A stretch of 64,000 nt of DNA from Ruegeria lacuscaerulensis (GTDB lineage: Bacteria > Pseudomonadota > Alphaproteobacteria > Rhodobacterales > Rhodobacteraceae). The translations under genes and the position numbers were made by a program. A model generated the notes under the pieces. It was not told the DNA's origin. It worked only from the letters and a program-made list of their open reading frames with translations, and did not search any database. This document shows, piece by piece, positions 1 through 64,000 of this stretch. Numbering within the stretch: position 1 is the stretch's first letter; each line of letters begins with the position of its first letter. Where the stretch lies: assembly GCF_013034685.1 (NCBI RefSeq), contig NZ_WQGO01000005.1, positions 124,001 to 188,000 on the forward strand, given 5' to 3'.

Positions 1-233
1 CCATGTTCGAGGCGTTCAAGAAAGTATTCGGTGAACATGTGGCCGAGCATCCGGTTGAAATGACCCGTGCGGTCGAACAATCCGGTCGGTTCCTGAGTTC
101 GGTCTATGAGATGGACTACCGCGAAATGACGCGCGAGACATGGCGCAGGGCGCGGTCTACATTTGATAACGTGTACGAGGAATTCCGGGGCGTGATGCTT
201 TCGGCCTGGGACCAATTGGAGGATGACGCATGA
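1..233 (+). CDS. parA: ParA-family partition ATPase, C-terminal fragment
   Basis: The reading frame is open to the left edge, so only the last ~77 residues are visible and the true start lies outside the window. The tail is charged and helical and ends just before a ParB gene whose ATG overlaps its TGA (ATGA, 230-233). The Walker ATPase motifs are not visible, so the ParA assignment rests on the position and tight coupling to parB and on general resemblance to plasmid ParA C-termini. The protein would drive DNA segregation together with the ParB below. Confidence 0.65.
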   Translation, partial: MFEAFKKVFGEHVAEHPVEMTRAVEQSGRFLSSVYEMDYREMTRETWRRARSTFDNVYEEFRGVMLSAWDQLEDDA

Positions 234-1336
234 GCCGCAAACGCAGAATGTTCGACATCGACATGCCTTCCATGGAGGATATCCCGGTTGGCAAAGTTCC
301 TGACAAGGTCTTGGAAAAACGCCGTGGCCCGATGGCCGCCGCGATCTCGGAAAACGCCGAAGCGTTGCGCGGGCAACAATCGACAGAGGACACCATACGC
401 GCCGAAAACGATCGCTTGGCCCATGAGCTCGTTCGTCTGCGGTCCGAAGGTCTGGTGACTGAGCATGTACTTCTGGCTGATGTGGTAACTGAAAAGCTGA
501 CCCGGGATCGCAAGAACGGCCCGGATCCTGAATTGGACGAGTTGAAGGATTCGATCCGCGAAATCGGATTGTCGAACCCAATCCGGTTGGAGCGTCGGGC
601 TGATGGTCGGTACGAGCTCATTCAAGGGATGCGGAGATTGTCTGCCTATCGAGCTCTGTATCAGGAAACCGGCAATGAAGTGTATGCGACTATCCCGGCG
701 GGCATTTCGGATGGCGCGGATCTGAATGACAGCTACCGTCGCATGGTAGATGAAAACCTGATCCGCAAGGATATCTCATTTGCGGAAATGGGTACATTGG
801 CGCGGGCCTTTGCCGAGAACCCTGCGAATGAATGCCCGGACGTGGACAAGGCCGTTGCGCTTTTGTTCAAGTCCGCCAGCTATACCAAACGCAGCTATAT
901 CCGATCGTTCGCCAGCCTGCTGATGATGCTGGACAAGGTGCTGATGCATCCTAACGATATTCCGCGCAATGTCGGCGTTGAGCTGAAACGTAGGTTGGAT
1001 GCCGATCCCGGTTTGGCGCGTCATGTGAGCACCAGTTTGATGAACGAACCGGATCGCGACGGCGCGCGCGAGGTTGCTATTCTTCGCTCGTTTTTAGAGC
1101 CGACAGCTGACAACCCCAAGAAAGTGCCAGGTGCAAGCGGTGGAAAGACGCGGCGGGCGAAGACCACGTTTCAAGTTTCGGGCAGGGCAGGGGTGGCGAA
1201 GTGCTCGGCCTCAAGCGGGCGAATTGAACTGCGCTATAATCTGGACTTCACACGGGTGAACCGTGCCAAGCTAGAGCAAGCGATCGCCTCATTGCTGGAC
1301 GAGTTGCAGGAAGACGACGACCTTACCCACGGGTAA
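230..1336 (+). CDS. parB: ParB/RepB-type plasmid partition protein
   Basis: A 368-residue ParB-family protein, the DNA-binding half of a segregation system. Residues about 85-175 form a ParB N-terminal domain: a target segment ending ELKDSIREIGLSNPIRL, then the GRYELIQGMRRLSAYRAL motif that corresponds to the conserved G-x-R-R-x-x-A box. A helix-turn-helix region follows (about 180-230, with RSFASLLMMLDKVL), then a basic linker and a C-terminal segment (about 320-365) likely for dimerisation. Its organisation resembles plasmid or chromid ParB/RepB proteins more than the shorter chromosomal ParB. It is translationally coupled to the upstream parA. A strong terminator lies 27 bp downstream and a palindrome covers its stop codon. 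Confidence 0.85.
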   Translation: MSRKRRMFDIDMPSMEDIPVGKVPDKVLEKRRGPMAAAISENAEALRGQQSTEDTIRAENDRLAHELVRLRSEGLVTEHVLLADVVTEKLTRDRKNGPDPELDELKDSIREIGLSNPIRLERRADGRYELIQGMRRLSAYRALYQETGNEVYATIPAGISDGADLNDSYRRMVDENLIRKDISFAEMGTLARAFAENPANECPDVDKAVALLFKSASYTKRSYIRSFASLLMMLDKVLMHPNDIPRNVGVELKRRLDADPGLARHVSTSLMNEPDRDGAREVAILRSFLEPTADNPKKVPGASGGKTRRAKTTFQVSGRAGVAKCSASSGRIELRYNLDFTRVNRAKLEQAIASLLDELQEDDDLTHG

Positions 1337-1337
1337 G
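1322..1337. promoter_or_regulatory. 16-bp palindrome, candidate parS centromere
   Basis: CTTACCC-AC-GGGTAAG is an inverted repeat with 7-bp arms around a two-base centre. It spans the stop codon of parB. ParB proteins of alphaproteobacterial plasmids bind palindromes of about this length in or near the partition operon, so this is a reasonable parS candidate. I noticed no second copy. It lacks a T-tract of its own and is separate from the terminator 27 bp downstream. Confidence 0.4.
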
Positions 1338-1363
1338 ATCAGCAACATGCTAACAAACAGAAA

Positions 1364-1388
1364 CGCCGGGCCAGTGCCCGGCGTTTTT
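1364..1388 (+). terminator. Rho-independent terminator of parAB
   Basis: CGCCGGGC and GCCCGGCG form a perfect 8-bp stem with a CAGT loop, followed directly by TTTTT. It sits 27 bp after the parB stop and ends the partition operon. Confidence 0.9.
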
Positions 1389-1928
1389 CGTGCGCCATTT
1401 TTAGGGCGGGTTTCCCCAAAAGCTGTTTTGGACTTGATGGCAGTTGGCGGCGAATCTTGTGGCCGAGCCCTGGCATATGATGCGAGCTTAGGATTGGATG
1501 CTAGGAACGCAATGACTGGGTCTGTCTACAAAGGAGGGGTTCGTGGACCCAGTAAGCACATCGGTCGGTAGGGCAACGGCGCAACATGTAAGGGCGGGGG
1601 TGACTGCAGGTGGTGGACACAAGGGGATGTATTGGAGTCAAATCCTTATTTAGCAGGTTTGAATGCCGCTTTGGCTGTCTAGTTCGTGACGAGGATAGAT
1701 TATGTGCTCAATCATGTGGTGCGCAAAAAGTCTTTATTATGATCATTACAAGACTGGTTGGCTGACGCAAAACACAAACTCGATCAGGAGTATCAGGTGC
1801 ATACTTATGGGTCTTGACGCTCATAAGAGCTACGAGTGCCAATCGCTGGGATCAGTTTCTCGTTGGCAAAAAGATTGCTATCAAATGAGAACGACTTAAC
1901 GGTTCCGATCATCCGAATGTGGGAATAA
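1389..1928. other. Non-coding spacer between parB and the TAXI gene
   Basis: About 540 bp without a convincing gene. Short open frames at 1347-1571 and 1702-1899 have no recognisable protein features or good ribosome binding sites. Base composition becomes more AT-rich from about 1630 onward, which fits a promoter region for the downstream gene. No clear repeats were seen. Confidence 0.5.
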
Positions 1929-3209
1929 ATGCGCTTAGCTCTTTTCATTCTCTTTCCGATTATGTTTGTCGGTTTGGTTGTTTTTCTGATCTTTGGTTTG
2001 AAACCGCCCAACAATATTAAGCTGGCTGCTGGCATAAACGGCGGCGGATACTGGCAAGTTGGACAACTCTATAAAGCAGAACTTGCACGTGACGGCATTC
2101 AGGTAATTTTGGTTGAAACCGAGGGGTCCGTTGAGAACATTCAAAAACTTGTTTCCGGCGAAGTGGATGCCGCTTTTGTTCAAGGCGGTCTTGAACTACC
2201 TCAGGACGAAAACTTGCAGTCCCTGGGTGCCATTTTTCTTGAACCCATGGTGGTGTTCCGTGGGCCGTCTAGTCCAGTTGGGGCCAATGCAGGAGAATGG
2301 GGAGACATACGTTTAGCAGCAGGAACCAAGGCGTCTGGTACTCGCGCCGCTGCTTTATCGCTAATTGAGGCCGCAGGTTTGCAAAATGTCGGCATAACCC
2401 TAGTCGATGCCGGGGGAAACGATGCAATAGAGGCCTTGTATTCCAACGAAGCGGATGCAGCGTTGTTTGTCGCACCCCTCGATGCGCCTTATCTTATGGA
2501 CGCAATTTTTGATCCAGAAATCGTTTTCGTTCCCATGGCTTTGGTCGATGCTCTGGCATTGAAACTTGCAGGCGCAAATTCGGTAACTGTACCGGCAGGA
2601 TCAATCACACTGGACCCTCCGAGGCCGCCGGAGGATGTCAAAATCTTAGCGTTGAGGGCTTCACTTATCGCCGCTTCCGATCTTCATCCTGCAGTAACCG
2701 ATAGGTTGGTGAATGCAGCGAAGAACATTCATAGCGAAGCCACTATTTTGCAAAGTGCGCGCGAGTATCCAAACACAGCTTCACCGCCTGTGCCACTAAA
2801 CAAAATTGCGACAGAACTCATAAATTCTGGGCCAAACTTTTTGCATGGCGTCTTGCCATATTGGATCGCAGCGCAATTTGGCAGTGTATTGCTGTTGTTA
2901 TTGCCTTTGTTGTTCTTAGTTCCTTTTCTGCGGATCGTCCCGTCTGGCTACGTTTGGTTTCAAAAGCGTAGGGTCTGGCGTTTTTACCAGCGCATCGCTG
3001 CGCTTGAGGAAGAACTCAGCAAGGCACAGACTTTGGCTGAGGTGGAAGAGGTCGCCAATAAATTCGAAGAAGTGGACACCGCACTTGCAAATCTGAACCT
3101 GCCGCTCGCATATCGCCAAGGCGCATATGATGCACGTTTGCACATAGACCTAATTCGACAGGAGATTGCGCGCCGTCGAAACGCGAAATTGATGGGCCCT
3201 CAGCAATAG
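1929..3209 (+). CDS. Membrane-anchored TAXI-family solute-binding protein
   Basis: A 426-residue protein resembling TAXI-type solute receptors of TRAP transporters. Residues 4-23 are a hydrophobic N-terminal anchor or uncleaved signal. The binding domain follows with the family pattern AAGINGGGYWQVGQLYKAEL, then SGEVDAAFVQGG and an ALYSNEADAALFV segment. Unlike soluble receptors it has a second hydrophobic stretch at about 317-338 (VLLLLLPLLFLVPFL) and a charged ~85-residue cytoplasmic tail rich in Glu and Arg, probably helical. No TRAP permease gene (DctQ/DctM type) lies next to it, so it may serve a distant permease or act as a sensor. It stands alone between two non-coding spacers. Confidence 0.75.
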   Translation: MRLALFILFPIMFVGLVVFLIFGLKPPNNIKLAAGINGGGYWQVGQLYKAELARDGIQVILVETEGSVENIQKLVSGEVDAAFVQGGLELPQDENLQSLGAIFLEPMVVFRGPSSPVGANAGEWGDIRLAAGTKASGTRAAALSLIEAAGLQNVGITLVDAGGNDAIEALYSNEADAALFVAPLDAPYLMDAIFDPEIVFVPMALVDALALKLAGANSVTVPAGSITLDPPRPPEDVKILALRASLIAASDLHPAVTDRLVNAAKNIHSEATILQSAREYPNTASPPVPLNKIATELINSGPNFLHGVLPYWIAAQFGSVLLLLLPLLFLVPFLRIVPSGYVWFQKRRVWRFYQRIAALEEELSKAQTLAEVEEVANKFEEVDTALANLNLPLAYRQGAYDARLHIDLIRQEIARRRNAKLMGPQQ

Positions 3210-3584
3210 CAGGCAATGCGCTAAAATTTCTTTTTGATTTGAGCTTTCGATACGGTCTTGCGCTTTAGTTAGTGCGGATATGGTTGCTTTGGGCTCACAG
3301 GTAGTACCCGAGCAAACGCGGCAATCCAGGAAAACCCCTTCGCACTCCGCTGAGGTACAGAGCCGAAGTTTAGAGCGTCGTTTCCGTTTGAGTGTTATCT
3401 CAACACTCGTGGCCGGACAAGGCACGGGCGTATACTATCGTCTACTGCGCGAATTGCTGAAACGGAAAAAGCCCGGACATAATTCGCCCGTTTTTGAGCA
3501 TACTGGTGCGTGTTCATCGCTCTGTGACGCAGCGTAGGCAGAATTGCCCCGCAATCGTCTTTCCCGAATCGAGGAAAAGGCGCT
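3210..3584. other. Non-coding spacer upstream of the FabI-like gene
   Basis: A 375-bp stretch without a supported gene. Open frames on both strands here lack recognisable features. It contains an inverted repeat with a long loop, ACGGGCG (3424-3430) and CGCCCGT (3485-3491) followed by T residues, too spread out for a firm call. A good ribosome binding site (GAGGAAAAGG, 3571-3580) for the next gene lies at its end. Confidence 0.4.
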
Positions 3585-4373
3585 ATGCTGCACTGCAGAA
3601 AAAGGCATGCTATGTTTCGATTGGACGGATACAAAGCAGTTGTTATCGGTGTCGCAAACGATCAGTCGATTGCGTGGGGATGCGCGCGTGCGCTTCATGC
3701 ACAAGGCGCAGAGATCGCGCTGACTTATGTAAACGAAAAGGCCAAACCATACGTCGTCCCGCTGGCTGAAGAGGTTGATGCAAAAATCTGTCTTCCGCTG
3801 GATGTGCGGGATGCAGACCAGACAAACGCCTTGTTTGATGCAATCCGGGCGCAATGGGGCCGGATTGACACTCTTGTGCATTCTATTGCCTTTGCGCCAC
3901 GCGATGATCTGCACGGAAGGGTTATTGATACCTCGGCCGAAGGGTTTGGGGTGGCCATGGATATTTCTGTTCATTCGTTTCTGCGCATGATCCGCATGGC
4001 CGAACCGCTGATGGTGCGTGGCGGAACATGTATGACGGTCTCGTTTCTTGGGGCGACTCGGGTTGTTGAAAACTACAATATCATGGGGCCGGTGAAGCCC
4101 GCTTTGGAAGCCTCGGTGCGCTATGCCGCTGCAGAACTGGGGACCAAAGGCATTTCGGTGCACGCTCTGTCGCCTGGCCCTCTGAAAACCCGCGCGGCCA
4201 CCGGGCTGTCCGATTTTGATGCACTGCTGAGCGCCGCTGCCGAGCGTGCACCCACCCATCAGTTGGCGACCATCGAAGATGTCGGTGCCTATGCCGCGTT
4301 TCTTGCAAGCCGCGAGGCGTTCAACGTGACTGGCGGCGTACACCCCATCGACGGTGGGTACAGCATCGTCTGA
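3585..4373 (+). CDS. FabI-like enoyl-ACP reductase paralogue (SDR)
   Basis: A 262-residue short-chain dehydrogenase of the FabI type. The atypical glycine-rich NAD site of FabI is present (VIGVANDQSIAWGCARALHAQGAEIALTY), as are the SIAFAP segment and Y164-x6-K171 in YNIMGPVKPALEA. The position of E. coli Tyr146 (SYLGAE) is Phe154 here (SFLGAT), so it differs from the canonical enzyme. The start at 3585 follows a strong GAGGAAAAGG site; an ATG at 3612 would give the more usual FabI N-terminus. It lies 14 bp upstream of a DUF3141 gene. From memory, these two families recur together in proteobacteria, often with phosphotransacetylase and acetate kinase, which are absent here. A role in acyl-CoA or PHA metabolism is inference. 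Confidence 0.8.
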   Translation: MLHCRKRHAMFRLDGYKAVVIGVANDQSIAWGCARALHAQGAEIALTYVNEKAKPYVVPLAEEVDAKICLPLDVRDADQTNALFDAIRAQWGRIDTLVHSIAFAPRDDLHGRVIDTSAEGFGVAMDISVHSFLRMIRMAEPLMVRGGTCMTVSFLGATRVVENYNIMGPVKPALEASVRYAAAELGTKGISVHALSPGPLKTRAATGLSDFDALLSAAAERAPTHQLATIEDVGAYAAFLASREAFNVTGGVHPIDGGYSIV

Positions 4374-4387
4374 GGAAGGATTGACCT

Positions 4388-6778
4388 ATGGCCCGGAATT
4401 CAATTGCGAAAGAAAATGCGTCGCACCCTTCAACCGGTGAAAAAACCACAGCGACCGTAAACAGCAACGTGCTTGATGCGATTTCTGGTGTGCTTGATCA
4501 ATCTGGTATGCAGTACCAAATTTTGTCGCAAGCCGCTACTAATCAGGCACAGAAAATAACTGAGCACCATTCAAACCGGTCTACGAAATGGTCAAACGAA
4601 CTGCGAGATCTTGCGGTGCAATTCGCGCGGACGAAATCCGTAGGTTCGGCATGGACGGACTATATCAAGGATGCAGGTCAGCGCGTCGCCCTGACGATGG
4701 ACGTCTTGCGCGAGCGCGGAGACGTTTTCCTCGAACATGAAGCGGCCGGTTGCCCGCCAGTGCTTGTCTATGACTACGAAGTGATGGTTGACGGGAGGGA
4801 GCTCGATCGGCCCTGCAACTATCAGCTTTTGCGCATTGTTCCCCCGCAAGGGATCAACGTAGACGATCACAAACGCCCCTACATCATTATTGATCCTCGT
4901 GCTGGACATGGCGGTGGTATTGGTGGGTTCAAGTCCGACAGCCAGGTCGGCGTGGCGCTGGCGAAGGGCCACTCGGTATACTTTGTGAGTTTTGGCCGTG
5001 ACCCGGTCGAAGGACAGACACTGGCGGATGTGATGCATGCCGAAGCTGGATTTGTTCGCACCGTCAGCGCGCGTCACCCAAAAAGCCCGCAACCTGTTGT
5101 GACAGGAAACTGCCAGGGCGGCTGGGCGACCTTGCTGATGGCGGCCTGCAACCCCGATCTGACCGGGCCTCTGGTGCTCAATGGTGCGCCGGTCGCACCT
5201 TGGTCGGGTGAAGTTGGTGAAAATCCAATGCGCTACAATGGTGGGATGCTTGGCGGTACATGGCAGCCGATGCTCTGGTCAGATTTGGGGAACGGCAAAT
5301 TTGACGGTGCCAATCTGGTGATGAATTTCGAGCAGCTAAATCCCAGCCGCAACTACTTTGGCAAGTATTTCGACCTGTACCGCGATCCCGAAGCCGGCCG
5401 TCAGCGTTTCATCGATTTTGAGCGTTGGTGGGGCGGTTTCTTTCTTCTGAACGAGGCCGAAATTCGATGGATTGTCGAACAACTGTTCGTTGGAAACCGG
5501 CTCGTCAAGAATACCGCACAACTGGAACCCGGAGTTCCCGTAGATCTCAAGGCGATCAAAGCGCCGATTTTTGTCTTTGCAAGTCACGGCGACAATATCA
5601 CGCCGCCGCAACAGGCTTTGAACTGGATCGCTGAAACGTATGCGGACGAAGAAGAGATACGAGTACGCGGCCAGCGCATTATTTACATGCTTCATGATGA
5701 AGTGGGGCATCTGGGCATTTTTGTTTCCTCCAAGATTGCGCGCAAAGAGCACACAGGCCTCGCCTCTACACTTGAAACAGTCGAGGCAATGGCACCCGGT
5801 CTTTATGAAATGGTCATTGATAACATCGAAGGGGACGGGGTCGAAAAATCCTTCGAAGTTCGGTTCGTCGATCGAACGCTTTCAGATGTCGCTGCATTGG
5901 ATGACGGTCGCCAGGATGAAACCTGCTTTGCCGCCGTGGCGCATATGTCGGAAGTGCAAGCGGGTGCCTATGAAACCTTTGGTCGCCCAGTCTTGCAAAC
6001 AATGTCGACACCGGTGACAGCGCAGGCTTTGCGCGATGCGCATCCGCTGCGCGTACAGCGTTCGTCGATGTCTTCGAACACAGTTATGGGGAAAGGGATC
6101 GAGAAACTGGCGCAGGACGCCAGAGCGCAGCGCGCGCCAGCCGATGCTGACAACCCGTTTCTAAAATGGGAAAAACTCACCGGTGAATGGATCGAGCAAT
6201 CGATGGATTTGGGCCGTGATTTGCGCGACGCATGGTATGAGGCAACCTTCTTCGCCACTTGGGGCGGGCCGTTCGCAACTTGGTTCGGGCAAGAGTATTC
6301 CAAGCGCCGAACCCTGCCAGACCCAGCGTCTTTGCGCAATTTGCCAGAGGTCAACACGGTGCTTGCGCATATGCGGCAAGGAGGTCTGCCCGAGGCGGTC
6401 ATTCGAATGCTGATCTTATTGGCCGACAGCCACAAAGGCTTTCGCGCTGAGATTCTGCACCGCTGGGCGCATATCTTTCGGCACGAAGCGCCGTTCAAAT
6501 CCATTTCGGTTGTAGAACGTCAACGTATGTTGCACGAGCAGACTCTGGTCGCCACTTTCGATCCGAAGGGTGCAGTCGAGACGTTGCCTTATCTGTTGCC
6601 TGACGAGGAGCAGCGCACTGAAGCCGTTGATCTGGTCAAACGCATCATAGGGGAAGTCAAAACACCTTCCAAAGAACTTGAAGAGATGGCCAACTTGCTT
6701 GTGCGCGTTTTGGACTATCGTCCTGATGCTGAAACGGGGCCAAAGGCAGCGTCGCAGAGGTCAATGGCAAAGTCTTGA
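4388..6778 (+). CDS. DUF3141 protein, PhaC-like alpha/beta hydrolase
   Basis: A 796-residue protein of the DUF3141 family. Residues about 150-460 form an alpha/beta-hydrolase fold: IIIDPRAGHGGGIGGFKSDSQ, then the nucleophile elbow GNCQGGW with Cys242, an arrangement seen in polyhydroxyalkanoate synthases (G-x-C-x-G-G). Further on FVFASHGDNITPP supplies a likely acid and HDEVGHLGIF a likely His. The N-terminal ~130 residues are helical and resemble the phasin-like leader of this family. The C-terminal ~300 residues are helical and uncharacterised. The family has no established reaction; acyl transfer or hydrolysis on PHA-like thioesters is inference. It probably shares an operon with the FabI-like gene 14 bp upstream. 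A 189-bp gap separates it from the V-ATPase operon. Confidence 0.8.
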   Translation: MARNSIAKENASHPSTGEKTTATVNSNVLDAISGVLDQSGMQYQILSQAATNQAQKITEHHSNRSTKWSNELRDLAVQFARTKSVGSAWTDYIKDAGQRVALTMDVLRERGDVFLEHEAAGCPPVLVYDYEVMVDGRELDRPCNYQLLRIVPPQGINVDDHKRPYIIIDPRAGHGGGIGGFKSDSQVGVALAKGHSVYFVSFGRDPVEGQTLADVMHAEAGFVRTVSARHPKSPQPVVTGNCQGGWATLLMAACNPDLTGPLVLNGAPVAPWSGEVGENPMRYNGGMLGGTWQPMLWSDLGNGKFDGANLVMNFEQLNPSRNYFGKYFDLYRDPEAGRQRFIDFERWWGGFFLLNEAEIRWIVEQLFVGNRLVKNTAQLEPGVPVDLKAIKAPIFVFASHGDNITPPQQALNWIAETYADEEEIRVRGQRIIYMLHDEVGHLGIFVSSKIARKEHTGLASTLETVEAMAPGLYEMVIDNIEGDGVEKSFEVRFVDRTLSDVAALDDGRQDETCFAAVAHMSEVQAGAYETFGRPVLQTMSTPVTAQALRDAHPLRVQRSSMSSNTVMGKGIEKLAQDARAQRAPADADNPFLKWEKLTGEWIEQSMDLGRDLRDAWYEATFFATWGGPFATWFGQEYSKRRTLPDPASLRNLPEVNTVLAHMRQGGLPEAVIRMLILLADSHKGFRAEILHRWAHIFRHEAPFKSISVVERQRMLHEQTLVATFDPKGAVETLPYLLPDEEQRTEAVDLVKRIIGEVKTPSKELEEMANLLVRVLDYRPDAETGPKAASQRSMAKS

Positions 6779-6967
6779 AAACGCATGGCGACACAAAATC
6801 CAATCAGAATTGAACTGATTTCATTGCTTTAGGCCTGCAATCTCTATTAGCTTGGAGGCAACCGGATTTACCAAATCAATATTAAACCCTCCGAGCGCAC
6901 TGGTTCGGTGGGCAGTTTGAAGGTGAAAAGAAAAATAAACTCTTAATCATGCGACTTAGGGTAGGCG

Positions 6968-8329
6968 ATGTCTCAGAGTCTCTTGAAATATACTCGTGTT
7001 CTGGAAATTGTTGGGGATACGATCAAAGTTAGGGTTCCGTTGGACGGATCGGCTGAAGCAACCGTTAGGTTCAACGATCTGGCGGTGATCGAAACCATCG
7101 ACGGACACAAAACGCTGGCGCAGGCGATTTTCATCGACCGGGATGTGGTGACGCTGCAGGTGTTCTCGGGCACCAAGGGTATCTCGACCGAGGCGACAGC
7201 CACTTTTCTGGGTCATCCGATGCAGACGCCCTATTCGGCCAATATTCTTGGCCGTGTCTTTGACGGGGCAGGGGTGGCAATCGACGGTGGGCCGGACCTG
7301 TCATCCGAACCGCGGATCGAAATTGGCGGGCCGACCGTAAATCCTTCGGAACGTGCAGTGCCCAACAAGATGATTCGCACGGACGTGCCGATGATCGACG
7401 TGTTCAATACTCTGGTCGAAAGTCAGAAAATCCCGATCTTTTCGGTCTCGGGCGAGCCGTTTAATGCGTTTCTCAGCCGGATAGGAATTCAGGCGGATGC
7501 GGATATCGTGGTGTTTGGCGGGCTAGGGCTGATCTTTGACGATTATCACACGTTCCGGACGTCGTTCGAGGATGCGGGCGTGTTCTCGCGCACGGTGATG
7601 TTCGTCAATCAGGCGATGGACCCGCTGGTGGAACGGCTGTTGGTGCCCGATATGGCGCTGGCGGTGGCCGAGAAATTCGCGGTCGAGGAAGGTAAGCGGG
7701 TATTGGTGCTACTGACCGACATGACCGCCTATGCCGACGCGATGAAAGAAGTGGGGATCAGTCAGGAACGCGTGCCCTCGCAGCGCGGCTATATGGGCGA
7801 TCTCTATTCCCAACTGGCGCGGCGGTACGAGAAGGCATGTGACTATGCCAAAGGCGGTTCGGTCACTGTACTGACTGTCACGACGATGCCCGGCAATGAT
7901 GTGACCCATCCGGTGCCGGACAACACGGGCTATATCACCGAGGGGCAGTTTTACCTGCATTCGGGGGTGATTGATCCGTTTGGCAGCCTGTCACGCCTCA
8001 AGCAGAACGTGATCGGCAAGACCACGCGTGAAGATCACGGGCAGATCATGAACACGATGATCCGCTTCTATTCCGAAAGCCGCGATGCGGCGCAGAAACA
8101 GGCGATGGCCTTTGATCTTTCGGATTACGATCACCAGTTGCTGAAATTCGGCGCGCTGTTCCGGGCGCGGTTTATGGACATCAACGTCTCGATCCCGCTC
8201 GAGGACGCGCTGGATCTGGGGTGGAAGACGCTGGCCGAGTGTTTCCAGCCTGAACAGTTGCTGATGAAGCAGGCTTTGGTCGAGAAGTATTTCCCAAAGG
8301 ATACCGATGGCGCGGTTGCAGCTGAATAA
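6968..8329 (+). CDS. atpB: V/A-type ATPase subunit B
   Basis: A 453-residue non-catalytic regulatory subunit of a V/A-type rotary ATPase. The beta-barrel start (YTRVLEIVGDTIKVRVPL) and the segments LGRVFDGAG, EIGGPTVNPSERAVPNKMIRTDVPMIDVFNTLVESQKIPIFS and the AYADAMKEVG motif are typical of subunit B. As expected for this subunit there is no Walker A lysine loop: the corresponding segment is SVSGEPFNAF. It is the first gene of the operon. The AT-rich 189-bp upstream region likely carries the promoter. It overlaps subunit D by 23 bp. Confidence 0.95.
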   Translation: MSQSLLKYTRVLEIVGDTIKVRVPLDGSAEATVRFNDLAVIETIDGHKTLAQAIFIDRDVVTLQVFSGTKGISTEATATFLGHPMQTPYSANILGRVFDGAGVAIDGGPDLSSEPRIEIGGPTVNPSERAVPNKMIRTDVPMIDVFNTLVESQKIPIFSVSGEPFNAFLSRIGIQADADIVVFGGLGLIFDDYHTFRTSFEDAGVFSRTVMFVNQAMDPLVERLLVPDMALAVAEKFAVEEGKRVLVLLTDMTAYADAMKEVGISQERVPSQRGYMGDLYSQLARRYEKACDYAKGGSVTVLTVTTMPGNDVTHPVPDNTGYITEGQFYLHSGVIDPFGSLSRLKQNVIGKTTREDHGQIMNTMIRFYSESRDAAQKQAMAFDLSDYDHQLLKFGALFRARFMDINVSIPLEDALDLGWKTLAECFQPEQLLMKQALVEKYFPKDTDGAVAAE

Positions 8330-8912
8330 ATCGTCGCTGGCTCGCCAGCAGACCCAGCTGAAAAGCTATGAGCGGTTCCTGCCGTCGCTGGACCTCAAGC
8401 GCCAGCAGTTGATGGCGGAACGTGCCAAAGCCCGCGAAGATGTCCAACGCCTTCAGCAAGAGGTGCATGATCTGGCGCAGCAGGTCGGGGAAAAGCTGCC
8501 GATGCTGGCACAGCAGGGGGTTGATCTCGACGGCTTGGTTCAGCTGAAGGATTACCAGTTGAAAGAGGTCAACGTGGTCGGCGTCAAGATGCCCGATCTG
8601 GACCGAATCGAAGTTGCCGTGCGACCCTATTCGCTGTTGGCCAAACCACATTGGGTCGATGCCGCCGCCAACCTGTTGCATGACATGATCGAGGCGCGGC
8701 TACGCGTGAAGGTCGCCGAAGAAAGGGTGCGCATTTTCGACAAGGCCGTGGCCACGATCACGCAACGGGTCAACCTGTTCGAAAAGGTTCTGATCCCGCG
8801 CGCCAAGGCCAATATCAAGAAAATCCGCATCTATCTGAGCGATGAGCAGATGCAGGCGGTTGTGCGCTCGAAAATCTCCAAACGCAAACATGCGCAGGAG
8901 GCGCTGACATGA
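8307..8912 (+). CDS. atpD: V/A-type ATPase subunit D
   Basis: A 201-residue central-stalk (rotor) subunit. It begins with the signature ARLQLNKSSLARQQTQLKSYERFLPSLDLKRQQL and is mostly long helices that form the rotor coiled coil, with RRVN-like C-terminal residues (TQRVNLFEKVLIPRAKANIKKIRIYLSDEQ) typical of subunit D. It starts inside the end of subunit B and its stop overlaps the start of subunit I (ATGA at 8909-8912), pointing to translational coupling. Confidence 0.93.
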   Translation: MARLQLNKSSLARQQTQLKSYERFLPSLDLKRQQLMAERAKAREDVQRLQQEVHDLAQQVGEKLPMLAQQGVDLDGLVQLKDYQLKEVNVVGVKMPDLDRIEVAVRPYSLLAKPHWVDAAANLLHDMIEARLRVKVAEERVRIFDKAVATITQRVNLFEKVLIPRAKANIKKIRIYLSDEQMQAVVRSKISKRKHAQEALT

Positions 8913-10705
8913 GCGTCGCGCGGCTGAAGAAACTGTCCCTCGTCGGACCCGCCGCGCATAAGGGCGACACGTTAGAGGCGCTGCAAGGGCTGGGCTGTAT
9001 GCATGTACTGCCACTGGCGCCTCCACCCGCCGAGCCGGAAAAGATCAGCGAACGTGGCGCGCATGACGCTTATAAGGCGCTGCGCTTTTTGACCGATGTG
9101 GCCGACCCGCGCCGCCAGATACAGCGCGATCCGGCCTTCGACATGGACCAGTTCGTGCGCGACGTGCTGGACCTGATGCAACGCAGCCGCGCGGCGACGG
9201 ATCGGCGGGATTTTCTGGCGCATCGGATTGCGCAGGTGCGTCCGTGGGGTGATCTGGATTTTCCACCCAATGATGTGCTGGCGGGCAATCGGCTGTGGTT
9301 CTACCAACTGCCGGTGAAACACCGCGAGGCGTTGTCCGAGGTCAAACTGCCCTGGGCCATTCTGGAACAGGATCACCGCTATATTTACGCGGTGCTGATC
9401 GCGCCCGAGGATCCGGGTGATGATATTCTGCCAGTGCCGCGCACTCATACCGGGTCGCTGCCGATCCATGAGCTTGAGGCGCAGCTGGAAGAGGCCGAGA
9501 TCGCCATTGAGGCGCTTGAGGCGGAACGCATCGCGCAGACCCGTTACCTGACCCTGATGCGCCGAAACCTGTCGGCGGCGGAAAGCGCGGCGGAACTGGC
9601 CCATGCCACACAGAAGGTCCGCGACGAGGGCGCGATGTTTGCCCTGCAGGGCTGGGTGCCTGAAGATCGTGTGGATGCGGTGCTGGAGATGGCGCAGGCG
9701 CGAGACGCCGCTGTTCTGATCGAGGAACCGGGCCCGGATGACGCCCCTCCGACGCTGTTGGAGCAGCCCGAAAACCGCAGCGCGGCGGTCGATCTGGCGC
9801 TGTTTTACCAAATACCGGGCTACAGGGACTGGGATCCCAGCATCATCGTTGCGGCCTCGTTTGCGATCTTCTTTGCGATGATCGTGGCGGATGCGGGCTA
9901 TGGCGCGGTGATCGTGCTGGGCCTGCTGGCCTTCTGGAGGAAGGTGGACAAGACCCCGGCGCAGCGGTCGTGGCGGCTCTATGGTGTGATCATCGCGGGT
10001 GCGACAGTGATTTATGGGGTCATGGTCGGCAGCTATTTCGGCGCGTCCCCTGCGGAGGGGTCGATCTGGGCGCGGCTCAAGATATTGGATCTGAACAACT
10101 TCAACGCGATGATGATGATCTCGATCGTGGTGGGGGTGTTCCATCTGGTGCTGGCCAACGCACTGGCCGCACGCGCGGCGTGGGGACGTCGCAGAGCTTT
10201 TGCCAATATAGGTTGGATCGGAGTGCTAATCGGCGGGTTTGTTCTGTGGTTGGCCTACATGAACGACGGCGCGACCCTGCCCGGAACCGTCCTGATGGTT
10301 GCCGGTTTTCTGACCATTCTGCTGTTCACTAGCGAGCGACAGATCACCAAACCTACCGACTGGCTGTGGCGTCTGATCGAAGGACTGCAGGGGCTGGCGG
10401 GGGCGATGGGGGCGTTTGGCGATGTTTTGAGTTACATGCGCCTGTTCGCGCTGGGGCTGGCCTCGGCCTCGCTGGCGATCACGTTCAACGATCTGGCGGT
10501 CCAAGTGATGCAGGCGCTGAAAGGGCCGGGCATCCTGTTCGGGCTGCTGATCCTGATTGCCGGTCATGTGCTTAACTTCGCCCTCGCGATGATGAGCGGC
10601 GTCGTCCACGGGTTACGTCTGAATTACATCGAATTCTTTAAATGGGGTCTGCCGGATGAAGGCATCGTCTTTCGCCCGTTCGCCCGCAAGGAGGTTCAGG
10701 AATGA
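8909..10705 (+). CDS. atpI: V/A-type ATPase subunit I (a-subunit)
   Basis: A 598-residue stator subunit. The N-terminal ~290 residues are soluble with coiled-coil helices (LEAQLEEAEIAIEALEAERIAQ) that contact peripheral stalks. From about residue 295 the chain turns into membrane helices: FYQIPGYRDWDPSIIVAASFAIFFAMIVADAGYG is the first, and the conserved GAMGAFGDVLSYMRLFALGLASASLA helix near residue 500 carries the arginine expected to face the c-ring glutamate. It ends with the family-typical HGLRLNYIEFFKWG. It is slightly shorter than many homologues (~640-660). It overlaps both neighbours by 4 bp. Confidence 0.93.
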   Translation: MSVARLKKLSLVGPAAHKGDTLEALQGLGCMHVLPLAPPPAEPEKISERGAHDAYKALRFLTDVADPRRQIQRDPAFDMDQFVRDVLDLMQRSRAATDRRDFLAHRIAQVRPWGDLDFPPNDVLAGNRLWFYQLPVKHREALSEVKLPWAILEQDHRYIYAVLIAPEDPGDDILPVPRTHTGSLPIHELEAQLEEAEIAIEALEAERIAQTRYLTLMRRNLSAAESAAELAHATQKVRDEGAMFALQGWVPEDRVDAVLEMAQARDAAVLIEEPGPDDAPPTLLEQPENRSAAVDLALFYQIPGYRDWDPSIIVAASFAIFFAMIVADAGYGAVIVLGLLAFWRKVDKTPAQRSWRLYGVIIAGATVIYGVMVGSYFGASPAEGSIWARLKILDLNNFNAMMMISIVVGVFHLVLANALAARAAWGRRRAFANIGWIGVLIGGFVLWLAYMNDGATLPGTVLMVAGFLTILLFTSERQITKPTDWLWRLIEGLQGLAGAMGAFGDVLSYMRLFALGLASASLAITFNDLAVQVMQALKGPGILFGLLILIAGHVLNFALAMMSGVVHGLRLNYIEFFKWGLPDEGIVFRPFARKEVQE

Positions 10706-11145
10706 ATGAGCTTGTACTGACATTGGGTTGGCTGGGAATCTATGCGCCCATGGCATTGGGTGCGGCGTCCAGCGCCATTGGTTGTGCCATCGCGGGGCAG
10801 GCCAGTATCGGCGCGATGACCGAGACCGAGGGCGGCTATGGCCGGTTTATTGGCGTCTCGGCCTTTCCGTCGACCATGGTGATCTATGGCATCGTGATCA
10901 TGTTTACGCTGAACCGCGATGTGACGCCGGAAAACGCGGGCGGGCTGTTCGGTATCGGCATCCTTTCGGGGATTGCGCTGATGTATTGCGGCATCTGGCA
11001 GGGCCGGGCCTGTGCGGCGGCGATCAATGCCACGAAGGAGAAACCTGAGATCTTCGGCCTGTCGCTGGCCCCTGCGGCGATCATAGAAGGCTTTGGCGTT
11101 TTTGCCTTTGTCTTTGCCTTGGTCATTAGCGCGGGGATCAGCTGA
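10702..11145 (+). CDS. atpK: V/A-type ATPase subunit K (c-ring proteolipid)
   Basis: A 147-residue membrane ring subunit with four hydrophobic helices, a duplicated hairpin as in E. hirae NtpK. The ion-binding carboxylate is Glu129 in APAAIIEGFGVFAF. By alignment by eye to NtpK, Thr58 and Gln100 match two sodium ligands (Thr64 and Gln110) but Gln65 is replaced by Met59. That may mean proton rather than sodium coupling, which is inference. The first hairpin lacks a carboxylate, as in other duplicated K subunits. The gene is coupled to I (4-bp overlap) and to E (1-bp overlap). Confidence 0.92.
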   Translation: MNELVLTLGWLGIYAPMALGAASSAIGCAIAGQASIGAMTETEGGYGRFIGVSAFPSTMVIYGIVIMFTLNRDVTPENAGGLFGIGILSGIALMYCGIWQGRACAAAINATKEKPEIFGLSLAPAAIIEGFGVFAFVFALVISAGIS

Positions 11146-11822
11146 TGGCACAGGACGGAATGATCTCGCACGGGGTCGATGCGCTGATCGACAAGCTGCG
11201 CAGCGACGGTGTCGCGGCGGGGCAGGCGGATGCGGACAAGTTGCGTTCTGAAGCCAAGGCCGAGGCGGCGAAGATTCTCGCCGATGCCAAGCGCGAAGCG
11301 GATGAGTATCAGAAAAAGGCGCGCACCGAATCCGACAATTACCGTGCCGCCGGGGAAGAGGCGCTGAACACCGCCATGCGTGATGCGGTGCTGACCATGA
11401 AGGCGGGCCTGACCGACCGGTTCCGCGAAGATGTCGAACGCCTTGTCACCAAAGAAATGGCTGACCCCGAGATGCTGAAACAGATGATCCTTGAGGTCGT
11501 CGGGCGCGCGGCTGAAGGGGCCAAGCTGGGCGGTAAGGTGCAGGTGATCCTGCCTGCTAAGGTGGCCACGCAAGAGGATATCAAGCAGAACGCTGACGAT
11601 ATCCAGTCGGGCAAGCTGACGAAATACGTGCTGGGCCTGACCGCCGACATGCTACGCGAACAGGTGGAACTGCACGCTGCAGACAGCACGCAGGATGGCA
11701 TCCGGGTGCGGGCCGAGGATCAGGGCGTGGTGCTGGACCTGACGGACAAGGCTGTTGCCTCCTTGCTGATGGAGCATCTTCAGCCCCGGTTCCGTGCCGT
11801 GCTGGAAGGGGTGATCCGCTGA
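11145..11822 (+). CDS. atpE: V/A-type ATPase subunit E
   Basis: A 225-residue peripheral-stalk subunit. The N-terminal half is a long charged helix rich in Ala, Lys and Glu (SEAKAEAAKILADAKREADEYQKKARTE, about residues 30-60) that would pair with subunit G elsewhere. The C-terminal half is a compact domain ending in ASLLMEHLQPRFRAVLEGVIR, as in other E subunits. No G/H-subunit gene is seen in the operon, so the stalk partner is unknown. Its ATG overlaps the TGA of K, and one base separates it from the next gene. Confidence 0.85.
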   Translation: MAQDGMISHGVDALIDKLRSDGVAAGQADADKLRSEAKAEAAKILADAKREADEYQKKARTESDNYRAAGEEALNTAMRDAVLTMKAGLTDRFREDVERLVTKEMADPEMLKQMILEVVGRAAEGAKLGGKVQVILPAKVATQEDIKQNADDIQSGKLTKYVLGLTADMLREQVELHAADSTQDGIRVRAEDQGVVLDLTDKAVASLLMEHLQPRFRAVLEGVIR

Positions 11823-11823
11823 C

Positions 11824-12516
11824 ATGTCGGACCCCGACGCCTATATCGCGCTAATCAGCAGCCTCCCGGGCTCGGAGCGGTTGTTCGTCGCCAAGCAGCC
11901 CCCGATCTCGCGCCTTCGGCTGGACCGTCGGTTGCGCGCGCTGGCGCGTGAGGATGCGCAGGTGCTGCGGGTGTTGGAGCACGCTCTGAATTGGGGCGAC
12001 TATGATATGGACGTGACAGACGTGCAGGCCGTCGAAAGGTGCAAAGCTGCGTTGGGCGATATCCCGCAGCCGACCCTACAGAAGCTGTTTCTGGAGCGGA
12101 TGGATTTGCGTACCGCCGTAGCCGCATTGCGCCTTCGCAAACAGGGTGGCAGCTCGCCCGCCGGAACCTTCGGCATGGGCCGCTGGGCTCGCCACATCCC
12201 GGCAAACTGGAGTGATCCAACCTTTAAGCTTGAGAGCTCGATGCCGTGGCTCAAGGAAGCGCAGCAACTGCTGGAGGCCGAGGACCCGCTGGGTCTGGAG
12301 AGGCTTCTGCTTTCGGTTAGCCATAAGCAGCTGAAACGCCACGCCGCCCGCCATCTGTTCGATTTCGAGGCCGTAGCGATTTACGTTCTGATCTGGAGTA
12401 TTTTCGACCGCTGGGCGCAGAGCAATGCGCAGGATGCGGCAACGCGATTTGAAAAACTGGCGCAACAGGCCATGGCCGACGTCGCCGATATCGACTTTGA
12501 GGGAGCCTACGCATGA
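11824..12516 (+). CDS. DUF2764 protein, V-ATPase associated
   Basis: A 230-residue, mostly helical protein of the DUF2764 type, a family found inside bacterial V/A-ATPase operons such as the chlamydial one, where it lies between E and A exactly as here. It begins YIALISSLPGSERLFVAKQPPISRLRLDRRL and ends with a helix rich in Ala and Asp. No membrane segments or catalytic motifs are visible. Because a recognisable C subunit (the V1-V0 adaptor) is missing from the operon, a C/d-like adaptor function is a sensible inference but not shown. It overlaps the subunit A gene by 4 bp. Confidence 0.75.
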   Translation: MSDPDAYIALISSLPGSERLFVAKQPPISRLRLDRRLRALAREDAQVLRVLEHALNWGDYDMDVTDVQAVERCKAALGDIPQPTLQKLFLERMDLRTAVAALRLRKQGGSSPAGTFGMGRWARHIPANWSDPTFKLESSMPWLKEAQQLLEAEDPLGLERLLLSVSHKQLKRHAARHLFDFEAVAIYVLIWSIFDRWAQSNAQDAATRFEKLAQQAMADVADIDFEGAYA

Positions 12517-14354
12517 CCGCCGCAACCCCCGTCACGCAAACCGCCACTGCCCGCGTTGTCTCGGTGCAAGAGGGGCTGGTGCAAATTCAGGCCAACGCAG
12601 ATGCCTCGGGCGCGCCGGGGCAATTGGTCAAGAACGAGGTGGTCTTCATCCTGCCCACGCGCCCAGGCCCCGGTGGCCGTCAGGAACGTTTGAAAGCCGA
12701 AGTGCTGCGCGTGCGCGGGGATACAGCGGATGTGCAGGTCTATGAAAGCACCGACGGCGTGGCCGTGGGCGACCCGGTGGAGCAATCTGGCCAGTTGTTA
12801 TCGGTCGAACTGGGTCCGGGTCTGCTGGGTCAGGTGTTTGACGGGCTGCAATCGCCCTTGCCCAAGGTCGCCGCTGAGTTTGGCACTTTCCTGCCGCGCG
12901 GCGCGGACGTGGCCCCGCTGGATACGCTGGCGAAATGGTCGTTTACACCTTCGGTAAAGGTGGGCGACACGGTGACAGCGGGCGACAGCATCGGTACGGT
13001 GCCCGAGGGGCGGTTCGAGCATAAGATCATGCTGCCGTTTAACTGGGTTGGCGATTACAAGGTCGTCTGGGTCCAGAAAGGGGCTGCCACGATCCACGAC
13101 ATCGTGGCCCGGCTTGAGGATTCGCAGGGCGGCGAACACACGCTGACCCTGTCACAGAAATGGCCCGTCCGGAGGGCGTTGCCGGAAAACATCCTGAAGC
13201 GCGCCTTGTCTGAACGTCTTTACCCGACCGAGCCGGTTCTGACCTCGCAACGCCTGATCGACACGTTCTTCCCTATCGCGCGCGGCGGGACGGCCTGTAT
13301 TCCCGGCCCGTTCGGTGCAGGCAAGACCGTGCTGCAGAACCTGATCGCACGGAATTCCAAGGTCGATATCGTGATCGTTGTCGCCTGCGGCGAGCGCGCG
13401 GGCGAGGTGGTGGAAACTATCGCGGAATTCCCCAAGATGACCGACCCGACCTCGGGCGGCAGCCTGATGGACCGGACGATTATTATCTGTAACACATCCT
13501 CGATGCCGGTTGCTGCGCGCGAGGCGTCAATCTTTACAGGCATCACACTGGGCGAATATTACCGCCAGATGGGCTATGACGTGCTGCTGATTGCCGACAG
13601 CACCAGCCGCTGGGCGCAGGCCATGCGCGAGACTTCGGGCAAGCTGGAGGAAATTCCGGGTGAGGAGGGCTTCCCAGCCTACCTGGAAAGCTCGATCAAG
13701 GGGCTGTACGAGCGCGCAGGCGCGATGAAGACCAATGACGGCGCGTTGGGCAGCCTGACGCTGATTGGCACCGTGTCCCCCGCCGGGGGCAATTTTGACG
13801 AACCGGTCACGCAGTCGACCCTTTCTACGGTCAAGTGTTTCCTCGGCCTGTCGTCCGAGCGCGCTTACAAGCGGTTTTACCCGGCGGTGGACCCGATGCT
13901 CAGCTGGTCACGATATCTGGATCAGCTGTCCGACTGGTATGACAAGAATGCCGAAGCTGGCTGGACCGGCAAGGTCCGCGATCTGCTGGCGCTTATCGAA
14001 AAGGGCGAACAGGTCGACCAGATGATGCAAGTGACGGGCGAAGAGGGCGTCACGATCGAGGACTTTGTCACTCAGCAAAAGGGGCTGTTTGTGGATATGG
14101 TGTATCTGCAGCAGGACGCATTCGATCAGGTGGACGCGACCGTTCCGCTGGAGCGGCAGAAGATGACTTTCAAGCTTGTCTATGGCGTGACCCAATCCAC
14201 CGCAGATTTCGCCGATAAAGCCGAAGTACGTCAGGTGTTTACGCAGCTGACAGGCTTGATGAAGAACTTCCACTATGCGGCCGAAAATACACCTGAATTC
14301 AAATCAACTTGGGCACAGATTGAAAGCCTGTGCCGGGAAAAGTTCGAAGTGTGA
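12513..14354 (+). CDS. atpA: V/A-type ATPase catalytic subunit A
   Basis: A 613-residue catalytic subunit. The P-loop GPFGAGKT is at residues 265-272, followed by [21 protein letters not shown] and [34 protein letters not shown], which contains the DSTSRWA signature. The non-homologous region specific to A subunits is present at about 110-190. With B it forms the hexameric head that hydrolyses or makes ATP. It is the last gene of the operon, and a 364-bp spacer follows. Confidence 0.95.
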
Positions 14355-14718
14355 CACGCCAAAAGCCGGCCCCTTAGACAGCTACTATTTTGAGCGAGCC
14401 GGGGGCCGATGCGACCGTCAACGCAGCTGAGGTCGACGCGCGTGTCGATCTGTCATCGGGAACGTTCGATCCGGATAACGTGAACAGCTAGCCCGCAAAA
14501 AACGGCTTTTGTCTGCGCATGCAAAATTCCGAGGGCTAAATTTCACAAATCAGTTACATCTTTTTGGGTTTTTAATGATCCAAGTCAAAGTCCTGTTTGA
14601 TTTTGCTTTGCACATTTCACGCAACAGCTTGCAACGAACCCGGCCGGACTGAACGGAAGATCATCGGGCACGCAGGCAGCTTAGCTTTCATTCTCGGTAT
14701 TTTCAGTGGATCGTTCAA
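14355..14718. other. Intergenic promoter region upstream of the arginine operon
   Basis: No gene is seen in these 364 bp. The second half (about 14500-14640) is AT-rich and contains an FNR-like palindrome (separate entry), so it probably carries the promoter of the downstream operon. Inverted GC-rich segments soon after the atpA stop (GCCGGCCCC and GGGGGCCG) could serve as a weak terminator but lack a T-tract. Confidence 0.5.
14575..14588. promoter_or_regulatory. FNR/FnrL-like binding site
   Basis: ATGAT-CCAA-GTCAA matches the FNR consensus TTGAT-N4-ATCAA at 8 of 10 specified positions and keeps the TGA-N6-TCA core. It lies 131 bp upstream of the first gene of an arginine deiminase operon. 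Such operons are induced by anaerobic FNR/ANR regulators in other bacteria, so oxygen control is a reasonable inference. Confidence 0.5.
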
Positions 14719-16124
14719 ATGAAGTTCCAGTTCCCTACTGCATACACCATTCTATTTGCTTTGATCGCAGTGGTTGCGATCGCCACTTGGTTCGTGCCCG
14801 CCGGTCAGTATGACCGAGTCGCAAATGAACAGCTGGGCAAGGATGTCCCGGTTCCAGGCAGCTATCAGGTAGTTGACCCGCAGCCGCAGGGCTTTTTCGA
14901 TGTGGTTCTGGCACCGATTGCGGGGTTCTACAATCCTGCCACCTATGAGGCTCAGGCCATCGACGTTGCGCTGTTTGTTCTTGTGATTGGAGGCTTTCTG
15001 GGGATCGTGGCCCATACCGGAGCCATTGACGCAGGCATCGCCAAAGCGATGGCAAGGATGGAGGGGCATGAAAAGTGGATGATCCCCATCCTGATGGCGT
15101 TGTTTGCTGCAGGCGGCACCATCTATGGCATGGCTGAGGAATCGCTGGCCTTCTACACCCTGATCATTCCGGTGATGATTGCGGCGGGTTATGACGCCGC
15201 TGTAGGTGTGGGATCATCATGCTGGGCGCGGGCGTGGGTACGCTGGGGTCCACCATCAACCCCTTTGCCACCGTGATCGCTTCGGACGCGGCGGGGGTAC
15301 CGTTCACCAATGGGATCATGCTGCGCTTTGGACTGCTTGCGGTCTGCTGGCTGGCCTGTGTTGCGTTTGTCATGCGCTACGCGGCGCGGGTCAAAGCCGA
15401 CCCTCAGCTGTCGATCGTCGCCGACAAACGCGAAAGCAATGAAACACATTTCCTCAAAGGCAAACGCGAGGGCGATGCGCCTGTCACCTTTACGGGCACC
15501 CATGGTGTAATCCTTGTGATCTTTGCAGCCAGCTTCGGCGTAATGATCTGGGGCGTATCCGTCGGAGGTTGGTGGATGGCCGAGATGTCGGGCCTGTTTC
15601 TTGTGGCCGCCATCGTCGTCGGGCTGATCGCACGGATGGGAGAAGAAGAGTTCACTTCGACTTTCGTGGATGGCGCGCGTGATCTGTTGGGCGTGGCGCT
15701 GGTGATCGGGATTGCACGTGGCATCGTTATCGTGATGGATGCTGGCAGTATAACGGACACGATCCTGTATTGGGCCGAGGGTGCAGTGAACGGGTTGGGT
15801 CAGGTGGCTTTCATCAATACCATGTTCGGGCTGCAGGGGCTGTTGTCTTTCCTGGTGCCGTCCTCATCGGGTCTGGCGGTTCTGACCATGCCGATCATGG
15901 CGCCACTGGCGGATTTTTCGAACGTGGACCGTTCTTTGGTCGTCACGGCCTATCAGTCCGCTAGCGGTCTGGTGAACCTGATCACGCCGACCTCGGCTGT
16001 GGTGATGGGTGGCTTGGCGTTGGGACGTGTGCCCTATGAACGGTGGTTGAAATTCACCCTTCCGCTGCTGGGTGTACTGATCGTGATCATCATGGTCGGT
16101 CTCAGCCTGTCGGCAATTGCGTAA
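14719..16124 (+). pseudogene. YfcC-family transporter with a frameshift (arginine/ornithine type)
   Basis: Two pieces together encode a complete YfcC-family membrane carrier of about 468 residues. The first runs from 14719 (FPTAYTILFALIAVVAIATWFVPAGQYD) to around YDAAVGVG. The second resumes in another frame as IIMLGAGVGTLGSTINPFATV and ends at 16124. At 15211-15213 the sequence reads gtg-gg-atc-atc-atg, one base short of keeping the frame, so a single-base deletion explains the break. Frame 1 would run on to a stop at 15276. Both halves look conserved and undecayed, so this is either very recent, a sequencing error or a frameshift bypassed in translation. Position ahead of arcA suggests arginine/ornithine exchange. 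Several transmembrane segments are visible in both halves. Confidence 0.8.
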
Positions 16125-16133
16125 GGCTGTCCG

Positions 16134-17462
16134 ATGACCTCTTCTGATACCCCACACGCTCTTGGGTTTTGGATGTGTACCGCCTTGGTGGTGGGCAATA
16201 TGATCGGGTCGGGAATTTTCCTGCTGCCGTCGTCTCTTGCAGCGTTTGGGCCGATCTCGATGGCGGGATGGGTTCTGACCGCCGGAGGAGCCATCGTCCT
16301 GGCGCTGATCTTCGGACGGCTGGCGCGCCTGTCTTCTGATACCGGTGGGCCATATGCCTATGCCCGCGAAGGCTTTGGGGATTTTGCAGGGTTCATCATC
16401 GCGTGGGGCTATTGGATCGCCCTTTGGTCGGGAAATGCCGCCGTGGCCGTGGCCTTTGCTGGATATCTCAGCGTTATGGTCCCTGCCGTGGGCCAAAGCG
16501 CATTGGCCGGTTTGGCCGCAGCACTGGGGTCGATGTGGTTGCTGACTTGGATCAACGTGCGCGGTGTGCGTGAAGCGGGGATCATTCAGGTCGTGACCAC
16601 CGTGATGAAACTGGCTCCGCTGCTGGTGCTGATCGTTTTGGGCTTTGCATATGTAGACAGCGCTAATTTCAAACTGGTGAATGTCAGCGGAATGTCCAAC
16701 ATCTCGGCGATTTCAACTTGTGCTGCGCTGACACTGTGGGCCTTTGTGGGGCTGGAATCGGCGACCGTCCCGGCAGGTGAGGTCAAAGATCCCAAGCGCA
16801 CCATTCCCCGCGCCACGATCCTTGGCACATGCGTGGCGGCTTTGATCTATATCGCGACAACCTATGTGGCGCTCGGTGTCGTGCCCTCGTCACTTTTGGC
16901 GGGAAGCAATGCGCCGCTTGCCGATGTCGCCACGGTCATGTGGGGCTTCGGTGGCGCTGTCTTTATCGCCATCGGGGCCTGTATCTCAACCTTTGGGACG
17001 CTGAACGGTTTTGTTCTTCTGACTGGGCAGGTGCCCCTAGGCGCGGCCCGCGACGGGTTGTTCCCGGCCTATTTCGCGCGCCTGTCTCGCTCAGGTACAC
17101 CGGCCTTTGGGTTGATCGTGTCCAGCCTTCTGGCCAGTGCCCTCATTGCCATGAATTACACACGGTCGCTGGCCGAACAGTTCGAATTCATCATCCTGCT
17201 GGCCACGCTGTCGACCCTGATCCCCTATCTGCTATGCGCCCTGGCCGAGATCATGATCCATGCGCGTCGGGGCGACCACATCCGGCTGTCACCCAACATC
17301 CTTATCCTTGCCACGTTGGGCTTTGCCTACGCGCTCTGGGCGATCTACGGCGCGGGTGAGGATGTGGTTTTCTGGGGCGTTCTGCTGCTTTTGGCAGGTC
17401 TGCCCATCCATGTCTGGCTGCGCTGGCAGTCCGGCAAAGCAACACCGAAGGAGACATCATGA
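16134..17462 (+). CDS. APC-family amino acid antiporter, AdiC-like
   Basis: A 442-residue amino acid-polyamine-organocation transporter with about 12 membrane helices. The first helix carries the substrate-binding unwound segment [19 protein letters not shown], very close to that of AdiC/CadB/PotE-type antiporters, and the sixth-helix region reads [27 protein letters not shown]. In an arginine deiminase operon it would most simply exchange arginine for ornithine. It begins 9 bp after the frameshifted YfcC gene and its stop overlaps the arcA start by 4 bp. It could supply the transport step if the YfcC gene is inactive. Confidence 0.88.
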
Positions 17463-18688
17463 CTGGATTTGGAGCCCATTCCGAGATTGGCAAACTTCGC
17501 AAGGTGATGGTGTGCGAACCGGGCCTTGCCCATTCCCGCCTGACCCCGGGCAACGCAGCCGAGCTTTTGTATGATGACGTTCTATGGGTGCACAAAGCCC
17601 GTGCCGATCACGCTGATTTCCGCATGAAAATGGAAGAGCGCGGGGTCGAAGTGCTGGAATTCCACGCTTTGCTAGAGACGACACTCAAGGACAAAGATGC
17701 CCGCAACTGGGTGCTGGAACGGCGGATCACGGAAAATCAGGTTGGCGTCGGCCTGCTGACTGAGTTGCGCGGATGGCTTGATGAAATGCCGGCCAAAGAA
17801 CTGGCCAGGTACCTGATCGGCGGCATCGCTGTCGAGGATATGCCCTTCAAGCCCTCGGGCATGTTCGGCAGCTACCTTGGCCCTTTGGGATTTGTGATCC
17901 CCCCAATCCCCAACACGCAGTTCACCCGCGACAACAGCTGCTGGATCTACGGCGGTGTGACGGTGAACCCGATGTATTGGCCCGCACGACGTCCCGAGAC
18001 GCTTCTGGTCACGGCGATCTACAAGTTCCACCCTGATTTCAAGGATGGCGACTTTGAAATCTGGTGGGGTGATCCCGACGAAGATCATGGTGCGGCCACG
18101 GTCGAAGGCGGCGATGTCATGCCCTGGGGCAATGGCAGCGTGTTGATCGGTATGGGCGAACGCACCAGCCCGCAGGCGGTGGGTCAGGTGGCACGCGCGC
18201 TGTTCGCCAAGGGTGCGGCTGAACGGGTTGTGGCCTGCCAGATGCCACGCAGCCGGGCGGCCATGCATCTGGATACGGTGTTTAGCCATTGCGACCGCGA
18301 AACCGCGACCGCTTTTGTGGATGTCTGTAACGAGATCCAGTGTATCAGCCTGCATTCGGGCAACAAAGAGGGCTCGATCGAGTTCCGGCGTGAGGACAAA
18401 CACCTGTTTGATGTCGCGGCAGAGTGCCTTGGCATCAAGTCGCTAAACATCGTGCAGACCGGTGGTGATGCGTTCAATCAGGAACGCGAGCAATGGGACG
18501 ATGGCAACAACGTGGTCGCGTTAGAGCCCGGCGTGGTCGTGGCCTATGACCGCAACACCTATACCAACACGCTGCTGCGTAAGGCGGGTGTCGAGGTGAT
18601 CACCATTTCCGGGTCCGAACTGGGCCGTGGACGTGGTGGAGGGCATTGCATGACCTGCCCGATCTGGCGCGACCCCGTAGATTATTGA
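17459..18688 (+). CDS. arcA: Arginine deiminase
   Basis: A 409-residue enzyme that hydrolyses arginine to citrulline and ammonia, the first step of the ADI pathway. Family motifs are present: [18 protein letters not shown], the catalytic His270 in [10 protein letters not shown], and [14 protein letters not shown] with the nucleophilic Cys397. Length matches the usual ~410. The start overlaps the stop of the antiporter gene, and arcB follows 28 bp downstream after a GGAG-type site. Together with arcB and arcC it yields one ATP per arginine. Confidence 0.96.
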
Positions 18689-18716
18689 GACTGATGACGA
18701 AAAGGAGACGAAGACG

Positions 18717-19718
18717 ATGGCATTTAACCTCAAGGGCCGCAGCTTCCTCAAACTGCTCGACTTCAACCAGCGCGAACTGCGCTATCTTTTGGACCTGTCA
18801 CGCGACCTGAAACGTGCGAAATACGCCGGATCCGAGATTCAGCACCTGAAGGGCAAGAATATCTGCCTGATCTTTGAAAAGACTTCGACCCGGACCATGT
18901 GTGCCTTTGAAGTGGCGGCGATGGATCAGGGCGCGGGCGTCACCTATCTTGGGCCCTCGGGGTCGCAGATCGGGCATAAGGAAAGCATGAAAGACACCGC
19001 CCGCGTGCTGGGCCGGATGTTCGACGGGATCGAATACCGTGGCTTCGGTCAGAATCTGGCCGAAACGCTGTCCGACTATGCGGGTGTGCCCGTCTATAAC
19101 GGCCTGACGGACGAATTCCACCCGACCCAGATGCTGGCCGACCTGCTGACCATGCAGGAATATGGTGAAAAACCCTTGCATGACATCAAATATGCCTATG
19201 TTGGTGACGGGCGCTCGAACATGGGTCATTCGCTGATGATCGCGGGCTGCATGATGGGTATGGACGTGCGCATCGGCGCCCCGAAAGAGCTGTGGCCCTC
19301 GGACGAATTCCGAGGTCCCGCCGAAGAGGCCGCCGCGCGCTATGGCGCCAAGCTGACCATCACCGACGATCCGAAAGAGGCGGTGGACGGCGTGGACTTT
19401 ATCCATACCGATGTCTGGGTCTCGATGGGTGAGGCAGCCGAGGTCTGGGAAAGCCGGATCAAGGAGCTGACGCCTTATCAGGTCAACAGCGATCTGATGG
19501 CGGCGGCGAACAATCCGAACGTCAAATTCATGCATTGCCTGCCCGCTTTCCACAACACGGAAACCAAGGTGGGCGAGGACATCCATCAGAAATTCGGCAT
19601 CACCGAAATGGAAGTGACCGAAGAGGTGTTCGAAAGCCCCGCCGGGATCCAGTTCGAACAGGCCGAAAACCGGATGCACACCATCAAGGCGGTTCTGGTC
19701 GCCACATTAGGGAGCTGA
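18717..19718 (+). CDS. arcB: Catabolic ornithine carbamoyltransferase
   Basis: A 333-residue enzyme that phosphorolyses citrulline to ornithine and carbamoyl phosphate when acting catabolically. The carbamoyl-phosphate loop S57-T-R-T ([13 protein letters not shown]), the HPTQ segment ([13 protein letters not shown]) and [14 protein letters not shown] are all present. The 333-residue length and [22 protein letters not shown] segment fit the ArcB-like group. It lies between arcA and arcC, with only 3 bp to arcC, which supports the catabolic role. Confidence 0.95.
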
Positions 19719-19721
19719 GCC

Positions 19722-20651
19722 ATGCGCATTGTCGTCGCCCTTGGGGGCAATGCGCTGCTGCGCCGCGGTCAGGCCTTGACCGCGGAGAACCAGCGCGAAA
19801 ACACCGCCATCGCCGCCGAGGCGCTGGCCACCATCGCCGAAGGCAACGAGCTGATCGTGACCCATGGCAATGGCCCACAGGTCGGCCTGCTGGCGCTGCA
19901 AGGCAATGCTTACAAACCGGACGAAGCCTACCCGCTGGACGTGTTGGGGGCCGAGACCGAAGGCATGATCGGCTATATGGTCGAACAGGAGCTGGGCAAC
20001 CGCCTGCCGCAGGAAACCCCTCTGGCCACGCTGCTGACCATGATCGAGGTCGACGCCAAGGACCCCGCCTTTGACAACCCGACCAAGTTCATCGGGCCTA
20101 TTTATGAAAAGGCCGAGGCCGAACGGCTGGCCTCTGACAAGGGTTGGGACATCCGCGCCGATGGCGACAAATGGCGGCGCGTGGTCGCCTCACCCCTGCC
20201 CAAGCGGATTTTCCAGATCCGGCCGATCAAATGGTTGTTGGAGAAACAGACCGTGGTGATCTGCGCCGGTGGCGGCGGAATCCCCACCGTCTATAACGAC
20301 GCGGGTACGCTGGAGGGGATCGAAGCGGTGATCGACAAGGATCTGGCCTCGGAACTGCTGGCTCGCGAAGTGGGGGCGGACCTGTTCATTTCAGCCACCG
20401 ATGCGGACAGCGTCTATTTGGACTGGGGCACTGATGATCAACGTGGCATCAAGACGGCAACACCTGATGCGATCGACGCCTATGATTTCGCCGCAGGCTC
20501 GATGGGTCCCAAGGTGGATGCAGCGGTTCAGTTCGCCCGCTTGACCGGCAAATCCGCCGCCATCGGCGCCCTGGCTGATCTGGCTGGGATCGTGGCCGGT
20601 ACCAAGGGAACGACCATCCGCGACGACGCTGGTGAAACCGTGTTTCACTAA
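19722..20651 (+). CDS. arcC: Carbamate kinase
   Basis: A 309-residue kinase that transfers the phosphate of carbamoyl phosphate to ADP, releasing carbamate and ATP. It begins with [17 protein letters not shown], and shows [16 protein letters not shown] and [14 protein letters not shown], all characteristic. The substrate-binding segment [29 protein letters not shown] is intact. It is the last gene of the arginine operon and converges on the gene at 20737-22059. Confidence 0.95.
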
Positions 20652-20677
20652 CAGGGAGACGTCGCAAGCAAAGCAGA

Positions 20678-20695
20678 ACGGGCCGTCGTGCCCGT
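20678..20695. terminator. Short hairpin between convergent genes
   Basis: ACGGGC and GCCCGT form a 6-bp stem with a CGTCGT loop. It lies between the end of arcC and the end of the convergent TPR gene. No strong T-tract follows on either strand, so it may be a weak or Rho-assisted terminator. Confidence 0.35.
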
Positions 20696-20736
20696 CAATT
20701 GGCGTCCGAGTGTTTCGGCACATTCGGGTTTTCTTG

Positions 20737-22059
20737 CTAACCCGCGGCTTTCAATTGCGACAGCACAGCGCTCGCGTGATCGGGATTGATGTATAGCCTG
20801 TTCAGCGCGACAGAAGGATGAAAATCGGGCCAAATCTGTGCCAGTTCTGAAAGAAGCACTTTTGCCATATCTGTCTGACCATCAGCTTGATAGGAGGCGG
20901 CTTTGAAAAGCAGTGTCAACTCACTGACGGGACCTCCGGAAGCAATGGCCGTATCAAAGGCCGAGATAGCGGCTTCGTAGTTGCCCAAATGGAAACTCGC
21001 GACGCCAAAAATGTTTCGATGTGCGTGATGCAATCCCGCAGCTCTGCGTGGCTGTTCCGGGTCAGAAATCATCTGAGCGGATTTAAAATCACCTGTCAGT
21101 AAAAAGATCACCGCGCTGAAATCCAAAACCCGCGCATCCATGTCGCTGAGTTTGAAAGCCCGATCCGCTAATTCTTTTGCGGTTTCCAAGTCGCCCGAAG
21201 CAAAAGCCAGCCATGCTTGAGACGAGATTGACCAACCATTCGTCGGGTCAAGATCGACCGCCTTTTGTGACATCTGCGACGCTTCGCGAAGCATCGCCTG
21301 CCGCCGGGTTTCTTCTGGGGACAGAATAGCCAGAGTTGACAGGCTGTGCGCAGCACCTGCATAGCCGCCTGAATATTCGGGATCGATGCGGATGGCCTCT
21401 TTGAACATTTGCGTGGCCGAATTCTGATGATCTGTATCCGCTATGGGAAACAAAAGTTCGCTGGCCTTTTGCGACATGTTGGCAGCCTGCAATGTTGCCA
21501 TTGATTTTGCCGCCAGAGCCAGCCGTTCCTGCGCAGCATTGCTTGCGTTTTCTGTTTCTGAGGGTTGCGGCGTTTCCTTAAAAGACATCCAGAATACAAC
21601 TGCCAAACTGACGATCGCGCCGACCATCAGAATGGGCCAGAGCGCTGACATTCGCCTTCCCTGAGCACGCGCATGTTGTGGTCCTGGCCGATCTGCCTGC
21701 GACCGTGCTTCGAACCGCGGCGTATAGTGGCCTTTGTCGATATGGATATGCACTGGGTCATCCGCACCATCCGCGCCATAATATTCCGCGAGCGCCCGTC
21801 GCAACCTACGCGCATCAACCCGAACAACGTTGTCGCTGCCCTTGGTGGGGTCGCGCCCATAAACATCCTGCGCGATAATTTTGCCGACAATGGCTTGCCC
21901 CCGACCGTGCAGGCTTTCGTCGACAACGTAAGTCAGAAAGTCCTGCAACCGCGCCGAGGCTGACAACTGCGGGCTGTTGAGAACTCTGGCCAACGCCTCT
22001 CGGATCTGGGCTTCGGCCAAAGGCTCGTCACGCTTTTCCATATTCGATGCGCCGCTCAT
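20737..22059 (-). CDS. Membrane-anchored TPR protein with N-terminal wHTH-like domain
   Basis: A 440-residue protein of unknown function. The N-terminal ~115 residues carry the pattern SARLQDFLTYVVDESL, then IIAQDVYGRDPTKGSDNVVRVDARRLRRALAEYY. This recurs in alphaproteobacterial TPR and adenylate-cyclase-like proteins and is thought to be a winged-helix DNA- or partner-binding domain. One membrane helix follows (about 138-158, WPILMVGAIVSLAVVFW). The rest is TPR-like repeats (for example EAIRIDPEYSGGYAGAAHSL and YEAAISAFDTAIASGG). The topology resembles CadC/ToxR-type one-component membrane regulators. It is divergent from a sulfatase gene with 459 bp between, which may be its target; that is inference. 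Confidence 0.65.
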   Translation of the reverse strand: MSGASNMEKRDEPLAEAQIREALARVLNSPQLSASARLQDFLTYVVDESLHGRGQAIVGKIIAQDVYGRDPTKGSDNVVRVDARRLRRALAEYYGADGADDPVHIHIDKGHYTPRFEARSQADRPGPQHARAQGRRMSALWPILMVGAIVSLAVVFWMSFKETPQPSETENASNAAQERLALAAKSMATLQAANMSQKASELLFPIADTDHQNSATQMFKEAIRIDPEYSGGYAGAAHSLSTLAILSPEETRRQAMLREASQMSQKAVDLDPTNGWSISSQAWLAFASGDLETAKELADRAFKLSDMDARVLDFSAVIFLLTGDFKSAQMISDPEQPRRAAGLHHAHRNIFGVASFHLGNYEAAISAFDTAIASGGPVSELTLLFKAASYQADGQTDMAKVLLSELAQIWPDFHPSVALNRLYINPDHASAVLSQLKAAG

Positions 22060-22196
22060 CTCAGAGTCGCTTAAGTCAACAAAAACAGGTTTCTAAACCG
22101 GTATGAAGTCACGGTTTCACGTCGTATTTCACCGTATAACCCCTATCGGGTCCTTTCAACCGCGCTCATGCTGCCATGCATGGCTCTGCATATTGA

Positions 22197-22457
22197 CAGA
22201 TCGGAACTATACCTTCGACGGTCGAATTGTACCTGCCGGACCGGCAGGTGCTTATCACGCAGCTTCGGCAATCCAACGTAGTCTTCGCCGAAATCTGACG
22301 CGACTACGAGCTGCTGGCCGGTGACCTGAACGCTCTGATCCGATGCCGTCCCAGCTCGCATCCGGGAACACAGGCCGAACGCGACCTTCTGCTTGAAAGC
22401 CTGCAGGGGCTGGTCCGCGAAATCGAAACCGTACTTGAACGCAATCTTGGGGGCTGA
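22197..22457 (+). pseudogene. Relic of a small gene with an in-frame TGA
   Basis: One frame reads VELYLPDRQVLITQLRQSN, then VVFAEI, a TGA stop at 22296-22298, then RDYELLAGDLNALI and AERDLLLESLQGLVREI up to a TGA at 22455. Sequence before and after the stop has the same acidic, Leu-rich helical character, so I read it as one ~80-residue protein interrupted by a nonsense codon. No good start codon remains upstream. No function is known to me. A TGC or TGT to TGA change would explain the stop. Confidence 0.4.
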
Positions 22458-22518
22458 ACGCCAGCCGCGCGGATCCGATCAACTTGTTGGAAACAGCATA
22501 GAGGAAAGGGAAACTGAA

Positions 22519-24210
22519 ATGAAATTTAGTCTGGCAATCTGTGGCGCAGCGGCAGCTGTGCTTTCGTCGGATGTGGCGGCTCAGCCCATCATCCACGACG
22601 CCGAACATTACATCCTTCATGCTCAGCACGGCGAGCGGTGGGCGACCGAAGATGCCGCGCTTCAGGAAAAACTCGATGCGCTTGCGGCTGAACACGGCAC
22701 CAAACCCAACATCATCCACATCATGTGGGACGACACCGCCGTGGGCGAGGTTGGCATCCCCGAAATTCAGGCCGTGCGTGGGTTCGAGACCCCCAATATG
22801 AACCAGATGGCGGATGAAGGGATCAACTTCATGCGCATGTATACCGAACCCGCTTGCACCCCCACGCGGGCTGCATTTCAGACCGGCCGCTACGCCGTGC
22901 GCAGCGGGATGCACACAGTGTCCTTCCCCGTTGAATATTCAGGCATGGATGCTGAGGAGGTGACCATTGCCGAGGTCCTCTCGGGTGCCGGGTACAACAC
23001 CGCGTTTTACGGCAAGTGGCACCTGGGGGATACCGAGTTCTCATACGCCCACAACCAGGGTTATGACGAGGCCTTGTTTACCCCCTACAATCAGGTTCCG
23101 TCGATGTGGATACCGCAGGCCGAGGTCGGCAACGTGATCACCGGCCTCTATCCGGACTTCTATGGTGAAGACAAATATGACATCGACAACTCCTGGCAGC
23201 CGTTGGGTCAGGTCTGGACGCTTGAGGGAACCAAAGGCGGCGAGACGCTGGAATGGGGCCCGCCGCCCAATATCGAGAACTATTGGGATATCGAAACAGA
23301 AGCGCAGCGCCGGACACTGGCGTTCATCGACAAGAGTGTCGAGGAGCAAAAGCCTTTTTTCATCGCTTACCACCCGATCCTGGCGGCATTTTTTCCTGAT
23401 CCGCGCAAGACGCAGAAAGACACGGCCAACAAGAACCTTGCGCAAGAAGGTCTGGTTGCAATCGATCAATTCGTGGGAGAGTTGTTTGACTATCTCGAGG
23501 CCAAGGGCATCGCCGAAAATACGCTGGTGATCGTGATGGCCGACAATGGTCCATTCATTCACTACGGGCCGCGTGGCATGGTCGAGACGCTGTATACAGG
23601 CGGTAAGGGTGACTTTACCGAAGGCGGTGTGCGGGTTCCGGCAATCGCGAAGTGGCCGGGTGTGATTGAGCCCGATCAGATCGTGGGGGACATCTTGCAT
23701 GTCAGCGACCTTTTCACCACCTTCGCGCGCCTTGGAGGTGCGATGGATGCCATCCCAACCGACCGGGTGATCGACGGTGTCGATCAGACCTCGCTGTTGC
23801 TGAACGGAGACGGCTTCAGCCGCCGCGACTATGTCATGATCTATCAGGGTCCCAACCTGTCGGCTGGCGTCAAGGGCCGGTTCAAGCGGGATTGGAAAAA
23901 CGCAACTCCCGGCCTGTCGAAGAACGAGTTCTATGATCTCTATACCGACCCGCGCGAGAAAACCGGCGAGATGATCGAGCAGTTCCACATCAAGTCGATG
24001 TTCAATCGCCAACGCGCTCGGCACGAGCTGTGGATGGACCAATATCCGAACCGTCCCGATCCAACTCCGGGGCCTGCCCTGACGGGTATCGCAAACGAAC
24101 GGCCCGAGACGCGGCAGCTTTATACCGCGCCAGTCGAGGTCGAGAATTTGCCCTTCACGCCCGAGCAGATCAACAACTATCCGCGTCCGTTCTCGGATAG
24201 TGACATGTAA
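22519..24210 (+). CDS. Periplasmic arylsulfatase
   Basis: A 563-residue type I sulfatase. The ATG at 22519 follows a GAGGAAAGGG site and gives a clean signal peptide (MKFSLAICGAAAAVLSSDVAAQ); the frame is open further upstream but without a signal sequence. Metal-binding Asp71-Asp72 lie in IIHIMWDDTAVGE. The sulfatase motif C-x-P-x-R is CTPTR with Cys113, the residue oxidised to formylglycine by a maturase not present in this window. FYGKWHLGD and VIVMADNGPFIHYGP supply further conserved residues. Substrate is unknown; Roseobacter sulfatases often act on algal or aromatic sulfate esters. A strong terminator follows 14 bp after the stop. Confidence 0.9.
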   Translation: MKFSLAICGAAAAVLSSDVAAQPIIHDAEHYILHAQHGERWATEDAALQEKLDALAAEHGTKPNIIHIMWDDTAVGEVGIPEIQAVRGFETPNMNQMADEGINFMRMYTEPACTPTRAAFQTGRYAVRSGMHTVSFPVEYSGMDAEEVTIAEVLSGAGYNTAFYGKWHLGDTEFSYAHNQGYDEALFTPYNQVPSMWIPQAEVGNVITGLYPDFYGEDKYDIDNSWQPLGQVWTLEGTKGGETLEWGPPPNIENYWDIETEAQRRTLAFIDKSVEEQKPFFIAYHPILAAFFPDPRKTQKDTANKNLAQEGLVAIDQFVGELFDYLEAKGIAENTLVIVMADNGPFIHYGPRGMVETLYTGGKGDFTEGGVRVPAIAKWPGVIEPDQIVGDILHVSDLFTTFARLGGAMDAIPTDRVIDGVDQTSLLLNGDGFSRRDYVMIYQGPNLSAGVKGRFKRDWKNATPGLSKNEFYDLYTDPREKTGEMIEQFHIKSMFNRQRARHELWMDQYPNRPDPTPGPALTGIANERPETRQLYTAPVEVENLPFTPEQINNYPRPFSDSDM

Positions 24211-24223
24211 CGCCGCTGGTACG

Positions 24224-24253
24224 GGTCAGAGCCCCTTGGGGCTCTGACCTTTT
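24224..24253 (+). terminator. Rho-independent terminator of the sulfatase gene
   Basis: GGTCAGAGCCCC and GGGGCTCTGACC pair perfectly over 12 bp around a TT centre and are followed by TTTTC. It lies 14 bp after the sulfatase stop. Confidence 0.92.
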
Positions 24254-24579
24254 CAAGCTGGAAACAGATTTCTCAACGTGATTTTGCAACTCAGCCCCCC
24301 GGAGTTCTATCGCTTTTTATAAACGATCATCCGGCGCTTGCTGAAATCCGTCATCAGTTTCATCGAGTGAGATTTTGCAGGCACGTTGCAGGGCACCTTT
24401 GTGCTGACCCAGTACTTTTTGTATCCCACCCGGCTATTTCCAACTTAACTCTGGTGAATTTGTATTTGTGTGTCCGTCGATATGGATTTTGAAAACCCTG
24501 ACGTCGCGCCCGTTGCTTGCAGCGGGCCTCGACAATTCGAGATTGAACCCATCGCTGGGTGATCGAAAACGTCAGATCC
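24254..24579. other. Non-coding spacer
   Basis: About 330 bp between the sulfatase terminator and a minus-strand gene. An open minus-strand frame at 24360-24593 is rich in Arg, Gln and Cys with no recognisable features. No repeats were found. Confidence 0.4.
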
Positions 24580-24999
24580 TCAAGGATTTTCATCTGGTTG
24601 CGGTCGGCTGGACCAGAGGATCAACAGCAGGAAGGAAATGTTGAGGGCAACGTTTAAGGGCGCTCCGACCAAGACCGAGCCAGTGCTGTCGGTGCAAAAC
24701 CAGACCCATGCGGTGATCTGTGCCACTTTGGCTGCAGCGGCAGGGGATATCGGCACAACGTAGGTTCCCAACGCCCATTGCATCGCGCCTAGCCCGGCCG
24801 TCAGACCGCCAACAATTGCAAGCAATAATGGCGCTGGGACGGTGATATCGGCTGCAACCGAGTGGATCGGCCAATACGCCACTGTCAGAAAGATATGCGC
24901 CAGACTGTGCAAGGCAGGCAGTGCGGTCAATGTAAATAGAACTCCGGTGGCGACCAATGCCGTGCCCGACCGTCGCATCGCGATGTGTTGTGGGGTCAT
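24580..24999 (-). CDS. Small integral membrane protein, unknown function
   Basis: A 139-residue protein with four predicted membrane helices: ALVATGVLFTLTALPALHSL, APLLLAIVGGLTAGLGAMQWALG, a segment around AAKVAQITAWVWFCTDSTGSVLVG and NVALNISFLLLILW. Conserved-looking polar residues in the helices include His and Trp, but I do not recognise the family with certainty. It is divergent from an XRE regulator with 103 bp between, an arrangement common for a regulator and its target, so control by that regulator is plausible. Confidence 0.6.
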   Translation of the reverse strand: MTPQHIAMRRSGTALVATGVLFTLTALPALHSLAHIFLTVAYWPIHSVAADITVPAPLLLAIVGGLTAGLGAMQWALGTYVVPISPAAAAKVAQITAWVWFCTDSTGSVLVGAPLNVALNISFLLLILWSSRPQPDENP

Positions 25000-25102
25000 G
25001 ACGCCCTCCTTTCGATGGTGTCCTTCATGCGGTCGGGGCGGGTCGAGATCAATTACGTCAGAGGTAAGTGATTTCTACCTGCAGGGTCACTAAGGTGGCA
25101 CC

Positions 25103-25870
25103 ATGACCCCTTATTCCAGTTTGCTGAAAGAATGGCGGAAGCATCGGCGGATGAGCCAGCTTGACCTGGCGACCGAAGCCGATGTCAGTGCGCGACATAT
25201 TTCCTTTCTCGAAACCGGCCGGTCTCGACCCAGCCCGGATATGATCCTTCATCTTTCGGACGTTATGGATGTACCTGTCGACGCCAGAAACCAGATGCTG
25301 CAGGCAGAAGGTTTTGCCGCCCGTTTTGCCAAAACTCCCTTTGATGACGCCGCCATGGCCCCGATCCGCGATGCCGTAGAATGGACACTGAAACGGCATG
25401 ACCCCTACCCGGGGATTGTGTTGGATCGGGTTTGGAGGATTGTCAGATTGAACAAAGCGGCCGAGCTTCTGTTTGCACCGCTTGGGATCGAAACCGGGCA
25501 AAGCCTGTTGGCGCTTGTTACAAGCCCGGTCATGGCCGAGCTGGTAGAAAACTGGCCCGAGGTTGCGCATCATACAATGCTGCGTTTGCGCTCGGAAAGC
25601 GCGAATGCTGGCGGGTTGCCCGAATTGGACGCTGCGGCCAAGGCGCTTGCGCCCTATGCAAGCATCCACAGGGATATGGTTCCCGGTCCAACGGTTCCGG
25701 CGATCTATCGTTTTGGGGAGCAACGGGTGTCGATGTTTGGGACTGTTGCGCAATTCAGCACCGTGACGGATGTCACTCTGGATGACTTGAAGATCGAACT
25801 GTTCTTTCCATCCGACGAAGCAAGCGCAAGTTTTCTGAGGGAAACCTCAAGTCCGCGACATGGCGGGTAG
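25103..25870 (+). CDS. XRE-family regulator with MmyB-like domain
   Basis: A 255-residue transcriptional regulator. Residues about 7-62 are a helix-turn-helix (LKEWRKHRRMSQLDLATEADVSARHISFLETGRSRPSPDMIL). The C-terminal ~170 residues match the MmyB-like ligand-binding fold, a PAS-like domain, with PGIVLDRVWRIVRLNKAAELLF. Members of this family have been linked to fatty-acid or small-molecule sensing. It is divergent from the four-helix membrane protein gene; the 103-bp spacer contains a loose inverted pair AGTGA and TCACT around 25067-25092. Confidence 0.85.
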   Translation: MTPYSSLLKEWRKHRRMSQLDLATEADVSARHISFLETGRSRPSPDMILHLSDVMDVPVDARNQMLQAEGFAARFAKTPFDDAAMAPIRDAVEWTLKRHDPYPGIVLDRVWRIVRLNKAAELLFAPLGIETGQSLLALVTSPVMAELVENWPEVAHHTMLRLRSESANAGGLPELDAAAKALAPYASIHRDMVPGPTVPAIYRFGEQRVSMFGTVAQFSTVTDVTLDDLKIELFFPSDEASASFLRETSSPRHGG

Positions 25871-25951
25871 AATACGGTCGAGCGTCTTGACGGCAAACCC
25901 TGATCAAATGATCATCGGTTTACTGTCATGGGGTGCCCTGAAGGAAAACCG

Positions 25952-26749
25952 ATGGAAGTGTTTGGTAGTGAAGCCCAGCGACACATGTCCACCACTGGCG
26001 AGCATCTTTTGCATCTGCTGGGGGATGACCCTCGGTTCTGTAGCCATGGGCGGGGTATTCAGGTTTCCAATGAGTATAGCGAGGCCTTGGATGATGCCTA
26101 TGCAATGGCCCGGATCCTTGGCGTGACCGCGATTGAGAGCATACCACGCCCTGAGGTTGCGAAAACGCTGGCAAAAATTGAAAGCCAGGGTTTCAAAACA
26201 GATACGATAGCCTGCTATCTGGGAGGCCTGAATTGCGTTGACGTCGCGCACCACGTTGTCGAGACGCGGGCGCTGCCCGAAGATTTGACCGTGCACGTGA
26301 TTGATCGCGACTCTCCGCCGGAATGGCTGGAAGCTTTTGCCGAAGTTGCATTGAGCCACGGAGTTTTGCCGCCGATCGGACCGGTTATGCGTGGAGTGTC
26401 CCGGCCCGGGTTTGCCATGGTCGCCGTTGACAGGTCGGGTACACCGGTCGCAACCGCGGGCTCGGTTCTGTGTCATCCACCCAGCAGCCCGTTGCATCGT
26501 CGCGCGCAATGGGGTCAGCTTTCGACCAAACCCGAGCGTATGGGCGAGGGGATTGCGACAATCTTGGGGGCAATGGCTCTGATACACTCTCATGAACAGC
26601 TTGGCGCCACCGGGTTCAAGACGGGCATTGCGCCCGGCAATGTTGCGTCTGCCTATTTGTGTGAAAGGCTTGGATTGCAGGACAGCGGCAGCGACATTGT
26701 CGCGATCATTGACCCGAAGCTTTTCGCAGAAGACCGGTTGACCAAATGA
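25952..26749 (+). CDS. GNAT-like N-acetyltransferase
   Basis: A 266-residue protein whose C-terminal ~110 residues look like a GNAT fold: GFAMVAVDRSGTPVATAGSVLC (beta strands), QWGQLSTKPERMGEGIATILGAMALIHSHEQLG (acetyl-CoA loop and helix) and APGNVASAYLCERLGLQ, the typical last motif. The N-terminal ~130 residues are poorly conserved. I chose the ATG at 25952 because an AAGGA site lies 6 bp upstream; an ATG at 25928 is the alternative. Substrate is unknown. It follows the XRE gene by 81 bp and may share its control. Confidence 0.65.
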   Translation: MEVFGSEAQRHMSTTGEHLLHLLGDDPRFCSHGRGIQVSNEYSEALDDAYAMARILGVTAIESIPRPEVAKTLAKIESQGFKTDTIACYLGGLNCVDVAHHVVETRALPEDLTVHVIDRDSPPEWLEAFAEVALSHGVLPPIGPVMRGVSRPGFAMVAVDRSGTPVATAGSVLCHPPSSPLHRRAQWGQLSTKPERMGEGIATILGAMALIHSHEQLGATGFKTGIAPGNVASAYLCERLGLQDSGSDIVAIIDPKLFAEDRLTK

Positions 26750-26942
26750 GCCGTGCAAAAGGGAGATGCCGTATTCTGTCACCAACACGTGAAAGGGCCC
26801 GGCTGAAACGTTTTTGAAAAACAATGTGGGGCGCAAAATTGTTGCACTGGCAAAGCTTATGAACCTTGGGCCCGCACCTGTGATGCCGCAGAAATCAAAC
26901 CCGACAGGTCAGGCCTGAGTGTACAAACCCCGGAGTCGCAAA

Positions 26943-27542
26943 ATGTCAAAGTCCAATCAGATTAAGAAAATTCAAACGCAGGGTGTGCACCACATCACGA
27001 TCAACGGAGCGGACCGACAGACGTCGATTGATTTCTGGGAAGGGGTTCTGGGAATGCCGTTCATTTTTGATCAGCCGAATCTCGACAATCCTAACGAGGG
27101 GCATCTGTATTTTGACCCCGGCGATGGGCGCCTCATCACAATTTTTACCAATGAAGACCGGAAACCGGATGCGACCCCTGTACCAGAGGCCATCGGGTCT
27201 TTGCATCATCTCGCTTTCAACGTCAGCCAAGCCACATTCTGGCAAGTGGCAGCGCGTTTGGATGCGCGGGGCGTTGATAACACGGGTCCCGTCGATCGGG
27301 GCTTCATGGATTCGATCTATTTCCGCGATCCGCTGGGGCTCCGGCTTGAAATCGCAAGCTATAGGTTCGAACCGCCCGAAGGCTGTCGCCATGCCGATGT
27401 ACTGCTAAAAGCGCATAAACTTCGCGTCGCGCGCGGGGATCATCACATCAACCGGGAACATCTGGCAGATGCAATCGAAATGCTGGTTGAACAGAGTCAA
27501 AATTCGCTGTCGGCGGATCGCTCTGTGCGCAAGGGATACTGA
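26943..27542 (+). CDS. VOC-family dioxygenase/glyoxalase-like protein
   Basis: A 199-residue vicinal-oxygen-chelate protein. Two beta-alpha-beta-beta-beta modules are visible: GVHHITINGADRQTSIDFWEGVLGM and LHHLAFNVSQATFWQVAARLDARGV. Likely metal ligands are the His in GVHHI, the His in LHHLAF and the Glu in LRLEIASYRF, as in ring-cleaving dioxygenases. The ATG at 26943 follows a GGAG site; upstream in-frame sequence adds 8 residues at most. Substrate cannot be told from the sequence. A strong two-way terminator follows. Confidence 0.8.
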   Translation: MSKSNQIKKIQTQGVHHITINGADRQTSIDFWEGVLGMPFIFDQPNLDNPNEGHLYFDPGDGRLITIFTNEDRKPDATPVPEAIGSLHHLAFNVSQATFWQVAARLDARGVDNTGPVDRGFMDSIYFRDPLGLRLEIASYRFEPPEGCRHADVLLKAHKLRVARGDHHINREHLADAIEMLVEQSQNSLSADRSVRKGY

Positions 27543-27614
27543 AGATCTTTGGCCTTTCGCACTAAAGAGTGAGGCGGTGATCCGGTAGGGTTCTGAAGCC
27601 GCCAGAATTGGAAA

Positions 27615-27650
27615 GAAAAGACCGGGCTTGCGTTGAAGCCCGGTCTTTTC
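27615..27650. terminator. Perfect bidirectional terminator
   Basis: GAAAAGACCGGGCTT and AAGCCCGGTCTTTTC pair over 15 bp with a 6-base loop (GCGTTG). The arms end in A-rich and T-rich runs, so it can stop transcription from the VOC gene on the plus strand and from gabD on the minus strand. Confidence 0.95.
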
Positions 27651-27685
27651 TTTGGTGCCGCGGGGTCAGATCCTGCCCGATAAGG

Positions 27686-29161
27686 TCAGGAAATCTCGCC
27701 CATGCAGAGGTATTTGATCTCGAGGAAATCCTCGGTCCCGTATTTCGAGCCTTCGCGGCCCAGACCGGATTGTTTGACACCGCCGAAGGGCGCGACCTCG
27801 GTCGAGATCAGACCGGTGTTGATGCCCACCATGCCCGATTCCAGCCCTTCGGCCACGCGCCAGACGCGCGCCAGATCACGGCTGTAGAAATACGAGGCCA
27901 GACCGAATTCGCTGTCGTTGGCCATGGCGACGACGTCGTCCTCGTCCTCGAACTTGAACAGGGGCGCGACAGGGCCGAAGGTTTCATCCTTTGCGACCAC
28001 CATGTCGCGGGTCACACCGGTCAGAACGGTGGGTTCAAAGAACGTGCCGCCAAGGTCCGAGCGTTTGCCGCCCAGCGTGACCGTTGCGCCCTTGGACACC
28101 GCGTCCGAGATATGTTCCTCGACCTTGGCGACGGCCGCGTCATTGATCAGCGGGCCGGTGGTGACACCGTCACCGAAACCGTCGCCCACGTTCAGGGCTT
28201 TGGTCTTCTCGGCCAGCTTGGCGGCGAATTCGTCATAGACGCCCGCCTGCACATAGATGCGGTTGGCGCAGACGCAGGTTTGGCCGTTGTTGCGGAATTT
28301 GGCGATCATTGCACCATCCACGGCAGCGTCCACGTCGGCGTCGTCGAACACGATGAACGGCGCGTTGCCACCCAGTTCGAGGCTCATCTTTTTGATCGTG
28401 CCTGCCGCCTGACGCATCAGGATCTGGCCAACACGGGTCGACCCGGTGAAGGTGATCTTGGCCACCTTGTCATTGGTGCACATCTCATTGCCCACGCCCG
28501 AGCTGTCTGTGCCGGGGATGACGTTGAACACACCTGCCGGGATGCCCGCACGTTCGCCCAGAACAGCCATCGCCAGCGCAGACAGAGGCGTCAGCGTTGC
28601 CGGACGGGCCACAAAGGTACAGCCTACAGCCAGTGCCGGACCAACCTTGCGGGCAATCATGGCGTTGGGAAAATTCCACGGGGTGATCGAACCGACCACG
28701 CCCACAGGCTGTTTCAGAACGACAATGCGTTTGTCACGCTGATGGCCGGGGATGACGTCGCCGTAGACCCGCTTGGCCTCTTCCGAGAACCACTCGATGA
28801 AAGACGCCCCGTACAGGATCTCGCCCCGCGCTTCGGCCCAGGGTTTGCCCATCTCGGCGGTCAGGATCGTGGCTAGATCGTCGGCGTTTTCCACCATCAG
28901 ATCGAACCATTTGCGCAGGATTGCGGCGCGCTCCTTGCCGGTTTGCGCGGCCCATTCTTTCTTTGCCGCATAGGCCGCGTCCACGGTTCGCGCGGTGCCT
29001 TCGATGCTGACATCGGTCACATTGGCGATCAGATCGCCGGTTGCAGGGTTGTAAACGGGAAAGGTCGCTTCACCCTCAACCCATGTGCCGTTGATATAGG
29101 CGCGGGTTTCCAGAAGGCTGGGATCTTTCAGCTCCAGCTTGGTCACTTTGGTATCCAGCAT
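27686..29161 (-). CDS. gabD: Succinate-semialdehyde dehydrogenase
   Basis: A 491-residue aldehyde dehydrogenase that oxidises succinate semialdehyde to succinate, the second step of GABA use. The catalytic Glu lies in MSLELGGNAPFIVF and the nucleophilic Cys in NNGQTCVCANRIYVQ; FTGSTRVGQILMRQAAG is the coenzyme segment. The FAPWNF-like motif is SITPWNFPNAMIARK. It starts 2 bp after the stop of gabT, so the two are one operon. Sequence and context favour GabD over other aldehyde dehydrogenases. Confidence 0.94.
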   Translation of the reverse strand: MLDTKVTKLELKDPSLLETRAYINGTWVEGEATFPVYNPATGDLIANVTDVSIEGTARTVDAAYAAKKEWAAQTGKERAAILRKWFDLMVENADDLATILTAEMGKPWAEARGEILYGASFIEWFSEEAKRVYGDVIPGHQRDKRIVVLKQPVGVVGSITPWNFPNAMIARKVGPALAVGCTFVARPATLTPLSALAMAVLGERAGIPAGVFNVIPGTDSSGVGNEMCTNDKVAKITFTGSTRVGQILMRQAAGTIKKMSLELGGNAPFIVFDDADVDAAVDGAMIAKFRNNGQTCVCANRIYVQAGVYDEFAAKLAEKTKALNVGDGFGDGVTTGPLINDAAVAKVEEHISDAVSKGATVTLGGKRSDLGGTFFEPTVLTGVTRDMVVAKDETFGPVAPLFKFEDEDDVVAMANDSEFGLASYFYSRDLARVWRVAEGLESGMVGINTGLISTEVAPFGGVKQSGLGREGSKYGTEDFLEIKYLCMGEIS

Positions 29162-29163
29162 GT

Positions 29164-30441
29164 TCAGGCTCCTTTGGCAGCGTCGACCGAGGCTTCGAGG
29201 ATATCGATCGCCTCGGCGAAGATCTCATCCTGCACCGTCAGCGGTGCGAGGAAGCGGATTACGTTCCCATATACGCCACATGTCAGCAGGATCAATCCGC
29301 GCTTAAGCGCCTCGGCCCGCACGGCGTTGGCCATCTCGGGGTTTGGTGCGCTACCGTCGGTGGTGTTGAACTCGGTCGCGATCATGAAGCCGGGGCCTCG
29401 AATGTCGACGATCTCGGGTGTACGGGCGCGGATCGATTCCAGACGTTGTTTCAGACGCGAGCCCAGCTCGTTTGCGCGGCCGCACAGGTCCTCTTCTTCG
29501 ATCACGTCCATCACCGCATGGGCGGCGGCGATGCCCAGCGGGTTGCCGCCATAGGTGCCGCCCAGACCGCCGGGTTGCGCCGCATCCATCAGGTCGGCGC
29601 GACCCGTGACCGCGGCCAACGGCAGACCGCCCGCCAGACCTTTGGCCATGGTGGTGATGTCGGCGGCCACGTCATAGGCTTCCATCGCGAACAAATTGCC
29701 GGTGCGGGCAAAACCCGTCTGCACTTCGTCTGCGATCATAACGATGCCGTGTTCGTCGCACAGGGCGCGCAAGCCGCGCATTAGCTCGGCCGGGGCGGGG
29801 TAAAAGCCACCTTCACCCTGAACCGGCTCGATGATGATGGCAGCAACGCGGCCCGGGTCCAGATCGGCCTTGAACAGTTTGGTCAGCGCGCCCAGCGAAT
29901 CCTCGGTCGAGGTGCCGTGCAGCTCAACCGGGAAAGGGACGTGATAGGTGTCGGGCATCATCGCGCCGAAGCCGGCCTTGTAGGGCTGCACCTTGCCGGT
30001 CAGCGACATGCCCATGAAGGTGCGGCCATGGAAGCCGCCGCCAAAGGCGATAACGGCGGGGCGGCCGGTGGCGGCACGGGCGATTTTGACAGCGTTCTCA
30101 ACCGCTTCGGCGCCGGTGGTCACAAAGACGGTCTTCTTGGTGAAATCACCCGGCACCTTTTCGTTCAGACGCTCGGCCAGACGGATGTAGTTTTCGTAAG
30201 GCAGAACCTGATGGCAGGTATGAGTAAAGTTCGCGGCCTGCGTCGTGACCGCCTCCATCACCTTGGGGTGGCAATGCCCGGTATTCACAACGGCTATGCC
30301 TGCGGCGAAATCGATGTAACGCTTGCCTTCGACGTCCCACACCTCGGAGTTCGCAGCGCGGTCCACATAGACCTGCGTCTGCATTCCCACGCCTTGCGCG
30401 ATCGATGTGTTGCGGCGTTCAGCAATCTGAGCATTCAGCAT
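29164..30441 (-). CDS. gabT: 4-aminobutyrate aminotransferase
   Basis: A 425-residue class III PLP aminotransferase. It starts with an ATG at 30441 and shows the family segments YIDFAAGIAVVNTGHCHPKV, FVTTGAEAVENAVKIARAATGRPAVIAFGGGFHGRT, IIEPVQGEGGF, VMIADEVQTGFARTG and the PLP lysine in ITTMAKGLAGGLPLAAVTG. It moves the amino group of GABA to 2-oxoglutarate. It is co-transcribed with gabD and divergent from a PuuR-like regulator 134 bp away, which probably controls it. Confidence 0.94.
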   Translation of the reverse strand: MLNAQIAERRNTSIAQGVGMQTQVYVDRAANSEVWDVEGKRYIDFAAGIAVVNTGHCHPKVMEAVTTQAANFTHTCHQVLPYENYIRLAERLNEKVPGDFTKKTVFVTTGAEAVENAVKIARAATGRPAVIAFGGGFHGRTFMGMSLTGKVQPYKAGFGAMMPDTYHVPFPVELHGTSTEDSLGALTKLFKADLDPGRVAAIIIEPVQGEGGFYPAPAELMRGLRALCDEHGIVMIADEVQTGFARTGNLFAMEAYDVAADITTMAKGLAGGLPLAAVTGRADLMDAAQPGGLGGTYGGNPLGIAAAHAVMDVIEEEDLCGRANELGSRLKQRLESIRARTPEIVDIRGPGFMIATEFNTTDGSAPNPEMANAVRAEALKRGLILLTCGVYGNVIRFLAPLTVQDEIFAEAIDILEASVDAAKGA

Positions 30442-30575
30442 ATTGCGTCCTTTCGGGTTGTCGGGCGCGCGCCCGTAAATCTGATCGCGTGACTGTAGTA
30501 GCCACAGGTTTGAGCGAAAGCCTGTTTCTTGCCAACCATAAGCCCTTGATTTACGGTCTCGGCACCCCTCAAGTG

Positions 30576-31157
30576 ATGCGGATAGTGAACATGAAGAACG
30601 CCAATCAGGATGATCTGACCCTTGGATTGCGCCTGCGCGCCCTGCGTGAACGCGCGGGTCTGTCGCAGCGGGCGTTGGCCAAAAAGTCGGATGTGCCGAA
30701 CTCGACCATCTCGCTGATCGAGTCGGGCAAGATGAACCCCTCGGTCGGAGCGTTGCGGCGGATTTTGCAGGGTATTCCGATCGGCATGTCCGACTTTTTC
30801 TCGTTCGAGATCGAGGCCGAGCAGACCGTGTTCTATGCCGCAGAAGACCTGACCGAGATCGGCAAGGGCGGGCTGTCGCTGCGGCAGGTGGGATCGAACT
30901 TGCACGGGCGCGCGATGATGATCTTGCAGGAAACCTATGATCTGGGCGCGGATACCGGACGTGTAATGTATGGCCACGAGGCCGAAGAGGGCGGCGTGGT
31001 GATTTCGGGTCGGGTCGAAGTTACGGTGGGCGATCATCGCAAGGTGCTAGGGCCGGGGGACGCCTATTATTTCGACAGCCGCACCCCGCACCGGTTCCGT
31101 CAGGTTGGACCGGAAAAATGCCGGATCGTCAGCGCCTGTACCCCGCCGACTTTCTGA
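30576..31157 (+). CDS. PuuR-like XRE-cupin regulator
   Basis: A 193-residue regulator with an N-terminal helix-turn-helix (LRLRALRERAGLSQRALAKKSDVPNSTISLIESGKMNPSVGALRRIL) and a C-terminal cupin (GHEAEEGGVVISGRVEVTVGDHRKVLGPGDAYYFDSRTPHRF). The whole chain, including the ending RIVSACTPPTF, is close to E. coli PuuR, the repressor of putrescine and GABA catabolism (which ends RIISAHTPTTF). I chose the ATG at 30576; one at 30591 is possible, and sequence further upstream is not conserved. It is divergent from gabT, consistent with control of gabTD and perhaps of the operon downstream. Confidence 0.88.
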   Translation: MRIVNMKNANQDDLTLGLRLRALRERAGLSQRALAKKSDVPNSTISLIESGKMNPSVGALRRILQGIPIGMSDFFSFEIEAEQTVFYAAEDLTEIGKGGLSLRQVGSNLHGRAMMILQETYDLGADTGRVMYGHEAEEGGVVISGRVEVTVGDHRKVLGPGDAYYFDSRTPHRFRQVGPEKCRIVSACTPPTF

Positions 31158-31178
31158 CCGTCATCGCGGATGTATCCG

Positions 31179-31195
31179 CACTATGAACCATAGTG
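31179..31195. promoter_or_regulatory. Palindromic operator copy 1
   Basis: CACTATG-AAC-CATAGTG is a perfect palindrome with 7-bp arms and a 3-base centre. A second, related palindrome lies 42 bp downstream, four helical turns away. Both lie between the PuuR-like gene and the VOC gene at 31296, so they are likely operators for that promoter. The cognate regulator is unknown; the adjacent PuuR-like protein is the nearest candidate. Confidence 0.6.
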
Positions 31196-31220
31196 TTGCA
31201 ATGAGTGACCAGTTGATCCA

Positions 31221-31237
31221 CAGTATGATTCATACTG
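31221..31237. promoter_or_regulatory. Palindromic operator copy 2
   Basis: CAGTATG-ATT-CATACTG is a perfect palindrome sharing the pattern CA-S-TATG-N3-CATA-S-TG with copy 1. Its end is 58 bp before the ATG of the VOC gene at 31296. Confidence 0.6.
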
Positions 31238-31295
31238 CGGGATTTTCCCGCATGTCTCATCGGGCGCTCCCCCGCCCAATTCGGAGATTTGAGAT

Positions 31296-31817
31296 ATGGA
31301 AAAGAAGCCTGCCACTCTACCGCGCGGCTATCGCACCTGTACGGCATCGCTGGCTGTTGCGGACGTGCCTGCGGCGCTGGCCTTTTACGAAAAAGCCTTT
31401 GACGCCAAGATTCAGGCCTTTGATGCGGATGAGGCCCCCGGCTTTGCCGCCATCAAGATCGGCAACTCGATGCTGTTCGTCACTGCGGGTTGGGGCGCAC
31501 ATGTTCCGACAGTTGCGGGCACCGTTACCCCGGTGGGCCACCACATGTATGTCGAAGACGCGGATGCCGCGCTGGAGGCCGCTTTGGAAAACGGCGCAAC
31601 CCTGATGGCCGAGGCAGTCGACACCTATTGGGGCGAACGTTGCGCCACGGTTGCCGACCCGTTTGGCCATATCTGGACACTGGCGACGCGGATCGAAAAT
31701 CTGAAGTCTGAAGATATCAGCGAGCGCCGCAGGGCCCTGTTCCGCGCCATTCAGGATCAGGATGCTGAAGCTGTGGGCGAGACCACTGAGCCGGCAAACC
31801 AGACCGTGGCCGCGTGA
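31296..31817 (+). CDS. PhnB-like VOC-family protein
   Basis: A 173-residue VOC protein of the PhnB/glyoxalase type: TASLAVADVPAALAFYEKAFDAKIQAF at the N-terminus and DTYWGERCATVADPFGHIWTLATR at the end of the core, the latter a strong signature of PhnB-like members. The last ~25 residues are an acidic tail. Function in this family is mostly undefined. It starts 58 bp after the second palindrome and could be the first gene of a run of same-strand genes reaching 38545. Confidence 0.8.
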   Translation: MEKKPATLPRGYRTCTASLAVADVPAALAFYEKAFDAKIQAFDADEAPGFAAIKIGNSMLFVTAGWGAHVPTVAGTVTPVGHHMYVEDADAALEAALENGATLMAEAVDTYWGERCATVADPFGHIWTLATRIENLKSEDISERRRALFRAIQDQDAEAVGETTEPANQTVAA

Positions 31818-31886
31818 TCCGTCATATGCTGATCTACAGACGGATCGTGGGGCACCGGAATGGGTGTGTTCTTTAACAGGCAAATC

Positions 31887-32225
31887 ATGAACGACGCTCC
31901 CTTTCCAACTTTCACGATCCGCCAGAACGACTTGGCCATCCTCGCCGCTGAAAACAGGATCGGAGACTATCCGGTCGCTGTGCGCACCGCGCGCGAGGTT
32001 GTTAGCGGCGGCTTTGCCAACCACTCGGCGCATCCCAACACCTGGACGGTCTATTTTCTGGTCGATGGTCAGTGGGCGCTGGTGGAATCCACGCGCGGTC
32101 TGCGGCGGGAATGGTCCAGTCTGGACCGGTTGGAGAAATGGCTGCGTAGTTGCGGGTTCCGGTTCTTTTGGGTGCGCAACGATATCGACTTTGTGGAATC
32201 CCCCGGCGAGGAGGAGACCGACTAA
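31887..32225 (+). CDS. Small hypothetical protein
   Basis: A 112-residue protein not recognised. It has no membrane segment and is Trp- and Arg-rich in the second half (WTVYFLVDGQWALVESTRGLRREW, then RLEKWLRSCGFRFFWVRNDIDFVES), which looks like a compact alpha/beta fold. The ATG at 31887 follows AGG by 7 bp; an ATG at 31860 would add 9 residues. Codon use resembles its neighbours. It lies 69 bp after the PhnB-like gene and 110 bp before the nitrilase-family gene. Confidence 0.55.
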   Translation: MNDAPFPTFTIRQNDLAILAAENRIGDYPVAVRTAREVVSGGFANHSAHPNTWTVYFLVDGQWALVESTRGLRREWSSLDRLEKWLRSCGFRFFWVRNDIDFVESPGEEETD

Positions 32226-32335
32226 ATCACCCCCTTGCGGATCGTGGGCTTGCACCAATCCGTGCTTTCATGTTCCGATGAAGAACGCCGGACCACCTCG
32301 GCGGTCGCAATCGGCAAGAAGAAGAGACAAACAAG

Positions 32336-33304
32336 ATGACCCCTTTTGCGATAACCGGAATTCAGATGCATGTGGGCGCGTTGCAGTCGAATGTAGACGC
32401 GATGCTGCACCGGATCGACATTATGATGGCGCGGTTTCCCTGGACCCAGATGGCGCTGTTCAGCGAGTTGGCCCCCTATGGTCCGCTCGACCGGTTTGCC
32501 CAGCCTTTTCCCAATGACGATCTGTCGCGTTTTCAGGACGCTGCGCGTCGCTATGGAATTTGGCTGATCCCCGGCTCGATGTTCGAAAAGCGCGAGGACG
32601 GGCGGATTTTCAACACCTCGGTGGTGATCAACCCCGAGGGTGAGATCGTTTCGAAATACTCGAAGATGTTCCCGTTCAAACCCTACGAACAGAGCATTTC
32701 GTCCGGCACGGAATTCTGCATTTTTGACGTCCCGGATGTGGGTCGGTTCGGCCTGTCGATCTGCTATGACATCTGGTTCCCCGAAACCACTCGCCACCTG
32801 ACCAGCCAGGGGGTCGAGGTTCTGCTGCATCCGGTGCTGACCGGCACCACTGACCGTGAGGCCGAATTGTCGATTGCAAAGGCCACCGCGGCGCAGTTCC
32901 AGTGTTACGTGTTCGACGTGAACGGTCTGGCCGCTGGTGGAGTTGGGCGGTCGCTGGTGGTTGATCCCTCGGCCACGGTGCTTCACCAGTCGGCGGGGCA
33001 AGAGGACATCTTCCCCATCGAGATCGACCTGGATCAGGTACGACGTCAGCGCGAGGTCGGGCTGAAAGGGCTGGGGCAGGTTCTCAAAAGCTTCCGCGAC
33101 CGCGAGGCGGATTTCCCGGTTTATGACCGGGCCAGCGGAGCAGATGCCTATTTGCACACGCTGGGGCCGCTGCGCATCCCGCAAAAGGGCGATGTTGCCG
33201 GTGTCGCCGCTTCCGACCCCAGAACAGCGCTGGGATACAACGAAGATACCTCGACCAAGCCCGATAATCTTTATCTCTACAAAGGGCGCTCAGGCACAGA
33301 CTGA
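32336..33304 (+). CDS. Nitrilase-superfamily carbon-nitrogen hydrolase
   Basis: A 322-residue amidase-type hydrolase. The Glu-Lys-Cys triad is visible as Glu44 in LFSELAPYG, Lys110 in KYSKMFPFKPYE and Cys143 in LSICYDIWFPE. Members hydrolyse or condense amide-like bonds, including N-carbamoylputrescine. The substrate is not evident here, but the neighbouring amino-acid decarboxylase makes an amide or carbamoyl derivative of a polyamine a reasonable guess. The gene is followed after 44 bp by the decarboxylase and is probably the first of a four-gene set. Confidence 0.85.
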   Translation: MTPFAITGIQMHVGALQSNVDAMLHRIDIMMARFPWTQMALFSELAPYGPLDRFAQPFPNDDLSRFQDAARRYGIWLIPGSMFEKREDGRIFNTSVVINPEGEIVSKYSKMFPFKPYEQSISSGTEFCIFDVPDVGRFGLSICYDIWFPETTRHLTSQGVEVLLHPVLTGTTDREAELSIAKATAAQFQCYVFDVNGLAAGGVGRSLVVDPSATVLHQSAGQEDIFPIEIDLDQVRRQREVGLKGLGQVLKSFRDREADFPVYDRASGADAYLHTLGPLRIPQKGDVAGVAASDPRTALGYNEDTSTKPDNLYLYKGRSGTD

Positions 33305-33348
33305 TACCAGCGCAGCTTTTCGGGAATTGCAGAAAGGACATTGATCTC

Positions 33349-36081
33349 ATGCACGGCTTATCCGACAGCGAAAAGCTCCACACCATCTCGGACTATTACA
33401 GCGCCTCGCAATTGCGGGCGGACAGGTGGAGCGCGCTGCGGGAAACAGCCGAATCTCTGGATCAAAACGCCGGTGATTCTGATCGGGACAGGGCGCGCCG
33501 TCTGCTTCAGGCACTGGCCCCTATCGAGGTTTATTTCGCGTTTCCTGGCGCGTCGGCCTTTGACTATTTGCGCAGGTTGCTGGACCATGGCAATTTCGGC
33601 GATTTCTCGACCGCCGTGCGCCGGGTCTCGCGCGCGCTGACATCGGGGGCGTATCGGCGTCGCTCGATCCCTCTGATCGCGGATGAGACCGAGGGCGACG
33701 AGTTCGAGGATGAAGCGGCTCAAAGCCACGAAGCCCGTGCGCTGGGGCGACCCTATTTCGAGGTAATGATCGTCGACAATGTCAACGAACATCAGGAACG
33801 GTTCCTGCAATCCAGCCTGCAACGGATGCGCCGCAGCGAAGACCCGTTCATTTATGAGACCGTCGTGGTGCCCAGCGTCGAGGATGCGCTGATTGGCGTT
33901 CTGTTCAACCAGAATGTGCAGGCCGTGATCGTTCGTCCGGGTCTGAGCCTGAAGTCCAAGAACGAAACCAACGTGTTGGGGCGCTATATCAGCCTGTACG
34001 GCGAAGGCGCAGATCTTGATGCGCTGTCCCCTTCGGAATACGGGCCGGAAACCTGTCGCCGGATTGGAATGCTGCGCCCTGAGCTGGATGCCTATCTAAT
34101 CACCGACCGTTCGGCCGAGGATATCGCCGGGCTTGATCTGGGCCTGTGCCGACGGGTGTTCTATAATCAGGAAGATTTTCTGGAACTGCATCTGAACATC
34201 CTGCGCGGGGTGCAGCGGCGGTTCAAGACCCCGTTCTTCACCGCGCTGAAAGAATATTCCAAGCAACCCACCGGCGTTTTCCACGCCATGCCGATCAGCC
34301 GCGGCAAGTCGATCAGCCGTAGCCATTGGATTCAGGATATGGGGGCGTTCTACGGGTCGAACATCTTTATGGCCGAAACCTCGGCCACATCGGGCGGGCT
34401 GGATTCTCTGCTGGAGCCACGCGGCCCCATCAAGGAAGCGCAAGAGGCCGCCGCCCGCGCGTTCGGATCAAAACAGACCTTCTTTGCTACCAACGGCACC
34501 TCGACCTGCAACAAGATCGTGGTGCAGGCGCTGGTGCGCCCCGGCGATATCGTTCTGGTCGACCGTGACTGCCACAAATCGCACCATTACGGCATGGTGC
34601 TGGCGGGGGCGAGCGTAGTCTATATGGACAGCTACCCTCTGCACGATTACTCGATGTACGGTGCGGTGCCGATCCGCGAGATCAAGCACAAGCTGCTGGC
34701 CCTGAAAGCCGAGGGCAAGCTGGATCAGGTACGCATGGTGCTGCTGACCAACTGCACCTTTGATGGCATCGTCTACAACGTTCAGCGGGTGATGCAGGAA
34801 TGTCTGGCGATCAAGAAAGACCTTGTGTTCCTGTGGGATGAAGCCTGGTTCGGTTATGCCCGTTTCGCACCCAACACGCGCGTGCGAACGGCGATGCGCT
34901 CGGCCAATATCCTGCGTGAACAGTTCCGCTCCGCAGACCATTCCGAAGCCTATGCAGCCCAACAGGTCGAGCTGGAGGGCGCGGATGATGAGACCCTGCT
35001 GAACACCCGTCTGATCGCCCCGCCGGACGCACGGGTGCGTGTCTATGCCACGCAATCCACACACAAGACGCTGACCGCGCTGCGGCAGGGCTCGATGATC
35101 CACGTCAACGACCAACAGTTCAAAGGCGCTGTGGAAGAAGCGTTTCACGAAGCCTACATGACGCACACCTCGACCTCGCCCAACTATCAGATCATCGCTT
35201 CGTTGGATGTTGGCCGCAGGCAGGTCGAGATCGAAGGTTATGAGTTCGTCCAGCGTCAGGTCGAAAGCGCCATGGCGATCCGCCGGGCGGTCACGACGCA
35301 TCCGCTGCTGAAGAAATACTTCAAACTGGTCACTGCAGGCGACATGATCCCCGAGGAGTACCGCGAAAGCGGTATGACCAGCTATTTCGATCCCGATCAG
35401 GGCTGGGCGGACGTTTGGGATTGCTGGGCGAAGGATGAATTTGTTCTGGATGCCACGCGGATTACGCTGCATGTGGGCGCAACGGGCTGGGACGGTGATA
35501 CGTTCAAGACCAAGATCCTGATGGACAAATACGGCATCCAGATCAACAAGACCTCGCGCAATACCGTGCTGTTCATGACCAATATCGGCACCACGCGCAG
35601 CTCGGTCGCCTATCTGATCGAGGTGCTGGTCGAGATCGCCAAGGAGCTGGACGATCTGATGGACGACGCGTCCAAGATGGAAAAGCGCGCCTTTGACAAG
35701 CGAGTCCGCAACCTGAGCGAACACGTCCCGCCACTGCCCGACTTCAGCCGCTTCCATGATGCGTTCCGCTGTGTTGAAGGCACCGAGGCGGGCGATATCC
35801 GCACCGCGTTCTTCCTGTCCTATGACGAGGACAATTGTGACTACGTGGAACCCGATCATGACATGCTGGACCGGCTGGAGGCGGGCGAGGAAATGGTCTC
35901 GGCCACCTTCGTGATCCCGTACCCGCCGGGCTTTCCTATTCTGGTGCCGGGGCAGGTGATTAGCCCGGAAATTCTCAAATTCATGCAGGAACTGGACGTG
36001 TCGGAGATCCACGGTTTCCGCGCCGATCTGGGCCTGCGCATTTTTACCGAAGACGCTTTGAAATCAGTCAAGAAAACATAA
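33349..36081 (+). CDS. Orn/Lys/Arg decarboxylase, large form with N-terminal extension
   Basis: A 910-residue PLP decarboxylase of the bacterial inducible (fold I) group, which includes AdiA, CadA and SpeC/F. About 130 residues precede the REC-like wing domain (PYFEVMIVDNVNEHQ). The PLP domain contains ATNGTSTCNKIVVQAL, LVDRDCHKSHHYG, LWDEAWFGYARFAP and the Schiff-base Lys573 in ATQSTHKTLTALRQ. The C-terminal domain ends EIHGFRADLGLRIF. It is longer than the usual 710-760 residues. Arginine is a likely substrate given the region, but lysine and ornithine cannot be excluded. It is followed by an ATP-grasp gene after 17 bp, suggesting that the amine produced is further ligated. Confidence 0.88.
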   Translation: MHGLSDSEKLHTISDYYSASQLRADRWSALRETAESLDQNAGDSDRDRARRLLQALAPIEVYFAFPGASAFDYLRRLLDHGNFGDFSTAVRRVSRALTSGAYRRRSIPLIADETEGDEFEDEAAQSHEARALGRPYFEVMIVDNVNEHQERFLQSSLQRMRRSEDPFIYETVVVPSVEDALIGVLFNQNVQAVIVRPGLSLKSKNETNVLGRYISLYGEGADLDALSPSEYGPETCRRIGMLRPELDAYLITDRSAEDIAGLDLGLCRRVFYNQEDFLELHLNILRGVQRRFKTPFFTALKEYSKQPTGVFHAMPISRGKSISRSHWIQDMGAFYGSNIFMAETSATSGGLDSLLEPRGPIKEAQEAAARAFGSKQTFFATNGTSTCNKIVVQALVRPGDIVLVDRDCHKSHHYGMVLAGASVVYMDSYPLHDYSMYGAVPIREIKHKLLALKAEGKLDQVRMVLLTNCTFDGIVYNVQRVMQECLAIKKDLVFLWDEAWFGYARFAPNTRVRTAMRSANILREQFRSADHSEAYAAQQVELEGADDETLLNTRLIAPPDARVRVYATQSTHKTLTALRQGSMIHVNDQQFKGAVEEAFHEAYMTHTSTSPNYQIIASLDVGRRQVEIEGYEFVQRQVESAMAIRRAVTTHPLLKKYFKLVTAGDMIPEEYRESGMTSYFDPDQGWADVWDCWAKDEFVLDATRITLHVGATGWDGDTFKTKILMDKYGIQINKTSRNTVLFMTNIGTTRSSVAYLIEVLVEIAKELDDLMDDASKMEKRAFDKRVRNLSEHVPPLPDFSRFHDAFRCVEGTEAGDIRTAFFLSYDEDNCDYVEPDHDMLDRLEAGEEMVSATFVIPYPPGFPILVPGQVISPEILKFMQELDVSEIHGFRADLGLRIFTEDALKSVKKT

Positions 36082-36098
36082 GGGACTGGGAGGACCAT

Positions 36099-37547
36099 AT
36101 GCCTAAGAAGGTGCTGAAGAACATCTCGGAAATCCGCCGGTATTTCCACACCAACAAGGACCCGATCTATTTTGTGTCGGCGACCAATTTCAACTTGTTG
36201 GGGTTGGATGAGTGGGTGATGAACTTCACCTATATCTGCTACATGGATTGCTTTGACGGGCGGCATCCGAACGTGTTCGTGCCCTCTGAGATGCCGCATG
36301 ACGAATTCCAGTCGATCGAAGACATCAACAACTATCTGCTACAGCACAAAGAGGTCATCGACCTGGTCAAGCGGCGCGGTGGCAAGCCCAAGTTCGTGTT
36401 CCTGATGTTCGATGAGACGACCGAGAAACTGGTCAAGGAACTGGGCGGTCAGCTGTGGTTCCCCAAAGCCAAGCTGCGCACCAAATGCGACAACAAGATC
36501 GAAACGGTCCGCATCGGCAACAAGGCGGGTGTGCCGTCGGTGCCCAATACGCTGAGCGTGGTCAAAAGCTATGATCACCTGAAGAAAATTTGCGACAAAG
36601 CCGGGTTGGGGCATGATCTGGTGCTACAATCGGCCTTTGGCGACAGCGGCCACACCACTTTCTTCATCAAATCCGAGGCGGATTTCAACAAACACAAGGA
36701 TGAGATCGTAGGCGAGGGCGAGATCAAGATCATGAAGCGGATCGATTGTCGCGGTGCGGCGATCGAGGCCTGCGCGACGTCCGAAGGCACTATTGTGGGA
36801 CCGCTGATGACCGAGCTCGTGGGCTTCAACGAACTCACCCCCTATCGCGGCGGTTGGTGCGGGAACGAGATATTCTCGACTGCCTTCCCACCCAAGGCGC
36901 GCGAACAGGCGCGGCAGCTGACCTTCCAGTTCGGCGAGGAACTGCGCAAATCCGGTTATCGTGGCTATTTCGAACTGGATTTCCTGATCGACAAGAAAAC
37001 CGATGAGCTGTGGCTGGGTGAGTTGAACCCGCGCATCACTGGGGCCAGTTCGATGACCAACCATGCGGCTTTTGCCCATGCCGACGCGCCCCTGTTCCTG
37101 TTCCACCTGCTGGAATTTTCGAAGAAGCCCTTCGAGTTGGATGTCGAGGAACTGAACGCCCGTTGGGCCGACCCTGACATGATCGACAGCTGGTCGCAGA
37201 TGGTGATCAAGCATACCGATGACAGCGTCGACCGCATCACGCAGGCCCCGCAATCGGGCATCTACAAGATGCTCGAAGATGGCCGTGTGGTGTTTGACCG
37301 CTTCGACTATCACCGCCGCGCAGTGGGAGAGAATGAGGCGTTCTTTCTGCGCATCTCAAATGTCGGCGACTACCGCTATGAAGGGGCCGATCTGGGCATT
37401 CTGGTGACGCGGGGACGGTCAATGACCAAGGGGTTCAAGCTGACGGACAAGTCGAAAAAGTGGATTCACGGCATCACGTCGGCCTACGCCGCCGAACCGC
37501 TGCCAGCCGCGCAGCCGATGGAAGATCCTGCGTTCAAAATCATGTAG
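36099..37547 (+). CDS. ATP-grasp ligase, biotin-carboxylase-like annotation
   Basis: A 482-residue ATP-grasp enzyme. The nucleotide- and metal-binding elements are at VLQSAFGDSGHTTFFI, IKIMKRIDCRG and ELDFLIDKKTDELWLGELNPRITGASSMTNHAA, where the E-x-N pattern would bind magnesium. Such proteins are often labelled biotin carboxylase, but the biotin-dependent partner subunits are absent and a carboxylate-amine ligase is as likely. In this context it could join an amino acid to the amine made by the decarboxylase; that is inference. The ~120-residue N-terminal domain (FVSATNFNLLGLDEWVMNF) is family-specific. It starts 17 bp after the decarboxylase and ends 8 bp before the next gene. Confidence 0.8.
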   Translation: MPKKVLKNISEIRRYFHTNKDPIYFVSATNFNLLGLDEWVMNFTYICYMDCFDGRHPNVFVPSEMPHDEFQSIEDINNYLLQHKEVIDLVKRRGGKPKFVFLMFDETTEKLVKELGGQLWFPKAKLRTKCDNKIETVRIGNKAGVPSVPNTLSVVKSYDHLKKICDKAGLGHDLVLQSAFGDSGHTTFFIKSEADFNKHKDEIVGEGEIKIMKRIDCRGAAIEACATSEGTIVGPLMTELVGFNELTPYRGGWCGNEIFSTAFPPKAREQARQLTFQFGEELRKSGYRGYFELDFLIDKKTDELWLGELNPRITGASSMTNHAAFAHADAPLFLFHLLEFSKKPFELDVEELNARWADPDMIDSWSQMVIKHTDDSVDRITQAPQSGIYKMLEDGRVVFDRFDYHRRAVGENEAFFLRISNVGDYRYEGADLGILVTRGRSMTKGFKLTDKSKKWIHGITSAYAAEPLPAAQPMEDPAFKIM

Positions 37548-37555
37548 AAGGCCTC

Positions 37556-38545
37556 ATGGCGCTTGTTTTTCGCTCAATCGACGAGGAACAGCCCGGTCCC
37601 AAGCTGGCCGGGCTGTTTGCCGAATACTGGCCCGCCTACCATAAATGGTGGGTGCAAGAGGGGTATTCGGCGCGGCCCACCTATCGCGAATGCTTGCGAG
37701 CGTTGCAAACGCACATGCCCGAGATCCTGCCGCTATATGAAGAGGTGGTTGAACTGGTGGGCGGCAGCGACAGTCAGGCGCGGTTTCTCAGCTTTTATTG
37801 CCCGCCCAAATATCTGTCGGGGTGTAGCCAGGCGATCTGGCGTGGCAAGACACCCATTTTGGTGCGCAACTACGACTACCACCCCAAAACCTTTGACGCT
37901 GCATTGTTGAAAACCCGCTGGGGCGGGCGCGGCGTGATCGGGATGAGCGATGGCATTCTGGGCCTGCTGGATGGCATCAACGATACCGGCCTTGCGGTCT
38001 CATTGACCTTTGGCGGTCGGCGCGAGGTGGGCGACGGCTTCGGCGTGCCGCTGATCTTGCGCTATGTGTTGCAGACCTGTGAGACCACGGCACAAGCGGT
38101 AGATGCGCTCTGCCGCATTCCCTGCCACATGAGCTATAACGTCACCGTTCTGGACGCGAAATACAATCACAGCACGGTCTATCTTGCCCCTGACCGGCAC
38201 CCTCAAATCTCAGATGTGCCGGTGGCGACAAACCATCAGGGGCAGGTTGAGTGGTCCAAACATGCGCGGTTTACCGCAACGGTCGAACGGGAACGGTTTC
38301 TGCTGAACCGCCTGAACCAGCACCCCGAAAGCGAAAAGCGTTTCATCGACGCGTTCCTGCGCCCGCCGCTTTATTCCACCGCCTTCAAATCCGGGTTCGG
38401 GACGCTTTATACAGCCGTCTACCGGCCCGCGAAGAAACAGCTGCAACTTCTGTGGCCCGGCGCTGCATGGGACGTGTCTTTTGACCTGTTTGCGGAAGAT
38501 GATCTGACCTTGTTGCTGCCCGATGCGGCTGAAGCGGTGGTTTGA
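37556..38545 (+). CDS. C45/AAT-type Ntn hydrolase
   Basis: A 330-residue protein of the acyl-CoA:6-APA acyltransferase (peptidase C45) type. In this family the precursor cleaves itself before a Cys that becomes the N-terminal nucleophile. Here Gly89-Cys90 in PPKYLSGCSQAIW fits that site, followed by RNYDYHP and NDTGLAVSLTFGGRREVGDGFG, both typical. The mature enzyme would hydrolyse or transfer an amide-linked acyl group. The ATG at 37556 follows a GAAGG site and lies 8 bp after the ATP-grasp gene. It is the last gene of the set, which suggests it acts on the amide made by the ligase. Confidence 0.82.
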   Translation: MALVFRSIDEEQPGPKLAGLFAEYWPAYHKWWVQEGYSARPTYRECLRALQTHMPEILPLYEEVVELVGGSDSQARFLSFYCPPKYLSGCSQAIWRGKTPILVRNYDYHPKTFDAALLKTRWGGRGVIGMSDGILGLLDGINDTGLAVSLTFGGRREVGDGFGVPLILRYVLQTCETTAQAVDALCRIPCHMSYNVTVLDAKYNHSTVYLAPDRHPQISDVPVATNHQGQVEWSKHARFTATVERERFLLNRLNQHPESEKRFIDAFLRPPLYSTAFKSGFGTLYTAVYRPAKKQLQLLWPGAAWDVSFDLFAEDDLTLLLPDAAEAVV

Positions 38546-38643
38546 CGTCAGGTTTACGGGCCGTATCCTCAGGGAAGACACTGTGTGTTTCGACATTAAG
38601 TGCCAGTAATGCCCGGGCTAGATTCGCGTTCTGGCTCGATCCG

Positions 38644-40623
38644 TTACAATCGGATGCGCTTCCTTTTCCGGAACTGCAATTTCACCCAGGCGAATGCGAT
38701 CGGGTTTAGCTGAGCAACGTAGCCAGCCCTCCACCGGCTGCCTTTCGCATTTCGGTAATGAGATTTGCGTTCGCCAACGCGGGTCAAGCTTTCTCCGGTG
38801 GTATCGCCCACACCTGAAAATATGCGGACCTTGTTGAAGCGGACGGCATCGTGGCGGTGCGGTTTGCTTAGAAACTGTCGAAGATCCTTTTCGTCCCTTG
38901 GATCGGCATATTTAGCGAGCACATCGATGGGTATGGCCGAAGTGACCGACTTGATGGCACGCAGCGCGCCATCCTGAATCTTTTTGGCGCGTTGGAGGTT
39001 TTCAGCTTCTGCCGTACTGACGTCAGACGTCTTCCAAGCGATTTCGCCCTGCGGTTTTTCCTGTAGACCCAGAACGCTGCCATGATCGGCAGAAAAGAAG
39101 AATTCTACGATATCGCGGAAGTCTTCGACCCAAGGATACATGAACAGAGGAAGGCCATTGGACGCGGCGAAACTTTCGTACTCCAGCCCATTTCGGCGCA
39201 GAATAGAGGCAGCCTGAGCGCTCGTGCCAAAATAAAGACCCAGAACATGTGCGTCCTTGCCGATAATCTCATCAATAGACCGCTGTAAACTGCCGCGCCA
39301 CCCGACGTCGAAGATGGCTGTGTGTGTGCCTTCAGGGAAGACCGAGCGGTAGTAGGTGGACAGAACCTCCTTTTCATGCGCGAAAGATTGATAGAAAGCG
39401 TCAGGGTTTTCACGCAACAGATTCAGGATGGTGCGGCGGCGCTCTTTTGTCAGTTCGTCCGTGCCAGATAGGCCAGCGTCTGCAAATAGAGATTTCAACA
39501 GCGGGCCTGCGGAAATCTTCCCGAGAAACTCGTCCAGCGTTTGCGATCCCTCAAGCGTGGCATGCAACATTCCCGCGATTGTATCAGGGTCTAACTCGGT
39601 AAAAGGAAGGGTCAACAAACGCCGGGAAGCAGCGACATATTGAGTTTCATATCCTTGCGGCCAAAGCAGATCGAAAACAGCTTTTGGAAACATTCCATCC
39701 CGTGCCAGAAACGCGAGCCGCGAAATACCTTGTTTGTCCATTTCCCGCTTTATCCAAATCAACAGCGATGTAATGAGCGGAGCAATCATCAAGGCGCCAA
39801 ACGCTTCAAGATACTGGTCGTCGGACAGTTTTCGAAAGTCGACATTTTCCGAGTCGTAGTGATGTGTTTCCAAGTAGTTGGCGGTGAAAATCTGTGAGAT
39901 CGGCTGCGTTCCATTCAGCAGACTAGTGTGTCGCCGGGGTTTTGGAGATCGCGTTGGCAGGTCTTTGCTGGCCAGTAGCACATGCGATATGAACCCTGCC
40001 TGCGTCGCCATTTTCCCGTCTGCATGACGGTTGTCGCCAATGTGGAGGATCTGGTTGCGAGGTACATCAAAATGCGCTGCGACGTCGTCAAACAGGCTGC
40101 CCGTGTGCTTGGTCTTACCCTGTTCACCGGAGACGAAGACGCGCTCCCATCCGGTTATACCCTTTTGCGTCAGGAGATCTTCCAACTCGTCTTTCGGCAG
40201 GTACATGTCCGAGGTGATCACCCAGCGCGACTTACTGTCCTGAATACGAGTCAGAAGTTTCCTGCCCAGGCTGGTCACATGCAATAGATCGCGTTCAGTC
40301 CGAAGTTCCAGCTGTTTGATCTTGTCAGCCTGATCTTTTGTGCAATTTGTCAGTTGCGCGAAACAGGCATAGATCTGATCCAGTGTCACGTCTTCGATCC
40401 GCTGTGCGGAAGCATCCTCTCGCGCCATTGCCTCGGCGCCAGTGCGATAGTCTTTGAAATGTTGGGTAGCTAGGAGGACCTCAGGATGATCCGCTATGAA
40501 TTCGAACAGATCAACAGGAGACTTGCAGTGGCGGAACAGAAGCGTGTCGAAAATATCGACCGATAGAAAATTAAAGGAATCGACGCGTTCGAGCAGTTGA
40601 TCGCTTGGAGCCAAGTTGTTCAT
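38644..40623 (-). CDS. HAD-superfamily hydrolase of polysaccharide clusters
   Basis: A 659-residue protein. The N-terminal ~220 residues are a HAD domain: nucleophile motif SVDIFDTLLF, WVITSDMYLP (motif II) and HIGDNRHADGKMATQAG (motif IV). The remaining ~430 residues include a segment (RLAFLARDGMFPKAVFDLLWP) seen in large HAD proteins of surface-glycan loci and an IFDVGWRGSLQRSI motif, but no known enzyme activity is assigned. It is the last gene of the minus-strand polysaccharide cluster. A phosphatase or glycan-chain processing role is inference. Confidence 0.75.
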   Translation of the reverse strand: MNNLAPSDQLLERVDSFNFLSVDIFDTLLFRHCKSPVDLFEFIADHPEVLLATQHFKDYRTGAEAMAREDASAQRIEDVTLDQIYACFAQLTNCTKDQADKIKQLELRTERDLLHVTSLGRKLLTRIQDSKSRWVITSDMYLPKDELEDLLTQKGITGWERVFVSGEQGKTKHTGSLFDDVAAHFDVPRNQILHIGDNRHADGKMATQAGFISHVLLASKDLPTRSPKPRRHTSLLNGTQPISQIFTANYLETHHYDSENVDFRKLSDDQYLEAFGALMIAPLITSLLIWIKREMDKQGISRLAFLARDGMFPKAVFDLLWPQGYETQYVAASRRLLTLPFTELDPDTIAGMLHATLEGSQTLDEFLGKISAGPLLKSLFADAGLSGTDELTKERRRTILNLLRENPDAFYQSFAHEKEVLSTYYRSVFPEGTHTAIFDVGWRGSLQRSIDEIIGKDAHVLGLYFGTSAQAASILRRNGLEYESFAASNGLPLFMYPWVEDFRDIVEFFFSADHGSVLGLQEKPQGEIAWKTSDVSTAEAENLQRAKKIQDGALRAIKSVTSAIPIDVLAKYADPRDEKDLRQFLSKPHRHDAVRFNKVRIFSGVGDTTGESLTRVGERKSHYRNAKGSRWRAGYVAQLNPIAFAWVKLQFRKRKRIRL

Positions 40624-40797
40624 ACCTGTTATTTAAGTTCGAGCCCTGTTGAAGGTGGCAACCAATTGAAACCGGGATCTGACCACCGCATTTTATCGCG
40701 GAAATGCGCCGGCCTTCAATGTATCGGTCCGCTCAGGCGCCGAGCCCAAGTGGTTTTTCCGCAGGCTCGTACGTTAGTTGAACCTGCGGGAATTATC

Positions 40798-41772
40798 TTA
40801 TTTTGGACGACAGACCACTGCATCATGCACATGCCCGAAGCCTTTAGGAATAATCTCGACGACTTCCACGAATTTTGACCAGTGGTTTTGAATGTACTGG
40901 GGTGTATGGCCAATATCGCGATAATATTCCGGGTCGGTTACGTCTGCGATGTCTGGGTTCGGGTCGGGTGCGTCTACGATGCCTTGCAACATGTAGTGTT
41001 CGACCGCGTAGGGGTTTTTCGACCACTCGGCGGTCGACACGCTATACGGGCCGTGAACAGACAGAACCATCAAGCCACGGGTTATGCGCGACAATTCTTG
41101 GAGCCAGTGATTTTGGTCAGGTTCTGCAAGATGGGTCAGCACACTATGAGAGTAGACCAGATCGAATTGATCGTCATCGTAAGGAGTTGCGCTGTATGGA
41201 TCGAGCACTGTGTAGTCCCCGAACGGCATGTTCTCCTTGCAATAGGCAATATTGACAGGGTCAACGTCGGCGCCAAACAAGTTTGGTTTCAGTATGTCGG
41301 GGATATGTCTGGCGATGCGTCCGCAACCGACGCCCCAATCAAGTGTAACGGTGTCCTTGGTTAGCGGCAGCCCCATAACCTCGCTGATGTTCATGACAAC
41401 GGTCATGTCTTCTATGCCGCCTGAAATAAACGACTTATTCAGCGCATCCGGTTCAGATCCATCTGTGCCCACGACACAGGGATTATACTTACCCTGTATC
41501 CTGCCAATATTGTCGCGCGACGGTATGGGGGTTTCGTAGTCAGGAGCAATGTCGACATTGGGTGTCCGAGCCAGCGGCCATGTAGCAGCAACCGCGCTCC
41601 AGTTCCCTACGATCGCCTTGTGTAGATTCAAGGCAAGTTCCGCAGGTTGCGCTGGATAAAGCGAACCGTCACCTGTCAGCGCCTGTTTTAGCTCGCTAAC
41701 TTGTGCGATCAATTCGTCAACGCTGCGCTTGATGTGTTTGTTTCGAATCCGCGATTTCATAGGGTTTTTCAT
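40798..41772 (-). CDS. Class I SAM-dependent methyltransferase
   Basis: A 324-residue protein. The SAM-binding motif I reads TLDWGVGCGRIARHIPD, then NLFGADVDPVNIAYCKENMPFGDY and DLVYSHSVLTHLAEPDQNHWLQELSRI, the usual acidic and post-motif segments. The N-terminal ~110 residues look helical and may target the protein to a sugar or lipid acceptor. It is in the sugar-nucleotide cluster and may methylate the glycan or its precursor. A D-arm-like stretch of bases lies upstream but is not a tRNA gene. Confidence 0.85.
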   Translation of the reverse strand: MKNPMKSRIRNKHIKRSVDELIAQVSELKQALTGDGSLYPAQPAELALNLHKAIVGNWSAVAATWPLARTPNVDIAPDYETPIPSRDNIGRIQGKYNPCVVGTDGSEPDALNKSFISGGIEDMTVVMNISEVMGLPLTKDTVTLDWGVGCGRIARHIPDILKPNLFGADVDPVNIAYCKENMPFGDYTVLDPYSATPYDDDQFDLVYSHSVLTHLAEPDQNHWLQELSRITRGLMVLSVHGPYSVSTAEWSKNPYAVEHYMLQGIVDAPDPNPDIADVTDPEYYRDIGHTPQYIQNHWSKFVEVVEIIPKGFGHVHDAVVCRPK

Positions 41773-41881
41773 CTTACGGTGCCTTCCGTGTGCTCTACCG
41801 GCTATGCCACAATATTCTGAGTATCAAAATCGGGTAACTTCCGAAGCTGACCTGCAGAAATCCTGGGCCAGTTTCCGCAAA

Positions 41882-42439
41882 TTACTCAGTTTCTTTTACT
41901 GCATGGGTCGAACTGTCCAGATCGTTCCACGTTTGGTCTTTCTGCGAAACTTCCTGAGCTGCCATAGGCCAATTGATGCCGATCGCCGGATCATCCCAAC
42001 GCAGACCACGCTCACTTTCCGGCGCGTATGCCGAGCTGACCGGATAGATAATTTCCGTGTCATCAGTAAGGCTCATGAAGCCGTGGGCGAAGCCTTTCGG
42101 CACATACATCATCTTGCGGTTCTCAGCGGTAAGTTCAGCGCCGAACCATTGACCGAACGTCTTTGACCCATCCCGAAGATCGACGATGACATCGAAGATC
42201 GCACCTTTTACGCAGCGCATCAGCTTGACCTCGGCGTGGGGGGGAAGTTGATAATGCATACCCCGCACTGTGCCCTTCGACATGGTCAATGAATTGTTGA
42301 TCTGCACGAACTTTCCGACAAGGCCATGTGCTTTGAACTCGTCCTCGCAGAACATGCGGGCAAAGAAGCCGCGGTCATCGCCGCGTTTTTCCAGCTCGAT
42401 CAGGTAAGCCCCTTCAAGCGGGGTCGGGGTGAACAGCAT
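41882..42439 (-). CDS. rfbC: RmlC-type sugar 3,5-epimerase
   Basis: A 185-residue cupin epimerase. Signature segments are GAYLIELEKRGDDRGFFARMF, FVQINNSLTMSKGTVRGMHYQ with the catalytic His, VKGAIFDVIVDLRDGS and YVPKGFAHGFMSL. It inverts C3 and C5 of a 4-keto-6-deoxy sugar nucleotide. It follows the SDR gene directly. Because the adjacent nucleotidyltransferase is a cytidylyltransferase, its substrate may be CDP- rather than dTDP-linked. Confidence 0.88.
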   Translation of the reverse strand: MLFTPTPLEGAYLIELEKRGDDRGFFARMFCEDEFKAHGLVGKFVQINNSLTMSKGTVRGMHYQLPPHAEVKLMRCVKGAIFDVIVDLRDGSKTFGQWFGAELTAENRKMMYVPKGFAHGFMSLTDDTEIIYPVSSAYAPESERGLRWDDPAIGINWPMAAQEVSQKDQTWNDLDSSTHAVKETE

Positions 42440-43495
42440 TTACAGCGACCCCCAGCGAAGATCACGCGACAAACGTCCGCTGTCGATATGCGCACGCAGC
42501 GCGTTCAGGCGGATGAAGGACGAACTGCGGAAATCAGTGTCGCCAAAGCCGAAATGTTCCAGCCCTGCGCGCAGACGTTCGATGGATTGCTCGAGCGTCA
42601 CTTGCGGGATGGACTCGGGGGCCAGCGATTTGAACAGCGCGAAGTCAACCTGGTACGAGCGTTTGTCGGGCGGCGCGTCGGTATTGATCTCGACCACGGT
42701 GCCGGGGAATTGTGCTTTGACCTTTTCGGCCAGCTCAGAGATACGCACATTGCTTTCGTCACGTCCGGCATTCACGGCCAGGAATTTACCGCCATTCGAC
42801 GTTTCGCGCAGAGCTGCCCATTCAATGGCGCGAGCCATGTCCTCGACATCGATCAAGGGCCGCCACGGCGTTCCGTCGCTGAGAACGACGATCTTGTTGG
42901 TAGCCATGGCGCAGGCCACGAAGTCGTTCAGCACTAGATCCAGACGCAGCCTGTCGGACATGCCGCAGGCAGTTGCGAACCGCAAAGAGGTCAGGGTCAT
43001 GTCGCCCAAATCGGCCTCTTGCAGGTCAAGCTCGGTGCCTATTTTGGACCGGGCATAGGCGGTTTGCGGGGCGGTAGCGTCGGTTTCCTTGCGCGGGCCG
43101 CCCTCTGCCGCGCCGTACATGGAACAGGAGGAGGCAAAGACGAAATTCGATACGCCACATTCGGCGGCAAGCTTGGCCAGCCGAACGCTTGCGGCGCGGT
43201 TGATGTCATGGGTGACTGTTTCGAATTCTTTGCCCATGGGGTCGTTGGAAACGGCGGCCAGATGGACCACCGCGTCGCAGCCCGCAAGATGGTCAGCGGT
43301 GATGTCGCGTGTGTCGCCATAGTGCTGTGTGTCATACACGATTTCGGGCAGGAAATCGGACCCGGTCAGCGAATGCGAGAAAAAGCCCGCGTCATACCCG
43401 ACCAGATGCAGGTCCGCGTGTCGCTGTTTCAGAAAACGCCCCAGAACGGGGCCGACATAACCTGTGTTTCCGGTCACTAGGATTTTCTTAGACAT
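42440..43495 (-). CDS. NAD-dependent sugar-nucleotide epimerase/dehydratase
   Basis: A 351-residue extended SDR. The NAD-binding motif is VTGNTGYVGPVL near the N-terminus, with VVHLAAVSNDPMG, FASSCSMYG and the catalytic YARSK (Tyr-x3-Lys). Substrate is a sugar nucleotide, but whether it is a 4,6-dehydratase, a reductase or an epimerase cannot be read with certainty. It lies between rfbF and rfbC in one operon, with zero to six bases between genes. Confidence 0.85.
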   Translation of the reverse strand: MSKKILVTGNTGYVGPVLGRFLKQRHADLHLVGYDAGFFSHSLTGSDFLPEIVYDTQHYGDTRDITADHLAGCDAVVHLAAVSNDPMGKEFETVTHDINRAASVRLAKLAAECGVSNFVFASSCSMYGAAEGGPRKETDATAPQTAYARSKIGTELDLQEADLGDMTLTSLRFATACGMSDRLRLDLVLNDFVACAMATNKIVVLSDGTPWRPLIDVEDMARAIEWAALRETSNGGKFLAVNAGRDESNVRISELAEKVKAQFPGTVVEINTDAPPDKRSYQVDFALFKSLAPESIPQVTLEQSIERLRAGLEHFGFGDTDFRSSSFIRLNALRAHIDSGRLSRDLRWGSL

Positions 43496-43501
43496 GCTAC
43501 G

Positions 43502-44272
43502 TCACCACACTTTCCATTTTGCTTCGTTGTTGGACCAAAGACGGTTCAAATGCTCCTTGTCCCGCAGGGTATCCATGGGTTGCCAGAAACCATGGTGGTA
43601 CCAAGCCCGCAACTGATCGTCATTTGCAAGGTTTTCCAGAGGTTCGCGCTCCCAAACCGTGAAGTCATCGTCGATATAGTCCACGATTTTCGGAGAAACG
43701 ATGAAATATCCGCCATTGATCCAGCCGCCGTCGCCAACCGGCTTTTCCTGAAACCCGAGCACCTTCTCGTCTTGAAGGTCCAGTGCGCCAAACCGCCCCG
43801 GAGGCTGAACGGCGGTGACGGTAGCCAGTTTTCCGTGTTGTTTATGGAATTCGATGGCAGCAGTGATGTTAACGTCAGCGACGCCGTCCCCATAGGTGAT
43901 GCACACGGCCTCGTCATCTTTGAAATACCGCGAAGCCCGCTTGATCCGACCACCAATCTGAGAGTTTTCGCCGGTTTCAACCAGTGTAACGGTCCAAGGC
44001 TCGGCTCGCATTTCATGGACGGTCATGCTGTTTTGTTTGATGTCAAAAGTGACGTCGGCATTGTGCAAGAAATAGTTTTGGAAATACTCTTTGATAAAGT
44101 AGCCCTTATATCCCAGGCAAATAACGAAATCATTGATGCCATGGTGGGAATAGGTTTTCATGATATGCCACAAGATCGGTTTGCCGCCTATTTCAACCAT
44201 CGGCTTGGGGCGCAATCCGGTTTCTTCTGCAAGGCGCGTACCGAACCCGCCGGCAAGAATAACAGCCTTCAT
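43502..44272 (-). CDS. rfbF: Glucose-1-phosphate cytidylyltransferase
   Basis: A 256-residue nucleotidyltransferase that makes CDP-glucose. The N-terminus [64 protein letters not shown] is the RfbF signature; the GxGTRL-E-KPM motif binds CTP and metal. TYGDGVADV and [18 protein letters not shown] complete the active site. It supplies the activated sugar for the neighbouring SDR and epimerase genes. No CDP-glucose 4,6-dehydratase of the usual RfbG type was recognised next to it. Confidence 0.93.
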
Positions 44273-44390
44273 TTTTCTATCTTTCAGTTCCTGGGTGTTT
44301 GGATTTATTGAACGCTAATAATTTCTTCGAGTATTTATTGTGGTTTACGCTTCCCAAATGCTGCTGCCCTTTGCAACAAGTATTCCATTC

Positions 44391-45902
44391 CTACTTTTGT
44401 TGCGTTGGCGCGTCCTTTTGATTGACGGCCGAGTTCAGGCGATCCAGAGCGTCGGCAATTTCCTTTTGCTGCATATCTATCTTCGAAAGCTGGTCGACAG
44501 CCACCGCCTGCCGCTCGATCAGATAACTTTGGCCGGCTAACATGTGTCTCATCCGCATTCGGTTGCGTTTCCGGCTCTGGGTGAGGCGTCTCCAAGTTCT
44601 GACAAACCAATTTTTATGCCGTTCCTGAGCATGATGAAGCGCAGGTGTTGCCGAAAAATCTGGCTGATCGGCAATGCTTGCATCCCACATAACATGGTCT
44701 TTTTCGAAGCGCGCGGGCAAACGCTCGAGCTTTTCGATCAGGCGGCCATAGGTTTGCTGGCTATCATATTCAGCTGCAATTTCGCGCATCATGGCTGATT
44801 TTTCGCTGACAAGCTCCGGGCGATCCGTAATTTGCCGGAATATGGTTTTATACGATTCCGTATCTTTGGGTTTGCAAACGAACAACGCGTCGGAATGCCT
44901 GGTCGAAAAATCATCCCCGGACGTGTTGATCACTGGAATGCCGAAATACATGTAGTCCAGAAAGCGCATTCTGTAGCTTTGCCACGCCTCGAGCGTGTCC
45001 TGGCTGACATTGATCCCAACATCGGCGATGCTCAGATAGTCTTGGACATGTTTACCGCCTTCGTCCCAGTCTTCAAACAGGACAAGGTGATTACCCAGCT
45101 TATCCCGGTACTTGTCCAGAATGGCTCGGAATTGCGCGACGTACTCGTCGTGATCGCGGTTAAAGGGCTGTACAATTCCCATCATGTAGAGCCGCAGCCT
45201 ATGAGACGGGTTTTCGACAGTGAATTCGCAGAACGCTTGGAAAAAAGTGTTGAAGTCTGTCCATTTCCAGATGCCGCCGGAATTCAGAACCATGATGTCA
45301 TCGGGTTCTAGTCCCAGTTTCTGCCGCAGTTTCTGCCGATCAGGGGCCTGTCGCTTGACCTCATCCACGATCCCTTGGGGTGCGACCAGGATACGATCTT
45401 CGTAAGGAAACCGTGCCAGCAGGTGCAGCAGGGAAAACAGCACCTGTTTCATACGGATGTTTTGGGTGACGTAGTAATCCACGTGATAACGGGCCGCGGT
45501 AATCACCCGCCGCAGGTAGTCATGCGTAAACAAGCCGGGATCTTCAACCCAATGCAAAGCGGGCATAATGGCGATGATCTTGGCATTGGGAAATGTCGGC
45601 TTGATGTTGAGAGCGTCGGGAAAAACGCTCACGACAAAATCGACGTCCTTGTTGTTAATATCTGCGGTTTCGCACACATAGTTGGGGTAGGCGCTTACTA
45701 CCTTCACGCGGTATTTTGGGTCCGTAGGTTCCTGCGCTGAGGCCAAGAATACAGTGTGACCGCGTCTGAGCGCTTCGTGCACAAATTGAAACAGGTTCTT
45801 GTCGTGGCTGTAGTTCAAGGCAAGTGGTTTGCCGTTTTCCAGCTTAGGAAACTGGATGTTGTCCAGCAGCGCGAGAGTTGTGAACGTGTGTTTTTGCGAC
45901 AT
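44391..45902 (-). CDS. Glycosyltransferase, GT4-like
   Basis: A 503-residue protein with a GT-B fold character. The acceptor domain has a GxTVFLAS segment (RRGHTVFLASAQEPTDP); the donor domain has VLNSGGIWKWTDFNTFFQAF and the typical SIADVGINVSQDTLEAWQSYRMRFLDYMYFGIPVINTSG, where a conserved Glu follows an acidic loop in GT4 enzymes. The last ~80 residues are basic with a C-terminal helix (RRLTQSRKRNRMRM). It begins next to the epimerase at 45903. Donor and acceptor are unknown; a capsule or exopolysaccharide role fits the neighbours. Confidence 0.8.
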   Translation of the reverse strand: MSQKHTFTTLALLDNIQFPKLENGKPLALNYSHDKNLFQFVHEALRRGHTVFLASAQEPTDPKYRVKVVSAYPNYVCETADINNKDVDFVVSVFPDALNIKPTFPNAKIIAIMPALHWVEDPGLFTHDYLRRVITAARYHVDYYVTQNIRMKQVLFSLLHLLARFPYEDRILVAPQGIVDEVKRQAPDRQKLRQKLGLEPDDIMVLNSGGIWKWTDFNTFFQAFCEFTVENPSHRLRLYMMGIVQPFNRDHDEYVAQFRAILDKYRDKLGNHLVLFEDWDEGGKHVQDYLSIADVGINVSQDTLEAWQSYRMRFLDYMYFGIPVINTSGDDFSTRHSDALFVCKPKDTESYKTIFRQITDRPELVSEKSAMMREIAAEYDSQQTYGRLIEKLERLPARFEKDHVMWDASIADQPDFSATPALHHAQERHKNWFVRTWRRLTQSRKRNRMRMRHMLAGQSYLIERQAVAVDQLSKIDMQQKEIADALDRLNSAVNQKDAPTQQK

Positions 45903-46823
45903 TTACTTTGCCAGTCTCAATGCGTTGCGTTTTGATTCCCACACTCTTTCAAGACCTTTACGAAGACTTACGTGAGGGGACCACCCCGGAACGCGCGCCA
46001 ATTTGCGGTTGGGCTCCATTATTTCATTCGGACGATACGGGCGTTCACCCCATTGGATGGGGGGTGCTGCCTCCGCGATCTCGCCGATCAATGCTTCGAG
46101 ATCGCGAAGCGAGTGATGCTCACCTGAAGACACACCATAGACTTCCAATTGGTCCAGCGGGTCGCCTGCCGCGCGCTCGGTCGCGGCGACAATCGCAGCC
46201 GCCGCATCTTCGACGTAGACGAGGTCCATTTTCTGAAACCCCGGCGACATTTTCAGGGGCTCTTGCGCGACGACCGCGTTAAAAACAAGATCGACAACTT
46301 TGTTGCGCCAATCTGATGGGCCGTAGTTGTCAAACATTCTTAGGGAAATGACATTCAGCCCGTTCTTTGCGAAAGGAACCAGAATATCTTCGGCGGCCTG
46401 CTTTGTCGCTGCGTAGTAGTTGAACGGGTCATAGATGTTTTCCGGCGACGAAGTTTGCCAGCTTGTGCCGCATACCACCATGCCCTTCGCCCCGCATCGC
46501 GCCGCGCTTTGGGCCAGAAGCGACGGCAATAGCGTGTTGACCTCGAGCATCGCGCGTATGCCCTCTTCGTCTTCCTTGGCCCGAGAAACGGCCGCGATAT
46601 GCACGACTACACCAGGCGAAAAGGCTTCGACCTGCGCGCATACATCCTTAAGTTCAGGATTCAGGATCAGTGTCTCAACGGTCGCGGCGCCATCGGCGAG
46701 AATGTCGTCAACAGAGGTAGATGATGCACGTTGCAAGCTGCCTATGTGAAAAGGTTTCTCCGCCAATTGGCGTAAGACCGCTTGCCCCAGAAAACCGGTT
46801 CCACCCGTCACCAATACTCTCAT
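45903..46823 (-). CDS. NAD-dependent epimerase/dehydratase
   Basis: A 306-residue extended SDR. VLVTGGTGFLGQAVLRQLAE is the coenzyme motif, VVHIAAVSRAKED the second conserved segment and YYAATKQAAE the Tyr-x3-Lys site, with upstream VVCGTSWQTSSPEN containing the serine. I chose the ATG at 46823 (an AGG site lies upstream); one at 46835 is possible. It heads the minus-strand polysaccharide operon, whose promoter is probably in the 418-bp spacer before the divergent FkbM gene. Confidence 0.85.
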   Translation of the reverse strand: MRVLVTGGTGFLGQAVLRQLAEKPFHIGSLQRASSTSVDDILADGAATVETLILNPELKDVCAQVEAFSPGVVVHIAAVSRAKEDEEGIRAMLEVNTLLPSLLAQSAARCGAKGMVVCGTSWQTSSPENIYDPFNYYAATKQAAEDILVPFAKNGLNVISLRMFDNYGPSDWRNKVVDLVFNAVVAQEPLKMSPGFQKMDLVYVEDAAAAIVAATERAAGDPLDQLEVYGVSSGEHHSLRDLEALIGEIAEAAPPIQWGERPYRPNEIMEPNRKLARVPGWSPHVSLRKGLERVWESKRNALRLAK

Positions 46824-46835
46824 CCTGAGCCTCAT

Positions 46836-47253
46836 TTCGCATTCGTCGGGTAGGTCACTCGCACACTAAAGTGACATTTACCAGACACTAGCACATTGGA
46901 TTTGAACAGGGGCAAATGCAGTGGAGCGGGACAAGCGGAAAATCGCCAGTTTCGAATAGGTTAAATAAGGCCTCATTGCTTGTGTTTATGTCGATTGACT
47001 TCTAGCGTGCGGGCTGACTTAACCGCACACAACAGCTATTTTGGACCGTAGGCTTTTGTGGCCTCCGATGCCGCACCAAGGATCGCATTTGATGGAAGTA
47101 TTTTCGACAAGCCCAAATTATATGACCTTCGAGGTCTGGGATAGAACAGCGCGGTTCGTCCGGGTTTCTCAAAATCAGGATATGCACTTCCATGCCGCAT
47201 TTTTCCGCCTTGACCAGGTTCTTGACTTGTCAGGCGGAAAACAGTGAGTTGAA
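46836..47253. other. Divergent promoter spacer of the polysaccharide cluster
   Basis: No gene is supported in these ~420 bp; the open frames are short and unlike proteins. The AT-rich part at about 46960-47010 (GTTAAATAAGG, TGTTTATGTCG) is a possible promoter region for genes on both sides. Confidence 0.4.
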
Positions 47254-48345
47254 GTGTCGTTCTCATGGTTTGGGCGCCATGATCAAAGCGGCGACATGCC
47301 GCCTGTTTTCGAAGCTTATTTGGAGCACGGCGCCCCTGAAAATCGAAATTTCAACGCGGCTTCTCACCCGCGGTTACTGGATCATGCTTGGGGCCGCGAG
47401 ACCTTGGTTTTCGAGCTGGATGGGTCCGAAGTGGATCCGATCATTGGCCTTCGGTTCAGCGACCCGCGTATAACCCTGATGACGTTCAAAGCGTTAAATC
47501 TAACGGTGCAATCCAGTCCTCAGGCACCGACGCCGCAGCAGTTGCAAACGCAGTATGCTCCGTTTGTAAAAGACGGCTGGTTTCCTGATCCCTTCATGCA
47601 GGCGCTGCATGATGTTGTCCGGCTATATTATACGCCGGTGCTTGAACGCGGCGGTGACGCTATCGACATCGGGGCAAACAAAGGGTTTCACACCCATGCC
47701 ATGCGCAATGCCTTTCGCCGACCGGACCAGAAGCTGATTGCAGTCGAACCGCACCCGACGCTGCATCGCGCGTTGCAGCAAGGTTTTGCGGGCGACCCGC
47801 AGGTCGACATTACCAATGTGCTTATCGGGTCTCGGGCGGCCAGCGATGTCAGCTTTACCTATTCCGAAACTCATCACGAGCTTGGCTCCGCGCGCCCAAA
47901 TTACATTGAAGAGTTCTTCCCTGATATCGAGGATGATTTTGAAACCATCCGTATGGATATGCTGAACGTTGATGTGCTGGTCGATCAGTTCGGCCTGACA
48001 CCTGGTTTCATCAAAATCGACGTGGAAGGGTTCGAGCTTGAGGTCCTGCACGGTGCTCACAAAACGTTCGAAAACTTCCGACCCGTTGTGGCGTTTGAGT
48101 TCAATGTCGCGAGTTCACCCAATAACAGCTATCTGCTGGCCGATATGTTTGACCATTTCGACTACGTGATTTTTGATTGCTTTGGCAACCGGCTGGGGGC
48201 CACGACCTGGTGCAATCCCAGTATCGCCCCGATTGACCGCGTCGCCATTCCCGCTGAACAGGCCGAGGCCGTGATGGCTGCAGTACAGGGGCCTTTGGAC
48301 CAGCATTGGCGAGAGTGGCAGCAGGCGCAGAAATCACCCGGCTAA
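47254..48345 (+). CDS. FkbM-family methyltransferase
   Basis: A 363-residue protein with a C-terminal SAM-dependent methyltransferase of the FkbM type: AIDIGANKGFHTHAMRNAFR (motif I), KLIAVEPHPTLHRALQQ, and FIKIDVEGFELEVLHGAHKTF, a strong family signature. The N-terminal ~115 residues are variable. The start is a GTG at 47254, with no obvious Shine-Dalgarno site; an ATG at 47296 is the alternative. It is divergent from the polysaccharide operon and likely modifies a glycan or related hydroxyl. Its stop overlaps by 3 bp the end of the convergent aldolase gene. Confidence 0.82.
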   Translation: MSFSWFGRHDQSGDMPPVFEAYLEHGAPENRNFNAASHPRLLDHAWGRETLVFELDGSEVDPIIGLRFSDPRITLMTFKALNLTVQSSPQAPTPQQLQTQYAPFVKDGWFPDPFMQALHDVVRLYYTPVLERGGDAIDIGANKGFHTHAMRNAFRRPDQKLIAVEPHPTLHRALQQGFAGDPQVDITNVLIGSRAASDVSFTYSETHHELGSARPNYIEEFFPDIEDDFETIRMDMLNVDVLVDQFGLTPGFIKIDVEGFELEVLHGAHKTFENFRPVVAFEFNVASSPNNSYLLADMFDHFDYVIFDCFGNRLGATTWCNPSIAPIDRVAIPAEQAEAVMAAVQGPLDQHWREWQQAQKSPG

Positions 48346-50375
48346 CGCAATTCGGCCTCAGTGTTGCCGCCATCGACGGTAAGGACGTGGCCGGTTGTAC
48401 GCTTGGACAGTGCAAGGGTCACGAAACCGTCGGCGACGTGGTGAGCCTGAACTTCGCGGCCCAGAAGATTTCCGCCCATATAGGTGTCTTCGCTGACACC
48501 ACGGGCGGCGGCGCGTTCCTTGATGAAATCGTCCGTTAACAGGCCCGAGCGGATGCGGTCGGCATTCACCCCGTTAACGCGAATGCCCGCACCGGCCAGT
48601 TCCAAAGTCAACTGGCGCATCAGGAACATGGTGGCCGCTTTCGGTGTGCCATAGGCCCCGAAATTCTTGCCGGGATTGACCGCCTGTTTTGAGATGTTGA
48701 ACAGGATCTGCCCGCCGCGTCCCTGCGCCTGTATCACGCGGGCGGCGGCGGTGGCAAAATTCTTGTGGGCAAAGAAATTCAATTCGAATGCCTGCCGGAA
48801 GGCCGCATCGTCCAGATCCAGCAAAGCCCCCGACCTTGCTGTGCCTGCGTTTGAGATCAGGATGTCCAACCCACCAAAGGCTAGGATCGCGGCGTCCATC
48901 GCCCGCTGAGCCGCGCCGTCCGAAGTGATGTCTTCGGCATGGGGGACGTGCCATCGCCCAAGCTGGTCCAGCGCCTGATCCAACGCCTGCGGGTCCTTGT
49001 CGATCAGCACCAGGTTGGCCCCCTTGGCGGCAAAGGCTTTGGCCGTGGCCACCCCGATCGCGCCCGCGCCGCCCGTGATCATAACGACTTTGCCCTGAAA
49101 CGGCGATGGCGTTCCCTTGCCCAGCTTGGCCTGTTCCAGCGACCAATACTCGCAGTCGAACATGTCCTTTTCGCTGATTGGATAGAACCCGCCCGCATCT
49201 TCGCCAACGGCGCGCACGCGGATATTTTGCTCGGCCAGATCGGCCGCTGCTGCTGCTGCCTTGGCGTTTCCGCCCATGCCGACGATGCCGATCCCTTCGA
49301 TCCAGGCATGTTTGGGATCAGGGGTCAGCAGGGTTTTGGGTTCCTTGGCGTGCGGAGCCTGACGGTTGAAATAGGCGCGATACTCGTCGGCAAAACCTTC
49401 GACCTTGGCTTTGATGGTCTCGCGGTTGGCTAGATCGGCGCGGCGCAGCACCAGCGGGCGGCCCTTGGTGCGGATCACGTGATCGGGTGATGCCATCCCA
49501 CGTGTGGCCAGCGCGTCGATATCGGGGCGGGCCATGAAGGTATGGGTATGATCGCCGTTGCGCAGATCAAAGATGGGCATCGCGTCGTCGCGCTCGGCAT
49601 TCACCTCGGCGATGACACCGCGCAGCATAGGCAGAACCTGTAAACCCTCAGCTGGACGGCGTTCGCCGATAGGGGTGACGCCCGTCAGGCCCAGATAGGC
49701 GGCGACCTCATTGGTGTGGCTGACGATCTTGTCATAGCTTTCCTGCGCCGTGTCACCGAAGGCAAAATGCCCGTGTTGCAGCAGCAAGAGCCCCTCGACG
49801 GCAGGGTTGGCGTCGTAGACATCAGCGGCCGCCTTGGCCAGATCGAAGCCGGGCATGATATAGGGTACAATGCCCAAACGATCGCCGAAGATCTCGCGGC
49901 AGATCTCGGCTGCGTTAGGCAGGTTAGCAAGGATCAGGAAAGGTGTCGCGTGGGTGTGGTCAACATATCTATGCGGCAGGAACGCATGCAGCAGCGTTTC
50001 GACCGACGGGTTGGGCGAGGTCGAATCCAGCAAGTTCGAGCGTTGGTAGTTGACCATGTCTTCGTCGGACAGGGTTTCAAGTTGCCGGGCCTTCAGCAAA
50101 GGATCAAGCCAGACCCCTGGCAGACCCGGTGCCTCGATCGTGTCCAGATCCCAGCCCGAGCCTTTGACATGCAGCACCTGGCGCTGGTCGCCGAACAGAT
50201 CAGGACGCTCCAGTTTAACCGAAGTATTGCCGCCACCATGCATCAACAGGTCGGGGTTCTGGCCGATCAGGCGCGAGGTATAGACACGTTCTGCCAGTTC
50301 CTGATCGGCAGGGTCATCGCCCGCCGCCGCGCGCCATTCCTGTGCTTTTGCCGCGTCGTACCAGTTTTCAATCAT
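48342..50375 (-). CDS. Bifunctional class II aldolase and short-chain dehydrogenase
   Basis: A 677-residue fusion. The N-terminal ~400 residues are a class II (zinc) aldolase/adducin domain: LMHGGGNTSVKLERPDLFG and the metal-binding HTHATPF. The C-terminal ~260 residues are a short-chain dehydrogenase: VVMITGGAGAIGVATAKAFAAKGANLVLIDKD, ISNAGTARSG, and the YGTPKAA Tyr-x3-Lys. The fusion type is known as rhamnulose-phosphate aldolase/lactaldehyde dehydrogenase, but here it directly follows mtnA, which fits 5-deoxy- or 5-methylthio-pentulose phosphate cleavage. I chose the ATG at 50375, 33 bp after the mtnA stop; a TTG at 50411 overlaps it. Confidence 0.88.
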   Translation of the reverse strand: MIENWYDAAKAQEWRAAAGDDPADQELAERVYTSRLIGQNPDLLMHGGGNTSVKLERPDLFGDQRQVLHVKGSGWDLDTIEAPGLPGVWLDPLLKARQLETLSDEDMVNYQRSNLLDSTSPNPSVETLLHAFLPHRYVDHTHATPFLILANLPNAAEICREIFGDRLGIVPYIMPGFDLAKAAADVYDANPAVEGLLLLQHGHFAFGDTAQESYDKIVSHTNEVAAYLGLTGVTPIGERRPAEGLQVLPMLRGVIAEVNAERDDAMPIFDLRNGDHTHTFMARPDIDALATRGMASPDHVIRTKGRPLVLRRADLANRETIKAKVEGFADEYRAYFNRQAPHAKEPKTLLTPDPKHAWIEGIGIVGMGGNAKAAAAAADLAEQNIRVRAVGEDAGGFYPISEKDMFDCEYWSLEQAKLGKGTPSPFQGKVVMITGGAGAIGVATAKAFAAKGANLVLIDKDPQALDQALDQLGRWHVPHAEDITSDGAAQRAMDAAILAFGGLDILISNAGTARSGALLDLDDAAFRQAFELNFFAHKNFATAAARVIQAQGRGGQILFNISKQAVNPGKNFGAYGTPKAATMFLMRQLTLELAGAGIRVNGVNADRIRSGLLTDDFIKERAAARGVSEDTYMGGNLLGREVQAHHVADGFVTLALSKRTTGHVLTVDGGNTEAELR

Positions 50376-50407
50376 CGGTGTTCTTTCGGTTTGCAGTCTG
50401 TGGGCTT

Positions 50408-51499
50408 TCAATGGGCTTTGTCGGGGAATAGGCCGGCCAGGCCTTGGGTGCTGGCGTCGCAGATGCCACGTTCGGTGATCAGCCCCGTGACCAGACGGTT
50501 GGGGGTGACGTCAAAGGCCGGATTGCCGCCTGATGTGCCCTGTGGCGTGACCAGAACCTCGCCGATCTGACCCTGATTCAGACCCTGAATACGGGTAATC
50601 TCGGCCTCAGGGCGATCCTCGATGGGGATTTCGGCGACCCCGTCTTGCAGCGACCAGTCTATTGTGGGCGAGGGTAAAGCTACATAGAACGGCACCCCGT
50701 TATCATAGGCCGCCAGCGCCTTGAGATAGGTGCCGATCTTGTTGCACACATCGCCGCGTGCGGTGGTGCGATCGGTGCCGGTGATGACCAGATCGACCAG
50801 CCCGCGCTGCATCAGATGCCCGCCTGCATTGTCCACCACATAGGTGTGCGGGATGCCATGTTCGCCCAGCTCCCACGCGGTCAGGGCCCCTTGGTTGCGG
50901 GGGCGGGTTTCGTCGACCCAGACATGGATCGGAACCCCTTCGTTGTAGGCGTGGTACATCGGGCTGGTGGCCGTGCCCCAATCGACCGTCGCCAGCCAGC
51001 CGGCGTTGCAATGGGTCAGAAGGTTCACTGGCTCGCCTGCGGGCTTCTTCGCGGCGATCTCTCTGATCAGGGCCAGGCCGTTTTCACCAATGCGGCGGTT
51101 GATTTCGATATCTTCCTCGAACACCTCCTGCGCCAGCGCCCAGGCAGCGTCAGCCCGGTTTTCAGGGGGCAGCGGCAGCAGAGTCGCGCGGCACCGCGCA
51201 AGCGCCCAGGCCAGATTTACCGCCGTGGGCCGCGTCGCGTTCAAAACGGTGCTGGAGTGTTCGAAATTCACGTCCGAGGGGTCCCTCGTCATCGCCTCGG
51301 CCATGCCATAGGCGGCGGTCGCCCCGATCAGAGGCGCCCCGCGCACCCACATGTCGCGGATTGCGACTTCGAAATCTTCCAATGCGGACAAGGTGACGAC
51401 TTTGAATTCATGCGGCAGCCAGCGTTGATCAATGATCCGCACTGCGCCGCTTTGCGCATCGCGCCAGATCGCCCGATAGTGAACGCCGCCGACTTTCAT
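50408..51499 (-). CDS. mtnA: S-methyl-5-thioribose-1-phosphate isomerase
   Basis: A 363-residue isomerase that turns 5-methylthioribose-1-phosphate (or 5-deoxyribose-1-phosphate) into the ribulose phosphate. [41 protein letters not shown] with the conserved Cys, and [27 protein letters not shown] with the catalytic Asp are all present. It forms an operon with the aldolase/dehydrogenase gene. No mtnB, mtnC or mtnD of the classical methionine salvage path is seen next to it. Confidence 0.93.
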
Positions 51500-51795
51500 T
51501 GCCTATCCTCCTGGTTGTGTCGCGCCCCCGAGGGCCGTGTTCCTGCCGCAACAGGCCCAAAACGCGCCAGCCCTTCGAAATGAGGATTGTAAACCACGGG
51601 CGCAGCGGGTCGGTTGACGAAATGAGACATGCAAGTTGTTGGCGATTGGCCCGGCAATGTCAAACCCTTGCAAGGTGAAGAGATCGGTGGATTTCAGCAG
51701 CCTATGGTTGTATCGCCACAATTCCGGGGCAGATTGGGTTGCACATCTTAGCTATCCGGTCTCTGCTACGGCAAACCGATTTGTAGGAGAGCACC

Positions 51796-52827
51796 ATGCC
51801 CCAATCCCCCGACACAAACCGCCGTATTGTTCTGGCCGAACGCCCCAAGGGCCAGCCAGACGAGAACACTCTGCGGTTAGAGACAACCGATGTCCCGACG
51901 CCCGGGGCAGATGAAATGCTAGTGCGCACGGTCTTTCTGTCTTTGGACCCCTATATGCGTGGACGCATGAATGATGCGAAATCCTATGCCGAGCCGGTGG
52001 CGATCGGCGGTGTTATGACTGCGCAGGTCGTGGGACGGGTCGAGCAGTCGAACCTTCAGGGCTTTGCGGTTGGCGATTATGTCCTGAACATGAGCGGCTG
52101 GCAGGATTATGCGATCTCGGACGGGGTGCAGGTGGTCAATCTTGGTCAATCACCAGACAACCCGTCCTGGGCGCTGGGGATTTTGGGGATGCCGGGCTAT
52201 ACGGCCTATGCCGGGCTGCTGAAAATCGGTGAGCCTAAACCCGGTGAAACCGTTGTTGTCGCCGCAGCCTCAGGCCCGGTAGGGGCGACTGTGGGTCAGA
52301 TTGCCAAGCTGAAAGGTTGCCGCGTGGTCGGCATTGCGGGTGGGCCCGAGAAATGCGCGCATGTGGTGCAAAATCTGGGATTTGATGCTTGTCTGGATCA
52401 CCGCTCGGATGATCTGGCTGGACAACTGCGCGAGGCCTGCCCGGACGGTATTGACGTCTATTTCGAGAATGTCGGCGGCAAGGTGCTGTATGCGGTTCTG
52501 CCTTTGTTGAACCCGTTTGCGCGCGTACCCGTTTGCGGCATCGTAAGCTGGTACAATCTGCCCGGTCTGCCAGAGGGGCCGGATATGGGCCCGGCGATCA
52601 TGGGGACGTTGTTACGGATGAAGGTGCGCATGCAGGGTTTCATCATTTTCGACAATTTCGGACCCGAGGTGTATCAGGAATTCGTCCGCGACATGACCGG
52701 CTGGCTAAAAGACGGCTCGGTCACTTACAAAGAACACTTGGTCGAGGGGCTGGAAAACGCGCCTGAAGCGTTCAATCGGTTATTGGCCGGGGGGAACTTT
52801 GGTAAGATGGTCGTAAAGGTGGGGTGA
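51796..52827 (+). CDS. NADP-dependent oxidoreductase, CurA/YncB-like
   Basis: A 343-residue zinc-independent medium-chain reductase. FLSLDPYMRGRM, GVMTAQVVGRVEQS, GDYVLNMSGWQDY and the Rossmann motif AAASGPVGATVGQIAKLKGCRVVGIAGGPEKC identify the leukotriene-B4-dehydrogenase-like group, which includes CurA and YncB. It reduces alpha,beta-unsaturated carbonyls with NADPH; the substrate is unknown. It stands alone between the mtnA spacer and a convergent putA, and the stop is near an inverted repeat. Confidence 0.88.
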   Translation: MPQSPDTNRRIVLAERPKGQPDENTLRLETTDVPTPGADEMLVRTVFLSLDPYMRGRMNDAKSYAEPVAIGGVMTAQVVGRVEQSNLQGFAVGDYVLNMSGWQDYAISDGVQVVNLGQSPDNPSWALGILGMPGYTAYAGLLKIGEPKPGETVVVAAASGPVGATVGQIAKLKGCRVVGIAGGPEKCAHVVQNLGFDACLDHRSDDLAGQLREACPDGIDVYFENVGGKVLYAVLPLLNPFARVPVCGIVSWYNLPGLPEGPDMGPAIMGTLLRMKVRMQGFIIFDNFGPEVYQEFVRDMTGWLKDGSVTYKEHLVEGLENAPEAFNRLLAGGNFGKMVVKVG

Positions 52828-52851
52828 TCTGACCGCCTCTCATTTTTGTGC

Positions 52852-52884
52852 ACCGCCCCGGACAAATCGGTCTGCCGGGGCGGT
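52852..52884. terminator. Hairpin between convergent genes
   Basis: ACCGCCCCGG and CCGGGGCGGT form a perfect 10-bp stem with a 13-base loop. It lies between the ends of the oxidoreductase gene and putA. There is no clear T-tract on either side, so it may work as a two-way pause or Rho-assisted terminator. Confidence 0.6.
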
Positions 52885-52890
52885 CGCGGG

Positions 52891-55800
52891 TTAACTTGCT
52901 GCCGCCAAAAGCGAGGCGTTGCCACCGGCAGCGGTGGTGTCAATACACACGTGACGCTCAAGCTGACAGCGGTCGCCGAAATCCGCGTCATTGATCATCG
53001 GGATCAAAGCACCGGGTCGCTGCGCCAAGGCCGTGCGGATGGCCCGAAGCTGAGCCTCTTCTCCCCAACAGACAACCGCATCGAAGCCCGAAATCGAGCC
53101 TAACACAGCGGGTTCCAGTACACCGTCCACCGTGTTCGGACCCGTTGCGCCGGGCGCAACGATGACGGCGGAACAGCCATGCGCCACAGCGATTTCGCGC
53201 TGCGCCTGCGCGGCCTCAAGCGATGGGCCAAGACACAGGATGATGCCACGGCCATAGGTCGACAGCGTGTTCGACTCGCCCGTCGGCCCCGGTAGCTGTT
53301 GCCGTTTCAACGCGATACGCGGTGGGCGTTTGGTCGCCGTCAGGACAGCCTGAACCGTGGCCTCATCGGCGGCCTGTCCCGTAGCCGCGGCAAAGCTTTG
53401 CGTCACCGGCTTGGTGAAGCGCTTGACGTAAGACGGACCGCCCGCCTTGGGCCCGGTGCCCGACAACCCCTCACCCCCGAAAGGTTGGGACCCCACAATC
53501 GCGCCAATCTGGTTGCGGTTGATATACATGTTGCCGACGTTCAGCTGCGACGTAACCTGTTCGATCCGGTCGTCGATGCGCGAGTGCATTCCGAAGGTCA
53601 GGCCAAAGCCCGTGGCATTGATCGCGGCGACCACCGCGTCCAGCTCGGCGGCCTTGTAGGTGGCCACATGCATGACCGGGCCGAACACCTCTTTTTCCAG
53701 ATCACCAATACCCGATACACGCAGGACGGTTGGGGCAACGAAGGTCCCGTCTGTCGGGGTATCCAGTTCTTTCAACACACGCCCCTGTGCGCGGGCGTCT
53801 TCGACATAGGCAAGGATTTCACCCTGCGCGCCGTCACTGATCACCGGCCCGACATCGGTACGCAAGTCCCATGGGTTGCCCACGACCAGCTCATCCATCG
53901 CGCCGTAGAGCATCTCGAGGAAGGGTTCGGCCACGTCCTCTTGTACGTAAAGCAGCCGTAGCGCAGAACAGCGCTGACCGGCGGATTGGAAGGCCGAGGC
54001 GACGATATCCTTGATCGCCTGTTCCGGCAGCGCCGTGGAGTCCACGATCATCGCGTTCAGCCCACCAGTTTCGGCGATCAAAGGGGCCTCGGGGGCGATC
54101 TGATCAACCATGGCGCGGTTGATAGTCTGCGCCGTGTGGGTTGAGCCGGTAAAGCACACCCCTTTGATCCTTGGATCCGACGTCAGCCGTGCGCCTACGA
54201 CCGAGCCGCGGCCCGGCAGCAGTTGTAACGCCGTCTTCGGAACGCCGGCTTCATGCATCAGGTTGACGGCGACACAGGCGGTGATGGCCGTTGGGTCCGC
54301 CGGTTTGGCCAGGACACCATTGCCAGCGGCCAGCGCGGCGGCGATCTGCCCGGTGAAGATGGCCAGCGGGAAGTTCCACGGTGAAATGCAAACCATCACA
54401 CCGCGCGCAGGTCGCGTAACTTCGGTGCCGCGCACAGCATAGTAGCGCAGGAAATCGACCGCCTCGCGCAGCTCGGCGATGGCGTCCATCGGGGTCTTGC
54501 CCGCTTCGCGGGTGAGGATGGCAAAAAGCTCTCCGAAGTTCTGCTCATATAGCTCGGCGGCGCGAAACAGGGTCTGGCGACGCGTTTCAGCATCCGCGTT
54601 CCACGGGGCCGCCGCGCCAAGTGCCGTTTCGACATCCTCGACCGATGCCTCAGCCACCACACCCACCTTGTCCGCGTGATCGGCGGGATTGAGGACAGGG
54701 CGGTCTGTGGTGTTCTGCGACGCGCTCTCCAAAAGCGGCCCAACCTGCCAGAACTTTGCGCGAAATGGCGCGCGGGCCTGTTCGATCTCGGCCAGATCGT
54801 CGGTGTCGTGCAAATCCCAGCCCCGTGAATTCGGGCGTTCGGTCCCATAAAGGTCGGCAGGCAGCAGAACAGCCGCGTTAGAGCCTGAGTCGAGCGCATC
54901 GAACGGGTCGACGGCGACGATTTCCGGGGCCACGGATTGGTCCACGATCTGGTTCACGAACGAAGAGTTCGCCCCGTTTTCCAGCAAGCGCCGCACCAGA
55001 TAGGCCAGAAGGTCCCGATGCGCCCCGACCGGCGCGTAAATCCGGCACCGAGTGCCGCTGCCTTTCAGGACCAGATCATGCAGGCTTTCACCCATGCCGT
55101 GCAGGCGCTGGAACTCAAAGCTGCGTGTGTCTGTGGCCATGTCGAGGATCGCGGCCACCGTATGGGCGTTATGGGTGGCAAATTGCGGATATATCCGATC
55201 TGTCATGCCCAGCAATTTCTGGGCGCAGCAGATATACGAGATATCGGTGGCCGCCTTGCGAGTGAAAACCGGGAAGCCGCCCAGCCCTTCGACCTGTGCT
55301 CGCTTGATCTCGGTATCCCAATAGGCACCTTTTACCAGACGCACCATGATTTTACGGTCCAATTCAGCAGCCAGCGCATGCAGCCAATCCAGAACATAGG
55401 CTGCGCGCTTGCCATAGGCCTGCACGACCACGCCGAACCCGTCCCAGCCCGCAAGCGACGGGTCGCGCAGAACAGCTTCGATCACGTCAAGGGACAGATC
55501 CAGCCGATCCGCCTCTTCCGCGTCGATATTCAGGCCCATATTGGCGGCCTTGGCCTGTTGTGCAAGTTGCAGCGTCAGGGGCACCAGCTCCGCCATCACC
55601 CGGTCTTTTTGCCCGACCTCATAGCGGGGATGCAGCGCCGAGAGCTTGATCGAAATGCCGGGGTTTTCCCGAATGTCTTGCGCGTCGCATTCCCTGGCCA
55701 GCTTGGCGATGGCGTCCGAATACGCGGCCAGAAACGCCTTGGCGTCGTGGGCTGTCAAAGCAGCCTCGCCCAGCATGTCGTAGGAATAGGTATAGCCCTC

Positions 55801-56361
55801 GGCTTCTTGTTTCTTGCCGCGTTCCAGTGCTTCTTCGATGGTTTCACCCAGCACGAACTGCGCGCCCATTTCCTTCATCGCCCGCGCCACCGCGACCCGG
55901 ATCACCGGTTCCCCCAGCCGTTTCACCGCCCCTTTCAGGGTCGCAGCAATGCCGGTGCCATCCTGCAGAACCTTGCCCGTCAGCATCAATGCCCAGGTGG
56001 AGGCGTTGACCAGAGACGACGACGATTGCCCTAGATGCTGCCCCCAGGCCGAAGGTGCGATCTTGTCCTCGATCAGCGCGTCAATCGTATCTGCGTCGGG
56101 CACCCGTAGCAGCGCCTCGGCCAGACACATCAGGGCCACGCCTTCATTGGTGGACAGGCCATATTCGGCCAGAAAGACTTCCATCAGGCCGGGGCGGCTG
56201 TCGTTGCGGATCGCGCGTACAAGATCAGCCGCGCGATTCTGGACCACCGCCCGCCTTGCTGCGTCAATCGGATTGCGGCTTGTCAGGTCCTGCAATACCT
56301 CGGATTCTGCGCGCAGGTGGTTGTGTCGAAGGTTCAGACGAATATCATGTAGCCCGGTCAT
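52891..56361 (-). CDS. putA: Bifunctional proline dehydrogenase/P5C dehydrogenase
   Basis: A 1156-residue enzyme that oxidises proline to glutamate in two steps. An N-terminal arm (~1-130) lacks the RHH DNA-binding domain of E. coli PutA. The proline dehydrogenase barrel follows, with SIKLSALHPRYE, LNIDAEEADRLDLS and MVRLVKGAYWDTEIK. The aldehyde dehydrogenase domain spans about 540-1000, with the catalytic Glu in LIAETGGLNAMIVDS and Cys in SAGQRCSALRLLYVQ. A ~150-residue C-terminal domain completes it. Regulation is likely by the adjacent Lrp-type PutR rather than by PutA itself. FAD and NAD are the cofactors. Confidence 0.96.
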   Translation of the reverse strand: MTGLHDIRLNLRHNHLRAESEVLQDLTSRNPIDAARRAVVQNRAADLVRAIRNDSRPGLMEVFLAEYGLSTNEGVALMCLAEALLRVPDADTIDALIEDKIAPSAWGQHLGQSSSSLVNASTWALMLTGKVLQDGTGIAATLKGAVKRLGEPVIRVAVARAMKEMGAQFVLGETIEEALERGKKQEAEGYTYSYDMLGEAALTAHDAKAFLAAYSDAIAKLARECDAQDIRENPGISIKLSALHPRYEVGQKDRVMAELVPLTLQLAQQAKAANMGLNIDAEEADRLDLSLDVIEAVLRDPSLAGWDGFGVVVQAYGKRAAYVLDWLHALAAELDRKIMVRLVKGAYWDTEIKRAQVEGLGGFPVFTRKAATDISYICCAQKLLGMTDRIYPQFATHNAHTVAAILDMATDTRSFEFQRLHGMGESLHDLVLKGSGTRCRIYAPVGAHRDLLAYLVRRLLENGANSSFVNQIVDQSVAPEIVAVDPFDALDSGSNAAVLLPADLYGTERPNSRGWDLHDTDDLAEIEQARAPFRAKFWQVGPLLESASQNTTDRPVLNPADHADKVGVVAEASVEDVETALGAAAPWNADAETRRQTLFRAAELYEQNFGELFAILTREAGKTPMDAIAELREAVDFLRYYAVRGTEVTRPARGVMVCISPWNFPLAIFTGQIAAALAAGNGVLAKPADPTAITACVAVNLMHEAGVPKTALQLLPGRGSVVGARLTSDPRIKGVCFTGSTHTAQTINRAMVDQIAPEAPLIAETGGLNAMIVDSTALPEQAIKDIVASAFQSAGQRCSALRLLYVQEDVAEPFLEMLYGAMDELVVGNPWDLRTDVGPVISDGAQGEILAYVEDARAQGRVLKELDTPTDGTFVAPTVLRVSGIGDLEKEVFGPVMHVATYKAAELDAVVAAINATGFGLTFGMHSRIDDRIEQVTSQLNVGNMYINRNQIGAIVGSQPFGGEGLSGTGPKAGGPSYVKRFTKPVTQSFAAATGQAADEATVQAVLTATKRPPRIALKRQQLPGPTGESNTLSTYGRGIILCLGPSLEAAQAQREIAVAHGCSAVIVAPGATGPNTVDGVLEPAVLGSISGFDAVVCWGEEAQLRAIRTALAQRPGALIPMINDADFGDRCQLERHVCIDTTAAGGNASLLAAAS

Positions 56362-56485
56362 GTTCTTTCCAATCCGCGTTCAATTCAAATAATCTTATCA
56401 AATCGCCGAAAGTTATGTTGACTAAAGCTTCAAAATAGGCGTGTTTATTGACCAAATTTCCTATTTAGTTTTGGCGATTGAGACC
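56362..56485. promoter_or_regulatory. putA-putR divergent control region
   Basis: This AT-rich spacer has two imperfectly nested inverted pairs: AATCGCC (56401-56407) with GGCGATT (56473-56479), and AAATAGG (56433-56439) with CCTATTT (56460-56466). Lrp/AsnC proteins bind loosely repeated AT-rich sites of this kind, so this is a likely PutR-binding region. Assignment is by position and symmetry only. Confidence 0.45.
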
Positions 56486-56944
56486 GTGTTAATAGAGAAA
56501 AATAGTCAACTAGACCGACATGACCTGAAAATCCTACGTATTCTGAGCCGTGAAGGCCGTATTCCGGTTACGGAATTGTCGGCGCGGGTCGGATTGTCCA
56601 AGACACCTTGTCAGGTGCGGATGAAACGTCTGATCTCGGAAGGGTATATACAGGGGTTTCGCGCGATTCTGGACCCTTCGAAGCTGGGGGTCGAACAGGT
56701 GGTCTTTGTCGAGGTCAGCCTGAAAATCACCACCGAAGCGGCTTTGACTGAGTTCAATGAAGCCGTGCAACGCGCGCCCGAGGTCGAACAATGCCACATG
56801 ATTGCGGGTGCCTTTGACTATCTGCTGAAACTGCGCACCAAGGATATGCGCAGTTACCGTGAGATTTTGGGCCGTGTTGTGTCCACGCTCCCGCATGTGG
56901 ACAGCACCTCGACCCATGTGTCGATGCAATCGGTGAAAGACTGA
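56486..56944 (+). CDS. putR: Lrp/AsnC-family regulator of proline use
   Basis: A 152-residue Lrp-type regulator. The N-terminal helix-turn-helix is LDRHDLKILRILSREGRIPVTELSARVGLSKTPCQVRMKRLISEGYIQGF, with the conserved TPC-x-x-R-x-x-R-L motif. The C-terminal RAM domain begins VVFVEVSLKI and contains ECHMIAGAFDYLLKLRTKDM-like residues for effector binding. The start is probably the GTG at 56486, just after the inverted repeats; a GTG at 56441 would add 15 residues. Divergent from putA, it matches the alphaproteobacterial PutR arrangement, where it activates putA in response to proline. Confidence 0.9.
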   Translation: MLIEKNSQLDRHDLKILRILSREGRIPVTELSARVGLSKTPCQVRMKRLISEGYIQGFRAILDPSKLGVEQVVFVEVSLKITTEAALTEFNEAVQRAPEVEQCHMIAGAFDYLLKLRTKDMRSYREILGRVVSTLPHVDSTSTHVSMQSVKD

Positions 56945-56959
56945 GCCGCCCGACAGCGT

Positions 56960-57928
56960 TCATTGATGAAGGGCATCAATGATCTGTCGTGGCATTACCA
57001 GATCGCGGAAGGCGCGATGGATGGTTTCATCCGCTTCACTCAGCGGGGCACCACCAAGGTTGAAGCTGAGAAACCCGTGGGGAAGGCTGAGCGCCAGATA
57101 GAATTTCTTGCCCGAAAATGCCGCTGAGCAATAGTCGCGCCCACCTTGGTAGCGTTTGGCGATCTCGCTCAGCGTATAAGCAAATTCGGGTTTGACGTAT
57201 TGTTCCAGCTGGTGCGGGTCGTCGGTAAAAACCTCAAAGATCTTCTCGGCATCCTCTAGGCCAAGATCCCAGCGATGTTGGGGCAAGACGTTGCGGCTTG
57301 CCCAGCTATACAGCTTGTTTAGGGTCCCACCGAAATCTTTGACGAAGACCGTGCGTGGTATTGTGGCCGGGCAGTCGATTTCCAGCACGATGCCCGAGAA
57401 CAGGGTTCTGGTCTTTCGTTTGTTGTCGCTGTCTCTGTAAGTGTCCGAGCAGCTCATTTGCAGCAGTTTGTAATTGGTGTCCCGCCAGGTGCCGCTGATC
57501 GCGTGATTTTCGCGCACGCGTTCGGATTCAGGTATGATTTGCAATGAAACCAAGCGCCCAATGGGAAGGAAGCTCATAGGTACGTCCGAGTGCAGCTCCA
57601 TATGCCCTAGGAATTTGCACAGGATGGGGCGAATGTATTTCGAAACATCGGAACTGACTTTTCCGCCTCGTTCCAGATAAAGGATCAAGGCCGCGGCCCC
57701 GCCGAAAGCAAGTGGAAAAATCGCAAAAAGAGGATGAATGTAATACCCGCCTAGTCCGGCCAGTACGACGGCAACAACGCCAGAGAACTTGATCCAGAAC
57801 ATACTGCGCGAGACGGCGGCCTGACGTTCAACTTCTTTCTCGCGTAGGAATGGGGCGATCTGCTGGTCAAAGATCCGGGAAAATCCGGTCTCGAACGGGG
57901 CAGATTCGACAAACTGGTATTCTGACAT
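56960..57928 (-). CDS. DUF3137-type membrane protein
   Basis: A 322-residue protein resembling the DUF3137 family. After a ~45-residue cytoplasmic head come two adjacent membrane helices (WIKFSGVVAVVLAGLGGYYIHPLFAIFPLAFGGAAALILYL, about 47-87). The remaining ~235 residues are a soluble domain with beta-rich segments (LFSGIVLEIDCPATIPRTVFVKDF). No catalytic motif is recognised and function is unknown. It converges on putR with 15 bp between. Similar proteins occur next to LemA-like genes elsewhere, but none is seen here. Confidence 0.7.
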   Translation of the reverse strand: MSEYQFVESAPFETGFSRIFDQQIAPFLREKEVERQAAVSRSMFWIKFSGVVAVVLAGLGGYYIHPLFAIFPLAFGGAAALILYLERGGKVSSDVSKYIRPILCKFLGHMELHSDVPMSFLPIGRLVSLQIIPESERVRENHAISGTWRDTNYKLLQMSCSDTYRDSDNKRKTRTLFSGIVLEIDCPATIPRTVFVKDFGGTLNKLYSWASRNVLPQHRWDLGLEDAEKIFEVFTDDPHQLEQYVKPEFAYTLSEIAKRYQGGRDYCSAAFSGKKFYLALSLPHGFLSFNLGGAPLSEADETIHRAFRDLVMPRQIIDALHQ

Positions 57929-58076
57929 CGTTAAATCCTGACCAACAAACTACGAGTTTGGCGCAGATGCTAGCGATCCCTTGTCCGCCAGAATATCCCC
58001 AGACGTGTATCATTTGTATCGAATGTGTCCGTCTTAGCCATGTTCGCGCAGGCGACGCCATTTTCGACACAGAGAA

Positions 58077-58100
58077 GCGCCTCGCTGGACCTCGAGGCGC
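58077..58100 (-). terminator. Terminator downstream of the old-yellow-enzyme gene
   Basis: GCGCCTCG and CGAGGCGC pair over 8 bp with an 8-base loop. Read on the minus strand the stem is followed by TTCTCT, a weak T-tract. It lies 11 bp beyond the stop of the minus-strand gene. Confidence 0.6.
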
Positions 58101-58111
58101 GATCTGATGCG

Positions 58112-59248
58112 CTATCGCAGGCCCAGTTTGGACAAAAGCCGGTTGCGTTTCATCAGCCACCATCCGGCCTCGACGGGCCATAGTGCATGGTTCTGGTCGG
58201 CCCCTAGTGCAGCGGCGCTGCGCAGGGGCCAGTTCGGGTCGTCCAGCAATTCGCGGGCCACGGCGATCATGTCGGCGTCGCCCTGTTGGATCACCGCGTC
58301 GCACACTTTGGGGTCCCACAGGAAACCGACTGCCATCGTCGGCATATCCGCCCCGGACCGGACTTGTGATGCAAACGGCACCTGAAAGCCGTGTTCGATT
58401 GTCATCCGTTGCGGGCGATCCTTGCCGCCGATCCCGCCCGAGCTGCAATCGATCATGTCCACCCCGCCAGCTTTGAGCGCCTTGGCGATGTCAACGGTGT
58501 CTTCGACGGTCAGGCCGCCGTCCACCCAGTCCGACGCCGACAACCGAAAAGCCAGAGGATAGTCCTCAGGCCAGTTTCGTCGAATTTCACGTGCGATCTC
58601 GACGGCAAAGCGCGCTCGGTTTTGGGCGCTTCCGCCCCAATGGTCCGAGCGTTGATTGGTGATCGGAGACAGGAATTGATGCACCAGAAAGCCATGCGCG
58701 GCATAGACCTCGATCATCTTGAATCCGGCAGCCTGCACCCGTCGTGCGGCCGCACCAAAAGCGGCGATGATGTCTTCGATATCGGCCTCGGTCATCTCAC
58801 GCGGGGTTGGCCAGCCCTCGGCATAGGGCAGGGGCGACGGTGCCATGGTGGGCCAGCCCGCTTCGTCGCGCTGCGTGGCGTCTTCGTCATCCAGCGGAGT
58901 TTCGCCGTGCCAGGGACGCCGTTCCGAGGCTTTGCGCCCCGCATGGCTGAGTTGAATGCCCGGCACTGCGCCTTCGCGAGTAATGAAATCTGCGATGGGT
59001 TTCAACGGGGCAATTTGGTCGTCATCCCAAAGACCCAGATCGCCGGGCGTGCGCCGCCCATCGCGTGTCACCGCGGTGGCTTCGGCATAGACCAGCCCGG
59101 CACCGCCCATGGCAAACCGGCCCAGATGCACCAGATGCCAGTCATTGGCGACTCCCTCTTTCGCCCTGTACTGGCTCATCGGTGAGACAGCGATACGGTT
59201 CTTGAAAGACACGGATCGCAGGTCAAATGGACTGAATAATGAGGGCAT
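58112..59248 (-). CDS. NADH:flavin oxidoreductase, old yellow enzyme (YqjM-like)
   Basis: A 378-residue FMN-dependent ene-reductase. LFSPFDLRSVSFKNRIAVSPMSQY opens the barrel, AEATAVTRDGRRTPGDLGLW and GIQLSHAGRKAS follow (the latter giving flavin contacts), as do AHGFLVHQFLSPITNQRSDHWGGS and MIAVARELLDDPNWP near the C-terminus. It would reduce activated double bonds using NADPH or NADH. The ATG at 59248 follows GGAGAGACC; an ATG at 59269 has a weaker context. It lies 70 bp from tex on the same strand. Confidence 0.9.
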   Translation of the reverse strand: MPSLFSPFDLRSVSFKNRIAVSPMSQYRAKEGVANDWHLVHLGRFAMGGAGLVYAEATAVTRDGRRTPGDLGLWDDDQIAPLKPIADFITREGAVPGIQLSHAGRKASERRPWHGETPLDDEDATQRDEAGWPTMAPSPLPYAEGWPTPREMTEADIEDIIAAFGAAARRVQAAGFKMIEVYAAHGFLVHQFLSPITNQRSDHWGGSAQNRARFAVEIAREIRRNWPEDYPLAFRLSASDWVDGGLTVEDTVDIAKALKAGGVDMIDCSSGGIGGKDRPQRMTIEHGFQVPFASQVRSGADMPTMAVGFLWDPKVCDAVIQQGDADMIAVARELLDDPNWPLRSAAALGADQNHALWPVEAGWWLMKRNRLLSKLGLR

Positions 59249-59318
59249 TCTGGTCTCTCCGACTGTCATTTTCCGTCAACCTAGCGAAACCGAGCGCGCA
59301 ACCCAAATAGATAATCTG

Positions 59319-61520
59319 TTAACGACGCCCGCGCCCAGTTTGACCCGCCCCGCCATCCTTGCGCATGGACAGGCCGATGCGTTTGCGTTTGACGTCCACT
59401 TCCACGACCGCGACTTTGACGATCTGACCGGTTTTGACGACCTCATGTGGATCTTTGACGAAGCGGTCGGCCAGTTGACTGATATGCACCAGCCCGTCCT
59501 GATGCACGCCGATATCCACAAATGCCCCGAAAGCTGCGACATTGGTGACGGTGCCCTCAAGCCGCATTCCTGGTTTCAGGTCGGTGATCTCATTGACCCC
59601 TTCCGCGAAAGAGGCGGTCTTGAAGCTGGGTCGCGGATCGCGGCCGGGCTTTTCAAGCTCGGTAAAGATATCCATCACGGTGGGCAGGCCAAAGGCATCG
59701 TCGACAAAACGCCGGGCTTGCAGACCTTTCAGCGCGTCTTTCTGCCCCATGATCTGACGAATGTCGCGCCCACAGGCGGCCACGATGCGGCGCGCCACGC
59801 CATAGGCCTCGGGGTGGACTGAGGAGGCGTCTAGCGGCTCGGATCCGTCTCTAATGCGAAGGAAACCCGCGCATTGCTCGAAAGCGCGTGGGCCAAGGCG
59901 CGCCACGTTCAGCAGGTCTTCGCGGCGGTCAAACGCGCCGTTCACGTCCCGATGGGCCACAATGGCGTCGGCCAAACCCGGACCCAAACCCGACACCCGC
60001 GACAGCAAGGGGGCCGAGGCGGTGTTCAGATCGACACCGACCGCGTTCACCACATCCTCGATTACGGAGTCCAGAGATTGGGACAGGCGGTGCTGATCGA
60101 CATCGTGCTGGTACTGTCCGACGCCGATGGACTTGGGTTCGATCTTGACCAGTTCCGCCAGCGGGTCTTGCAGGCGGCGCGCGATTGAAACCGCGCCGCG
60201 CAGGGACACGTCCAAATCGGGAAACTCGCGCGCGGCAAGTTCCGACGCGGAATAGACCGACGCGCCCGCCTCTGAGACGATCACCTTGGTCGGGGCTTTC
60301 ACCGCGCTTGGCAGCAGTTTCAGAGTATCGGCGACAAAGCTTTCAGTCTCGCGGCTGGCGGTGCCGTTGCCGATTGCGATCAGGTCAATGTCATGGGTCG
60401 AGATCAGCTTGAGAATGGCGGCTTGCGCGCCGCGCAGATCGTTTTTGGGCTGGAACGGATACAAGGTGTCGGTGGCGACCAGCTTGCCGGTGGGATCGAC
60501 CACCGCCGCTTTGACACCAGTACGAATACCGGGGTCCAGCCCCAGCGTTGCCTTGGCCCCAGCAGGGGCGGAAAACAGCAGGTCTTTAAGGTTGCGGGCG
60601 AAGACCTGAATCGCCTCATCCTGGGCGCGGCTTCTGAGATCGGCCATCAATTCGACCATCATCGACAGAGACAGTTTGACCCGCCATGTCCAGCCCGCCA
60701 CCTTGCGAAGCCAAAGATCGCCGGGCGAATTGGTCCGCGTGCCAAGATGGGCGGCGACCATCGCCTCGGCCCTTGCGGTGCCGGTTTCGGGGTCGGGGGC
60801 AATATCGAGCGTCACGATCCCCTCTTTCGAGGCGCGCAGCATCGCCAGCGCCCGGTGCGAGGGTGTATCGGCCCAGCGTTCGCTATGGTCGAAATAATCG
60901 CTAAACTTGGCCCCTTCGGTCTGCTTACCGTCGATTACTTTTGCGGTCAGCAGGGCCTCGCGTTGCATGAAGCCACGTAGTTCACCCAACAGGGCGGCGT
61001 TTTCGGTCAAACGCTCGGTGATGATGTCGCGGGCACCGTTCAGGGCATCTTTGGTCGTGGGCACTGTGTCCGAGACATAGCCCCCGGCCAGCGCCTCGGG
61101 ATCGGCAGAGCGGTCGGCCAATATCGCCTCTGCCAGCGGCTCCAGCCCGTTTTCGCGCGCGATCATTGCCTTGGTGCGCCGCTTTGGCTTGTAGGGCAGG
61201 TAGATGTCTTCCAACTGCGCTTTGGTCTCGGCCCCGGCGATGGATTTGGCCAAGTCGTCGGTCAGTTTGCCCTGATCCCGGATCGAATTCAGGATCGTGT
61301 CACGGCGGGCATCAAGCTCGCGCAGATAGTCCAGTCGCTCAGACAGGGTGCGGAGCTGGCTGTCGTCCAGCCCGCCGGTCGCCTCTTTCCGATAACGGGC
61401 GACAAAGGGGACTGTGGCCCCTTCGTCCAGCAGTTTGACCGCAGCGCCCACCTGATCGGGGCGGGCGTTGATCTCGGCGGCGATGGTGCGTGCGATGCGG
61501 TCCAAGGGGGTCTCCTGCAA
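59319..61520 (-). CDS. tex: Tex-family RNA-binding transcription accessory protein
   Basis: A 733-residue Tex protein. The N-terminal helical domain ([47 protein letters not shown]) is characteristic. A YqgF-like nuclease fold follows ([23 protein letters not shown]), then helix-hairpin-helix motifs ([32 protein letters not shown]) and an S1 RNA-binding domain near the C-terminus ([58 protein letters not shown]). The protein is slightly shorter than some homologues (~770). It binds nucleic acid and affects transcription; it is usually a chromosomal gene. Confidence 0.95.
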
Positions 61521-61575
61521 CTGGGTCGGAGGGTCTTCTTAGCCACAGGCACCGGCAAGGGAAAGAGGCCGAATG

Positions 61576-62592
61576 CTAACGGGCCAGAGCCAGCAGATCG
61601 TCATGCAGCGATTTCGAGATTTCCACATAGCCCCGCGCCTTGTTGCGCGCCCGCGCGGCATAGCGACGTTGCGAGGGCAGGCGCGCGCCCTGACCCGTGA
61701 TATCGGCAAACAGACGCTCGGCGCGGGCATCGTTTTCGTCTACGCGCCCGCCGCTGAACTGCGCGGGGTCGAAGGCCAGGATGATCTCGCCATGATAGGG
61801 TGCGCTGCTGGTGCCGTCGGCATAGGCCAAGCTTTCCAGACTGGTCAGATCGTCGATCAAGGGCCCAGCCAAAAGCTCGATCATGATCGACAACGCCGAC
61901 CCCTTATAGCCGCCGAAGGTCAGCATCGCGCCTTCCATCGCAGCGTGCGGGTCGGTTGTTGGGTTGCCCTTCTTGTCGAGCGCTACGCCGTCGGGCAGGG
62001 GTTTGCCTGCGCGGCGGTAAAGCTCGATCTCTCCCCGTGCAAAGGCGCTGGTGGCAAAGTCGAAGGTGAACGGATCCTGACCCTGACGCGGCCAGCTAAA
62101 GGCCAGCGGGTTGGTGCCAAGTGACCCGCGTGTACCTCCGGCTGGGGCGACCCAGGAATGGCTGGGCACCATCGCCATCGCGGCCAGCCCGGCCGAGGAC
62201 AATTGTTCAACCTCGGGCCAGAGGGCTGAGAAATGGAAACACCGGTTGATCGCCATGGCGGCGATGCCGTGCGTGCGCGTTTTCTCGATCAGGTGGGGCA
62301 GGGCCTCATGAAAGGCCAGCAGAGAGATCCCGCCGCGTGCATCGACACGAACAATGGCGTTGTCCGAGGGGGTGATGACTGGCGCGACATGGCCGTCGAC
62401 CTTGCCCGCTTTCATCGTCTCTGCGCACATAAGCAAGCGAAACAGCCCGTGCGACTGACAATCGTCGATCTGGCAGGTGGTCAGCAAATCCGCGATGGCG
62501 GTGCAATGGTCCGGGCCGTAGCCTGCATTTTTCAGGATGGTCAGGCTGAGCCCGTGGATCTCATCCAAAGTCAATTTGACCGTATCGCTCAT
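61576..62592 (-). CDS. Ldh-family (malate/lactate-type) NAD(P)-dependent oxidoreductase
   Basis: A 338-residue protein of the YlbC/DpkA-type malate/L-lactate dehydrogenase family. SHGLFRLLMCAETMKAGKV at the N-terminus, ARGGISLLAFHEALPHLIEKTRTHGIAAMAINRCFHFSAL and GTNPLAFSWPRQGQDPFTFDFATSAFARGEIELYRRAGKPLPDGVALD are conserved. Substrate could be a 2-oxo acid or a cyclic imine such as delta-1-piperideine- or pyrroline-2-carboxylate, which would fit the proline region but is only a suggestion. It lies 55 bp downstream of tex on the same strand direction, facing away from the next gene. Confidence 0.85.
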   Translation of the reverse strand: MSDTVKLTLDEIHGLSLTILKNAGYGPDHCTAIADLLTTCQIDDCQSHGLFRLLMCAETMKAGKVDGHVAPVITPSDNAIVRVDARGGISLLAFHEALPHLIEKTRTHGIAAMAINRCFHFSALWPEVEQLSSAGLAAMAMVPSHSWVAPAGGTRGSLGTNPLAFSWPRQGQDPFTFDFATSAFARGEIELYRRAGKPLPDGVALDKKGNPTTDPHAAMEGAMLTFGGYKGSALSIMIELLAGPLIDDLTSLESLAYADGTSSAPYHGEIILAFDPAQFSGGRVDENDARAERLFADITGQGARLPSQRRYAARARNKARGYVEISKSLHDDLLALAR

Positions 62593-62667
62593 GCCCCGCC
62601 TTCCTTTCCCATGGTGTCATGCACAGGAATAGCGCGGCGGGGCAGGCGAAGGAACAGCTTTCCGGCG

Positions 62668-63615
62668 TTAGCCTTCCGATTCCGATTGCAGATAGGCAAT
62701 GACGTTGGTGATGTCCTCATCCTTCTTCAAGCCGGCGAACTGCATCTTGTTGCCGGGCAGAGTGCCCTTGGGGTCAGCCAGAAAAGTGGTCAGGGTCTCG
62801 ACATCCCAAACAATGCCCGAGCTTTTCAGCGCGTCCGAGTATTTGAACCCATCCGCTTGCGCAGCCGAGGCGCCAACGATGCCGTAGAGCGAGGGGCCTA
62901 CACCGTTCTTGCCCTCTTTGATCTGATGACACGCCTTGCATTTGCGATAGACTTTTTTGCCCGCCTTGATATCCCCATCAACGGCGGCGACAGCGGCGAC
63001 CTCAACCGGAGCAGCTGTCCCAGCGTCAGCTTTTTGCTCGTCCATGTTGAAGAATAGGCGTGCGGTGATGGGCACGGTCCGGGTGATGCCGGGAAGGCTG
63101 GCCAGCTCCATCAGCTTGTCGACCCCGGCATTTACGCCCGCGTCTTCGGTGCTGAGAAACACCATGTCGTTGGTCGAGACCATCACGGATTTCTCAGAAA
63201 CCCGCAGGACGAACATTTCAGTATCAAACTCAACATCCGTGCCGATCAGCGACAGTGCCGCTTCGACATCAACGACTGCTGTTTGACCGACGGCCAGCGC
63301 CTTCACCTCGTCCATATCGATCTGGGCGGTCAAAGTCGCCGTGCCTGCATTGCGAAAGACATGCTCGATCATGCGCTCGTTGCGGATGTCTATATTCGTC
63401 TCGACCGAGGACAGGTCGATCTCGATCTCGGCCTTGCCATCGGGGCTGACATGGCCCGACAGGTTGGTGAAGGAATTGACTTCGCCCACGGTGTCTTTCT
63501 TGATGGTGCCATAGGCCAGGTGCGAGCCTTCGGGCGACAAGGTCCAATGTTCAGCCAAGGCCGGGGTTGCAATAATTGCCGACGCAATCGTGACTGCTTT
63601 CAACATAAGTTTCAT
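62668..63615 (-). CDS. YceI-cytochrome c fusion protein, periplasmic
   Basis: A 315-residue exported fusion. The ATG at 63615 follows a GGAGG site and gives a signal peptide (MKLMLKAVTIASAIIATPALA); an upstream start at 63678 is less likely. Residues about 23-190 resemble a YceI lipid- or isoprenoid-binding beta barrel (WTLSPEGSHLAYGTIKKDTVGEVNSF). A linker rich in Ala and Val leads to a class I cytochrome c: heme-binding CKACH with Cys226, Cys229 and His230, and probable axial Met291 in GNKMQF. YceI-cytochrome fusions are uncommon. It is divergent from a sigma-factor gene 85 bp away. Confidence 0.87.
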   Translation of the reverse strand: MKLMLKAVTIASAIIATPALAEHWTLSPEGSHLAYGTIKKDTVGEVNSFTNLSGHVSPDGKAEIEIDLSSVETNIDIRNERMIEHVFRNAGTATLTAQIDMDEVKALAVGQTAVVDVEAALSLIGTDVEFDTEMFVLRVSEKSVMVSTNDMVFLSTEDAGVNAGVDKLMELASLPGITRTVPITARLFFNMDEQKADAGTAAPVEVAAVAAVDGDIKAGKKVYRKCKACHQIKEGKNGVGPSLYGIVGASAAQADGFKYSDALKSSGIVWDVETLTTFLADPKGTLPGNKMQFAGLKKDEDITNVIAYLQSESEG

Positions 63616-63699
63616 TTCATTCCTCCACAGGTTATGACATTCCTGACCTCGCGGGCCCGATCCGTGAATGTCAAACACACACAGGTCACTATTTATTCA

Positions 63700-64000
63700 A
63701 TGGGTGGTGAAATTAGTTCCGAACAGGCCGTGCGCGGCGCGATACAGACGTATTCGAAACGCGTCTGGCGTTTTGGGCTTGCCTTGTCCGGAGCCTCCGA
63801 TGTGGCGGATGACTTGCTGCAATCCACGTGCCTGCGTGCGTTGGAGCGTCACCATCAGGTGACTTCACATGATCGATTGGACAGTTGGCTGATGACGATC
63901 TGCCGCTCGATCTGGTTGAACGAGGTGCGCTCGCGCTCGGTCCGCAAGGCGCAGGCGTTGTCGGTGACGCCCGAGGCGGAATTAATTTCACATGATTCCG
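63700..64000 (+). CDS. ECF-type sigma factor, N-terminal part (runs past the window)
   Basis: At least 100 residues of an extracytoplasmic-function sigma factor; the frame is open at the right edge. Region 2 is recognisable: VWRFGLALSGASDVADDLLQSTCLRALE, then LDSWLMTICRSIWLNEVRSRSVRKAQ, matching the core-binding and -10-recognition helices of the family. The ATG at 63700 lacks a clear ribosome binding site; a GTG at 63664 in the same frame is an alternative. It is divergent from the YceI-cytochrome c gene, so that gene may be a target; this is inference. Confidence 0.85.
   Translation, partial: MGGEISSEQAVRGAIQTYSKRVWRFGLALSGASDVADDLLQSTCLRALERHHQVTSHDRLDSWLMTICRSIWLNEVRSRSVRKAQALSVTPEAELISHDS

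What the first reader, a model, noticed from the sequence alone, without database searches (positions are those of the whole stretch)
32336..38545. Uncharacterised operon: nitrilase, large Orn/Lys/Arg decarboxylase, ATP-grasp ligase and Ntn hydrolase
Four genes on one strand with gaps of 44, 17 and 8 bp encode an amidase-type hydrolase with an intact Glu-Lys-Cys triad, a 910-residue PLP decarboxylase, an ATP-grasp enzyme and a C45/AAT-type self-processing hydrolase with a Gly-Cys site. A decarboxylase makes an amine, an ATP-grasp enzyme could join it to a carboxylate, and two hydrolases could trim or remove the product. I know no named pathway with this set. A polyamine (agmatine-like) conjugation or turnover route is a testable inference.
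Basis: partly seen in the sequence, partly recalled or inferred. Interest (0 to 1): 0.75.

Follow-up and report, generated by a model that had tools for sequence, protein, structure and literature searches.

The report
Unnamed omega-amino-acid operon of marine bacteria
A conserved, uncharacterised set of four enzymes in sea bacteria probably makes, joins and splits GABA-like amino acids rather than polyamines, and its decarboxylase belongs to a branch of a known family whose substrate has not been established.

Summary
The four genes are real and belong together. Of 295 genomes of the host's family, 45 have the ATP-grasp gene (ATPG), 42 the decarboxylase (DC) and 40 both, always within 110 bp. 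ATPG and the C45 hydrolase share a locus in 80 of 80 named loci. I found no description of the set.

NCBIfam calls ATPG 'biotin carboxylase', but it shows neither biotin-carboxylase domain. The agmatine/polyamine idea is weakly supported: all 101 DC-family proteins readable at one position carry Asn where the Lys/Orn enzymes CadA, SpeC and SpeF carry the Glu postulated to bind the side-chain amine. A related clade of DC sits beside AspT-type Asp/Ala antiporters in all 8 loci found.

Where DC is missing, neighbours include other routes to omega-amino acids: a lysine-monooxygenase-type flavoenzyme, an arginine/2-ketoarginine pathway, a biotin-dependent lactamase-like set. GABA transaminase is nearby more often than chance predicts.

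Best reading (0.35): a GABA/5-aminovalerate module. DC makes GABA or its amide from a glutamate-type amino acid, the nitrilase hydrolyses omega-amino amides, and ATPG and C45 make and break omega-aminoacyl amides. No activity is shown; a Puu-like protecting-group pathway (0.25) is the main rival.

The parts
32336..33304 (+). NIT: carbon-nitrogen hydrolase (nitrilase superfamily), proposed omega-amino-amide amidase
   Evidence: Pfam CN_hydrolase 102 bits; present in 76 of 80 named loci, the other 4 are contigs that begin inside DC; in L145 the relative (52%) lies directly before the gene of an L-amino-acid oxidase/monooxygenase-type enzyme on the same strand
33349..36081 (+). DC: large PLP decarboxylase of the Orn/Lys/Arg superfamily, substrate unknown, proposed glutamate/glutamine type
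   Evidence: OKR_DC_1 257 bits; best solved relative 9n0n/9n0o, 807 bits; Asn at the CadA Glu526 position
36099..37547 (+). ATPG: ATP-grasp ligase (NCBIfam PRK06524, labelled biotin carboxylase)
   Evidence: 752 bits, cut-off 684; weak CPSase_L_D2 match in 25 of 25 members; no biotin-carboxylase N or C domain reported
37556..38545 (+). C45: Ntn amidohydrolase/acyltransferase with self-processing Cys
   Evidence: AAT 121 bits, C45_proenzyme 180 bits; predicted model pLDDT 84.3, best fold match isopenicillin N acyltransferase 2x1c E 7.5e-14
31860..32225 (+). small unknown protein (121 aa), possible accessory
   Evidence: no Pfam/NCBIfam hit; relatives of 61% and 63% lie beside the ATPG/C45/NIT genes of L146 and L149
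31296..31817 (+). glyoxalase-superfamily protein, possible accessory
   Evidence: Pfam Glyoxalase 40 bits; superfamily relatives adjoin NIT in L146, L147 and L148 (29-39%)
30405..31157 (+). XRE-cupin regulator of the PuuR type (real start probably further in)
   Evidence: PRK09943 PuuR 126 bits, below its cut-off of 211; relative present in 27 of 80 loci
29164..30441 (-). GABA transaminase GabT
   Evidence: PRK07495 822 bits, cut-off 724
27686..29161 (-). succinate-semialdehyde dehydrogenase
   Evidence: TIGR01780 722 bits, cut-off 646

Best explanation
An accessory, patchily distributed operon of omega-amino-acid (GABA / 5-aminovalerate) metabolism. Shown: the four genes, their families, catalytic motifs, tight linkage and recurring neighbours. 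Inferred: DC belongs to a branch of the Orn/Lys/Arg decarboxylase superfamily that no longer reads a basic side chain and removes the alpha-carboxyl of a glutamate-type amino acid (glutamate, glutamine or a gamma-substituted glutamine), giving GABA or 4-aminobutanamide. NIT hydrolyses omega-amino amides to the omega-amino acid, as the amidase of the lysine monooxygenase pathway does (recalled). ATPG activates the omega-amino acid with ATP and joins it to an amine, and C45 splits that amide again, so the pair makes and breaks omega-aminoacyl conjugates (as Ebony and Tan do with beta-alanine in insects; recalled). GabT and SSADH next door send freed GABA to succinate. The partner amine and the purpose of the conjugation are unknown.
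For: DC (E<=1e-60) and ATPG (E<=1e-30) co-occur in 40 of 295 genomes (DC in 42, ATPG in 45), and in 40 of 40 the matched stretches lie within 110 bp; in a phylum sample of 398 all 11 ATPG genomes have DC. ATPG and C45 in one locus in 80 of 80. DC-family Asn at the CadA Glu526 position: 98 of 102 by pattern, and of the other 4, three also carry Asn and one lacks the stretch in my gene call; Glu526 is a postulated lysine-binding residue (PMC5607190, passages read). A related clade DC2 (one clade at 100/100) lies immediately beside AspT-type exchangers in all 8 loci found, with aspartate 4-decarboxylase in 2 and GltS two genes away in 1. Without DC, neighbours include other omega-amino-acid routes: lysine-monooxygenase-type flavoenzyme 957 bits (L145); AruI, ALDH and agmatinase-family genes (L115); LamB/YcsF and carboxyltransferase set with GabT (L150/L171). 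GabT at >=50% identity in 31 of 80 loci, though the host has only 9 class III aminotransferases in 4.6 Mb.
Against: No substrate was tested. AdiA, an arginine enzyme, also lacks Glu at the 526 position (Thr), so Asn does not exclude arginine. AspT adjacency concerns DC2, not DC; the tree does not resolve how the ATPG-linked DCs relate to DC2 and warns of long branches. Of the 8 adjacent exchangers two were judged by Pfam (L168, L169), the L174 one is below the AspT cut-off (372 against 547) and five rest on BLAST alone (29-57%). In the ectoine cluster L139 (and by gene order and size only L141) the four genes, DC included, lie among ectoine-degradation genes, which suggests diaminobutyrate or another substrate. 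NIT is absent from 4 of 18 further loci (L143, L144, L156, L157). PuuR-type regulators fit polyamines too, and L140 has a histone-deacetylase-family gene upstream, a family that includes acetylpolyamine amidohydrolases (recalled). GabT at >=50% identity is missing from 49 of 80 loci. The host also has two group II (PF00282) decarboxylases, which may already cover glutamate.
Confidence: 0.35

Rival explanations
1. Protecting-group catabolism, an ATP-grasp version of the Puu gamma-glutamylation pathway: DC makes a diamine from lysine, ornithine or arginine; ATPG puts an acyl group on one amine; a transaminase and an aldehyde dehydrogenase oxidise the other end; C45 removes the group and frees GABA or 5-aminovalerate.
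For: PuuR-type regulator in 27 of 80 loci; GabT and SSADH next door; a class III aminotransferase directly after C45 in 12 of 80 loci (PRK07483 in L112); arginine-pathway neighbours in L115, L117, L120.
Against: Asn at the Glu526 position and loss of PGHxGG in the DC family; the L145 flavoenzyme route would reach 5-aminovalerate without any aldehyde, so no protection is needed there; NIT has no role in this scheme.
Confidence: 0.25
2. Polyamine (agmatine-like) conjugation or turnover, with the conjugate itself as the product.
For: The family of DC is called Orn/Lys/Arg decarboxylase; arginine genes in the Shinella-type clusters; a histone-deacetylase-family gene upstream of NIT in L140, a family with acetylpolyamine amidohydrolases (recalled).
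Against: Same residue evidence; among the neighbours I annotated none was named an aminopropyltransferase, agmatine deiminase or polyamine transporter (only selected genes were scanned).
Confidence: 0.12
3. A scavenging operon for an imported small peptide-like compound or compatible solute; C45 and NIT release the amino acid, and ATPG has a side role.
For: Transporters join the operon: TAXI-TRAP in 29 of 80 loci, Opp-type ABC genes in 5-6 of 80; ectoine degradation genes around it in L139; M19 dipeptidase and Opp-type genes in L145.
Against: Transporter types differ between loci; an ATP-consuming ligase found with C45 in all 80 named loci is hard to explain as a side role.
Confidence: 0.15
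4. ATPG is a biotin-free carboxylase (carboxyphosphate type, like PurK or carbamoyl-phosphate synthetase) that N-carboxylates a guanidino or amino group, after which NIT and C45 hydrolyse the product.
For: Closest solved sequences of the profile are biotin carboxylases and carbamoyl-phosphate synthetases, all weak (E 1e-7 to 8e-4); arginine-type neighbours in some loci.
Against: Similarity is at superfamily level; the ATPG model is poor (pLDDT 57.4), so its fold matches (TM about 0.2) carry no weight.
Confidence: 0.08

Closest known systems
Rv2531c-type probable amino acid decarboxylase (PDB 9n0n, 9n0o)
   Same: Full-length relative of DC, 807 bits over residues 18-906; same catalytic motifs and same Asn in the printed alignment
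   Different: Its activity is itself not clarified (PMC12910592, passages read; the structure paper is not held); the passages read mention no such operon
E. coli Orn/Lys/Arg decarboxylases AdiA, CadA, SpeC, SpeF
   Same: Superfamily and PLP lysine, His and Asp residues
   Different: 24-26% identity to DC; DC has an extra N-terminal region, Asn for CadA Glu526 and FHAxPxxRGxS in place of PGHxGG/PGHQHG
PuuA/PuuD gamma-glutamylation pathway of putrescine (recalled)
   Same: Ligase and amide hydrolase in one pathway; PuuR-type regulator; GABA transaminase
   Different: Ligase is an ATP-grasp and hydrolase an Ntn C45 enzyme; the decarboxylase and nitrilase are additional
DavB/DavA lysine monooxygenase pathway (recalled)
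   Same: In L145 the NIT relative is directly next to a monooxygenase-type gene; GabT and glutarate-type genes recur in other loci
   Different: ATPG and C45 have no counterpart
Isopenicillin N acyltransferase / Tan (C45; Tan recalled)
   Same: C45 family and best fold match
   Different: Substrate unknown; only 14% identity in the structural match

Membership tests
Orn/Lys/Arg decarboxylase superfamily (PF01276) | Pfam profile above cut-off with PLP lysine, His and Asp | tested here: met
   257 bits, cut-off 27; residues aligned
Lysine/ornithine decarboxylase proper | Glu at CadA position 526 (postulated side-chain binding) | tested here: not met
   Asn in the window and in all 101 of 102 family members that have the stretch
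Lysine/ornithine/arginine decarboxylase proper | NCBIfam equivalog or subfamily cut-off | tested here: not met
   Best LdcC 212 bits, cut-off 968
Biotin carboxylase | Biotin_carb_N and Biotin_carb_C domains | tested here: not met
   Reported for 0 of 25 members at E<=10, although PRK06524 'biotin carboxylase' is above cut-off
ATP-grasp superfamily | ATP-grasp profile and E-x-N-x-R metal/ATP motif | tested here: inconclusive
   CPSase_L_D2 in 25 of 25 members but below cut-off in the window (16.6 against 19.8 bits); E308, N310, R312 invariant in 25
C45 Ntn hydrolases | Profile above cut-off and nucleophilic Cys | tested here: met
   180 bits, cut-off 85; Cys90 invariant in 40 of 40
Nitrilase superfamily | CN_hydrolase profile with Glu-Lys-Cys triad | tested here: met
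   102 bits, cut-off 23.2, triad motifs in the window protein; over 79 NIT proteins the Lys pattern matched 79, the Cys pattern 77 and the Glu pattern, written narrowly, 31
Puu gamma-glutamylation pathway | Gamma-glutamyl ligase of the glutamine synthetase type and PuuD hydrolase | not tested
   No search for PuuA or PuuD was made in the host genome
5-aminovaleramidase (DavA) | Hydrolysis of 5-aminovaleramide | not testable with these tools
   Position next to a monooxygenase-type gene in one locus only (L145)

The most novel reading that the evidence does not exclude
DC and its relatives (DC2 and the solved Rv2531c type) are a branch of the Orn/Lys/Arg superfamily that decarboxylates acidic or amide amino acids; the window operon runs a new glutamine-type route to GABA through 4-aminobutanamide and couples it to an ATP-driven synthase/hydrolase pair for omega-aminoacyl conjugates.
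Probability: 0.22. Interest if true: 0.78.

Novelty: new variant of a known kind. Interest (0 to 1): 0.6.

Why it matters
The operon recurs in many marine Rhodobacterales, in a reduced form on rhizobial plasmids (in one case beside nifHDKE) and in other proteobacteria, yet its ligase is filed under a name that its domains do not bear out and its decarboxylase family has no established substrate. One set of in vitro assays would assign four protein families at once, correct an annotation, and give a first testable substrate class for the decarboxylase branch whose solved member is still 'unknown'.

Tried and rejected
Polyamine route as the main reading: lowered after the residue comparison and the contexts of the related clade. 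Biotin carboxylase: rejected on domains. PLP oxidative decarboxylase giving an amide (Cap15-like, recalled): kept only as an idea, no evidence. ATPG structure: prediction from 34 sequences reached pLDDT 57.4 and its fold search gave TM about 0.2; not used. Viral contigs: 14 stretches matched a pattern, none encoded a relative. Plasmid relatives of C45 and NIT without ATPG gave no clear substrate in the six regions opened, except a NIT relative (48%) in a region with an AruI-type gene in Ensifer. Glutamate-type transporters after C45 in L116 (DctA/GltP-like 364/324 bits, glutamate/aspartate binding protein 211 bits, each below its cut-off) fit the reading but are too weak to carry it. Literature: searches listed no paper whose title or abstract start names this operon or ATPG; only listings were seen (one search listed an azaserine paper that mentions a C45 family peptidase, not read), except passages of PMC12910592 and PMC5607190. 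Locus L155 gave no gene calls with my caller and was dropped; L142 ends before C45 and is not counted. My ORF caller is a simple codon-usage script; starts may be off. Distant contexts were annotated on selected genes only, ten per family search.
Full report
What is there. The four ORFs are at the stated places with gaps of 44, 17 and 8 bp, once the C45 start is set at ATG 37556, where most homologues begin. Family scans give a nitrilase-superfamily hydrolase (NIT), a 910-residue Orn/Lys/Arg-superfamily decarboxylase (DC), the NCBIfam family PRK06524 labelled 'biotin carboxylase' (ATPG) and a C45 Ntn hydrolase. Immediately upstream lie a 121-residue unknown, a glyoxalase-superfamily gene and a PuuR-like regulator, and divergently GabT and succinate-semialdehyde dehydrogenase. 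ATPG is 98-99% identical to the copies of several Ruegeria genomes, so the host is probably a Ruegeria or close to one.

Is it one unit? Yes. By tblastn (E<=1e-8) all 80 have ATPG, DC and C45; 76 have NIT, and the 4 without it (L043, L090, L103, L107) are contigs that begin inside DC. By my gene calls the spacing is: NIT-DC median 72 bp, 60 of 72 at most 100 bp; DC-ATPG median 19 bp, 78 of 80 at most 100 bp, largest 3428 bp; ATPG-C45 median 9 bp, 71 of 78 at most 100 bp, largest 2386 bp. Exceptions in order include L044, where other genes stand between DC and ATPG, and L055, L058, L066, with an extra gene before C45. In an even sample of 295 genomes of the host's family (294 genera), ATPG at E<=1e-30 is in 45 and DC at E<=1e-60 in 42; 40 have both, and in all 40 the matched stretches lie on one contig with gaps of at most 110 bp (Fisher p 2e-41, not corrected for phylogeny). 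The two DC genomes without ATPG are G856 (62% complete, DC at a contig end with NIT beside it, L170) and G914 (a different DC type, see below). ATPG without DC: G687, G691, G749, G827, G846. The other genome of the host's own genus in the sample lacks both, so the operon is accessory. In a sample of 398 genomes of the phylum, ATPG is in 11 and DC in 17; all 11 have DC, and the other 6 carry the second DC type.

The ligase. ATPG is not a biotin carboxylase by its parts: over 25 diverse members, CPSase_L_D2 matches weakly in 25 but Biotin_carb_N and Biotin_carb_C are reported in none, even at E<=10 (the program's filters drop most matches above about 0.1). The ATP-grasp Glu/Asn/Arg residues (E308, N310, R312) are invariant in all 25. 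Nearest solved sequences are biotin carboxylases and carbamoyl-phosphate synthetases at E 1e-7 to 8e-4. The structure model was poor (pLDDT 57.4) and I do not use its matches.

The hydrolases. The C45 model is good (pLDDT 84.3) and its best fold matches are isopenicillin N acyltransferase (2x1c, 2x1d, 2x1e), then N-acylethanolamine acid amidase, acid ceramidase, bile salt hydrolases and penicillin V acylases: the fold of enzymes that split or exchange amides. NIT resembles several amidases only distantly.

The decarboxylase. The closest solved relative is the 'probable amino acid decarboxylase' 9n0n/9n0o (807 bits). A 2026 review lists 9N0O as Rv2531c and says the structural study did not clarify its activity (PMC12910592, passages read). 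Aligned with E. coli AdiA, CadA, SpeC and SpeF, DC keeps the catalytic His, Asp, Trp and Lys but is only 24-26% identical to each. CadA Glu526, a postulated lysine-binding residue (PMC5607190, passages read), is Glu in SpeC and SpeF, Thr in AdiA and Asn in DC. Asn was found by pattern in 98 of 102 DC-family proteins, many of them close relatives; of the remaining 4, L114, L118 and L119 also have Asn and L093 lacks the stretch in my gene call. The PGHxGG-type motif of the E. coli enzymes is replaced by FHAxPxxRGxS in 100 of 102. A second type, DC2 (48-49% identical), forms one clade with 100/100 support, but the branches between it and the ATPG-linked DCs are unresolved and the program warns of long branches. 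In all 8 DC2 loci found (2, 6) the gene immediately beside it is an AspT-type exchanger: by Pfam in L168 and L169, by NCBIfam below the AspT cut-off in L174 (372 against 547), and by BLAST alone in L175-L179 (29-57% identity to the L169 copy). The L169 exchanger is above the AspT cut-off and has GltS, also above its cut-off, three genes away; aspartate 4-decarboxylase is present in L168 and L177. This is the layout of decarboxylase/antiporter systems for acidic amino acids, and the main reason for proposing a glutamate-type substrate for the family.

Contexts. In the 80 loci, a GabT relative at >=50% identity occurs in 31 and any class III aminotransferase in 41; among the 61 loci of at least 19 kb the numbers are 27 and 35. 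The host has 9 class III aminotransferases in 4.6 Mb, so about 0.04 per 20 kb would be expected there; I did not measure other genomes. A TAXI-TRAP transporter is present in 29 of 80 and an FMN-type glutamate synthase relative in 11 of 80. Where DC is missing, other genes appear. In L145 a flavoenzyme matching the solved L-amino-acid oxidase/monooxygenase at 957 bits stands on one strand in the order C45, NIT, flavoenzyme, with ATPG divergent (that this is a lysine 2-monooxygenase type is recalled). In Shinella (L115) ATPG and C45 lie among an AruI decarboxylase (737 bits, cut-off 500), an agmatinase-family enzyme, aldehyde dehydrogenase, D-amino acid dehydrogenase and a racemase-arginase fusion, with a 60% NIT relative about 7 kb away on the other strand; Roseateles (L117) and Sinorhizobium RAC02 (L120) have the same order. 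L146-L148 have GabT-type, PuuR-type and succinate-glutarate CoA-transferase-like genes (527 bits in L147, cut-off 750), the aldehyde dehydrogenases of L147 and L148 being nearest to alpha-ketoglutaric semialdehyde dehydrogenase (527-529 bits, cut-off 770), and L146 an acyl-CoA dehydrogenase whose C-terminal motif looks like glutaryl-CoA dehydrogenase (motif recalled; no NCBIfam cut-off is reached). L150/L171 have LamB/YcsF, biotin carboxylase and carboxyltransferase subunits plus GabT. With DC, the module of L139 lies in an ectoine degradation cluster: a DoeA equivalog (670 bits, cut-off 613), an AstE/AspA-type gene and a PRK07482 aminotransferase; L141 has the same order by size and BLAST, but its DoeA/DoeB-type genes were not scanned. 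L140 has a histone-deacetylase-family gene upstream, which would fit acetylated polyamines (recalled). Most of the DC-free contexts point to omega-amino acids (GABA, 5-aminovalerate, 4-guanidinobutyrate) as the node at which NIT, ATPG and C45 act; the ectoine and L140 cases do not. NIT is not universal: of 18 further loci with ATPG and C45, some of them close relatives, 14 have it (L138-L141, L145-L153, L158) and L143, L144, L156, L157 do not.

Mechanism. I commit to a GABA/5-aminovalerate module: DC supplies GABA or its amide from a glutamate-type amino acid; NIT hydrolyses omega-amino amides; ATPG joins the omega-amino acid to an amine at the cost of ATP; C45 splits the conjugate; GabT and SSADH burn the GABA. 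Only the anatomy and linkage are shown; every reaction is inferred. The main weaknesses are that nothing fixes the amine partner, that Asn at position 526 does not exclude arginine (AdiA has Thr), that DC2's substrate is itself inferred from neighbours, and that the host has two other (group II) decarboxylases that might already make GABA. The Puu-like protecting-group scheme remains a serious rival.

Known or new. No family model names the set, and the listings of the searches made show no paper on it; the library lacks most subscription journals. Each enzyme belongs to a known superfamily, so I file it as a new variant of a known kind.

Noticed in passing
window 36099-37547: NCBIfam PRK06524 is an equivalog labelled 'biotin carboxylase', but biotin-carboxylase N or C domains were reported for none of 25 members; the name is probably wrong.
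   Followed up: partly
L113, L114, L118, L119: A divergent DC-ATPG-C45 set without NIT lies on rhizobial plasmids; in L118 (R. leguminosarum Vaf10) it starts about 1 kb from nifH, divergent, and is followed by an ABC transporter and an amidase. Seven Sinorhizobium medicae plasmid records match only 39% of ATPG, in two pieces.
   Followed up: partly
L174, L175, L176, L178: In one genus with 7-8 Mb genomes the DC2 gene has an AspT-like exchanger beside it and a second one on its other side, two genes away, in the four genomes seen; in L174 the genes between are a DUF1275 and a sulfate-permease-family gene (Pfam scan run on L174 only).
   Followed up: partly
L115:12785-14569: A fusion of an ornithine-racemase-like domain (393 bits, cut-off 480) with a C-terminal arginase-like domain (45 bits) in an arginine catabolic cluster.
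   Followed up: no
window 31860-32225: A 121-residue protein without any family hit; relatives of 61-63% identity sit between ATPG and C45 on the opposite strand in L146 and L149.
   Followed up: no
window 38644-46835: Downstream genes on the other strand look like polysaccharide or nucleotide-sugar genes (methyltransferase-, epimerase- and sugar nucleotidyltransferase-like by reading the translations; the first, 38644-40623, has a weak HAD hit); not part of the operon.
   Followed up: no
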